The notes under the pieces: model-generated
What the model was told of the DNA's origin: nothing
Databases searched by the model: none
What the model saw: only the letters and a program-made list of their open reading frames with translations
Program-made: the position numbers and the translations under genes
In this document: positions 1 to 31,400 of the stretch, in pieces
How positions within the stretch are numbered: position 1 is the stretch's first letter
Layout: each line of letters opens with the position of its first letter
Virus record (IMG/VR): IMGVR_UViG_3300046006_001792
Location: 1-31,400 of that record
Length of the DNA stretch: 31,400 nucleotides
Origin: a virus
Strand: one strand, 5' to 3'

Positions 1-75
1 GAATTCGTCAAAAGGGGTATCCCACCTACATGGCTGGAAGGCCCCTGCGACATCCTGCAATACCATGCCTATCAT
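1..75 (-). CDS. Open reading frame running off the left edge (partial, uncertain)
   Basis: From an ATG at 75 the minus-strand frame stays open to base 1 and reads MIGMVLQDVAGAF then QPCRWDTPFDEF. No SD is visible before this ATG. If the two ends are merged at the 13-bp direct repeat, the frame continues in phase through DEDYDIFLYYPIN to a TAA at 31345-31347, 12 bases before the terminase start. That would give a 35-residue product at the usual place of a small terminase, but it is far too short for one. Seen: the open frame and the in-phase merge. Inferred: that it is a gene at all. Confidence 0.25.
   Translation of the reverse strand, partial: MIGMVLQDVAGAFQPCRWDTPFDEF
4..16. repeat. 13-bp terminal direct repeat, left copy
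   Basis: TTCGTCAAAAGGG lies 3 bases from the left end and occurs again 7 bases from the right end. The flanking bases differ on both sides. A 13-mer shared by both extreme ends is very unlikely by chance and suggests overlapping contig ends or a physical genome end. Confidence 0.6.
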
Positions 76-106
76 AAACGCTTGTATACATACAATCTTT
101 ATCCAT
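26..106 (-). CDS. 26-residue ORF downstream of the leftmost minus promoter (uncertain)
   Basis: ATG at 106 is preceded by AGGAAG nine bases upstream, and the frame ends at TAG 26-28 after 26 codons (begins MDKDCMYTSVYDRHG). It lies just downstream of the minus promoter at 140-168, so it would be the first ORF on that transcript. It competes with the overlapping frame at 1-75. Nothing is recognisable in it; it may be a leader peptide or chance. Confidence 0.2.
   Translation of the reverse strand: MDKDCMYTSVYDRHGIAGCRRGLPAM
82..95. promoter_or_regulatory. Palindromic site TTGTAT-AC-ATACAA
   Basis: This is a perfect 6-bp inverted repeat around 2 bases, in the transcribed leader about 40 bases downstream of the expected start site of the minus promoter at 140-168. 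It has the shape of a dimer operator. It overlaps the 26-residue ORF. No cognate regulator can be named. Confidence 0.35.
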
Positions 107-139
107 TCTCTTACTTCCTAACTCCTTACCATTCAAACA

Positions 140-168
140 ACTATACAATCAATCGCCCATACTGTCAA
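140..168 (-). promoter_or_regulatory. Strong sigma70-type promoter, candidate terminase-operon promoter
   Basis: On the minus strand TTGACA (163-168) is followed by 17 bases and TATAGT (140-145), five of six matches to the -10 consensus. It fires leftward off the window. If the ends join, it would transcribe directly into the large terminase at 31332 and so drive the late operon. The -35 shares the ten bases GATTGACAGT with the early promoter at 13332-13360. Confidence 0.7.
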
Positions 169-189
169 TCGTTTAACCGTATTTAAAGT

Positions 190-219
190 TTGACAACCTT
201 AAAAATCTCTTGCTATAAT
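190..219 (+). promoter_or_regulatory. Consensus sigma70 promoter on the plus strand
   Basis: TTGACA (190-195), 18 bases, TATAAT (214-219): both hexamers match the consensus exactly. It points rightward, against every gene in the window, and lies back to back with the minus promoter at 140-168. The 21 bases between them contain the weak repeat TTTAA..TTAAA. No plus-strand gene follows, so the transcript would be antisense to the end of the early operon. The rest of 107-234 holds no gene I can support. Confidence 0.6.
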
Positions 220-234
220 TCAGCCTTGAGCTAA

Positions 235-489
235 TTACCCATCGGTTGCTTGCAATCCGATTGGGTCATTGCTCAACACTCCTTGCTTCATTTGTTCATG
301 CTCCATTACGTTTGCCGCTTTAACCATCGGACTAACGCCACGCTCCTGTCTGCGCTTCTCCCTGTTTGCTAGGTTGCGCTTCATGTGCGCAGCAGACCTG
401 CATACCTTATCACAGTACAGCCTTGGAGTGCCTTTACCATCATCGTACTGAACGAACGGAAGTCCACACGCTTTACATAGTGCTATCAT
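235..489 (-). CDS. Small zinc-finger-like basic protein
   Basis: 84 residues. Cys pairs C5-x2-C8 and C26-x3-C30 near the N terminus resemble a single zinc-binding knuckle, followed by a very basic helix (MKRNLANREKRRQERG). The start has a GAAAGGA SD and forms an ATGA overlap with the gene upstream, so translation is probably coupled. It is the last gene of the early operon. Similar Cys-plus-basic proteins often bind nucleic acid, but I do not recognise the family and propose no specific function. Confidence 0.75.
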   Translation of the reverse strand: MIALCKACGLPFVQYDDGKGTPRLYCDKVCRSAAHMKRNLANREKRRQERGVSPMVKAANVMEHEQMKQGVLSNDPIGLQATDG

Positions 490-1172
490 GGTTGATTTCC
501 TTTCGGCTTTTTTAGAAGTCCCATTGAGTGAAGAGCGTTTACTGCATTAAATGAACACTTCAACGCCTCTGGGTGTGCGTCATACCATTCGTCAATCCAT
601 CCTGCTACCATCTTGCGAGTGCTAAACAGTATCATTCCATCACCTGCCATCCGCTCATCCTGCTCCTGTACCTTCCTCTGTAACGCCTGCATCTCCGTGC
701 GGTACTGCTTAATCACGGCCTGCTGGTTCTTTATCTGTTCAGCCTTGCAAGCGTTGGCCTTGTCTAGCGCCTCAATCGTGCCATTGACATCGCGTGTCGG
801 TACGCTCGCCTGTGCCTCTAGGAGCGTGGCTATGCGCTGTTCAAGCTCGCTTACCTCGTTATGTTTGAGCTTCAGCATTGCAGAGTGCGCTTGATTGACG
901 TTTGTTAGTGTATCAATCGTCTCGTCCTTCTCTGCGATTATACGCGTATACTCAACGATTGCGCGGTCACATCCTTTTATTGTTTCCTTTAGGTTATCAA
1001 TGCATCTTTGTTGCTCGCTGTTTGTCTGATTGTGAATGGATATAAGTCCGTCAAAACCTTTGATGGTTTTTTTGAGGTCTGCTATCCTATCATCTTTTTC
1101 TTTCAGCTTCGTTTCTGCAACATCTTGAACAATCTGAAACGCTTTCTCGATGTCTTGCTTGCTTACGCTCAT
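486..1172 (-). CDS. Coiled-coil protein, function unknown
   Basis: 228 residues. Residues of about 15-175 are almost continuous heptad-like helix rich in K, E, Q and I, with a twice-repeated phrase (LKKTIKGFDG and LKETIKGCDR). A compact C-terminal part follows (about 180-228: TRKMVAGWIDEWYDAHPEAL). The start follows GGAGGTGGTGG and overlaps the preceding stop by ATGA. No enzymatic motif is seen. A structural or partner-binding role is possible; the identity is unknown. Confidence 0.8.
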   Translation of the reverse strand: MSVSKQDIEKAFQIVQDVAETKLKEKDDRIADLKKTIKGFDGLISIHNQTNSEQQRCIDNLKETIKGCDRAIVEYTRIIAEKDETIDTLTNVNQAHSAMLKLKHNEVSELEQRIATLLEAQASVPTRDVNGTIEALDKANACKAEQIKNQQAVIKQYRTEMQALQRKVQEQDERMAGDGMILFSTRKMVAGWIDEWYDAHPEALKCSFNAVNALHSMGLLKKPKGNQP

Positions 1173-1375
1173 TCCACCACCTCCTTAATCGTTGCTTCGT
1201 ACATCATTCCGCTTGACGGTTTCAACTCTAACTCACCGCTAGCTTGCATAGCCGTTGCCACGCTTGCACGGTGCTTGTTTGCGGTAATCCAGTTGAATGA
1301 TACAAGGTTTCCTTTGCGGACGTTCTCAAGTATCTCCTTGCGCCTTCCTGCGTTTGTGCGGAGGTCGTTACTCAT
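1169..1375 (-). CDS. Small basic protein, possibly helix-turn-helix
   Basis: 68 residues. The pattern RRKEILENVRKGNLVSFNW followed by ITANKHRASVATAMQASGELE could fold as a small winged helix, but this is only a secondary-structure impression. It has an AAAGGCGG SD and ATGA overlaps with both neighbours, placing it firmly inside the early operon. Function unknown. Confidence 0.7.
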   Translation of the reverse strand: MSNDLRTNAGRRKEILENVRKGNLVSFNWITANKHRASVATAMQASGELELKPSSGMMYEATIKEVVE

Positions 1376-1944
1376 GACTTACCGCCTTTCTTCTCCATCG
1401 CTTCCTTGATGGCGATGAGTTGCTTACGTTCTTCCTTTGTTATAAAAGGATACTCGACAAAATAGATAAACTTACCACCACAATTTTCTCCAGTTTTTGC
1501 CGACTTCAGCAACGCCTTGAGCAACCGCTCGTGCTTCGTTGGACGCTTCGCCACCTTGCGCTTGTTCTTTCGAGGGCATATTGTGGCGTATGGTTCATCG
1601 TTTTCACCGCTTACACATCGAGCGCAATTTTGAGCCATAGTGTGATCGTTGAAACGGCATGACGTGTTTGTGCAGTCTGAATCACCATCAGCCACCTTGC
1701 GCTTGGCTGGCAGAGGGAAGAAGGCTTCTATCTTTGTCCAGTAACCATTGAAAATATTACGATCCCATCCATCTCCTTTTGTTCCTGCCTCGTTGTTTTT
1801 GATTCCTGTTATAACATGAGGAATTTTATATCCAAATCGTGATTCTCTCTCATACCGTACCCTCTGACCTACCGTGACCTCGCTTGCCTTCGTGACAGTC
1901 AGCCACTCGCCTTTGATTCCGTCTATTGTTTCGATGTTGTTCAT
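1372..1944 (-). CDS. Mosaic early protein (shared N module, Cys cluster, shared C module)
   Basis: 190 residues in three parts. Residues 1-85 (ETIDGIKGEWLTVTKASEVTVGQRVRYE to FFPLPAKRKVA) are clearly paralogous to the protein at 12251-12691. The middle (about 88-130) carries six Cys and may bind zinc. The C terminus (LLKALLK to LIAIKEAMEKKGGK) resembles the end of the protein at 2266-2565. A 37-base stretch at 1691-1727 is identical to 12408-12444. SD AAAGGAC. The family is not known to me; the N module with its GQRVRYE phrase may be a small beta-barrel. Confidence 0.8.
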   Translation of the reverse strand: MNNIETIDGIKGEWLTVTKASEVTVGQRVRYERESRFGYKIPHVITGIKNNEAGTKGDGWDRNIFNGYWTKIEAFFPLPAKRKVADGDSDCTNTSCRFNDHTMAQNCARCVSGENDEPYATICPRKNKRKVAKRPTKHERLLKALLKSAKTGENCGGKFIYFVEYPFITKEERKQLIAIKEAMEKKGGKS

Positions 1945-1958
1945 TTCGTTAGTCCTTT

Positions 1959-2111
1959 CTACTTTGCAAATTCAAATTCAGTATCATTAATTTCGCCTAA
2001 TACCCACATAAGAGCTTCTTCGACTCCTTGCTCGTATGTCATACCTTGAAAGTTTGATTCATTTGTATTCACTTTTGAAAGTGCGCCATTAATATCTGAT
2101 TCACATTTCAT
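1959..2111 (-). CDS. Small acidic hypothetical protein
   Basis: 50 residues starting MKCESDINGAL. I chose the ATG at 2111, which overlaps the upstream zinc-ribbon gene stop by ATGA and has AAAGGCGG in front. The longer frame to 2201 would run through that gene. The product is acidic and mostly helical (YEQGVEEALMWVLGEI). No family is recognised. Confidence 0.65.
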   Translation of the reverse strand: MKCESDINGALSKVNTNESNFQGMTYEQGVEEALMWVLGEINDTEFEFAK

Positions 2112-2269
2112 TCCGCACCGCCTTTCTGCTGTTCGAGTTCTGTAAACATAAAACGATTTAGTTTTGGTATTCCAAATTCCTTGATTCGGCATGACGGACA
2201 AACATCTCGAAAAGATGGGTCTAGTTTTTCGTCATACGGCATATAGTTTCCGCATTTCTTACAGCTCAT
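2108..2269 (-). CDS. Zinc-ribbon microprotein
   Basis: 53 residues. C3-x2-C6-G and C24-x2-C27 form a clear four-cysteine zinc ribbon (CKKCGNYM, then CPSCRIKEFG), followed by a helical tail. The start overlaps the previous stop by ATGA and the end overlaps the next start by ATGA, which supports a real gene despite its size. Phage zinc ribbons of this kind often bind nucleic acids or host proteins; no specific role can be inferred. Confidence 0.75.
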   Translation of the reverse strand: MSCKKCGNYMPYDEKLDPSFRDVCPSCRIKEFGIPKLNRFMFTELEQQKGGAE

Positions 2270-2565
2270 ACCTTACTCGCTTTCTTGTCCATCGCTTGCT
2301 TGATGGCGACCAACTGACTTCCGATTGTCTTAGATACTCCATTGCAGTTGCCGTTTACATATCCAGTTTTGTCAACAACAACAGCTAACAACATCGCCTC
2401 CAGCAGTCGCCTATCTCGTGACTTGCGCGGACGTGTGCGCTTAGGTGCTGATGGCTTATCAGTAAAGTAGCCACCTCCACAATCGGCCTTTCTGCACATT
2501 AGCGAACCCCTTAAACAGCATCTTTCACATCTAAACAGTGACCGTGTTTTTACAAACTTAATCAT
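2266..2565 (-). CDS. Cys-rich protein with shared C-terminal module
   Basis: 99 residues from ATG 2565 (MIKFVKTRSLF), the ATGA-coupled start; a GTG start slightly upstream is less likely. Residues 13-32 hold five Cys (CERCCLR...CRKADCGGGYF), probably a zinc site. A basic linker (PKRTRPRKSRDRR) leads to a helix ending LVAIKQAMDKKASK, which matches the C terminus of the protein at 1372-1944. Function unknown. Confidence 0.75.
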   Translation of the reverse strand: MIKFVKTRSLFRCERCCLRGSLMCRKADCGGGYFTDKPSAPKRTRPRKSRDRRLLEAMLLAVVVDKTGYVNGNCNGVSKTIGSQLVAIKQAMDKKASKV

Positions 2566-2807
2566 TTGCACCACCCTTTCACCGCTTTGACCAACATTCC
2601 GAGCGCGAAACGGATTGACGGATGGTTGATTTGATTGAGTAGATAAGCGTTTGCCATTTCAAGTTTAACGGCATGACATTCTAAAGCGTGATGATCCATA
2701 CGTAAAATGGTAAGGTCGTTCACGTAATCCTCTTTGAACTTGCGCACCCTTGAAGGTTTGCGCGGCTGAACTGAATCGGTTAATGCTGTAATTTCTTCTG
2801 AACTCAT
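2562..2807 (-). CDS. Hypothetical protein
   Basis: 81 residues, basic centre (QPRKPSRVRKFK) and a long helix (DHHALECHAVKLEMANAYLL). The SD AGGAGTTTAAC is a variant of the extended SD used by several genes here, and the stop of the upstream gene (TAA) lies inside it. The end overlaps the next start by ATGA. No recognised domain. Confidence 0.7.
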   Translation of the reverse strand: MSSEEITALTDSVQPRKPSRVRKFKEDYVNDLTILRMDHHALECHAVKLEMANAYLLNQINHPSIRFALGMLVKAVKGWCK

Positions 2808-2808
2808 G

Positions 2809-3012
2809 TTAAACTCCTAGGTTAAGTGTTATGTTTACGCTGTGATATACCTTGGAAACTCTTCCTGTGTGATCTTGAAGTTTAGCGCAAACGTCTTGAC
2901 ATTCGACAACCAGTAAACCTGTTTCAAGTTCGAGACGGTGTATAATAACCTCAATCTCTCCCTCGGCTTGTTTTCGCGCCATAATTGCGCTTGATTGCTT
3001 TCCATCACTCAT
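2809..3012 (-). CDS. Hypothetical protein
   Basis: 67 residues. The start is set by AAGGAGTTCAACCT, one of five copies of the extended SD AGGAGTTCAA. Predicted mixed alpha/beta (EGEIEVIIHRLELETGLLVVECQDVC). No family recognised. The 74 bases upstream (3013-3086) hold no gene. Confidence 0.65.
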   Translation of the reverse strand: MSDGKQSSAIMARKQAEGEIEVIIHRLELETGLLVVECQDVCAKLQDHTGRVSKVYHSVNITLNLGV

Positions 3013-3086
3013 AGGTTGAACTCCTTGTTAGTTTTGAATTGTTAATAATTTATCATAACCGTCTGGCGATTTCAATAACTGTTTCA

Positions 3087-3341
3087 CTATTCCTCACAAT
3101 TCTTTTCAACGGTTGTCCCACCGTTCACAATGTCAGCCGAATAGGTGATCTCGTTCACGTCCATCCGAATTTGCATACCGAGCCGATAGGTCGTTGTCTC
3201 GCTCGCAAATGCGTCTATAAAGTCGCTGTATGAGATATGTACGACAGTTTGTAACCCGATTGACAGGCGAGTGACCGAAAGAGCTGTCATCTGTTCGCGT
3301 GTCCGTTTGGTCAGTTGCTCGATTGAGTGTTGGGTGATCAT
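3087..3341 (-). CDS. Hypothetical protein
   Basis: 84 residues; SD AAGGAGTCCAC and an ATGA overlap with the gene upstream. N-terminal basic helix (QLTKRTREQMTAL), then strands. Nothing recognised. Confidence 0.65.
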   Translation of the reverse strand: MITQHSIEQLTKRTREQMTALSVTRLSIGLQTVVHISYSDFIDAFASETTTYRLGMQIRMDVNEITYSADIVNGGTTVEKNCEE

Positions 3342-3625
3342 GTGGACTCCTTATCTGTTGGTTGGTCAAATAAACAAGACGGCTTTTCATTCCATCTTAG
3401 TTTCATGTTTTCATCTATTACTTTTACAACTTGTTCAGCGAGCGCACAGGCAATCATCTTTATTCTTGTTTCTTCGTCATAACCATTAATTGAGCAAATC
3501 ATAGTTGCGTAGTTCCATAAGTTTACATTTTGACGCGCCCACATATCGAACTGCTCAAAACCAGATATACCGTATCCATCACCCTTTGCATTTTCAACCA
3601 TTATCAATTTCGGTGATTCAATCAT
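3338..3625 (-). CDS. Hypothetical protein
   Basis: 95 residues; SD GGGAGGTGTT, directly downstream of the small stem-loop at 3636-3658. Trp-rich centre (FDMWARQNVNLWNYATMICSINGY) followed by an amphipathic helix. ATGA overlap with the next gene. Not recognised. Confidence 0.65.
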   Translation of the reverse strand: MIESPKLIMVENAKGDGYGISGFEQFDMWARQNVNLWNYATMICSINGYDEETRIKMIACALAEQVVKVIDENMKLRWNEKPSCLFDQPTDKEST

Positions 3626-3635
3626 AACACCTCCC

Positions 3636-3658
3636 TGCCAGTTTTTGCGAGACTGGCA
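3636..3658. repeat. Intergenic stem-loop (7 bp, 9-nt loop)
   Basis: TGCCAGT (3636-3642) and ACTGGCA (3652-3658) pair perfectly. On the minus transcript the hairpin lies immediately before the SD of the gene starting at 3625 and has no U-run, so it is not a terminator. Its GCCAG/CTGGC core recurs in the larger hairpins at 5899-5967 and 13062-13119. Confidence 0.55.
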
Positions 3659-3677
3659 AACTCGGTTGGTTGGTGGT

Positions 3678-3983
3678 TTACTTTCCTAATTTTGAGTTGC
3701 TACTCGGCTTCAATCCGAAAGCCGTTAGATGTTTCGCACAATCAGACTTTGCCTCTTCAACCGTTGCGTATGAGATAAACCGCTCGCATGGGTCAAACCG
3801 TACAGCCTGCCCAAAGTTTACCCATCCATTAGGCATAAAGTACGCATGATACTTATTTCCGTAAACTGGTATATGAAATGCCCTGCATCCGTTGACGTAA
3901 CCGATAAGGCTTTTTGTCTCTTGGTCGGTCGGTAATTCGCTGGCCTTCCAGTCGATCGCATATTCAAGTTTTAGTTCGTCCAT
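3678..3983 (-). CDS. Hypothetical protein
   Basis: 101 residues; SD AGGGGT. Aromatic beta-rich middle (RAFHIPVYGNKYHAYFMPNGWVNFG) followed by a helix (TVEEAKSDCAKHL). It lies directly downstream of the methyltransferase with a 2-base gap, so the two are probably cotranslated. No family recognised. Confidence 0.65.
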   Translation of the reverse strand: MDELKLEYAIDWKASELPTDQETKSLIGYVNGCRAFHIPVYGNKYHAYFMPNGWVNFGQAVRFDPCERFISYATVEEAKSDCAKHLTAFGLKPSSNSKLGK

Positions 3984-3985
3984 TT

Positions 3986-4609
3986 TTATACCCCTAACGT
4001 CATTTGTGCGGTTTCACGTTTGACACGTTCAACGCTCGCTTGGAAGTAATCCGCATCTAATTCTGACGCAGTTAAATGATAGCCTGCGTAGTGACAGGCG
4101 ATTGCACTACTGAATGAGCCACCGTGCGTGTCCAGAATGTTATCGCCTTCCTTTGCATAGTTTGCAAGAAGCCAGCGGTATAGGGCGACTGGTTTTTGTG
4201 TTGGATGACATCTAACTTGGTTCATCGGTGTTATTTCGACAACCTTAGCAACAGTTCCAAGACCTTCTGATAGGCTAGCAACCTCACACATTGACATTGT
4301 AAAGTTTTCTGGAATAGGAATTTTACGCCAAACAACAAAACCTTTCCATTGAGGAAGCTGGAAGTTATTTGCGCCCCAAATAATCTGATTTTCAGAAACA
4401 CGCTTTAACTCATTCCAGTATTCTTTTGATGGTCTACCTTCAAGAGACTTCATGCTTCCATTTGCTCGCATATCTTTTGTTGGCTGGTTTGTATCACGAT
4501 ATGGAGGATCGACAATCGCCAGCTTGAAATGCTTGTCTGGATATTGCGCCATTAAATCCATGCAGTCCATGTTCCGAAGGTCAAGTAAATCCGTTTTATA
4601 AGTGTCCAT
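3986..4609 (-). CDS. DNA methyltransferase, N4/N6 beta class (orphan)
   Basis: 207 residues from ATG 4609, which has a good SD (AAAGGACAAA); the longer frame to 4639 needs a TTG start and has none. The catalytic DPPY (motif IV) is at residues 34-37. HPTQKP at 135-140 starts the SAM-binding half, and motif I reads D160-THGGSFSS instead of the usual DPFxGxGT. ELD at 183-185 would hold the ribose. The order IV then I and the HPTQKP phrase place it in the N6_N4_Mtase family (PF01555). No target-recognition domain or restriction partner is visible, so it most likely modifies phage DNA as protection. Confidence 0.9.
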   Translation of the reverse strand: MDTYKTDLLDLRNMDCMDLMAQYPDKHFKLAIVDPPYRDTNQPTKDMRANGSMKSLEGRPSKEYWNELKRVSENQIIWGANNFQLPQWKGFVVWRKIPIPENFTMSMCEVASLSEGLGTVAKVVEITPMNQVRCHPTQKPVALYRWLLANYAKEGDNILDTHGGSFSSAIACHYAGYHLTASELDADYFQASVERVKRETAQMTLGV

Positions 4610-4702
4610 TTTGTCCTTTCGCGTGTAACCGCCATACAATCGCCCGTGTTGCGTCCGTCCATCCGTTAAGGTGTTTGTACGTCTTTACGGCTGGCGTTCG
4701 TC

Positions 4703-5188
4703 CTAATCGCTGTATGGCCTATTGGTTGCGCCTAAATCGCCCCATCCTGTTTTCTTGCCGTTCTTTTTGTCGTTTTTACCGCTTTCAGATTCCTTTTTAC
4801 TCTTTTCTAGTCTGTCTTTTCTGTCGAGAACCTTACAACGTGCCTTTACTTTTAACAGTTCTAAATCTGGTATTACAAACGACTCTTCCAGCAGTCCTTG
4901 CTCTTTTAACCAGTTGACACCATCAGCGGTTTTATTCGGTGTCAAATTGTGGTTTTTCATTACGGCTCGGTAATGGTAGCAAAATTGCTCCAAGTTTGCG
5001 ACTTCATAGAAAAACTCTTGATTCGGTATTGTTGCTTGACGGATTGACTCTGCAAGCCTCATAAGGTCAAACATAACTCTGCGTGGCAAAGAACCGTCAA
5101 CTCCGACAGCGTTAAGTCGTGCGTATGTCTCGCTGATCTCGCTTTCAGTCATTACGCCTTTTAGAATGTCTCTAGCCGTTGTTTCCAT
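4703..5188 (-). CDS. Hypothetical protein next to replication initiator
   Basis: 161 residues; SD GAAAGGAAGC. The N-terminal 110 residues are helical with a hydrophobic core (RRVMFDLMRLAESIRQA). The C terminus is a long, highly charged Lys/Glu/Asp tail (residues about 115-150). Its place right after the DUF1376 initiator suggests a role in replication, for example as a helicase-loader or accessory factor, but no ATPase motif is present. Bases 4610-4702 between it and the methyltransferase hold no convincing gene. Confidence 0.7.
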   Translation of the reverse strand: METTARDILKGVMTESEISETYARLNAVGVDGSLPRRVMFDLMRLAESIRQATIPNQEFFYEVANLEQFCYHYRAVMKNHNLTPNKTADGVNWLKEQGLLEESFVIPDLELLKVKARCKVLDRKDRLEKSKKESESGKNDKKNGKKTGWGDLGATNRPYSD

Positions 5189-5879
5189 GTTGCTTCCTTT
5201 CTGCGAACTTATCAGCGTTGGCTTTCCATGTGTGCATCCTCAAATTGATATCCCATGTCTTCTGGAGTTGAAACTTCATCTTTCCTTTTGTGTTAGGTTC
5301 AACCCAATAACGGCAGAAACCTATCGCCTCTTCTTCGTCAAGTATTCCTTCGCTTAAAGTCTGGCATTGGTTTACAAACTCTTCTTTGGTCAAATCTTTA
5401 AAAGTTTTTGTTTTTGTAGGTTCGCAAGAACCGACAATATTATCTTTCTTTTTTGTAATTGTAGATGTAGATGTAGATGTAATAGTAGATGTAGATGTAA
5501 TGTTGCCATTTGGTTGGTGCGGTGGTTGAACCACCCTTGAACCACCCTTGCGAAGTTCTGCGCTCTTTTTACCACCTTCTGATGATTTTCTGCTCCATTC
5601 TGCCTGTTTTGACCTTTCATGCTCTAAACGGTCGTGCAGTAGCTTTCCATCGGTTTCATGTTGCTTGAACATTGCTTTAACGGTGGTTGCAAGGGTGGTT
5701 GAAGCACCCTTTGAAATCAAACGTGCTATCTGTGCGTCATCGTCTGGTATGCTACCGTGTAGCCAACAATAGCAAAGCAAGCGAATGTATGCGCCTTCCT
5801 CTTCAAGCGTCATCATCTGCACTCGTTGACTCGCTAGATAGTCAGCAGGATAAAATTGAAATGCTGGTGACTTAATCAT
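5172..5879 (-). CDS. DUF1376/YdaU-like phage replication initiator
   Basis: 235 residues. Residues 4-75 (AFQFYPADYLASQRVQMMTL, then EEEGAYIRLLCYCWLHGSIP) match the DUF1376 (YdaU) N-terminal domain found in phage replication proteins. A Ser/Thr-rich linker (about 125-145) is encoded by imperfect GTAGAT repeats. The C terminus (FCRYWVEPNTKGKMKFQL, then KTWDINLRMHTWKAN) is the part usual in such initiators. By family it should recognise the origin and recruit the host helicase. The start ATGATTAA overlaps the stop of the 40-residue leader ORF by 8 bases. It lies behind the promoter at 6048-6076. Confidence 0.85.
   Translation of the reverse strand: MIKSPAFQFYPADYLASQRVQMMTLEEEGAYIRLLCYCWLHGSIPDDDAQIARLISKGASTTLATTVKAMFKQHETDGKLLHDRLEHERSKQAEWSRKSSEGGKKSAELRKGGSRVVQPPHQPNGNITSTSTITSTSTSTITKKKDNIVGSCEPTKTKTFKDLTKEEFVNQCQTLSEGILDEEEAIGFCRYWVEPNTKGKMKFQLQKTWDINLRMHTWKANADKFAERKQHGNNG
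5457..5505. repeat. Hexanucleotide-type tandem repeat inside the initiator
   Basis: About seven imperfect copies of GTAGAT (with GTAATA and GTAATG variants) encode the TSTSTIT linker of the DUF1376 protein. As the period is a multiple of 3, copy-number change would only alter linker length. Confidence 0.6.
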
Positions 5880-5994
5880 TACGACCTTTCATAATAGGGA
5901 ACGCCAGCAAGACATGAGAGTAGCGTAAGGACTCATTGCGAGTTGATTTACCGTCTTGCTGGCGTTCAAATTTTTCTATACATTGCATAATCAT
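5872..5994 (-). CDS. 40-residue leader ORF spanning a 15-bp inverted repeat
   Basis: ATG at 5994 follows GTGAGG, and the 40-codon frame (MIMQCIEKFERQQDGKSTR...) ends at TAA 5872-5874. It overlaps the replication initiator start by 8 bases (ATGATTAA), the same overlap as between the gpW-like and portal genes. The perfect inverted repeat 5899-5967 lies wholly inside it. It may be a leader peptide that couples translation to folding of the mRNA, or a real small protein. No homology is recognised. Confidence 0.5.
   Translation of the reverse strand: MIMQCIEKFERQQDGKSTRNESLRYSHVLLAFPIMKGRND
5899..5967. promoter_or_regulatory. Large stem-loop upstream of the replication initiator
   Basis: GAACGCCAGCAAGAC (5899-5913) pairs perfectly with 5953-5967 (15 bp). 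In the minus transcript the 39-nt interior can form nested GUAA/UUAC and ACUC/GAGU pairs. The 3' arm ends about 20 bases before the start of the DUF1376 gene. On the minus strand no U-run follows, so it is not a terminator there; on the plus strand AAATTTTT follows the stem. Confidence 0.7.
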
Positions 5995-6022
5995 TAAACC
6001 TCACTTTACGGCTCTCACACCG

Positions 6023-6041
6023 TACCTAAATAAATTAGGTA
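6023..6041. promoter_or_regulatory. Operator-like palindrome TACCTAA-N5-TTAGGTA
   Basis: A perfect 7-bp inverted repeat with a 5-base AT-only centre sits at about +1 to +20 of the promoter at 6048-6076. Position and symmetry fit a repressor dimer site. A smaller hairpin (TACGG/CCGTA, 6007-6024) abuts it. No repressor gene is identifiable, although the ribbon-helix-helix protein at 10449-10640 is a candidate. Confidence 0.5.
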
Positions 6042-6047
6042 ATTCAT

Positions 6048-6076
6048 ACATTACCAAAACCGTCCTAAACAGTCAA
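6048..6076 (-). promoter_or_regulatory. Candidate promoter for the replication gene block
   Basis: TTGACT (6071-6076), 17 bases, TAATGT (6048-6053), with TGG directly before the -10. The -35 is good and the -10 is poor (three of six). It lies in the 93-base gap after the gene ending at 6088 and would drive the leader ORF, initiator, methyltransferase and downstream genes. Confidence 0.5.
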
Positions 6077-6087
6077 CCGCTAATTCG

Positions 6088-6339
6088 TTAAAACTTCATT
6101 TCCATCTGATCGCTACTTTCCAACGCCTTCTTTACGATAGGCCAGATGATCAAGTATTCATCCGTATCATCTCTTATCTGAAAGCCTGTCCTGCTGTACC
6201 ATACCTTCTCACCACCGATTGCCCAACCGCCATTTAGACCGCTCCACTCTTCAATCTGTTGAACAGGCGAACAACCGTTTTTCCGTGATTCGCGAATAAC
6301 GATTTCAACCGCAAGTGAGACTGCTTGTTCGCGTGTCAT
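6088..6339 (-). CDS. Hypothetical protein
   Basis: 83 residues; SD GGAGGTGGT and ATGA overlap with the gene upstream. Trp-rich beta section (EEWSGLNGGWAIGGEKVWYSRTGF) and a hydrophobic C-terminal segment (EYLIIWPIVKKAL). No recognised family. It ends just before the promoter/operator gap. Confidence 0.65.
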   Translation of the reverse strand: MTREQAVSLAVEIVIRESRKNGCSPVQQIEEWSGLNGGWAIGGEKVWYSRTGFQIRDDTDEYLIIWPIVKKALESSDQMEMKF

Positions 6340-6533
6340 TGTACCACCTCCTTGATAATCAAGTTTTTAACAATTCCAATTTCATCGCCTATTTCATTAC
6401 ACCATAAAATAAGTGCTTCATCTGGTTTTGTTAGTAACTCGAAAAACCACTCTTTAGCTTCTTTGTCGCTGTCTCCGCTGTGAAATATTTCATCGTTATA
6501 TTCTAAATCAATTTCGAGTTTAATCGTTTTCAT
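6336..6533 (-). CDS. Small acidic protein
   Basis: 65 residues, rich in Asp and Glu (EIDLEYNDEIFHSGDSDKEAKEWFFE). SD GGTGGTGC; ATGA overlaps on both sides. Function unknown; acidic early phage proteins are sometimes inhibitors or DNA mimics, but nothing specific supports that here. Confidence 0.65.
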   Translation of the reverse strand: MKTIKLEIDLEYNDEIFHSGDSDKEAKEWFFELLTKPDEALILWCNEIGDEIGIVKNLIIKEVVQ

Positions 6534-6757
6534 TGCACCACCTCGATTCGTTTACCGCAGACAGGGCAGAATTTAAAGTCTTGAATGTCGCAATCAAAAC
6601 CTAAGTGTGGATGTTCTGCGATATGCTGTTCATCACTTTTTTCTATTGTACGCCACTTGCACGTTTCATCTTTTGGCTTTTCCGTCACTACTTCACCTTG
6701 CGAATATACTACACCGCCACGGATTACAAGCTCTTCTGTCTCAATCGTGATTTTCAT
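6530..6757 (-). CDS. Small protein with C-terminal zinc knuckle
   Basis: 75 residues from ATG 6757, chosen because GGAGGTAAGGAC precedes it and it overlaps the upstream stop by ATGA. The C terminus reads DFKFCPVCGKRIE, a CxxCG zinc-ribbon half; C33 and C56 may complete the site. N-terminal beta strands (KITIETEELVIRGGVVY). Unknown family. Confidence 0.65.
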   Translation of the reverse strand: MKITIETEELVIRGGVVYSQGEVVTEKPKDETCKWRTIEKSDEQHIAEHPHLGFDCDIQDFKFCPVCGKRIEVVQ

Positions 6758-7059
6758 GTCCTTACCTCCATCCCGATTTTGCACACCCAACCGCAAGTAA
6801 CAGCGTCCTTATAAACCATGACCGTACTTGGTTTGAGCGCACATTCATCTTCTAAGTTTACAATCGTTTCGATGATCTTGTATTGCGCTTCTTTAATCAT
6901 AACCTCGTCTGATAGTCTTGGCATATCATCCTCCATTTCTTTTCTATCACGTTCGTTTGCTTCTTCTCTCAACCGTTCCTGCTCTTCTTCATATTCGCGG
7001 TTGAACTTGCGCTCTTCCGCTTCAATGGTTTTTTGGCTTTCGTGTGGGTCGTAGCACAT
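6754..7059 (-). CDS. Acidic coiled-coil protein
   Basis: 101 residues. Residues 8-60 are a highly charged helix (EERKFNREYEEEQERLREE), followed by a small alpha/beta end with two Cys (TCGWVCKIG). SD CGGAGGC. No family recognised. Confidence 0.65.
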   Translation of the reverse strand: MCYDPHESQKTIEAEERKFNREYEEEQERLREEANERDRKEMEDDMPRLSDEVMIKEAQYKIIETIVNLEDECALKPSTVMVYKDAVTCGWVCKIGMEVRT

Positions 7060-7062
7060 TGT

Positions 7063-7290
7063 CTATGCCTCCGTTAAAATTCTGACTCTTACGTTTTCCA
7101 TGCACCCATTTGTCCACCTGCTAACATCAACATAAACCGTGCTGATGTTTAAGCCGATTGACGGTTCTAGAGCTTTCAAAATATCTGCAATCTGGTTTTG
7201 CGCCATTTGTATTTTGCTCCTTGTAGTTTCGATGATTTTAATATCATCCCCAACTTGAAGCGAACCTACTGCGAATATTGAACCTTCCAT
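7063..7290 (-). CDS. Hypothetical protein
   Basis: 75 residues; SD GGAGGGTAAG. Short beta (IFAVGSLQVGDDIKII), a helix (SKIQMAQNQIADILKAL) and a final strand. It follows the resolvase gene directly. Unknown. Confidence 0.6.
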   Translation of the reverse strand: MEGSIFAVGSLQVGDDIKIIETTRSKIQMAQNQIADILKALEPSIGLNISTVYVDVSRWTNGCMENVRVRILTEA

Positions 7291-7812
7291 TTACTTACCC
7301 TCCGTATTAATAATCCCCAACCGCATTGACGCACGGCCTAACAGCACAGCGTCCGACTCGTCATCTGATACCGTGATGCCATACGCCTTTTGAACTGTCG
7401 CAACAGATAACGCCTTCTTGCGCTCGGTTGTAGCTGGCCATGACAGTTTGAACTCTTCCTTGATTGCCCTGCGCCATTCCATGACGTTGACAACGTGCCA
7501 TGCTTTCTTGTGTCCTGTGAATGCCAGATAGTCGATAATTGAATGGAAGTATTCACGATAACCAGATTGACTTTTTACGGCCGTGGCGAATTGTCCAAAA
7601 CCTTCCTCGATTACAAACGCCTCTTGATCTTCAAACGCTCGCAAAAATAACTCCCATTTGCAATCGAAGACACGCCTAAAACCGTCACCGCATTCGACAA
7701 GCCACTTGCCTTTGCTACCCATAGCTCTAGCGGTTGCCGTTGCGACTAGCTTTCCGTCTTTCCAGTACGCAAGCCCTGTGCGGTTCGATGGGTCAATTGA
7801 TAGCCAGTTCAT
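7291..7812 (-). CDS. RuvC-like Holliday-junction resolvase
   Basis: 173 residues with an RNase H-like layout. D7 lies in the first strand (WLSIDPSNRTGLAYW), E69 or E70 in the second motif (AFVIEEGFGQ), and D150, D151 and D154 in the C-terminal helix motif (VSDDESDAVLLG). These fit the four acidic residues of RuvC-type nucleases. In phages such enzymes resolve branched replication or recombination intermediates before packaging. The position in the replication/recombination block agrees. The stop of the gene upstream overlaps its start by ATGA. Confidence 0.85.
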   Translation of the reverse strand: MNWLSIDPSNRTGLAYWKDGKLVATATARAMGSKGKWLVECGDGFRRVFDCKWELFLRAFEDQEAFVIEEGFGQFATAVKSQSGYREYFHSIIDYLAFTGHKKAWHVVNVMEWRRAIKEEFKLSWPATTERKKALSVATVQKAYGITVSDDESDAVLLGRASMRLGIINTEGK

Positions 7813-8030
7813 TTAGCCTCCTGTGTTATTAAGCACTCAATGTTTACGGCTGGAAATATTGCTCCACTTCCATCGTGTAGAATTATTGCGTAAACAGCTT
7901 GTCTTATGTCTTGATGTTTTGCCAGTTTTTCAAACATGTTGGTTGTATGGTTAATAATGCTTTCACATTCAAACGGTGAGCCAACATAAAAACCGCCTTG
8001 AGTTGTTTTAACAGTCGTAAATGCCTTCAT
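7809..8030 (-). CDS. Hypothetical protein
   Basis: 73 residues; ATGA-coupled to both neighbours, SD GGAGGGAAA. Mixed alpha/beta (IRQAVYAIILHDGSGAIFPAV). Not recognised. Confidence 0.65.
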   Translation of the reverse strand: MKAFTTVKTTQGGFYVGSPFECESIINHTTNMFEKLAKHQDIRQAVYAIILHDGSGAIFPAVNIECLITQEAK

Positions 8031-8191
8031 TTTCCCTCCTTCTCTGCCATCCGTTTGACCGTCTCATACAGTTCCGCGCTCGGTACGAACGCTCCACATC
8101 GTTTTGTCCCTTTGCACGTTTGAAAGGCTGAGCAGTGGTTACATCCAGCGGTTGCGATAATGGCGCGTAGTTTGTTTTTAAAGTCGTTCAT
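8027..8191 (-). CDS. Cys-rich microprotein
   Basis: 54 residues. C17-x2-C20-x5-C26-x5-C32 (GCNHCSAFQTCKGTKRC) is a compact four-Cys metal site, followed by a helix. The end overlaps the next gene by ATGA. The SD is weak (GGAC), and the stem-loop at 8202-8224 lies just upstream. Function unknown. Confidence 0.65.
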   Translation of the reverse strand: MNDFKNKLRAIIATAGCNHCSAFQTCKGTKRCGAFVPSAELYETVKRMAEKEGK

Positions 8192-8201
8192 AAGTTAATG
8201 C

Positions 8202-8224
8202 GTCCGTTTTTTAATTGAACGGAC
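8202..8224. repeat. Intergenic stem-loop (7 bp, 9-nt loop)
   Basis: GTCCGTT (8202-8208) pairs with AACGGAC (8218-8224). On the minus transcript it lies between the OB-fold gene and the Cys-rich microprotein and has no U-run after it. Same size as the hairpin at 3636-3658 but a different stem sequence. Confidence 0.5.
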
Positions 8225-8241
8225 AAACAATTGATTGGTTG

Positions 8242-8607
8242 CTAAAATGGCAGACTTGTGTCTTGACCATCCGCTTGTTCGGTTACTTGTACGCCTGTCG
8301 CTTCAACTGGCGCGACGTTTGTATGTACGTCGATGCTTGCGAGCGTCAATGATGGATACCACTTTCCCTGCCATTCACGCGACCCGACATAAGCCACTAC
8401 GGTGACATAATCACCGACCGCCAATGCCTGCACCTTATCGGACATTTTGCCGAACGCGGTAATCTGGTAGACCACTTCATCGGCCTTTCCATCGTAGCCG
8501 TCAATTGATGCCAGAATGTCAACCACGTAAAAAGGGTTTTTCTTCCCTTCCTTCTTTTGAATGTTGGCCACCTCGCCCACGATCTCACTTGTTTTCGGTT
8601 GCTTCAT
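8242..8607 (-). CDS. Single-strand-binding OB-fold protein (DUF3127-like)
   Basis: 121 residues. The core VVYQITAFGKMSDKVQALAV then GDYVTVVAYVGSREWQGKWY matches the pattern of DUF3127 OB-fold proteins (IEGDxVxVxFxxxxREWxGRWY). The C terminus ends DTSLPF, like the acidic D-x-LPF tip through which SSB proteins dock partners. It should coat single-stranded DNA during replication and recombination. The SD is AAAGGAAAC, and the stop of the gene upstream abuts its start. Confidence 0.8.
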   Translation of the reverse strand: MKQPKTSEIVGEVANIQKKEGKKNPFYVVDILASIDGYDGKADEVVYQITAFGKMSDKVQALAVGDYVTVVAYVGSREWQGKWYPSLTLASIDVHTNVAPVEATGVQVTEQADGQDTSLPF

Positions 8608-8979
8608 TTATTCAGTTTCCTTTCCTGCTTTAATCATTGCGTCTGCGATTAAAAACGACTCTCTTGCAAAATACTCTTTGTCGTTTTGTGAGTCTGGCGT
8701 ATGGTTTGAAAGCAAGCCTTGCAACGCCATACCAGCGAACCATTCGCGCTTTGTGAGACCGATTTGACTGATTGCCACATCACCGACTTGACGCAATTGA
8801 GCGCAGACGGTTTCTGGTTCTTCTGCGTAGATACGATTCACGATAATTCGAGCTGTTGTAATTATTGAGTCAAGGTTTTTTTCCGAATGTCCAGATGGAT
8901 TTACACCTGCCTCATCGTGTGTTTCATTTTGAGCAATATCCCTAATAAAGTCTAAATAGTCTCTTGTTTGCTTTGTCAT
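8608..8979 (-). CDS. Conserved phage protein of unknown function
   Basis: 123 residues. The phrase IGLTKREWFAGMALQGLLSN followed by SFLIADAMIKA is a recurrent pattern in small phage proteins of unknown function from replication regions. N-terminal half helical and acidic. It sits between the exonuclease block and the SSB-like gene. Confidence 0.75.
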   Translation of the reverse strand: MTKQTRDYLDFIRDIAQNETHDEAGVNPSGHSEKNLDSIITTARIIVNRIYAEEPETVCAQLRQVGDVAISQIGLTKREWFAGMALQGLLSNHTPDSQNDKEYFARESFLIADAMIKAGKETE

Positions 8980-8997
8980 TTTCTTTTCCTTTCATTC

Positions 8998-9423
8998 TTA
9001 CTCATTCACGTCCGCAATTCGGATTGCCTTACCTGTGACCGACTTAGCCGACTCTTTGGTATACAGCACCACCTCTTTGCCGATATGTTCTGCGCTCGGT
9101 TCATTTCCGCACACCATAACGTATTGGCGCAGGATGCCAGCACGTTTGCCGAACGCATTTGTTTTCGGCAGTTGGATATACAGCGTTTTCCCTTGTTTGT
9201 CTTTTCGATCAAACGCAACATCGAACGCCTCTGTTTCGCCCGATTGACAGAATAACCGTGCGCCTTTAGGTGTGTCCCTAATTCCTGCAATCTTGAAGCG
9301 CATCTTTACGTCCTTAATATCCTCAGCATATAAGCATCTGAGGTTTGACCAGTTGATAATCTGCGGAGCTGTTGGCCGTGTTGCCAGTGGCTCTGTCGGT
9401 TGTGATGTTGTTTCTTCGCTCAT
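8998..9423 (-). CDS. Hypothetical protein of the recombination block
   Basis: 141 residues. A disordered N terminus rich in T and P (1-20) precedes a beta-rich domain (about 28-138) with GKEVVLYTKESAKSVTGKAI at the end. Proteins with this GKxxxLY...G..IRI ending are often found beside phage exonucleases, so a DNA-binding partner role is plausible but not shown. It lies 20 bases after the exonuclease gene. Confidence 0.7.
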   Translation of the reverse strand: MSEETTSQPTEPLATRPTAPQIINWSNLRCLYAEDIKDVKMRFKIAGIRDTPKGARLFCQSGETEAFDVAFDRKDKQGKTLYIQLPKTNAFGKRAGILRQYVMVCGNEPSAEHIGKEVVLYTKESAKSVTGKAIRIADVNE

Positions 9424-9443
9424 ACTATCTCCTTGTTTGTTTG

Positions 9444-10265
9444 TTAATCCTCAAAACTTCCGAATGGTATATCGCCTGTCATATCCAGAGTCTCTTTGTA
9501 CCACTCTGGGAGCGTCTGCCTTGCGATATAATCACGAACGCCTGTGAATACGCCTGTCTCTTCGCACTCCCTATACCGTGTTGCGATCTCGATTGCCTTA
9601 CGCAAGCCCTCCGCACACGCCTCATTATAAACGTCATCCACGGTTACGTCAAAGGGTGCGGACGTTTCGATGTTGATCTGATAGACCTTAGGACGTTTGC
9701 CGTTAATGACCTCCGCACCGAATTGATACCAACCGTATTGAATGTCATAGCCCATATTGACGAATTGACTACCGACCGAGCGCGGGGAAATGTCCGAGCA
9801 TGTCTTAAGGTCAATAAAGTAACTGCCATCATCGGCAATTGCGTCAAAACGAGCCTTACACAAGCCCAATCCACCACGCTCCCAGGTTGCCGTCACTTCA
9901 TACTTGCAACGTGCCAGCAGGTCTACAGCGTCTTTGTTTGCCATTACAGAGGTTTTAATTTCCTTTAGACTGTCGGCTTCCTCCGTTTTAAGGATTGGCC
10001 GTCCGTTGTATTTTGCTTTTATCTCTTTGAATTTTCCTGTTCTCCTGTCTTCATCAGTAATTACGGCATTACTCCAAAACATCGAATCGAGAAGCATTGA
10101 ATGTATCAGCGTCCCCTTTGCCATCGCGCTAGACGGCTCGGAATGGCCTACAATCGCTTGCCTCATATGCTTCATGGACAAACGCCCTGCCTTAATAGCG
10201 GACGCGCTTAGACCGTGTAGCGAGGCGTATTGAGTGAATGGTAGGTCATAGATTAAACCATGCAT
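9444..10265 (-). CDS. RecE/YqaJ-type PD-(D/E)xK exonuclease
   Basis: 273 residues from ATG 10265 (MHGLIYDLPF), which shares its A with the upstream TAA and has GGCGGTG before it. GTLIHSML (51-58) is the usual H-containing helix. The nuclease core is KARFDAIADDGSYFIDLKT (D141, D152, K154), followed by YDIQYGWYQFG (173-183). This is the lambda-exonuclease/RecE PDDEXK layout. It should resect double-stranded ends for recombination. The C terminus has GDIPF eight residues before its end, resembling an SSB tail. No RecT-type annealase is recognisable nearby. Confidence 0.9.
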   Translation of the reverse strand: MHGLIYDLPFTQYASLHGLSASAIKAGRLSMKHMRQAIVGHSEPSSAMAKGTLIHSMLLDSMFWSNAVITDEDRRTGKFKEIKAKYNGRPILKTEEADSLKEIKTSVMANKDAVDLLARCKYEVTATWERGGLGLCKARFDAIADDGSYFIDLKTCSDISPRSVGSQFVNMGYDIQYGWYQFGAEVINGKRPKVYQINIETSAPFDVTVDDVYNEACAEGLRKAIEIATRYRECEETGVFTGVRDYIARQTLPEWYKETLDMTGDIPFGSFED

Positions 10266-10447
10266 TATTTCACCGCCTTCCAGTATGTGCCACAAGTGCC
10301 GAATTTTTGCGCTTCCTCATATCCGTTTTTGAAAGCGTCCTTTGTAACGACAACGTGATAAACAGTTATCGAAATGATAATGGAGCAGATGACCGCTCCT
10401 ATCATTGACCAAAAGGTAATCCAAATTTTCTCTGTTCCGATTCCCAT
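10265..10447 (-). CDS. Small single-pass membrane protein
   Basis: 60 residues from ATG 10447 (MGIGTEKIWITFW); an ATG at 10456 that overlaps the previous stop is also possible. One membrane segment, about 8-33 (IWITFWSMIGAVICSIIISI), then a polar tail with two Cys (FGTCGTYW). An early membrane protein next to the exonuclease could act in superinfection exclusion, but nothing in the sequence proves that. Confidence 0.65.
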   Translation of the reverse strand: MGIGTEKIWITFWSMIGAVICSIIISITVYHVVVTKDAFKNGYEEAQKFGTCGTYWKAVK

Positions 10448-10448
10448 A

Positions 10449-10640
10449 CTACTCATTTCCTTTCTTATTGAACTTGTGAACATTCGCATACTTGACCGAC
10501 TCTCTGACCGCTAACGACATATTGCCGAAATAGTGGCGGTCTGTCATTTCGTTTAAGTCGTCAAATTCGTTTTTCGGCATTTCGAGGGACACTCGCGCCT
10601 TGTGATTCGGTTTGATCTTCTTTCTGATTGTGTTGCTCAT
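10449..10640 (-). CDS. Ribbon-helix-helix-like protein
   Basis: 63 residues. The order basic N terminus, strand (HKARVSLEMP), helix (KNEFDDLNEMTDRHY), turn, helix (MSLAVRESVKYANVH) fits the Arc/MetJ ribbon-helix-helix fold. Such dimers bind short palindromic operators. It is the best regulator candidate in the window and might act at 6023-6041. SD GAAAGGAACAGT; ATGA overlap with the gene upstream. Confidence 0.6.
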   Translation of the reverse strand: MSNTIRKKIKPNHKARVSLEMPKNEFDDLNEMTDRHYFGNMSLAVRESVKYANVHKFNKKGNE

Positions 10641-11128
10641 ACTGTTCCTTTCTTCAACTGTTCCGATGCGTTTGTGAGTGCTTGTAACTGGGTTTGAAAA
10701 GCCACCAATGAATATGATCTCTTTCTTCGTCTATCATTTGCGTCCATATATTCTTTGTTTTTTTGATACCAATCCTTCATGTATATTTTTTGCGAATCCC
10801 TTCTTAAAGAGTTATATTTTTTGTTTTTTTCCAGTATTGCACTTTTGTTTTTTAGATAATAGTATTTGCGTTTTTCTATTAGTTCTTCTTTGTTTTTTTC
10901 TCTATACATTTTCTGATAAGCGAGAGCCTTATCTTTATTTTTAAGATATTGCTTTTTCACATAACCAGCTACAGCATCTTTGTGTGTGTCTTGCCATTGC
11001 TTGACTCTTTTTCTATTATATTCTGAATTCTCCTCTCTCCACTTTTTGCTTTTAGCAAGAAGCTTTTCTCTATTATTTTTGTAATAGTTTTTTTTCCATG
11101 CTTCGTATTTGTCTTTGTCTCTTGGCAT
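10637..11128 (-). CDS. Highly basic repeat protein, copy 1
   Basis: 163 residues built of about seven imperfect 16-20-residue repeats of the form Y-x-K-N-x-E-K-x-x-x (YYKNNREKLLAKSKKW, YLKNKDKALAYQKMY, REKNKEELIEKRKYY). Very rich in K, Y, N and R; helical. It ends with LQALTNASEQLKKG, shared with the neighbour at 11132-11629. Such repeats occur before HNH nuclease domains in phage proteins, but no nuclease motif is present. The DNA is visibly more AT-rich than its surroundings. Possible DNA- or RNA-binding role; unproven. Confidence 0.75.
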   Translation of the reverse strand: MPRDKDKYEAWKKNYYKNNREKLLAKSKKWREENSEYNRKRVKQWQDTHKDAVAGYVKKQYLKNKDKALAYQKMYREKNKEELIEKRKYYYLKNKSAILEKNKKYNSLRRDSQKIYMKDWYQKNKEYMDANDRRRKRSYSLVAFQTQLQALTNASEQLKKGTV

Positions 11129-11131
11129 ATC

Positions 11132-11629
11132 CTAACCCTCCATTCCCTGCTTTAAAACACTTGACGCATTTTTAAGTATCTGTAACTGAGATATAAACTT
11201 TGATCTATACCTATTTGAAACACTTTTTTTACAAGTAGCCAATACCTTCTCAGGATTTAGCATCTTGTATTTTTTTGTTCTTTCTGCTACAGCATTTTTA
11301 TTTTTCCTAGCCCATTCAACTGCTTTAGCACTTAACCTATCTCTGTTTTTTTCTCCGTACTTTTTATTTGCAATCCTAATTGATTCCTTTGATACAATTC
11401 TTCTGATTCTGTCTTTTTCTCTTGCAACTTTTGGGTTTTCTTTTCTAAAAATTCTCATTTTTTCATTTATAGCATCTCTGTTTTCGTTTCTATATTTAGT
11501 TTTCCATGCCAATACCTTCTCTCGGTTTTTTGCTGTGTAATTTCTATACCACTCTAATGTTTTTTCATGATTTTCAATACGTCTTTGCCTTGCTCGTGCT
11601 TTTGCTTTTTCTTTGTCTTTGTAAGGCAT
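11132..11629 (-). CDS. Highly basic repeat protein, copy 2
   Basis: 165 residues, the tandem paralogue of 10637-11128: the same Y/W-x-x-K-N-R-E-K repeat (YTAKNREKVLAWKTKYRNEN) and the same C-terminal cap (LQILKNASSVLKQG). SD GGAGGGTT, like copy 1 (GGAGGGTTAGG), supporting duplication of the whole unit. AT-rich. No nuclease or zinc motif is seen. Confidence 0.75.
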   Translation of the reverse strand: MPYKDKEKAKARARQRRIENHEKTLEWYRNYTAKNREKVLAWKTKYRNENRDAINEKMRIFRKENPKVAREKDRIRRIVSKESIRIANKKYGEKNRDRLSAKAVEWARKNKNAVAERTKKYKMLNPEKVLATCKKSVSNRYRSKFISQLQILKNASSVLKQGMEG

Positions 11630-11633
11630 GATA

Positions 11634-12206
11634 TTAACCCTCCATCGCCCTCATTGCCGAAAGCATATCATTCCGAGTCATAACACACGGCTTGATAAAC
11701 TCGATATTCTTTCCGATAATACGCCACGGGATTTTGCAAGCCTCCGTTGCTGTAACAGTTGGCTTTCTCATGCGCTCAATGTATAACCGTTGCTCGGCAG
11801 GTGTGCGGATGTGGTCTGTAGCGATACAGCGCATCATGGTTACAGGGTCAGCTTGTAAGATGTCCACCTGCACGGTGTCAAAGTCGCCCTTGCAGTTTTC
11901 AATTACAGCCGTGACTTTTCCAGCCACAATCTGCTTTTGTTGGTCAATCGGTAAGCGTGAAAACATCGAATGTTCTGCAAGCTCTGGAAGTAAGACACCG
12001 CGCCCGACCTTCTCTAAGCGCAGATACACGCTCGGAGTAACGCCCAACTTACGGAACTTATCACGCGCATCCGTGTCATTGTCGAGCAACCAGCAGACCA
12101 ACTGGCCAGCCTCTAAAATGTTGCGCTTCATATCGCCCAACACGTTGCCCAACTTATCCCACGCCTGTTTGCTTGTCATTGTAACCTGTCCTTTAATCGT
12201 ACTCAT
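11634..12206 (-). CDS. Hypothetical protein, possibly DNA-binding
   Basis: 190 residues; extended SD AAGGAGTTCAAATT. The section FRKLGVTPSVYLRLEKVGRG followed by FSRLPIDQQKQIVAGKVTAV has the look of helix-turn-helix segments, as in ParB- or DUF3102-type proteins, but I cannot assign it. The C-terminal third (RTPAEQRLYIERMRKPTV) is basic. It lies upstream of the two basic repeat proteins. Confidence 0.6.
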   Translation of the reverse strand: MSTIKGQVTMTSKQAWDKLGNVLGDMKRNILEAGQLVCWLLDNDTDARDKFRKLGVTPSVYLRLEKVGRGVLLPELAEHSMFSRLPIDQQKQIVAGKVTAVIENCKGDFDTVQVDILQADPVTMMRCIATDHIRTPAEQRLYIERMRKPTVTATEACKIPWRIIGKNIEFIKPCVMTRNDMLSAMRAMEG

Positions 12207-12250
12207 AATTTGAACTCCTTATCGTTTGTTTGTTCGTTTAACCGTTTACC

Positions 12251-12691
12251 TTACTTCACAATCTCGCACTCATAACCAATCGCTTTGCAGAACCGCCGTG
12301 CGCCTCGAATGGCGTGCGAGCGTTTGGAGTAGTACTCGCTTACAACTTGCAACCCTGCGACCTTCGTTTCAAAGAAGTACTTGCTTGATGGATATATCTT
12401 CACCTTCGCCACCTTGCGCTTGGCTGGCAGAGGGAAGAAGGCTTGGATGTTTGTCCAGTGGCCTTTATAAAATAAATAGTCTGTTCCGCTGTTAGGTTTT
12501 ACGCCATCCCATGTGCTACACGTTTTATCTTTGTTTTTCTTGCTGATAAGCCGTATGTTTCCATATCCAGAATATGAGTGAAACACTCTATCCTCATACC
12601 TCACCCTCTGCCCGACCGTAACCTCGCTCGGCTTTGTAACCGTGCGCCACTCGCCTTTTACTCCGTCTATCGTTTCTTGTTCGTTATTCAT
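12251..12691 (-). CDS. Paralogue of the mosaic early protein
   Basis: 146 residues. Residues 1-98 (ETIDGVKGEWRTVTKPSEV to FFPLPAKRKVAK) match the N-terminal module of the 1372-1944 protein. The C terminus (about 99-146: YFFETKVAGLQVVSEYYSKRSHAIRGARRF) is different and basic. SD AAAGGACAAATG. The shared 37-base identical block argues for recent recombination between the two loci. Function unknown. Confidence 0.75.
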   Translation of the reverse strand: MNNEQETIDGVKGEWRTVTKPSEVTVGQRVRYEDRVFHSYSGYGNIRLISKKNKDKTCSTWDGVKPNSGTDYLFYKGHWTNIQAFFPLPAKRKVAKVKIYPSSKYFFETKVAGLQVVSEYYSKRSHAIRGARRFCKAIGYECEIVK

Positions 12692-12710
12692 TTCATTTGT
12701 CCTTTCGTTC

Positions 12711-12869
12711 CTAGTTAATATGCGCTGTCTTAAAAATCGCCCACACCATCAACACGGCAAAACCGACCGTGAATATTGCGACCAGATATTCGCACATTTG
12801 TTGACGGCGTTGCTCACGTTTTATCGCTCGCAGGTTAATACGGTCAAGGTATTCGGTTTCATTGCTCAT
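12711..12869 (-). CDS. Small single-pass membrane protein
   Basis: 52 residues (MSNETEYLDRINLRAIKREQ...). A charged N terminus (1-27) is followed by one membrane segment, YLVAIFTVGFAVLMVWAIF (28-46). It overlaps the previous stop by ATGA, and AAAGGAG lies upstream inside that gene. Second gene-pair of the early transcript; function unknown. Confidence 0.65.
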   Translation of the reverse strand: MSNETEYLDRINLRAIKREQRRQQMCEYLVAIFTVGFAVLMVWAIFKTAHIN

Positions 12870-13030
12870 TTAGTGATCTCCTTTTTCTTTTGGTCAAAGC
12901 GATTGATCTCGCTTTTGATATCGTTTGCGAACGGTTGCTCATGCGTAAATGCGAGCGCACAGAGTCCGTTAATCCGTCCGATCATTTCCTCAACTGCCAA
13001 TCGGTAATCTAGCATTTGTGATTCGGTCAT
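12866..13030 (-). CDS. Small helical hypothetical protein
   Basis: 54 residues (MTESQMLDYRLAVEEMIGRI...). SD ATAGGAGTTCAA directly before the ATG, a copy of the extended SD. Helical, with a charged C terminus (FDQKKKEITK). ATGA-coupled to the membrane protein downstream. Not recognised. Confidence 0.65.
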   Translation of the reverse strand: MTESQMLDYRLAVEEMIGRINGLCALAFTHEQPFANDIKSEINRFDQKKKEITK

Positions 13031-13061
13031 TTGAACTCCTATCCTGTTATCGTTTAAGTAA

Positions 13062-13119
13062 CCTCGCCAGCGTGTTAATTGTGAGAATGTCTATTGAACA
13101 GTCTGCCACGCTGGCGAGG
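13062..13119. promoter_or_regulatory. Large intergenic stem-loop in the early leader region
   Basis: CCTCGCCAGCGTG (13062-13074) pairs perfectly with 13107-13119 (13 bp, 32-nt loop). It fills the 112-base gap between the first and second early genes and has no U-run on the minus strand. The stem shares the core CGCCAGC with the hairpin at 5899-5967, in the same orientation. TGGCCGAGTGGTCAA beside it looks like a tRNA D-arm, but no tRNA can be folded. Confidence 0.65.
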
Positions 13120-13142
13120 GATTGACCACTCGGCCAAATGGG

Positions 13143-13298
13143 TTAATCGTTTAACTCTTTTTGTAAACAGATTGCATGATGTACTAAATCGTTTACCGAG
13201 TCGACAAGTGATTCGATCTCGTTTTCCTTAACAGCGTCTTGTGCGTCTTTAAGGTTTTCAGCGATTGCCTTTAACATTGATTTGATATTGATATTCAT
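13143..13298 (-). CDS. First early gene: small helical protein
   Basis: 51 residues (MNINIKSMLKAIAENLKDAQ...), acidic and helical. I set the start at 13298 because ATAGGAGTTCAACAG precedes it; the longer frame to 13364 would read through the promoter. It is the first gene after the strong early promoter, so it should be among the first phage proteins made. No family recognised. Confidence 0.7.
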   Translation of the reverse strand: MNINIKSMLKAIAENLKDAQDAVKENEIESLVDSVNDLVHHAICLQKELND

Positions 13299-13331
13299 CT
13301 GTTGAACTCCTATTGCGTTGTTGATGTGGCC

Positions 13332-13360
13332 ATTATTACATAGTGCGGTCTGACTGTCAA
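13332..13360 (-). promoter_or_regulatory. Strong early promoter
   Basis: TTGACA (13355-13360), 17 bases, AATAAT (13332-13337), five of six at the -10. The expected start at about 13325 gives a leader of about 27 bases to the ATG at 13298. It lies just behind the late terminator and fires in the same direction, so the early operon has its own host-type promoter. Confidence 0.8.
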
Positions 13361-13400
13361 TCATAATTTTTAATAAATTTTAATAATTCTTTCGTGCATG

Positions 13401-13437
13401 AAAAAACCCCTCTACGGGAGTTCAATTCGTAGAGGGG
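13401..13437 (-). terminator. Intrinsic terminator of the late operon
   Basis: CCCCTCTACG (13407-13416) pairs perfectly with CGTAGAGGGG (13428-13437), 10 bp with an 11-nt loop, and on the minus strand six Ts follow (13401-13406). It lies 41 bases after the last late gene. The loop on the transcript is AAUUGAACUCC, exactly complementary to the extended SD GGAGUUCAA used by five genes. Confidence 0.92.
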
Positions 13438-13477
13438 ACGAGCCTATATGCTCTATGTAGTGTGAGTTGCTAGATTA

Positions 13478-13912
13478 TCATTCCTTCGCTTCTTTAGCAA
13501 TCCTGTTTTTATAAGCATCTAAGTAGAACCGAAAAGCGTCCTTACCTGCAATCGCTCGCATGGCTATACGGAGCTTTGTCCATGCAATCGCTCGGTGAAT
13601 CCATAGGCTAGGCGATGACATAGGATAGCGAACCGATAGCATGATTGAGCTGTTCTGCTTCCAGTGTTTAACTGTTTGATTAAACCCTGCTCGTGTTCCT
13701 GTCGAATAGTAATACTCCACATCATGCACACCTGCGACCTCTTTAAAGTTGCCAAAAATCCATGTAAGGATTGACCGCATACTTGACGGCCAAGCGTCTG
13801 GGCCGTAACCGTTATAGATACGAGCGAACGATTTCTCACTCATGCAGTAGAACTCAACGCAAGCACGGAGCTTGTAAAACTTGATTGCCTCAAAAACGTC
13901 TTTATCACTCAT
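13478..13912 (-). CDS. Phospholipase A2-like phage protein, possible lysis effector
   Basis: 144 residues. NGYGPDAWP (about 34-42) followed by FKEVAGVHDVEYYYSTGTRAGF (about 56-77) recalls a recurrent phage family with NGCGPxGW...ACxxHDxxYxxG. That family carries the His-Asp pair of phospholipase A2, here H63-D64. The rest is basic with Trp (WIHRAIAWTKLRIAMRAI) and could touch membranes. It is the last gene of the late operon, right after the holin-like and lipoprotein genes, where an endolysin is expected. Assignment is from the motif only; the calcium-loop glycines and partner Asp need alignment. Confidence 0.5.
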   Translation of the reverse strand: MSDKDVFEAIKFYKLRACVEFYCMSEKSFARIYNGYGPDAWPSSMRSILTWIFGNFKEVAGVHDVEYYYSTGTRAGFNQTVKHWKQNSSIMLSVRYPMSSPSLWIHRAIAWTKLRIAMRAIAGKDAFRFYLDAYKNRIAKEAKE

Positions 13913-14019
13913 TGGTCTGTCCTTTCAAAAAATCGCGCCCCTTTGACCGTGTAGCTAGCGTATAGGTCTCGGTTGCTAACTCGTCCATGAAACGAGCGAG
14001 CAGGCGCAAAGTAAATCAT
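13909..14019 (-). CDS. 36-residue ORF coupled on both sides
   Basis: MIYFAPARSFHGRVSNRDLY... starts with an ATGA overlap with the lipoprotein stop and ends with a TGA inside the ATG of the PLA2-like gene. Double coupling makes a real micro-gene likely, although no SD is present. Basic, no membrane segment. Function unknown. Confidence 0.55.
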   Translation of the reverse strand: MIYFAPARSFHGRVSNRDLYASYTVKGARFFERTDQ

Positions 14020-14327
14020 TTTGGAATCAGCGGTGCGAGCGTCTGTATTGTATCACAAAGCTTGCCGATACTTTCCTTGTCTGGGTTCGTGCTAAACGAT
14101 TCTAGCTCAACTGTACCCTTCTCGTAATCGAACGCAAAGCCCTTTATCTGTCTGTCCCACAAAAACGAATCAGCCGTGGCTTCAATAACCGTACCGTCCT
14201 TCGTTGTCGTGGTGAATTGAACGCTCGTGCAACCGCTCAATAATACCACAGCCAAGCAGACCAGTAAAAGAGATAGTAGCGTAAAGTAGACGCATTTGAT
14301 TTTCTTTTCATAAAAGTTCCCTGTCAT
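14016..14327 (-). CDS. Phage lipoprotein, candidate outer-membrane lysis factor
   Basis: 103 residues. A basic start, a long hydrophobic stretch (about 14-31) and the lipobox LLSGC with C33 predict a signal-peptidase II lipoprotein. The mature part has TTTTKDGTVIEATADSFLWD, seen in small phage lipoproteins, and no Pro-rich spanin linker. It overlaps the holin-like gene by ATGA. It may act as an o-spanin or alter the cell envelope. Confidence 0.75.
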   Translation of the reverse strand: MTGNFYEKKIKCVYFTLLSLLLVCLAVVLLSGCTSVQFTTTTKDGTVIEATADSFLWDRQIKGFAFDYEKGTVELESFSTNPDKESIGKLCDTIQTLAPLIPK

Positions 14328-14659
14328 TTAAACACCTCCGCTAGTTTGTCGCTCGTTTTGTAGTAAGTATCAGCGTTATACTTTTGAACCATTTGCCAGA
14401 ATATAACGCCCATAAACCCTAATACAGCAAGTGCAACCGCCCGACCGTAGGATGCTAAGGTGTCAAACTTCTTGTCCAGTGAACCGAGTTTGCGATCAAT
14501 CTCGCTAAACTTCTCATTACCGACCTCAAGCTGTGACACGATAGGCGGTTTTCCATTGCCTTTATACAGCGTCTTTTCGATGCCATGAACGGCCTCTTTA
14601 ATCTCCGTAACATCGTCCCTTAATCTTATTACGTTGTCCCTCTGTTCGCATGGTGTCAT
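14324..14659 (-). CDS. Holin-like coiled-coil protein with C-terminal membrane segment
   Basis: 111 residues. An N-terminal coiled coil (about 8-70: DNVIRLRDDVTEIKEAVHGI) leads to one membrane segment (about 74-91: AVALAVLGFMGVIFWQMV) and a short polar tail. This resembles XhlA/haemolysin-type phage proteins that assist lysis. SD GGAGGGCGAAC; the start overlaps the stop of a 14-codon ORF by ATGA. Confidence 0.65.
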   Translation of the reverse strand: MTPCEQRDNVIRLRDDVTEIKEAVHGIEKTLYKGNGKPPIVSQLEVGNEKFSEIDRKLGSLDKKFDTLASYGRAVALAVLGFMGVIFWQMVQKYNADTYYKTSDKLAEVFK

Positions 14660-14700
14660 CTGTTCGCCCTCCGTTTAATGTCCAAAAGTTGCCAAGCCAT
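14656..14700 (-). CDS. 14-codon leader ORF before the holin-like gene
   Basis: ATG at 14700 with a good SD (GAAAGGACTCACTT) begins MAWQLLDIKRRANR and stops at TGA 14656-14658, inside the ATG of the holin-like gene. The SD of the holin gene (GGAGGGC) lies within this ORF. It may tune holin translation by coupling. Too short to judge by composition. Confidence 0.45.
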   Translation of the reverse strand: MAWQLLDIKRRANR

Positions 14701-14720
14701 AAGTGAGTCCTTTCGTTAAA

Positions 14721-15641
14721 TTAGTTTGTCCGATAGCGAATGATGACGATGCCAGAACCGCCCGAACCGCCAGAAGTTGGCCCACCAGAACCAGAAGTTG
14801 ACGCACCACCACCACCACCGCCTTTTCCATTTACTCCGTTTCCACCTGCGTTTCTAGTTCCTGCAATCCAGCTTCCGCCTGCACCACCACCACCGTCTCC
14901 ACCAGAACCACCGTTTGCATTATACCCACCAGAACCACCGCCTCCACAATAGAATATACTTGCTCCCGAAAACGAGTTTGCAATACCATATCCACCGTTT
15001 GCGCCTGCGCCACTCGTATCAGATTTTCCTGCTTCTCCAGAACCACCACCAGAACCAGATGCTCCATATAAAGCAGAACCTACTCCGCCGCCAAATCCTT
15101 GATTTCCTGTTCCTGCTGTAGCTCCAATCGTAGAACCACCACCGCAACCACCGTTTGCACCTGCACCAGCTACGGATATAGAACCTATGCCACCTCGACC
15201 ACCACCATAAGCCGTAAATCCAATAGCTGAAGAATTAGCTCCACTTTCTGCAGAAGATACAGTACCAATACCTCCAAGACCAATTACAATCGAATAACTA
15301 GATGCTGAAATATCTAAATTTGTTACAACAAAACCACCAGCACCACCGCCTGCTCCAGAGTATGAGTTTCCCAAAGGTGTATAACCTCCACTACCACCAC
15401 CTCCAACTATCAGAGCCTCAACAGCTCCACCGCTCGTCACTTCAAGTGTACCGCTATTCGTGAATATGTGCGCTCGATAATTCACGCCTAGTTCCGTGTA
15501 GTTTGTGATCGTTCCACCTGTCGCCTGTACGCCTTGAACGGTATTTGACGCACTTGCAAACTGTTCGTCAAAATCTAAGTGCCATTGTGCTGACGCAATA
15601 AGCGTAAAAGCGAATAGGAGTGTTAATATGTTTTTCTTCAT
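14721..15641 (-). CDS. Exported glycine-rich tail-fibre-tip-like protein
   Basis: 306 residues. A clear Sec signal peptide (MKKNILTLLFAFTLIASA, likely cut after A18) is followed by a small beta domain (GTITNYTELGVNYRAHIFTN). About 200 residues of Gly-rich sequence follow (GGGGSGG, GAGGGAGG, GGSGGDGGGG), ending GGSGGSGIVIIRYR. This glycine-rich fold and ending are common in phage fibre tips and receptor-binding adhesins. The signal peptide is unexpected for a virion protein. SD AAAGGAGTAGG. Last gene of the fibre cluster. Confidence 0.8.
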   Translation of the reverse strand: MKKNILTLLFAFTLIASAQWHLDFDEQFASASNTVQGVQATGGTITNYTELGVNYRAHIFTNSGTLEVTSGGAVEALIVGGGGSGGYTPLGNSYSGAGGGAGGFVVTNLDISASSYSIVIGLGGIGTVSSAESGANSSAIGFTAYGGGRGGIGSISVAGAGANGGCGGGSTIGATAGTGNQGFGGGVGSALYGASGSGGGSGEAGKSDTSGAGANGGYGIANSFSGASIFYCGGGGSGGYNANGGSGGDGGGGAGGSWIAGTRNAGGNGVNGKGGGGGGASTSGSGGPTSGGSGGSGIVIIRYRTN

Positions 15642-15642
15642 G

Positions 15643-16926
15643 TTATAGGCCTACTCCTTTCCATGCAGAATCCGAAACTCTGCGAATCAATATTGTGTTC
15701 CATGCGTTTGTTGAAATGGTCGGAGTGGTCGCATAGGTAATCACGTTTGTGGCTAGTGTGACGCTGTTCGTTCCGCTGTAAAAGTTTAGTGATACGCGAC
15801 TGACTCCGCTCGTTCCGTAGCTTGTCGGGTCAAGCGTGATTACTGTCGGCTCGGTAATCGTAAGGCTAGGCATATTACCGTGAGCGTAGACAACCGTTGC
15901 CGTTCCGTTCGCTGGAGTGATTGTGGAAGTGAACGTCTTATAAGGTGCGGACATCGAAGCATCTATCCCCCCCAAGTGCGCCTCTACGTTCGCAGATGAT
16001 GCCGTGTAGTTCGTGGGGGTGAAGGATGTTTTTACGTTTGAAGATGCGATATTCGTCAATCCTGATCCATTACCTGCTAATGAAAGAGCAGTCAACGCAC
16101 CGCCTACATTAAAGCCGTCAGTCGTGCTAATAGCGCATGAACTACCAACACCCCACCGTAAGCACTCCGCACCGCTTAGCGAGTTTAGCGTACTACCTGC
16201 AGATGATGTGGATTTAACGCTGGCCGTATTAACCACATTGCTAAGTGCCGATAATGCAGGCGCAAGGTGTGGGTCTGTTTCTGCGGTCAACCATGCTTGG
16301 TGTGGTGCGACCACCCATCCATTTGTTTCAGAGCGTACCAACCAATCGAGGTGCGCTGAAACCGTCCATCCGTTGGTCATTGCTTGCGTTACATAGCTTG
16401 AAAGCAAGGTCGCGTGGCTTGTCAAATTCGTGTTATGGGTTGAGATTGCGCTGTTAATATCGTTTGTAGTTATGCACCCGACTACCTGCACGAATTGGAG
16501 CGCACTTCCAGCCACTTCCGTCTTCTTAATGTCCAACCGTCCCGTGCCCGTCCAGTAGATTGCGCTGTCCTTGTAGTATAAGATAGTGTAAACCCATGAT
16601 GTGGCGTTCGTTCCTAAGCTCGGTAATTGAATCAAATAGCTGTTTGAATAGTAACTCTGATTAGTAACCGATACCCAAAGCGTATTTGTAAGCGAACTTG
16701 AAAACCGCATGACCGCTTGAACGTCATTAGTCACGGTCAACGCCTTACCGCTCCGATATTGGTCACAGGCTATTAACGGACTCGACCCTTGCAATACTTC
16801 GAGCGTTGGTAATGAAGCCACTCCTGCCGTCTGTAGCTCGCACGGAATACGCTTTGCCCAATCGCGTGGGTCAGCGGTTGCGATTGTGGAAACGCCTATC
16901 AATAAACCAATCAATAGACTTCTCAT
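15643..16926 (-). CDS. Exported fibre/upper-baseplate-like protein
   Basis: 427 residues from ATG 16926 (ATGA overlap, SD AAAGAGGTGACG); the longer frame to 16953 lies in the previous gene. Signal peptide MRSLLIGLLIGVSTIATA, cut before DPRDW. Residues about 25-140 resemble a BppU-type upper-baseplate domain (LTNTLWVSVTNQS..., YYKDSAIYWTGTGRLDI). The middle has repeated NGW..AHxxWL phrases (TNGWTVSAHLDWL, TNGWVVAPHQAWL). The phrase TPTNYTASSANVEAHLGGID is typical of phage fibre shafts. The end is beta-rich. Probably a fibre or baseplate arm; the leader is unusual. Confidence 0.75.
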   Translation of the reverse strand: MRSLLIGLLIGVSTIATADPRDWAKRIPCELQTAGVASLPTLEVLQGSSPLIACDQYRSGKALTVTNDVQAVMRFSSSLTNTLWVSVTNQSYYSNSYLIQLPSLGTNATSWVYTILYYKDSAIYWTGTGRLDIKKTEVAGSALQFVQVVGCITTNDINSAISTHNTNLTSHATLLSSYVTQAMTNGWTVSAHLDWLVRSETNGWVVAPHQAWLTAETDPHLAPALSALSNVVNTASVKSTSSAGSTLNSLSGAECLRWGVGSSCAISTTDGFNVGGALTALSLAGNGSGLTNIASSNVKTSFTPTNYTASSANVEAHLGGIDASMSAPYKTFTSTITPANGTATVVYAHGNMPSLTITEPTVITLDPTSYGTSGVSRVSLNFYSGTNSVTLATNVITYATTPTISTNAWNTILIRRVSDSAWKGVGL

Positions 16927-17078
16927 TTCGTCACCTCTTTTCTTGATGTACATTTCGCTTTTATATCCAAAACCTTTTTGCTTTTAATGGAAAACTTTCC
17001 GCTTTTAGGAGTGTACGAAAAAACGTATTGAATCAAAATCTCTTTCAGTTCAACGTCAATTATCGGTTTACTTGCCAT
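16923..17078 (-). CDS. 51-residue basic protein
   Basis: MASKPIIDVELKEILIQYVF... with SD AAAGGAGAAAGC. It overlaps the previous gene (GATGGCAAGTAA) and ends in an ATGA overlap with the fibre gene. Very Lys-rich second half. Unknown; perhaps an assembly helper for the fibres. Confidence 0.6.
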   Translation of the reverse strand: MASKPIIDVELKEILIQYVFSYTPKSGKFSIKSKKVLDIKAKCTSRKEVTK

Positions 17079-17244
17079 CTGCTTTCTCCTTTTCTGCCAT
17101 CATTTCGTGAATATGCTTTTTGGCCGTTTCGTTAACCTGCTGTAAAATGTCGCCTGTCCATATTCCGAATGGGTCAGATTTAGCCATCATTATACAAAGA
17201 TTTTCTGCCTGCTTCAACGTCAAATTGATTGTAATTGTTGCCAT
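17068..17244 (-). CDS. 58-residue helical protein
   Basis: MATITINLTLKQAENLCIMM... with SD AAAGGAGTACAAACAA. Begins with a strand, then helices, and ends Lys/Glu-rich. It lies between two exported fibre proteins and overlaps the next small gene by 11 bases. No family recognised. Confidence 0.6.
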   Translation of the reverse strand: MATITINLTLKQAENLCIMMAKSDPFGIWTGDILQQVNETAKKHIHEMMAEKEKADGK

Positions 17245-17258
17245 TTGTTTGTACTCCT

Positions 17259-17900
17259 TTAATAGCTCTTGCCTGTTTCGCTGTCACTTCCAAAGCCGTC
17301 CTTAATAACGTGGCAGTCTAAGTCCGTGACCGTGACCGCGCCTGTCCCTTGGTTTCCTTGCCTGTGTAGCTTAATTCGGATGATGCTTGAAACTCCATTG
17401 CTAAGTCCAGTTATCGGTAGAAAAGATGCTAGTTGGTGCATAGTACCGCCTGCATAGGTAATGCGATTAGAGGCCGCACCGCTGAATATCTCCGTTTCGT
17501 TCGTATGTCCTACCCCTGTTATATTGTAATAGCAAAACCACATGTTCGTTTGATCGGCGTTTGTCTGCCAAAAGTGCAGGTGCGGATAAATGTCTGTCCC
17601 CTTTTTCCGTGCGTGTGGAACTTGTAGCGTGAAAGTCAAATGGTCGTTCGCTTTGTTCGTGGTAGCAGAGGTTTTGAACGACTTACCGCCAAGCGTGTCA
17701 TCTGCTTCTATGTCCGTTTGTCCAGACGTATAGGCCGTGTTTGCGCTTGCCAGAATGTCATCCCATCCATAAGGCGCGTTCGTGACACCGCCACCACCGC
17801 CCTTCGTAAAGAAGCGTGTACCGTCCGACCATACGATGTTCGTTTGTGCGTGCAACGAAACCGCTAAACATATCGCCAAAAGTGTAGTAATCGTTTTCAT
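17259..17900 (-). CDS. Exported fibre/appendage-domain protein
   Basis: 213 residues. Signal peptide MKTITTLLAICLAVSLHA, cut before QTNIV. A Gly hinge (KGGGGGV) is followed by a domain with LQVPHARKKGTDIYPHLHFW and IIRIKLHRQG. The phrase PHxxxxGTxxxPHxHW is recurrent in phage fibre C-terminal domains. SD TAAGGAGCGC. The match suggests a receptor-binding or fibre-head protein; the signal peptide is atypical. Confidence 0.75.
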   Translation of the reverse strand: MKTITTLLAICLAVSLHAQTNIVWSDGTRFFTKGGGGGVTNAPYGWDDILASANTAYTSGQTDIEADDTLGGKSFKTSATTNKANDHLTFTLQVPHARKKGTDIYPHLHFWQTNADQTNMWFCYYNITGVGHTNETEIFSGAASNRITYAGGTMHQLASFLPITGLSNGVSSIIRIKLHRQGNQGTGAVTVTDLDCHVIKDGFGSDSETGKSY

Positions 17901-17901
17901 G

Positions 17902-19254
17902 TTATGCGCTCCTTATAACCAGAATTTTGTCGCTCGGTTGTGCGTCCTCGATTGAAATCTCTTGGATTGTCGCACCTGTCAAACCGCCCTTTGTTGTCCA
18001 GTTGGAAATGTCAACGCCCGCTACATCATTAAAATATATATTCGCAAACAACCCAACATCATAACTAGATTGACCGCCAAGCAAAAGAACACCTGTTCCA
18101 CCTCTTGAACCAATAGCCACAATATCCGTGCTAACAGCCAAATATTCATCATTCCAGTAATTTGCATCAGTATTTCCTTGAAGCGCAAATTCTCCAGCCC
18201 TTACAGTTCCGCTAGTGACATAGTTCTTTGTGTCTGTAAAAGGTGATGCAATCAAACCAGCCTCATGCCAGTATGAATCATCATGGTCAGTATTACCGCC
18301 AGACAGTCCAGTCCCCTTTGCGGACGTTGAACCGCTGAAGTCAAGCGTGGTATGCGTTAATTTATCATCCCAATCACTATTCCACGGAATATAACCGCCG
18401 ATTGCGTCGCCTAAGTCATCAAGGAATGAAGTATCAGCTACTAGGTTTGCTTTAAGGTCGCTAATCAATGTCCGTAGATTGTACCAGCGAACGTCTGCGC
18501 CATCGCCTGTGCTGTTAGTTTCGCGCAATGAAATGTGCTGTGTCCGTGCTGGCGTTTCTGCGAATGGTGCTTCGTCTGGCGTTAATGGAGTCATGAAGCC
18601 GTAAGCCCCTACGGTGTGATCTTCGCTGTCCCAATCGCCATTATCGGACGGCCTTGCGATTGATCGGAATTTAGGAGATGGTAAATCACCATCAAATGAA
18701 GTGCGCTCGTAATTGATTGCGGAATGATGCAAGGAATAAATACCCTGCGTGGCGGTATAAGCGAGAATAGGAATTTTTACATATTTTCCAGTCGGTGATA
18801 CGGTTGCGTCAGTTCCGAAAGCAAGTGTAATTGGCTTGCCTGTCATATTTGTAAAAACGTCATTCGAAAAATTGATATACGCATTTAACCCTGTAGTCGA
18901 AAACGATGCAACTGAATACCAATCGGGCGAGCCAACACCTATTGCGGTCAGTCCTGTTTGCAGGGCAGTGAAGTCCTTTCCGTTGACTGTAAAGGAATTG
19001 GTAGGCATGTAGATGCACGTGACACCGCCTATATCCTTGATCTGCCAAACGTGTAACGCTTCCTCTTCACCGCCTGTCAAACCGTCAATGATGATTCTCG
19101 GGATAAGTCCGTTCCGTCCGTTGTGCCATTGAACGTGTCCGCCGATGATCTCAATGCGTTCCCAAATTTCCTCAAGCAAGCGCAAACCGCGAGCGACACC
19201 GCGCAAGGCTAACGGTTTCTTTTCCATCGGTGTATTTGTGAATATTCTACCCAT
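17902..19254 (-). CDS. Putative tail-tip or baseplate protein
   Basis: 450 residues, no signal peptide. The N terminus (LRGVARGLRLLEEIWERIEI) is helical and could anchor to the tail. The rest is beta-rich with fibre-like stretches (TTLDFSGSTSAKGTGLSGGN) and ends DAQPSDKILVIRSA. Order after the tape measure and before the fibres supports a distal-tail or tail-tip role. SD CAGGGAGTTAAT. No named family is certain. Confidence 0.6.
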   Translation of the reverse strand: MGRIFTNTPMEKKPLALRGVARGLRLLEEIWERIEIIGGHVQWHNGRNGLIPRIIIDGLTGGEEEALHVWQIKDIGGVTCIYMPTNSFTVNGKDFTALQTGLTAIGVGSPDWYSVASFSTTGLNAYINFSNDVFTNMTGKPITLAFGTDATVSPTGKYVKIPILAYTATQGIYSLHHSAINYERTSFDGDLPSPKFRSIARPSDNGDWDSEDHTVGAYGFMTPLTPDEAPFAETPARTQHISLRETNSTGDGADVRWYNLRTLISDLKANLVADTSFLDDLGDAIGGYIPWNSDWDDKLTHTTLDFSGSTSAKGTGLSGGNTDHDDSYWHEAGLIASPFTDTKNYVTSGTVRAGEFALQGNTDANYWNDEYLAVSTDIVAIGSRGGTGVLLLGGQSSYDVGLFANIYFNDVAGVDISNWTTKGGLTGATIQEISIEDAQPSDKILVIRSA

Positions 19255-19255
19255 A

Positions 19256-19591
19256 TTAACTCCCTGACTCTGGAACGTCTGTTAGTGTATAAGCGAAGTC
19301 TGTGCGCGTGGTAATCCGTTTTGAAAGCGTATATCCTGCGCCAAATTCGTCCTGCCGTGAATACTGCAATGCAAGCTCTGGGTGCGCCGTGATATAGTCC
19401 GTGCAAGCTCCCTCTGTTAGTGCGTAGTGCTTATACTCCGAGAATACCTCTAAATAAGTAACGGTTAGCTTCTTTGTTGTATAAGATCCATCTGCATTTT
19501 TGCGCTGAAACGTGGACTCATAGCCGTCTGGATTGCTCCCACCGCTTTGAAGTTTCCAGTTTGCCTCATTGACTGATGTTGCTAGTGCCAT
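19256..19591 (-). CDS. Putative tail protein downstream of tape measure
   Basis: 111 residues, beta-rich with aromatic residues (YTTKKLTVTYLEVFSEYKHY). SD TTAAGGAGCGG. It lies between the tape measure and the tail-tip protein, where a distal-tail or hub component is expected, but no hallmark motif is visible. Confidence 0.55.
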   Translation of the reverse strand: MALATSVNEANWKLQSGGSNPDGYESTFQRKNADGSYTTKKLTVTYLEVFSEYKHYALTEGACTDYITAHPELALQYSRQDEFGAGYTLSKRITTRTDFAYTLTDVPESGS

Positions 19592-19602
19592 AAAACCGCT
19601 CC

Positions 19603-20967
19603 TTAATTCATCTGGTTAAGTTCCGTTTGCTTGCGCAGAATGTCGGTCAGCTTTTGGTTCAACTCATTCTGCTTATTTGCAACGTCCTTTAAATCCATTT
19701 CCTTTAGATTCTTTGCGCCAACACCTCCAAGCCGTCCAGCTTCCTTAATTGCCTTGAAACCGTCTAGCCATTCCTTGTCACGCTTTGACAGTTTCGTACC
19801 GCGAGCCTCCATGGCCATCAATTGTGCGCCACGCTTATCTTCCTGCGACCTTCCTTTCTCTTCGTCCTTCTTTTTGCGCGAATCATCAATAAACTGCGCG
19901 ACCGTCTTTTTGGCGATATCCTCATTTTCGCGCACCTGCTTTTCCCATGCCTTGCGGTGTTCCTCTCTTGCATTATCCTCAATGGCTTTTTGTGCGTCGA
20001 CTTCCTGCTTCTTTAAATCTTCAAGCTTCCTGGCAGTCTCTTCGGCCAGTTTAACGCGCTCTTCCTGTGCCTTTCGTTCTAACTCCAGGCTTTCGGCCTG
20101 TGCTTTAATCTTTTCGGCCTCGATACCTTTTTCAGTTTCGGCAGATATGCGGATGTTCTCTGTTGCATCCATGCGCAACTTGCCGACCTCGCTCAATACC
20201 TTCGCTTGTTCGTCACGGTATTGTTTTGCGAGTGCGGTCGCTTCATCCTTGGCTTTTTGCAGGCTCTCGATTTCCTTCGTGTTTGCGGTCGATGCAAAAC
20301 CGAGAAACGATCCAGACAGTTTTGATTCTTGACCTGCCATTGCAGATGCGCGAGATAATGCCTCCACGGACTTCTTGCCTAATTCACGCGCCTGCACTTC
20401 CAGCTTAGTGGCCTGCTGTTCCTTCATGCTGGCCTCTTGACGCTTCCGTGCTACTTCGTCAATAATATCCTGCTGTGCCTGTGCGCTCTTGGTTGCGATA
20501 TCACGCGCTTGGTACTCCGCTTCGATTGCCTTGCGCTCTTCCTCGGTTGTTGCCGACATTAAACGCTTGGACTTCTCTAAGTCCGTGTTTGCGTCTGATA
20601 ATGCTCGAGTTGACTTTTTGGCCTCATCAAAAACCTTGTTATTAGTCGCAAAAATGGCTTCTGTTTTTGCGTATTGCTCTTGCATCTTCGTGACGGATTC
20701 TTTCAAACGGTCAAACTGCGCCTTTAATTCCTCGCTTCTCTGTTCACGCATTGCCCGACCAAAACCGCGTATGGCCTCTTCAGCGGTATCAATGCCCTTT
20801 TTAAACGCCATCACGCCTGCACTGATAACAAGGATAGGTTTCGCGCCAATGTCAAACAAACCCTTTAAGCGGTCAGAAAACCCCTTAACGCTTGCTTGTG
20901 CTTGCGCTAGGCCAGCATTAAGCATGTTCTTTGTCCGTAGCGTAATCGTTAGGTCTTTATTTGCCAT
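19603..20967 (-). CDS. Short tape-measure-like protein
   Basis: 454 residues. The N terminus DLTITLRTKNMLNAGLAQAQ followed by a hydrophobic segment (PILVISAGVMAFKKG, about 44-58) is typical of tape-measure proteins. Residues about 70-370 are almost continuous coiled coil rich in E, K, A and Q. It is short for a siphovirus; at about 1.5 angstroms per residue it would give a tail of about 70 nm. SD TTAAGGAAGC. It overlaps the chaperone-like gene by 11 bases. Confidence 0.75.
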   Translation of the reverse strand: MANKDLTITLRTKNMLNAGLAQAQASVKGFSDRLKGLFDIGAKPILVISAGVMAFKKGIDTAEEAIRGFGRAMREQRSEELKAQFDRLKESVTKMQEQYAKTEAIFATNNKVFDEAKKSTRALSDANTDLEKSKRLMSATTEEERKAIEAEYQARDIATKSAQAQQDIIDEVARKRQEASMKEQQATKLEVQARELGKKSVEALSRASAMAGQESKLSGSFLGFASTANTKEIESLQKAKDEATALAKQYRDEQAKVLSEVGKLRMDATENIRISAETEKGIEAEKIKAQAESLELERKAQEERVKLAEETARKLEDLKKQEVDAQKAIEDNAREEHRKAWEKQVRENEDIAKKTVAQFIDDSRKKKDEEKGRSQEDKRGAQLMAMEARGTKLSKRDKEWLDGFKAIKEAGRLGGVGAKNLKEMDLKDVANKQNELNQKLTDILRKQTELNQMN

Positions 20968-21601
20968 TGTGCTTCCTTAAAAGTGATTGAGTGTAGCGAG
21001 CGAGAATGAGTGTTGCCTTTTCAATGCGCGTTTTCTTCTGTTCCGCTTCGTCCTGTTTGCAAGTCGTATCAATGAAGTTTCGCACGTAATCAATTGAGCA
21101 TTGACGTTCCCACATTTCAAACGTACCGCCATGATTATCGACCATCAATTGCGCCAATTGTGCGAGCGTGATACTGTTGTCCTCTTTTACTGGCAAATCA
21201 TCACGCTTGCATTGGTCAATGATGATGGTTAAACAGTGGCGCACTTCTTGGATGGTTGCTCTAATGGTTTTAAACCATGCTTCGATCTGTTCCTCTGTCA
21301 CCGTATAAAGGTCTGCGTCACGGTGCGCCATTGCGTAGGCCAGCGCGTGTTCCGAGTGTTGCATCTCGCACCCGACATCATCCCACCATGTACCGCTATG
21401 AATTGTCAACGGCCAAAAGAACACATTACCGCACTTTATAGGCTTTCCACGCGCCAATGATACGCGCTTGGACGGTGTTTCGATTTCCCATGCAAGCGCG
21501 TTAATGGCTATGATATCAGAATCCGAGAGCGTCACGCCTTGTGCGCGTAACGCCTCGATCTCTGCCTCCGCTTGACTCGAAAGTGTGCGGTAGTTCTTCA
21601 T
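20957..21601 (-). CDS. Putative tail-assembly chaperone
   Basis: 214 residues between tail tube and tape measure, the constant place of the lambda G/GT-type chaperone. Helical, with a Trp-rich middle (VFFWPLTIHSGTWWDDVG). The end runs into the tape-measure start (KHNGK stop). I see no convincing slippery heptamer for a -1 frameshift product. Assignment rests on position. The SD is weak. Confidence 0.55.
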   Translation of the reverse strand: MKNYRTLSSQAEAEIEALRAQGVTLSDSDIIAINALAWEIETPSKRVSLARGKPIKCGNVFFWPLTIHSGTWWDDVGCEMQHSEHALAYAMAHRDADLYTVTEEQIEAWFKTIRATIQEVRHCLTIIIDQCKRDDLPVKEDNSITLAQLAQLMVDNHGGTFEMWERQCSIDYVRNFIDTTCKQDEAEQKKTRIEKATLILARYTQSLLRKHNGK

Positions 21602-21607
21602 GTGGTT

Positions 21608-22408
21608 TTATGCCGATACGCGAGGAAGGCTGGTTGCAGGGTCAGCCAGTGTTGCGCTTGCAGAACCAGTCCAATACTCGTTTGGAGCTTTGGACGTTGC
21701 AGGGTTGGCAAGGTTGCTCCATAGGAAGCCTGTTGCGGTGTCGAGCGTCCACGGTTGCAGGAATTGAGCCAACTCTGCGAACGCCACAAAGTCAGCACTC
21801 ATAGAACCGTCAGCGCCATGAATTGAAAACGAGACGGGCAAACCTTCACCGTCTGTCGTTTCCGAAAAGTTGACCGTGAAGTCCAGTCCGCTTCCAGTAC
21901 ACTTGCAATCTGCCTCGGTGTCAAAACCAAGCTCGCCACTTCCACCGCCTCCGAAGTCCTGCGCAACCTTACGGCCAGCAATACTGATTGCAGGTAACGC
22001 CCACTTATTAAGGAATGTTGCAGGCGGTGCTTCTATCACCTTTCCGACATTACCAGTGATTGACACGGTAGGCCAGCCACCGTTTGAAGTCTTGACCGAG
22101 ATTGCGGTGATATTCGTTCCGCTGGTTGCAGTTGCGCCCATAAACAGGTCTGACAAAACGAGCGTACCTGTGAACACTTCCAGTTCCTCGGTAAACTCAT
22201 ACATGGTCGTGGCCGCGCCAAAAGTTGATTTTGCCGCGACGTCTCCATATTCATCACTTGCAATGCTCGTTCCCTTTGCGATAGGTGTGCGAGTAGCTCC
22301 TTTGATTTTCAGAACATCAGCAAGTGTTCCTCCACCTGTTTTCACAAGTATCAAAACGCCTGCTATATCATCAGTCGATTTTACTGCCCACGGTTTTACA
22401 TCTGCCAT
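21608..22408 (-). CDS. Major tail tube protein
   Basis: 266 residues. The beginning ADVKPWAVKSTDDIAGVLIL and the beta-rich body (FTEELEVFTGTLVLSDLF) fit a tube monomer. An internal Gly/Cys patch (FGGGGSGELGFDTEADCKCTGSG) is odd. A Ser/Ala-rich end (EYWTGSASATLADPATS) follows. Position between the terminator-like protein and the chaperone supports the call. SD ACGGAGGAAAAG. No Ig-like domain is certain. Confidence 0.7.
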   Translation of the reverse strand: MADVKPWAVKSTDDIAGVLILVKTGGGTLADVLKIKGATRTPIAKGTSIASDEYGDVAAKSTFGAATTMYEFTEELEVFTGTLVLSDLFMGATATSGTNITAISVKTSNGGWPTVSITGNVGKVIEAPPATFLNKWALPAISIAGRKVAQDFGGGGSGELGFDTEADCKCTGSGLDFTVNFSETTDGEGLPVSFSIHGADGSMSADFVAFAELAQFLQPWTLDTATGFLWSNLANPATSKAPNEYWTGSASATLADPATSLPRVSA

Positions 22409-22422
22409 AATCTTTTCCTCCG

Positions 22423-22914
22423 TTAAAAGTCAGCCCGACTATAGGCAATGACTAAAGTTAATCCAACATAAAGCCGACCCTCTCCGTCCTCATCTGGTGG
22501 TGTAGGGTCGCCAATATACAGCCCACCGATAGATACAGCGCACTCGCTTTCGATACTAGCCACCAAGTCAGCGTATAGGCCACTGGTTGCGTTTGAGCGG
22601 TGCTGTGCGTACAAAGTATCTAAGCATTCCTGCGTTGCTTCCTCGATTGAATTAAGCGTACTGTGCGCTTGATCGTCTGCAAGATTGGTATAGATGGTTA
22701 ATGCGACCTCACACATGAGCGTCACGGCGTTTGCTTGGTCAAGCCGCGGAGGGGATGCTTTAACGTCAATGCAAGGAAACTTTCTATCATTTCCAGCGTC
22801 CCACTTTTCATCTTTTTGAAGGTTGCGCCATGAACGGATAAGCGTTGAAGCTCCTACGCCGTATGAACGGAGAGCATCAACGGTTGCCGATTCGATTGTT
22901 TTTGGAATGTTCAT
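22423..22914 (-). CDS. Tail terminator-like protein (gpU position)
   Basis: 163 residues from ATG 22914, which shares its A with the previous TAA; the longer frame needs a TTG start inside the previous gene. Alpha/beta pattern with FPCIDVKASPPRLDQANAVTLMCE and AHSTLNSIEEATQECLDTL resembles small tail-completion proteins. Position fits lambda U. Confidence 0.6.
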   Translation of the reverse strand: MNIPKTIESATVDALRSYGVGASTLIRSWRNLQKDEKWDAGNDRKFPCIDVKASPPRLDQANAVTLMCEVALTIYTNLADDQAHSTLNSIEEATQECLDTLYAQHRSNATSGLYADLVASIESECAVSIGGLYIGDPTPPDEDGEGRLYVGLTLVIAYSRADF

Positions 22915-23603
22915 TAAGAAGTAAGTCCTAACTTTTTTAGATGCCAATCAATACGCTTTTCGAGTTGCTTCGCTCCGTCAATCATTGCATTGTTGACCGC
23001 ACCTAAACCGCCATACATTGCGTCAACGATATAGCCAAGCCTATTACGAATCTCGATCTGACTATCACCAAGACTCCAGCGAACCGCGCTTGCATTAATA
23101 CGGCCTTCACGCAACACGCCACCGCTTCTTAAATACTTTCCTAATTTAGTCCATGACCGTTTCGCAAGTCCGCTCCGTTTGATGTATGTCTTTGGGTGGT
23201 TTTTCAGTCTAATATCCTTCTCTGAAAGCTCCTTAATCTCTGCATTGGTAAACCGTTTCCACAATCCACCTACCTTTAAAAGAACGCCTCCGCGGTCAAG
23301 ATACTTAATTGACTGTCCGTATTCACCACCGCCACGTATAGGCGAGAAAATTTGCTTGCCTTTTTTGTACTTCATCACGCCTAAAGGTGCTTTGCGTGAA
23401 TCGGTTAAATACGTCTTGTCTGGATTGTCAACAATTTTCCTGCGCTTTGCCGATATTTTGCATGATGCGCCCAAGCTTGACATTACTGAAAATGCCGCCC
23501 ACGAAAGCGCGTCCTTATTGCTTTTGCCTAACTCTTTTTCAGCTCTCTTAATGCCGTCAAAAGGCCTCTGCATATCAGCCTTATCTATTGATGCGCTTAT
23601 CAT
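22914..23603 (-). CDS. Minor tail/neck protein (gpZ or HK97 gp10 position)
   Basis: 229 residues, strongly basic. The N-terminal helix (ADMQRPFDGIKRAEKELGKS) and the C-terminal helix (AMIDGAKQLEKRIDWHLKKL) bracket a charged core, as in lambda Z/HK97 gp10-type proteins. ATGA overlap with the previous gene; SD GAGGCGGTG. Assignment from order and shape. Confidence 0.6.
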   Translation of the reverse strand: MISASIDKADMQRPFDGIKRAEKELGKSNKDALSWAAFSVMSSLGASCKISAKRRKIVDNPDKTYLTDSRKAPLGVMKYKKGKQIFSPIRGGGEYGQSIKYLDRGGVLLKVGGLWKRFTNAEIKELSEKDIRLKNHPKTYIKRSGLAKRSWTKLGKYLRSGGVLREGRINASAVRWSLGDSQIEIRNRLGYIVDAMYGGLGAVNNAMIDGAKQLEKRIDWHLKKLGLTS

Positions 23604-23920
23604 TGGTTCACCGCCTCAACCGTTAGCGTGGTCAACCCTTGTCTGCGCTTTATTCCCTTTACTCGAATTGCGAACGTCTGCGCGGTTGCGTCCGTAAAGG
23701 TGTAAATCTGATTGTGCTTGATTCCTTCCGTTGGCTCGTTGGCGGTTAAGACATGGAGCGAACCGCCCTGTGTGATAACGATACCAATATTGCTATCCTG
23801 CGCGTCATTCTGTACGCCAGCGCAAACACACGAAAACGCCTCAACGGTTGCGGTCGATAGAGTACCGCGCCAATCCGTATTTGCGTACAATCCTGCGTAT
23901 ATGTCTGCGCCTATTGCCAT
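23600..23920 (-). CDS. Head-closure/connector-like protein (gpFII position)
   Basis: 106 residues, beta-rich, ending TFAIRVKGIKRRQGLTTLTV. The size, order and beta content fit a head-tail joining protein such as lambda FII. SD CTAGGAACG. No specific motif proves it. Confidence 0.5.
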   Translation of the reverse strand: MAIGADIYAGLYANTDWRGTLSTATVEAFSCVCAGVQNDAQDSNIGIVITQGGSLHVLTANEPTEGIKHNQIYTFTDATAQTFAIRVKGIKRRQGLTTLTVEAVNQ

Positions 23921-23942
23921 AATCGTTCCTAGTTTAGAAAGA

Positions 23943-23977
23943 CCCCTCCGAGGTTAATTGATATCCAAGCGAGGGGG
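23943..23977 (-). terminator. Hairpin in the capsid-neck gap, weak terminator or processing site
   Basis: CCCCTC (23943-23948) pairs with GAGGGG (23971-23976). On the minus strand TCTTTCT follows, a broken U-run. It lies in the 80-base gap between the exported protein and the neck gene and may reduce readthrough. Confidence 0.4.
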
Positions 23978-24000
23978 AAAGTCAGCAGTTGACTCTTCTT

Positions 24001-24624
24001 TTAAGGGGTGATCACGTTGTTAATCAAAATACCCTGCGCGTTAAACGTCAGCGTATTTGTCTTGCTGTCGGTCGAAAGAACTACTAACGTGATTGCTCCT
24101 AGGTTATTCGTTGCAATCTGCGCTTGTGCCAACTTAGTATCGAGTGTAACAGCACCAGTTACGTTAAACGCACCTGTAACCTTCACGGTTGCTTCCGTAA
24201 TATTAAGAACGGTTGCACTCGTTGAGTTGTCAATTGTTGCGCTACCAAGCATAGTAACAATACCAGTATTCCCGAAAGCGAGAATATCAGCGAGTGTTCC
24301 CTTAGACGCGCTGTCAGACTGAAACTTGAAACCACCGTTATCTGGGACAAGAATTTTATTCTTGTCTCCAGCGTCAGCACTTCCGTCAACGTCAGCCGTG
24401 ATTGAAGCCGTGCCAGCGTTTGAGCTGTTGGTCAGCGTAATGTCGGCGGCGGTTGTAACACCAGCCGCGACAAGGCGAGACTCTGCATCAGCGGCGTTAG
24501 CGTTCAGAATTGCACGAAGCTGAACAGGGTCTTGAACCTGCCGTTTACTGATTGCGCTTTCCTGTGTTGCATAAGCACTCAACGAGAGAGCCATACAAGC
24601 AACTTGAATTAGATTTTTCTTCAT
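24001..24624 (-). CDS. Exported beta-repeat protein beside the capsid gene
   Basis: 207 residues. A Sec signal peptide (MKKNLIQVACMALSLSAYA, likely cut before TQESA) is followed by a short helix (ISKRQVQDPVQLRAILNANA). A Thr/Asn/Ala-rich beta-solenoid-like stretch follows (ITLTNSSNAGTASITADVDG, ATVKVTGAFNVTGAVTLDT). Directly after the capsid gene one expects a decoration or head-fibre protein, which this could be. The leader means it may be exported instead. SD AAAGGAAAATTAC. No family named. Confidence 0.7.
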   Translation of the reverse strand: MKKNLIQVACMALSLSAYATQESAISKRQVQDPVQLRAILNANAADAESRLVAAGVTTAADITLTNSSNAGTASITADVDGSADAGDKNKILVPDNGGFKFQSDSASKGTLADILAFGNTGIVTMLGSATIDNSTSATVLNITEATVKVTGAFNVTGAVTLDTKLAQAQIATNNLGAITLVVLSTDSKTNTLTFNAQGILINNVITP

Positions 24625-24636
24625 GTAATTTTCCTT

Positions 24637-24666
24637 TCAAAAGGGAGGCAGGTTGTCGTCCCTGCC
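24637..24666 (-). terminator. Weak terminator/attenuator after the capsid gene
   Basis: On the minus strand GGCAGG (24661-24666) pairs with CCTGCC (24647-24652), followed by TCCCTTTT. The 6-bp stem and four Ts suggest partial termination, which would keep the capsid transcript more abundant than downstream genes. Confidence 0.45.
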
Positions 24667-24683
24667 GTTTTGTTTACCAACGA

Positions 24684-25646
24684 TTAAGCGTTCGCAACGG
24701 TGGACTCATTCAGCTTGATGTGATCCGAAACGAGAATCGGAATACCCTCGATGTCGGTAGGAATCATTGCAGGCGCACCGCTGGGGCTATAAGCCGTGCG
24801 GGACTTCTGCAACTGAGCGCGAGCCGAGCGAGACATGACAACCACGTTCGGTGTCTGCCCGACAGGGAACTTACCGAGAGCGTCAGCCAGATGGTCATCG
24901 GTCAGCGTGTGGCCAGTCGTTCCGTCCAAGTTGCAAATACGTCCGAGACCGAAGATGTTACCATACTGCACTGCGAAGTAAGCCTGCAACGCGACTGCCA
25001 GAGCCATGTAACCGCGCTGTGAAGCAGGGGTTGCGCTGGCAACTGTCGGAATGTAAACAAGCGTTTCGGGGTCATACGAGAACTCAACAGAGCCTTCGTT
25101 ACCAGCGACAACGGCAACCGAGCTAGGATCGGTCTTTAGCAACCAAACGGACTGACCACCAGCACCGCCAGCATTGACAACCATCGTGTCGTCAGCCTTG
25201 TCAACTGTGGTCTGGTCTGGGAATCCAGAGAAGCCAGTGCCAGTGATAGCCGCCGAACCCTGCAACATATTCTGTTCAAGTCCTGCGAACATAGCACGCA
25301 GAGCACGTTGCGTCTCGAAGGCGATATAAGCCGCCTTGCCACCCTTGTAACCAGAGGCCAGAGCAACATCACGGAAGAAAGAAGCGTCATGCAGTACGCA
25401 AGTGACGGACACCTGCTCATCAGCACCAGCGGTATTGATGATACCAGTGTTGATAGCGCGTGCCTGCGAACTTGCGGCGGTAACTTCCTTCATGTACTTG
25501 TGAACCGTTCCACCTTGCGAGGCTTTGACTGCGGCCATTGCGCGAAGCAAAGGAGCGTCTTGCAACAGGTCGGTCACGTTAATGTCAGCGTTGTTTGCGT
25601 CATTGAGCAGGATAAGCCCTGCGAGTGTATCAGAGAGGTTACTCAT
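24684..25646 (-). CDS. Major capsid protein
   Basis: 320 residues from ATG 25646 (MSNLSDTLAGLILLN), with AAAGGAACG upstream; the longer frame overlaps the protease end. Layout: an N-terminal arm (1-60), a central core (ARAINTGIINTAGADEQVSV), then PNVVVMSRSARAQLQKSRT and DIEGIPILVSDHIK near the end. The last two resemble the P-domain/A-domain ending of HK97-fold capsid proteins. Placement after protease-scaffold and before neck genes supports it. No separate delta domain is obvious; the scaffold is supplied by the fused gene. Confidence 0.85.
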   Translation of the reverse strand: MSNLSDTLAGLILLNDANNADINVTDLLQDAPLLRAMAAVKASQGGTVHKYMKEVTAASSQARAINTGIINTAGADEQVSVTCVLHDASFFRDVALASGYKGGKAAYIAFETQRALRAMFAGLEQNMLQGSAAITGTGFSGFPDQTTVDKADDTMVVNAGGAGGQSVWLLKTDPSSVAVVAGNEGSVEFSYDPETLVYIPTVASATPASQRGYMALAVALQAYFAVQYGNIFGLGRICNLDGTTGHTLTDDHLADALGKFPVGQTPNVVVMSRSARAQLQKSRTAYSPSGAPAMIPTDIEGIPILVSDHIKLNESTVANA

Positions 25647-25648
25647 AA

Positions 25649-26104
25649 TTATTTCGTTCCTTTCGTTCCCTTTTCGCACATAGCGATTAAGGAGAGTTTG
25701 TTGGTGGGTGCGGTCATCTTGACTGCTTTCCCTGTGGTTGTTTGAGAGTTTGAAAGTTCACTGACATGTTTCTCAAGTTCAGCGTTCTTTGCTTCAATAG
25801 CTTCAACGTGCCAATTTAAAGCGGTTTCAAAGTTCGCACCTTCACGCATACAACGGACGGCAATATCATTACCGAAACGGTCTGCGATTCTGGTAAACTC
25901 TCCACGCGATAACTCTGGCATGATTGGCTCTTCCTTCTTTTCCTCTTCCGTTTCAACGGATTGCGCTTCAACGGTCGGAACGACCTCTGGCATATCCTCA
26001 ACAGGTTTTACTTCATCAACGGCCTTGACTTCTTCCGTCTTGACCTCTTCGGTGGCTTCTGTGACTGTGACAGTTGCCACAACTTCAACGGCTGTATCAC
26101 TCAT
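25649..26104 (-). CDS. Nested scaffold from an internal start in the protease gene
   Basis: In frame within the protease gene, ATG 26104 (MSDTAVEVVATV) is preceded by GAGGAAG at good spacing. The 151-residue product is acidic (E/K/V-rich) with a coiled end (EAIEAKNAELEKHVSELSNS), just like a scaffold. Lambda makes Nu3 from an internal start in C in the same way. A second in-frame start at 25921 (MPELSRGEF) has AAGGAAGAG before it. Inferred, not demonstrated. Confidence 0.5.
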   Translation of the reverse strand: MSDTAVEVVATVTVTEATEEVKTEEVKAVDEVKPVEDMPEVVPTVEAQSVETEEEKKEEPIMPELSRGEFTRIADRFGNDIAVRCMREGANFETALNWHVEAIEAKNAELEKHVSELSNSQTTTGKAVKMTAPTNKLSLIAMCEKGTKGTK

Positions 26105-26728
26105 TTGTGTTACTTCCTCTATTGCGGTTTTCTCTACTGGCACAGCGACACTCGCCACTGTTGCCGAAAATGTTTTATTGCTGTTTGAGAATGAACTCGC
26201 GTCCGTGTTTTCGTCTGCACCATAAGGACAGATTGCAACGCCACGCAACGGCCATTCACGGATAACGCAAGCAGGGCCAGCGAGTGTGTAGCCGTTTACT
26301 TGAACGCTCGCGCCTTCTTGCACTTGCTCAATCTTGATACCGTCACCGCCAAAATTGATTGACGCTTGATACGGTACGCCTTCTTTCATTTTGAACAGAA
26401 TCTCGGAAGCGCGGTCGCTATCCTTGTAAGGGACAAGTGCGCCACTCGTTACCAAGTCACCGCTTGAACTGTCAAAGTGATTGAGATAGCCAATGATCTC
26501 CTTGTCATCATGGCAGTAGTCAATGGCGATGCGGGATTTAGACAAACGAACGCCCGACAAATCATGGACGACATTGCCCCAAAACCAGTGTTCGATTGGT
26601 TTACCGCTCCGTGCCGTAAGCGAGATTGGTGCGCTTTTCGAGTTGCCTCCGTTGTCGCCAAATTTAACGTCTGCGATTGACATGAGGCAGGCGTTGGCAG
26701 GAATCTCGTTAAAGTTTGTTTCATTCAT
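25649..26728 (-). CDS. Prohead protease fused to scaffold
   Basis: 359 residues from ATG 26728 (MNETNFNEIP), chosen for GAAGAAGGAGC in front and overlap with the previous stop. Residues 30-185 form the protease: H73 in IAIDYCHDDKEIIG and S123 in VPYQASINFGG fit the His-Ser arrangement of herpesvirus/HK97-type prohead proteases. About 190-275 is an acidic low-complexity region, and about 280-359 a helical scaffold end. It should process the prohead during maturation. Such protease-scaffold fusions are common. Confidence 0.85.
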   Translation of the reverse strand: MNETNFNEIPANACLMSIADVKFGDNGGNSKSAPISLTARSGKPIEHWFWGNVVHDLSGVRLSKSRIAIDYCHDDKEIIGYLNHFDSSSGDLVTSGALVPYKDSDRASEILFKMKEGVPYQASINFGGDGIKIEQVQEGASVQVNGYTLAGPACVIREWPLRGVAICPYGADENTDASSFSNSNKTFSATVASVAVPVEKTAIEEVTQMSDTAVEVVATVTVTEATEEVKTEEVKAVDEVKPVEDMPEVVPTVEAQSVETEEEKKEEPIMPELSRGEFTRIADRFGNDIAVRCMREGANFETALNWHVEAIEAKNAELEKHVSELSNSQTTTGKAVKMTAPTNKLSLIAMCEKGTKGTK

Positions 26729-26978
26729 TGTTTGCTCCTTCTTCAATAGGTGCAGGCTCTTCTTCCTGCTTGATTGTGATAGGCCGTCTAATTCCGTCTG
26801 TGCTTTCCCAATCCGATGTAATATTCTTATTCACTGGGTCAAGTCCAAACAATTCACGAAACCAGATTTCATCAGCGATGCATGGAGTTAAAACGCCTGC
26901 ACGGACTCCAACGCCATATGCGTCAATAATAACCTTGAGCCTTTGCGCTCTCTCGTTAATTGTTTCTTTTACCGCCAT
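26721..26978 (-). CDS. Portal-adjacent small protein
   Basis: 85 residues. LKVIIDAYGVGVRAGVLTPC, then DEIWFRELFGLDP, then IRRPITI is a pattern often found fused to or directly after phage portals. SD AAGGAGCAAACC. It overlaps the portal end by 10 bases. Probably a head-assembly accessory; the precise role is unknown. Confidence 0.7.
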   Translation of the reverse strand: MAVKETINERAQRLKVIIDAYGVGVRAGVLTPCIADEIWFRELFGLDPVNKNITSDWESTDGIRRPITIKQEEEPAPIEEGANNE

Positions 26979-28540
26979 GGGTTTGCTCCTTTTTTTGGAG
27001 TGTCGCTTGATTGGTCTATATCCTCAATCGGCTCTGGTTCATCTTCATATCCAACAGGCTGATCGCCAATCAGTACAGGCACATTCATCTTTTCGGCATA
27101 ACGCAATACTTGAGCGGTCTTTTCGATGTTACGGAATACGTCCGACCCTCTGCGCCTTGCCGCATCAATAGGATTGTCAAGAGCCATACCGATTGCGAGC
27201 TGATCGCCCTGTACTTGTTTGTACTTGTCAAGCCACGGCGAACCAGCGGCAACCCATTCAACGGCCTCTTGAACGTCACGCAAAGACATTCCTGCCTTTT
27301 CAGCGACTTGACGCAAAAGCCACGGTGTATTAGGATCATTCCAAATAGTTTCAATTACCCAATTAGAATACTCTGTACGGACATATCGGTTTTTAGTCCG
27401 CTTGGCAACGCACGATACTTCATACTCGTTTAAGTCTGCTATACGTGCCGAGAAGCTTGACCGCCTGCTATCCCATGAGGTAACAGGAATATCAAGCGCA
27501 ATCATGGCGATATGTGCGTACAGGTGGACACCTTCGACAAACTCTGCGGAAGGTGTACCGCTCTCGATTGTCTTTACGTCCTCGTCTGGTTCAAGGTCAA
27601 TGATGTTAATGGTATTCGGGTTGAGAGTCTTTTCGCTTGCCGTCGGTGGAGTTGAAGGGTCAACCGTGCCACCGCTTCCGTCTGGTTGCTCGGTAATTAC
27701 GCCAGAAGCCGCACCAAAAGAACCATCGCTTGACTTGCGAGTGAAGGCGATGCCAAACAAAGCGTGCATCTTTGCCTTTACGATGTTGTATTCGAGAGCC
27801 TCATGGATGTCTGCAACTGTATTAATGGCCGTTGAAAGAGGCGATACACCTCGCCATTGACTGCTAAACCGAGTCCAGTAAGCGTCAAAAATGACATTCT
27901 GGAACTCTTCCATGTGGTCAAAGTTGTGTGCCGTTCCGCTTGTGCCTCGGTTGCAAATTGCGTACTTCTGTACGCGCCCCCATTCGTCTACCAGTAGGCC
28001 TGCTTCATTTAACTTATCGAATTCGATCTTGTCTTGTGCGCTAATGTTATCTGTTAGCGTACCCTTTGCGATACAGTCGGACTCGATTGCCTGTAGCTTC
28101 ATGTCTGCGAGTTTTATAAAAGCCGCGTCCCCACAGATAACCTTTTCAAGTTCAAACAAGCGGAAAAGCTCATCACGGCCAAACCTTCCAAGGAAGTCGA
28201 TATTTGCTGGTGCGCCATGCCATTTAAAGATACGATTCACAAGTCTGTCAAGTTGCGCCTTTGGGTCTGTATCTAAAGCGTCTGGGCTGGCCGTACGGAA
28301 AGAAAAGTGGAAGGATGAAACATAGTCAAGGTGCTTGCGAACCATCCAAGCCACGATTGAATGGTCACGGTTCTGATCTTGTGCGGTTGCCTGTAACCGT
28401 TCGCGCTTGGCTTTGCCTAGAATCTGTTGCTCATGCTTAATGCGCGTCAACGGTGATTTCCTGCGCCCCTTATCCTCTGCGGCTGAATAAGAGAAGCGCA
28501 TCGGCTCGCCACTTGAATTTACTAATTGTCCTTTAATCAT
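26969..28540 (-). CDS. Portal protein (lambda gpB family)
   Basis: 523 residues. Helical N terminus (LTRIKHEQQILGKAKRERLQ), WMVRKHLDYVSSFHF, a wing/stem region with FDAYWTRFSSQWRGVSPLSTAI, and the C-terminal crown (ALDIPVTSWDSRRSSFSARI) match the lambda portal family (PF05136). It forms the dodecameric vertex ring through which DNA is packaged. The start overlaps the gpW-like gene by 8 bases. The low-complexity insert PDGSGGTVDPSTPPTASEK (about 281-299) is unusual. Confidence 0.93.
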   Translation of the reverse strand: MIKGQLVNSSGEPMRFSYSAAEDKGRRKSPLTRIKHEQQILGKAKRERLQATAQDQNRDHSIVAWMVRKHLDYVSSFHFSFRTASPDALDTDPKAQLDRLVNRIFKWHGAPANIDFLGRFGRDELFRLFELEKVICGDAAFIKLADMKLQAIESDCIAKGTLTDNISAQDKIEFDKLNEAGLLVDEWGRVQKYAICNRGTSGTAHNFDHMEEFQNVIFDAYWTRFSSQWRGVSPLSTAINTVADIHEALEYNIVKAKMHALFGIAFTRKSSDGSFGAASGVITEQPDGSGGTVDPSTPPTASEKTLNPNTINIIDLEPDEDVKTIESGTPSAEFVEGVHLYAHIAMIALDIPVTSWDSRRSSFSARIADLNEYEVSCVAKRTKNRYVRTEYSNWVIETIWNDPNTPWLLRQVAEKAGMSLRDVQEAVEWVAAGSPWLDKYKQVQGDQLAIGMALDNPIDAARRRGSDVFRNIEKTAQVLRYAEKMNVPVLIGDQPVGYEDEPEPIEDIDQSSDTPKKGANPWR

Positions 28541-28742
28541 TGGCCGCCCCCGACATATTGAATGAGCGGAAAACAGGCCGTGCGCCCGATGTTCTCGGCT
28601 CGGTGTTTTGCAGACGGTCGCGCAATTCCGTCAACCCTGCGAGATTGGCACGGGTCAACGATGTGCCATCAAGTGCGGTGGATTGTCCCTTGGTTAAAAT
28701 ATCTTCAATCGCTTGGTCAACTTGCGCCAAAGTTAAAGCCAT
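28533..28742 (-). CDS. gpW-like head-tail connector
   Basis: 69 residues. AQVDQAIEDILTKGQSTALDG, then TRANLAGLTELRDRLQN resembles the gpW fold (two helices around a small beta hairpin; PF02831), and it lies just before a lambda-type portal as W does. The start has GGAGATAATC, but both SD and ATG lie in the 3' arm of a 15-bp inverted repeat whose 5' arm is the spacer of the local promoter. Confidence 0.75.
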   Translation of the reverse strand: MALTLAQVDQAIEDILTKGQSTALDGTSLTRANLAGLTELRDRLQNTEPRTSGARPVFRSFNMSGAAND

Positions 28743-28782
28743 GATTATCTCCTTGCGCTTATTATTAGGAGATAATCATGGC
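28738..28782. promoter_or_regulatory. 15-bp inverted repeat enclosing the SD and start of the gpW-like gene
   Basis: GCCATGATTATCTCC (28738-28752) pairs perfectly with GGAGATAATCATGGC (28768-28782), 15-nt spacer. In a readthrough transcript the hairpin hides SD and ATG. A transcript from the local promoter starts after the 5' arm, so its SD is free. Confidence 0.85.
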
Positions 28783-28790
28783 ATTGTCAA
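28761..28790 (-). promoter_or_regulatory. Promoter for the head-gene block
   Basis: TTGACA (28785-28790), 17 bases, TAATAA (28762-28767), or 18 bases to AATAAT. Expected start about 28755, leaving a leader of about 12 bases that still contains the SD. The -35/-10 spacer is the 5' arm of the inverted repeat. Confidence 0.7.
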
Positions 28791-28818
28791 TAGCGTTAAA
28801 ATATAGCGTTTATAGAGT

Positions 28819-29076
28819 CTATAATGTTTCTTTTTCCCTGCGAGTTACGAACGGTTTACCGCACTTTCCGCACAGCCTGCGCCTGTTTCCATTGCCGTAT
28901 GTGTTCGTGATCTTGTGGTCGTACCGATGGAAGCAATGAACGCACGGTATTCCTGCATCCGTTACTACCTTGTTTGGTATGCAGACCACCTTTTTACACC
29001 GCTCGATAAACGGTTTGATAATCTCTTGACCTTTAGGCGGTCGGCCACGTTTGCGCTTTGTTTCTGTTTCTATCAT
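28819..29076 (-). CDS. AT-hook plus zinc-ribbon DNA-binding protein
   Basis: 85 residues. KRKRGRPPKG (7-16) is a classic AT-hook; C45-x2-C48 and C69-x2-C72 (CVHC, then LCGKCGKPF) form a zinc ribbon like those of transposase InsA-type proteins. The start shares its A with the previous TAA. It follows the terminase after one small gene. It may help DNA recognition in packaging, standing in for a small terminase, but could also be a regulator. Confidence 0.75.
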   Translation of the reverse strand: MIETETKRKRGRPPKGQEIIKPFIERCKKVVCIPNKVVTDAGIPCVHCFHRYDHKITNTYGNGNRRRLCGKCGKPFVTRREKETL

Positions 29077-29330
29077 TATGCTTTCCTTTCTGTTAGGTTG
29101 TTTTGTTTTAGATAATCTGCCATCCGTTTTTCAATCTGTTGAACGTGTCGCTTAATTGCTTCGTCAACGTCTTTGAAAGCAACTTCAAATAATGGCTTGT
29201 CGTGATTTTCCGTAAAGTCTAAACATCTGCAATCATCTAAAAATGCGATGCAGGTTATTGATATACACGGAAAACATTGTCCAGTATTTTCGTCATTTTT
29301 AAATCCGTCTTTACAAACGGTTGTCTGCAT
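29076..29330 (-). CDS. Cys-rich hypothetical protein
   Basis: 84 residues from ATG 29330, set by AAAGGAGTTCA; the longer frame to 29429 lies in the terminase. Six Cys in the first 36 residues (CFPCISITC, CRC) suggest a metal site, followed by a long basic helix (KRHVQQIEKRMADYLKQNN). Not recognised. Confidence 0.7.
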   Translation of the reverse strand: MQTTVCKDGFKNDENTGQCFPCISITCIAFLDDCRCLDFTENHDKPLFEVAFKDVDEAIKRHVQQIEKRMADYLKQNNLTERKA

Positions 29331-29340
29331 TGAACTCCTT

Positions 29341-31332
29341 TCATATTGCCACATGGCGAATCTGTCGCCGTGGACGTTGTTGTTGTTGAACCATTCCTTG
29401 CATTGACCCGACACCCTGCATATCTGCAATCAGATAGCAGATATTCAAAGCGTCTGACAAATCGTTTTTACCTGCGCTCTTTTCAAAGTCGAAAATCATG
29501 CGACCGTTTAGCTCGACCTTTCCGCGCAACTTTTCACGGCAGATATGCTCGGCAAACTCGTGGTGACTTCCCTGCGGTAATGTGATACCACCTGCCGCCC
29601 CTGTCTCGCAAGTGAAAGCACGTTGCATGATTTCGCGCCAATAGTCCGAATTCCAAAGCACCCATTCCGTTGAACCGTAAACAGGGTCACGGTCACGGCA
29701 TAGCAACCATGATTGATCGTTACCTCTGCGCCTTATCGTTTCATTACGAGCAGATATACGCGCAGACTTTCCGCTTCGTCCGTATGTTACTACAACCGCC
29801 ATTTCGGGATGCTTGCGATTCCATTCATATGCGAACCGCTTAGCAACCGTTGACTGCGCTCCACCGCCATCTATTCCCCATTGACGAGCCTTTGATGGAT
29901 AACCAAGCAACTGTTCGCCATGTTTCCAAAGCGCACCAAATATGATCTGTTGTTTTTGCGTGTCGCTCATCTCGTCGTTAGTCGGCAAAGGTGCGTCAGT
30001 ATACTTGCCGTACCATAGAACCGCACCTGTCCTGTCCTTTCCGAACGCTGTCACAACCGTTGACAAGGCGTAGGAAGGGTTAATATCAGTTCCGCACACG
30101 ATAAGCTCCGACCACTCTGGCACTTGGAAGGCTTGGCGGTCTGACTTGCGCGATAGGATAACCTCTGGCGAGATCGAATAAACGTCAACGCCACGTTTCA
30201 ATGGCTCGTTTTGACGCTCGGCCATGAAAGCAAGCTCGCCCATTACAAAGAAGTCAACCATAGCAGAGTACTTTGCATGAGGTTGACAGCGTTTCGAGTC
30301 AAACCTACCGTCCCATGATACGGTCATTCCTTCAATCATACCGCTTTCATGCTCGGTAAAATATGCCAGCGCATCTTGGTCTCCGTTGGTCAAGCGTATA
30401 TCATTCCATTCATTCCACTTTTGACGGCAATCGCTCTTTGTATCTTCCCATCCGTTAGGCCATCTAATGACTTGACCAGTCCTAATTACGCGCCAGTTAG
30501 GGTCTTTTGCGTAATGCTCTGCCACGTCGTCACGCTCAATCACGGTTGCAGTCATGATAATCGGCATCCGACTGTCTGGGCCAGCCATCCCCTTGATATC
30601 TCCGTTAATCGTTTCGATGGTCTGTTGAACAAGCGTTTGACTCTTTGCTGTATCTCTGTCCTGTGGGTCGTCGACAATTGCGATTGATGGACGGATAACA
30701 GATCCGTCTATTGAGGCGTAGTTCATGCCACGAGGGTTTCCGTTAATCGTTGCGCTTCCGATTGCGCCTAGACCGTTTGGCAGGATGATGATACCTTCAG
30801 AGATTGCGAGCATCGCACCTGTCGCCTCGTTTCCTTGCGTCAATGCGGTCAACCGATTTCCAATACCACGCGACTCTTTGAACACTGCTGTTGCTTCTGG
30901 ATAGTCTCGGTGGATGCGGTCATTGAAACAGAGTTGTGTTTTCCAGAAACGTAGCGCACGGTTTTTCGCCTTTGCATCCCACGGTAGGATGACAGGGAAA
31001 GGCGTAAGACCTTCGAGAAGAGCGTACAGTGTCAAGCCGTTTACCTCTGTACTTTTGCCAGTACCACGAGGCGCGAGGATTTCAACGTCACCACCAGTTT
31101 CAAGCGCATACATGAAGCCGTCTTTAATGTCATGGTGAACTTTTCCGAACGGCAAAGGGAACGATTCGAACAGGTAGCATTTAAGCCACGCCATCGGGTC
31201 GCCTTTAGGTGGACGCTCGAAGTTGTTATCTTTCAAGCGTTTAGGCTTGGAAGTAGGTGCGGAAACTTCACGCTTTGAGTCGCGGTATTTTGCGTTTGCT
31301 TCGAGTTGTTTCTTATAGGTTTTAGCTGGCAT
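29341..31332 (-). CDS. terL: Terminase large subunit
   Basis: 663 residues. ATPase: Walker A APRGTGKST (87-95) and Walker B IAIVDDP (217-223). Nuclease with RNase H fold: D416 in CGTDINPS, D488 in GIDGGGA, and D624/D627 in GKNDLSDALN. The two-domain motor cuts concatemeric DNA and pumps it into the prohead through the portal. The end is basic and Gln-rich (QQQQRPRRQIRHVAI). No clear SD lies before the ATG at 31332 (TTACAAAT). No small subunit is found upstream inside the window. Confidence 0.97.
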   Translation of the reverse strand: MPAKTYKKQLEANAKYRDSKREVSAPTSKPKRLKDNNFERPPKGDPMAWLKCYLFESFPLPFGKVHHDIKDGFMYALETGGDVEILAPRGTGKSTEVNGLTLYALLEGLTPFPVILPWDAKAKNRALRFWKTQLCFNDRIHRDYPEATAVFKESRGIGNRLTALTQGNEATGAMLAISEGIIILPNGLGAIGSATINGNPRGMNYASIDGSVIRPSIAIVDDPQDRDTAKSQTLVQQTIETINGDIKGMAGPDSRMPIIMTATVIERDDVAEHYAKDPNWRVIRTGQVIRWPNGWEDTKSDCRQKWNEWNDIRLTNGDQDALAYFTEHESGMIEGMTVSWDGRFDSKRCQPHAKYSAMVDFFVMGELAFMAERQNEPLKRGVDVYSISPEVILSRKSDRQAFQVPEWSELIVCGTDINPSYALSTVVTAFGKDRTGAVLWYGKYTDAPLPTNDEMSDTQKQQIIFGALWKHGEQLLGYPSKARQWGIDGGGAQSTVAKRFAYEWNRKHPEMAVVVTYGRSGKSARISARNETIRRRGNDQSWLLCRDRDPVYGSTEWVLWNSDYWREIMQRAFTCETGAAGGITLPQGSHHEFAEHICREKLRGKVELNGRMIFDFEKSAGKNDLSDALNICYLIADMQGVGSMQGMVQQQQRPRRQIRHVAI

Positions 31333-31380
31333 ATTTGTAAGTGCTTAATTGATAGGATAATAAAGGAATATATCATAGTC

Positions 31381-31393
31381 TTCGTCAAAAGGG
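31381..31393. repeat. 13-bp terminal direct repeat, right copy
   Basis: Second copy of TTCGTCAAAAGGG, 7 bases from the right edge. Bases 31333-31380 between it and the terminase hold no gene or good promoter. Confidence 0.6.
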
Positions 31394-31400
31394 CCTCTTC

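Follow-up and report, generated by a model that had tools for sequence, protein, structure and literature searches.

Tailed-phage particle assembly is, to our knowledge, taken to be wholly cytoplasmic, and the late operon analysed here raises the question of why several of its proteins should begin with Sec-type leaders. The stretch of DNA under study (the window), 31,400 bases long, is a fragment from a siphovirus-like phage, with late genes on the minus strand in the order terminase (29341–31332), head–tail adaptor, portal, protease, major capsid protein (MCP), tail genes and a lipoprotein/transmembrane pair. The MCP (24684–25643, minus strand) matches phrog_212, has no leader and is 27% identical to the MCP of Akkermansia phage Chantilly. 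The spanin-like pair closing the series (14016–14659, minus strand), a lipoprotein with the lipobox LSGC and a protein with one transmembrane segment, suggests an outer membrane, and the host is thus probably diderm. Related contigs number only a handful, from few metagenomes. One record of 34,330 bases (G001) is near-identical to the window across the late region, and its terminase gene is split over the record ends, apparently by circular permutation; a second, of 32,489 bases (G002), represents a divergent sister phage.

Four late proteins carry Sec-type leaders

An earlier note, made from the sequence alone, had claimed Sec signal peptides on four late proteins, with cleavage sites AYA, LHA, ATA and ASA, and all four sites were located as claimed. 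The 207-aa protein encoded directly downstream of the MCP gene (24001–24624, minus strand) has a 19-residue leader (24568–24624), MKKNLIQVACMALSLSAYA|TQ, with the site AYA. The other three leaders are 18 residues long and belong to a 213-aa PHxHW-domain protein (17259–17900, minus strand; MKTITTLLAICLAVSLHA|QT, site LHA), a 427-aa fibre-like protein with a TPTNYT..GID motif (15643–16926, minus strand; MRSLLIGLLIGVSTIATA|DP, site ATA) and a 306-aa glycine-rich tip protein (14721–15641, minus strand; MKKNILTLLFAFTLIASA|QW, site ASA). Every leader combines a basic n-region, an uncharged hydrophobic core of at least 9 residues and small residues at −3 and −1, with the leucine at −3 in LHA still permitted. 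By this architecture the four proteins are predicted to be substrates of the Sec/signal peptidase I type.

We scored the leaders with a home-made von Heijne cleavage-matrix scorer, whose absolute scores are approximate. With a looser version of the scorer, none of 300 shuffles of residues 2–35 matched the observed score for any of the four proteins. A strict version passed exactly these 4 of the 56 called window genes and 5 of 795 non-lipoprotein control genes from 25 stretches of phage or prophage DNA (p = 0.0017 in a Fisher test, a descriptive value, the strict scorer having been devised after the window was seen). The five control positives include lambda Lom, which is truly exported, and at least one other that looks false. 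The leaders are no start-site artefact, as the note had also held: every leader begins at an ATG that is the sole nearby start with a Shine–Dalgarno match (5–6 nt). Such matches are present in 89% of window genes. The reading frame of the 16926 gene extends open for 9 codons upstream of the leader start.

The portal, capsid, tube and tape measure proteins scored negative for leaders, as did the tail-tip/fibre-like protein at 17902–19254 (minus strand), which lies amid the leader-bearing genes and serves as an internal control; used as a query against genome collections, this tip protein gave no matches. Among the late proteins, S, T, N, Q and G residues are most abundant in the mature parts of these four, where they make up 0.42–0.60 of the sequence. 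As judged from sequence, the leaders are confined to outward- or exterior-type proteins and absent from the assembly core, a distribution that the note rightly called unexpected for a tailed phage. We also considered a need for disulfides as a reason for export and rejected it: the cysteine counts (0, 2, 5 and 2) are not systematically above those of the core proteins.

Leaders are conserved in the sister phage

Sister phage G002 retains the leaders of the 17900 and 16926 proteins, mostly through silent or hydrophobic changes. The 17900 leaders differ by three synonymous and three nonsynonymous substitutions with hydrophobicity preserved, and the two leaders pooled show 6 changes over 27.5 synonymous sites versus 4 over 80.5 nonsynonymous sites. 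Small as these counts are, the pattern indicates that the leaders are very probably translated and under selection. In the 16926 protein of G002 the leader and N-terminal part are kept and the C-terminal part is replaced. The placement of leaders is the same in both phages, on a capsid-adjacent protein and on fibre-end genes. The possibility raised in the note, that relatives would start downstream of the leader, thus fails for these two proteins and holds only for distant relatives of the cement protein described below, which are leaderless.

What the four proteins resemble

The note had assigned fibre-type sequence to three of the four proteins, and family matches support this for only one. 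The 15641 protein matches Pfam Gly_rich_2 (3e-18) and phrog_2295 (1.6e-44), aligning to positions 554–848 of the 1183 positions of the latter; a search for its counterpart in G002 gave no match. The family search with the 17900 protein returned only a sub-threshold LamB match, and that with the 16926 protein returned none. Matches to the TPTNYT motif, mostly Rhizobium phage tail fibres, have E values of 3–8, too weak for the motif to be taken as proof of fibre identity. The mature part of the 24624 protein is rich in S, T, N, Q and G and belongs to no family, its best family match being sub-threshold; its gene occupies the slot taken by a cement protein in G002, and it is more plausibly a capsid-adjacent protein of the decoration type than a tail fibre. 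AlphaFold models of the 24624 and 16926 proteins were unusable (pLDDT 37 and 29).

Searches for solved or annotated virion relatives of the 24624, 17900 and 16926 proteins found none, and the 15641, 16926 and 17900 proteins and the G002 cement protein, queried against 50,697 phages, found nothing. None of the window's four proteins has a match to a Lom-like or other known-exclusion family in PHROG, Pfam or NCBIfam. Capture of host surface proteins, as the note had proposed, found no backing: among 378 genomes of Verrucomicrobiota, a phylum that need not be the host's, the 17900 and 16926 proteins gave only marginal matches broken by stop codons (E = 0.009 and 0.006). Thirteen Verrucomicrobiota prophages with related capsid proteins have almost no leaders, the exceptions being one fibre-end protein (in L063), a marginal post-capsid match (in L053) and a few lipoproteins; with only isolated cases among the 13, we rejected leaders as a general habit of such prophages.

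A leader precedes a cement domain in the sister phage

The head module of G002 is unrelated to that of the window, its MCP matching phrog_617 (E = 1e-98), and the protein encoded directly after this MCP (21667–22128 of the G002 record) is unrelated to the 24624 protein, yet it too bears a leader: it begins MNKFNGFLVSIMLSAGVYA|AD, with 19 leader residues and the site VYA. From residue 23 onwards it matches phrog_5707 (4e-10). A profile built from the family alignment matches two solved structures: the cement protein of Bordetella phage BPP-1 (PDB 3j4u; 5e-15) and the capsid decoration protein 8cjz (1e-10). With the Verrucomicrobiota and Chantilly rows removed, leaving two leader-bearing and two cyanophage sequences, the 3j4u match is 1e-4; for the single G002 sequence, 8cjz ranks first (E = 0.016), with an alignment again starting at residue 23.

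The G002 protein thus resembles the BPP-1-like cement protein (3j4u), 8cjz and PHROG 5707 in its domain and in its place after the MCP, and differs from them in its leader. The proteins of Synechococcus phages S-CBS1 and S-LBS1, which align with the whole of phrog_5707 (9.5e-36 and 4e-34), have no leader; the members in Akkermansia phage Chantilly and in Verrucomicrobiota prophages are likewise leaderless, as are the 3j4u and 8cjz chains. In G002, S-LBS1, S-CBS1 and Chantilly the cement gene lies directly after the MCP gene or one short gene later. Since these distant relatives are leaderless, the leader in G002 is a derived feature, not the product of a wrongly called start: a leader has been added onto a virion decoration domain. 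The window's 24624 gene also lies directly after the MCP gene; we tried its product as a distant cement protein and rejected the assignment, since it is unrelated to the PHROG 5707 profile and not a detectable member of the family.

A second relative of G002 is near-identical to it in DNA through the end of the MCP gene, the Shine–Dalgarno site and the leader (leader 98%), except between the genes, where identity is 0.87 over a short segment containing a hairpin. Just beyond the predicted cleavage site identity drops to about 0.75, as if the mature part could diverge or be swapped behind a fixed leader. A search of all viral contigs with the leader DNA of the G002 cement gene, for other mature domains, returned only the contigs already known.

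Comparison with known exported phage proteins

Lambda Lom, whose gene is flanked by J and the side-fibre gene, is like the window genes in having a signal peptide and in following the tail-tip gene within the late operon. It differs in that it is an outer membrane protein, neither fibre nor cement, in being a single gene and in having no equivalent beside the capsid gene. Sec leaders also occur on virion proteins of filamentous phages, the coat proteins pIII and pVIII, but inovirus particles are put together at the membrane as they are extruded, whereas the window phage is tailed, with terminase, portal and tape measure. For Porphyromonas gingivalis phages, Sec signals are described on genes of unknown function, spanins and capsid proteins, the capsid leaders being ascribed to the prohead protease (PMC10367356). 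The likeness to the window lies in the Sec signals and in a glutamine at +1, as in the 17900 and 15641 leaders, and the difference in the kinds of gene concerned and in the strong Shine–Dalgarno sites of the window genes.

The open-licence literature, screened by title and targeted search, yielded no description of tailed-phage decoration or fibre proteins with Sec leaders. The classes met here (cement, fibre tips, Sec leaders) are each known; we did not find their combination described. A conserved Sec leader in front of a capsid cement domain, together with leaders at the fibre end in the same phage group, would either break the cytoplasm-only rule of assembly or mean that virion domains have been re-used as exported envelope proteins.

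Possible roles of the exported proteins

We tentatively favour, at a probability of about 0.4, the reading that these are exported late-operon proteins of the virion-exterior class (capsid decoration, fibre and tip accessories) that reach the particles at lysis. The proteins would be exported by Sec late in infection into the periplasm, where the leader would be trimmed off and the mature protein held apart from DNA packaging and tail assembly; once the cell opens at lysis, the mature proteins may coat or attach to finished particles. A full two-compartment assembly, with heads and tails built in the cytoplasm while Sec-exported decoration proteins and fibre accessories mature in the periplasm and join at lysis, is conceivable though rather unlikely. 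Soluble periplasmic proteins must find particles in a diluting lysate, which is a counterpoint to any joining at lysis.

The proteins might instead do their work in the infected cell's envelope without ever becoming part of the virion, their virion-type domains re-used as binding modules for receptor masking, superinfection exclusion or keeping progeny off debris. Taken together, these variants are possible but doubtful. Lom is the precedent, a Sec-exported outer-membrane protein encoded right after the tail-tip gene J, and three of the four leader genes occupy the corresponding place; the 15641 protein, for its part, resembles a fibre-tip domain detached from a longer protein. Signal-peptide proteins of P. 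gingivalis phages are likewise read as envelope-modifying (PMC10367356). With an envelope role it is harder to see why a leader beside the capsid gene should be followed by a capsid cement domain, or why two unrelated head modules should both have post-capsid leaders, and the proteins have no evident outer-membrane anchor or barrel. The cement domain behind the G002 leader gives joining at lysis a slight preference over an envelope-only role, which stands close behind.

The remaining explanations are less likely than either of these. Leaky export, in which weak or late leaders leave a cytoplasmic pool to assemble as usual and the exported pool is secondary, would suit cement and fibre domains that are normally cytoplasmic, one gene product perhaps serving both compartments; it is nevertheless unlikely, because the leader scores are strong, no start with a Shine–Dalgarno site lies just past the leader to yield a leaderless form, and uncleaved leaders would be exposed on the particle surface. 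N-terminal arms mediate capsid binding in some decoration proteins, and the hydrophobic N-termini could be retained capsid- or tail-binding arms of that kind; the G002 leader DNA does travel with the capsid block where the mature part diverges, as a capsid-contacting arm would. This we consider improbable, since the same n–h–c layout and small-x-small site recur in proteins encoded at either end of the operon, and leaderless members of the cement family exist, one of them solved on the capsid. Chance hydrophobic N-termini or wrong starts are very improbable: although the home-made scorer gave some apparent false positives in the controls, the shuffles (0 of 300 per protein), the supported starts, the conservation and the 4 of 56 against 5 of 795 all stand against them.

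Host hints and intergenic features

Glutamine at +1 occurs in two of the four window leaders, which is reminiscent of the Bacteroidota Q rule (PMC10367356), and in none of 15 leaders from Verrucomicrobiota genomes. Strong Shine–Dalgarno sites are generally absent in Bacteroidota, so those of the window genes argue against a Bacteroidota host, despite the +1 glutamine in two leaders. Around the leader genes, promoter matches (sigma-70-type scan) and terminator matches were not above those in shuffles. A hairpin with the loop GACGACAA lies between the MCP gene and the 24624 gene (24647–24666, minus strand); it matches no Rfam family, and its loop pattern recurs at the equivalent site in G002 and its relative.

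A conserved hairpin beside the capsid gene

The window carries a hairpin at 24640-24680 (- strand), in the interval that separates the capsid gene from the leader-bearing gene next to it; it is matched by hairpins at about 4935-4975 in two related stretches, L020 and L021. The 8-nt loop, GACGNNNA, is common to all three relatives at this place, as are the flanks (GTTGGTAA before the hairpin and TCCC after it); the stems differ among the three, each being self-complementary. No second hairpin with a loop of the GACGNNNA kind was found in the window, in the record near-identical to it in the late region (G001) or in the divergent sister phage (G002), and an Rfam search with the hairpin matched no family.

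Other features of the window and its relatives

The leader genes starting at 17900 and 16926 are separated by a 332-base gap (16927-17258). In G002 the equivalent position is taken by a small ORF (28944-29162), so the gap may contain a decayed form of it. Leader-like starts also occur in two Verrucomicrobiota prophages: in L063, whose capsid protein is related, a small protein after a fibre-like gene (16706-17239) has a strong signal-peptide-like start, and L051, which has a PHROG 427/5707 cement protein, encodes two lipoprotein-type leaders within its structural region (3631-4806 and 8008-8661).

Judged by sequence comparison with the stretches L007 and L008, the terminase gene (29341-31332) is mosaic between the window and the sister phage: residues about 381-640 are essentially identical, whereas the N-terminal ATPase part is far more divergent. 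Two adjoining lysine-rich proteins, alike in make-up, are encoded at 10637-11629, where GC is 32% compared with 47-49% in the neighbourhood.

Follow-up and report, generated by a model that had tools for sequence, protein, structure and literature searches.

Can the point at which a messenger RNA begins decide whether the head genes of a phage are translated? The question is raised by the entry to the head operon in a stretch of viral DNA of 31,400 nucleotides (IMG/VR record IMGVR_UViG_3300046006_001792, positions 1 to 31,400), referred to here as the window. On its minus strand, the genes for the terminase large subunit, a 117-aa ORF, a zinc-ribbon protein, a gpW-like head-tail adaptor, the portal, a protease and the major head protein follow one another in this order (Table 1). 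The zinc-ribbon and gpW-like genes are separated by 76 nt, and a promoter, an inverted repeat and a 15-bp dyad are all accommodated within this gap and the final bases of the zinc-ribbon gene. From 5' to 3', the layout is TTATAGACTCTATAA, 19 nt, TTGACA, 18 nt, AATAAT, 6 nt, the predicted transcription start, 12 nt, and the ATG. The gpW-like identity proposed in an earlier note on this DNA is borne out by the PHROG match, and the 8-base overlap with the portal gene is as described there; given this overlap, it is plausible that the dose of portal would be controlled as well.

Table 1. Features at the entry to the head operon, in window coordinates, listed in the direction of transcription.
Feature	Position	Strand	Basis or remark
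Terminase large subunit gene	29341..31332	-	Pfam GpA_nuclease, PHROG 38
85-aa zinc-ribbon protein gene	28819..29076	-	AT-hook-like N end, CX2C and CX2C
15-bp dyad TTATAGACTCTATAA, putative activator site	28810..28824	-	ends 19 nt before -35, centre about -63
-35 hexamer TTGACA	28785..28790	-	sigma70-type match
5' arm of inverted repeat, in promoter spacer	28767..28785 (16 bp perfect, 28767-28782)	-	
-10 hexamer AATAAT, within hairpin loop	28761..28766	-	sigma70-type match
Predicted transcription start	28754	-	inferred: 7th base after -10, 12-nt leader
3' arm of inverted repeat: SD, ATG and codon 2 of gpW-like gene	28735..28753 (16 bp perfect, 28738-28753)	-	
Shine-Dalgarno AGGAG of gpW-like gene	28749..28753	-	duplex energy -8.5 kcal/mol
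Start codon, gpW-like gene	28740..28742	-	sequence, ORF list
gpW-like head-tail adaptor gene, 69 aa	28533..28742	-	PHROG 118, E 6e-8
Portal gene	26969..28540	-	Pfam Phage_portal_2, E 1.6e-24

The feature that gives the locus its interest was described in the earlier note as a perfect 15-bp inverted repeat, with one arm over the Shine-Dalgarno (SD) sequence and ATG of the gpW-like gene and the other forming the promoter spacer. The placement of both arms was found as described; the repeat itself is longer, with 19-nt arms that form 18 of 19 pairs (95% complementary) around a 13-nt loop and with an uninterrupted part of 16 bp. It is the longest of the eight inverted repeats in the window (at least 12 nt, arms within 60 nt), and chance alone would produce 2.3e-4 perfect stems of 16 bp or more (loop of 3-40 nt) per window and 7e-7 per gap. 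On the plus strand, the repeat also yields an SD and an ATG that opens a 53-aa ORF (28778-28939), for which no good plus-strand promoter was seen, and this ORF is probably a by-product of the repeat.

The promoter match TTGACA-18-AATAAT agrees with the consensus at 11 of 12 bases and is the top sigma70-type match within 24-31.4 kb of the window. The same site had earlier been called a strong promoter with TAATAAT and a 17-nt spacer, which is a one-base-different reading of AATAAT with 18 nt; likewise, the transcript start proposed near 28755 is placed by sequence prediction at 28754, just past the 5' arm. Independent support for the promoter comes from the upstream 15-bp dyad, since this is conserved at a fixed spacing in relatives. 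A scan of the minus strand from terminase to gpW (28743-29341) found no terminator-like sites, and the terminase gene is the presumed upstream source of read-through RNA.

Folding of the two transcript forms, a check suggested in the earlier note, gave a clear difference between them. On read-through RNA, opening the region from SD to AUG costs 20.3 kcal/mol, the highest value among 59 gene starts in the window (median 4.1), these being ORFs picked from the ORF list of the window rather than a curated annotation, whereas RNA beginning at 28754 requires 3.7 kcal/mol; the start would be occluded on the long RNA and not on the local one. With an 801-nt read-through RNA, the cost is 21.7 kcal/mol against 3.4 for the local RNA, and the unpaired probability of SD and AUG does not exceed 0.001. 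The native occlusion of gpW was matched by none of 300 shuffles of the promoter spacer and by none of 100 shuffles of the upstream 76 nt, so the occlusion depends on the native spacer. On a 65-nt local RNA, the SD bases are mostly paired, though weakly, and structure is thus weak rather than absent. The stop codon of the zinc-ribbon gene lies 33 nt ahead of the 5' arm, and for this reason a ribosome terminating there should not melt the hairpin.

The best reading of the locus is start sequestration in the style of phage T4, placed at a head operon with a sigma70-type promoter. Polymerase arriving from the terminase and zinc-ribbon genes would produce RNA with both arms, which would pair as a 16-bp hairpin with the SD and start codon of the gpW-like gene as its 3' strand, and gpW and the overlapping portal gene would stay untranslated on this long RNA. 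Initiation at the local promoter, past the 5' arm, would leave the SD accessible in a leader of 12 nt and allow translation. An activator sitting on the dyad, centred at about -63, probably turns on the local promoter; the product of the zinc-ribbon gene just upstream may be this activator, and head assembly would begin only once the activator had accumulated. This scheme, in which read-through RNA keeps the start sequestered and a local promoter driven by an activator supplies the translatable RNA, is considered likely, if well short of certain.

The same repeat could instead be a DNA operator, where a repressor on two half-sites across the -10 would block the promoter and the SD overlap would be incidental. 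Phage operators often overlap promoters, the repeat is symmetric about the -10, and its perfect Watson-Crick symmetry is as compatible with a role in DNA as with one in RNA. However, arms of 16 bp would make unusually long half-sites, and the window holds no copy of the arm sequence at up to three mismatches beyond the two arms, which argues against a regulon, if not against a single-site operator. Some G-U pairs in the start-covering arms of the related loci L241, L220 and L020 (by eye) also speak against an operator, because they break DNA symmetry while keeping the RNA helix, a weak point as folding favours G-U; overall, an operator is unlikely. Quite unlikely, too, is a repeat with no regulatory role, left by a recent accident of template switching that duplicated the start region in inverted orientation; such an origin would suit near-perfect arms carried by one sequence alone. 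Such a duplication would have filled the spacer, yet the 11/12 promoter is intact at its 18-nt spacing, and it would have left no start in the window more occluded than that of gpW, a burden that a head gene could scarcely bear unless its local promoter worked.

An effect of the hairpin on the fate of the read-through RNA (processing, stability or pausing) rather than on its translation is very improbable. At -26 kcal/mol, the hairpin could block nucleases or serve as an RNase III substrate, but it lacks a U-run and is therefore not an intrinsic terminator (UUUAACUUU comes after the stem, and the terminator scan made no call), and its exact cover from SD to codon 2 would be unnecessary for such roles. 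A hairpin promoter on single-stranded or extruded DNA, of the kind read by the N4 virion RNA polymerase, is scarcely credible; although the -10 sits in the loop, a normal -35 and an upstream dyad are present, and with 663 aa as the longest ORF no giant virion polymerase is visible in the 31.4 kb.

The exact hairpin is confined to contigs that are 100% identical to the window over the region. Its other carriers are 3300046009_005378 (L003/L040) and 3300044951_000955 (L004/L045), where complete identity around the hairpin extends over 13,451 and 6,865 bases, respectively; the second contig diverges from the window elsewhere (L008, 85-93% in pieces). As the carriers are identical there, they offer no compensatory changes in the exact hairpin. 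Conservation of arm pairing, another check named in the earlier note, gave a divided answer. The hairpin is absent from relatives with 54-62% identical portals, as in L005, L006 and L007. Several relatives at this distance would arrive at the same outcome by other means, either with a start that lacks an SD and lies at the promoter or with a terminator; some more distant or recombinant loci do have other start-covering spacer arms.

Wider searches yielded few comparable cases. Among annotated phages, the matches consisted of 12 distant E. coli portals alone, at 23-25% identity; the genome search returned no relative with a single portal query and one with an alignment query, and Rfam gave no match at gathering score among 10 sources. 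A search of IMG/VR for the pattern of TTGAC, anti-RBS and RBS returned four stretches, namely the two window contigs, L087, whose fold is not a strong start-covering hairpin, and L088. In the last of these (14564-14621), the RBS of another phage gene, putatively GapR-like, lies inside a strong hairpin. The present arrangement in a head operon was not met in the literature searched, which covers the subject in part, and no claim is made of its absence from print.

The parallel with T4 gene e, drawn in the earlier note, agrees in its logic with two reviews (PMC3014915, PMC2988022). According to these, long upstream transcripts of gene e hide the start in a helix, while RNA of the nearby promoter, without the 5' strand, is translated (PMC3014915), and about 100-fold less lysozyme is reported for the long transcripts (PMC3014915, PMC2988022). 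They also review start sequestration for T4 e, soc, 49, I-TevI to III, segB and Aeh1 mobE (PMC3014915, PMC2988022) and describe similar leader structures predicted in close T4 relatives (PMC3014915). By folding, the window resembles T4 e in placing SD and start codon in a stable helix on the longer RNA. It differs in having a sigma70-type promoter with a TTGACA -35 and an upstream dyad, where T4 uses gp55-dependent late promoters, whose consensus has no -35. It also differs in that the gene concerned encodes a head-tail adaptor and is coupled to portal, in that the 5' strand fills the -35/-10 spacer, and in that, unlike what is predicted for the T4 relatives, the leader structure is not kept in related phages (L005, L006 and L007). 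Since conservation in relatives was not found and the promoter class differs, the window is regarded as working like the T4 case and not as a member of it.

According to PMC2988022, the RBS hairpin of I-TevI/II/III, segB and Aeh1 mobE forms only on distant-promoter RNA, and the local promoter is immediately upstream. The window is predicted to share the RBS hairpin on long RNA and the adjoining local promoter, but it concerns a structural operon with lambda-family portal and terminase, whereas those are T-even homing endonuclease genes. In IS10 and IS50, read-through RNA from outside folds over the transposase start, in a mobile-element context with terminal repeats and with no phage timing device. 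The principle is already known from T4 gene e and I-TevI; what is new here is the setting and the linked module of candidate activator and dyad. If the reading is true, start sequestration would extend from T-even lysis, decoration and homing-endonuclease genes to head-operon entry in unrelated phages, would be tied to a candidate activator/operator pair unnamed by the family searches made, and would provide a clear prediction for the timing of head-protein appearance in uncultured phages.

Relatives were compared at their own head-gene starts in a short-leader set of 14 loci, where the promoter abuts the start with a leader of at most 18 nt; the set was chosen by eye among loci with a readable gpW start. 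Loci left out were L238 (the same as L237), those with no or too little upstream sequence (L027/L225, L229, L231, L243, L248), those with no reliable start (L244, L245, L247, L249-L251, L253), and those with a longer leader or an unassigned promoter. With a usable SD defined as a duplex not weaker than -4 kcal/mol, none was present in 10 of the 14 short-leader loci; of 16 loci whose leader is longer or whose promoter is unassigned, 2 lacked one. At these ten (L009, L020, L028, L220, L232, L235, L236, L237, L240, L241), the -10 hexamer lies 5-9 nt before the gpW ATG. They look leaderless because the predicted leader is 0 nt in eight, -1 in one and 3 nt in one, and their head-adaptor mRNAs are apparently leaderless or near-leaderless. 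Ribosomes can use a leaderless start chiefly when the RNA itself begins at it. The four SD-bearing loci are the window, with its hairpin, L007, which has an open start and a terminator upstream of its promoter, and L239 and L246, in which no start-hiding device was seen.

When spacers were shuffled 300 times per locus, occlusion at or above the observed value was reached 0 times for the window and for L220, once for L241, twice for L235 and 5 times for L240. The corresponding counts were 28 (L009), 34 (L237), 49 (L020), 77 (L028), 168 (L007), 226 (L232), 242 (L246), 260 (L236) and 262 (L239), and outside the set 5 (L023) and 81 (L025). The combined p for the 13 short-leader loci without the window is 4.9e-4, a generous value since some loci are related (L235/L241, L235/L239, L237/L240); exchange of spacers between loci gave p = 0.0059 with the window and 0.071 without it. 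The recurrence of start-covering spacer arms among relatives is suggestive and not proof. Possible RBS hairpins were also seen upstream of 568 in L018 (CCTTGTCTC/GAGGCAAGG, occlusion matched by 0 of 100 shuffles, no clear promoter) and upstream of 3714 in L021 (GCGCCCC/GGGGCGC, within shuffle range).

A different arrangement is found in L005, L019, L022, L029, L030 and L086, where the promoter is followed by a leader, and a strong intrinsic terminator closes this leader immediately ahead of gpW; a GGCGGCTTGTAGGAGCCTACA-like stem without an Rfam match is common to L005, L019 and L086. Attenuation or antitermination is possible at these loci. The idea that the terminators simply insulate the head operon was rejected, because the assigned promoter lies upstream of the terminator in all six (by eye) and the local RNA meets the terminator too. 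Elsewhere, a terminator-like stem (GCCGTTGCG/CGCAACGGC) with a U-run spans -35 to -10 in L236 (about 1370-1407), and a terminator directly adjoins the ATG in L024 (about 2270-2331). L086 comes from a contig binned as Candidatus Thermoplasmatota, and its bacterial-type promoter and phage genes suggest mis-binning.

The upstream dyad is more widely kept. The motif TTATAGANTCTATAA occurs once in the window, where 19 nt separate it from TTGACA; L007 and L022 carry exact copies at this distance from the same hexamer. L030 also has an exact copy, separated by 18 nt from TTGTTT, and L020 has one that differs at two positions and is separated by 19 nt from TTGACT; portal identity to that of the window is 54% (L007), 59% (L022), 61% (L020) and 42% (L030). 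Other relatives have a TNNTA-N5-TANNA dyad with different half-sites at the same spacing. A dyad score of at least 9/13 was obtained in 19 of 22 loci against 0.275% of random positions, with a consensus derived from the same loci that were then scored. The dyad was already in view when the -35 was chosen for the loci with a far promoter (L022, L030, L025, L029, L019, L086, L005), so more trust can be placed in the short-leader set, in which the ATG fixes the -35; its count is 11 of 14, the misses being L009, L220 and L246. A centre at about -62/-63 is the usual binding position of class I activators. The exact motif alone is frequent in viral DNA (at least 119 stretches), so its fixed position, not the motif itself, carries the weight. 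The core motif lies 14-26 nt before TTGACA in 46 IMG/VR stretches, 10 of which have the spacing of the window. These include L040, L045, L048 (= L007) and L054 (= L022) from the family of the window, a second copy of the window sequence being counted; in the others (L041, L042, L055, L058, L068, L076), the motif apparently lies in the end of a coding sequence in five of six (by eye).

The 85-aa zinc-ribbon protein is perhaps the activator of the local promoter. At 18 of 22 loci, the gap or dyad is closely preceded by the end of a small zinc-ribbon ORF, and L029, besides these, has one with a longer cysteine spacing; the 22-locus search found none just upstream in L232, L236 and L246, the last of which has one further upstream. 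Ribbons of the [VI]TNT[YW] type pair with TTATA half-sites in 5 of 5 cases (window, L007, L022, L030, L020), and ribbons of the RYRxCxxC type pair with TGCTA-like half-sites in 9 of 9 (L023, L025, L028, L235, L237, L239, L240, L241, L029), while other ribbon types (L005, L009, L019, L086, L220) accompany other dyads or no clear dyad. This pairing offers a lead to a candidate activator/operator module, and just a lead, because the two types could also go together through linkage and common descent.

The nearest known counterpart is P2 Ogr/P4 Delta, described in PMC3931495 as a small CX2C..C zinc protein with a dyad upstream of late promoters. The window likewise combines a small zinc protein with a dyad upstream of a promoter, but its dyad is TTATA-N5-TATAA and not TGT-N12-ACA, and its zinc-ribbon gene adjoins the presumed target. 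In the Pfam search, no family, Ogr_Delta included, passed for the protein of the window; with no such match and with TTATAGANTCTATAA differing from TGT-N12-ACA, Ogr/Delta membership was rejected. Among relatives, the L018 protein passes Ogr_Delta (26.7 against a cut-off of 26.3), the L024 protein passes Zn_ribbon_NrdR, and 9 of 14 zinc-ribbon members touch the NrdR ribbon at E <=0.1.

For the phage group that shares the portal family of the window, a broader rule may be put forward tentatively. Head assembly would depend on where the RNA starts: a zinc-ribbon activator, with its gene located between those for terminase and the head proteins, would act from TNNTA-N5-TANNA about 62 bp upstream to produce RNA starting at or just before the AUG, and the start would be readable on that RNA alone, either because it is leaderless without an SD or because read-through RNA covers the start by folding. 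The window would represent an SD lineage with a 16-bp lock, and half-site and ribbon type would change together.

Two side observations may be added. L009 is a recombinant sister phage (1-4469 and 6973-7790 compared with the window) that matches window 1-4469 at 99.98% identity and the TerL end at 96%. Its head module, however, is unrelated and comes with a promoter of its own and with a spacer/start repeat of 8 bp. Near the left contig end, at 140-219, the window contains two divergent near-consensus promoters, TTGACA-17-TATAGT on the minus strand and TTGACA-18-TATAAT on the plus strand, which are perhaps an early control region.
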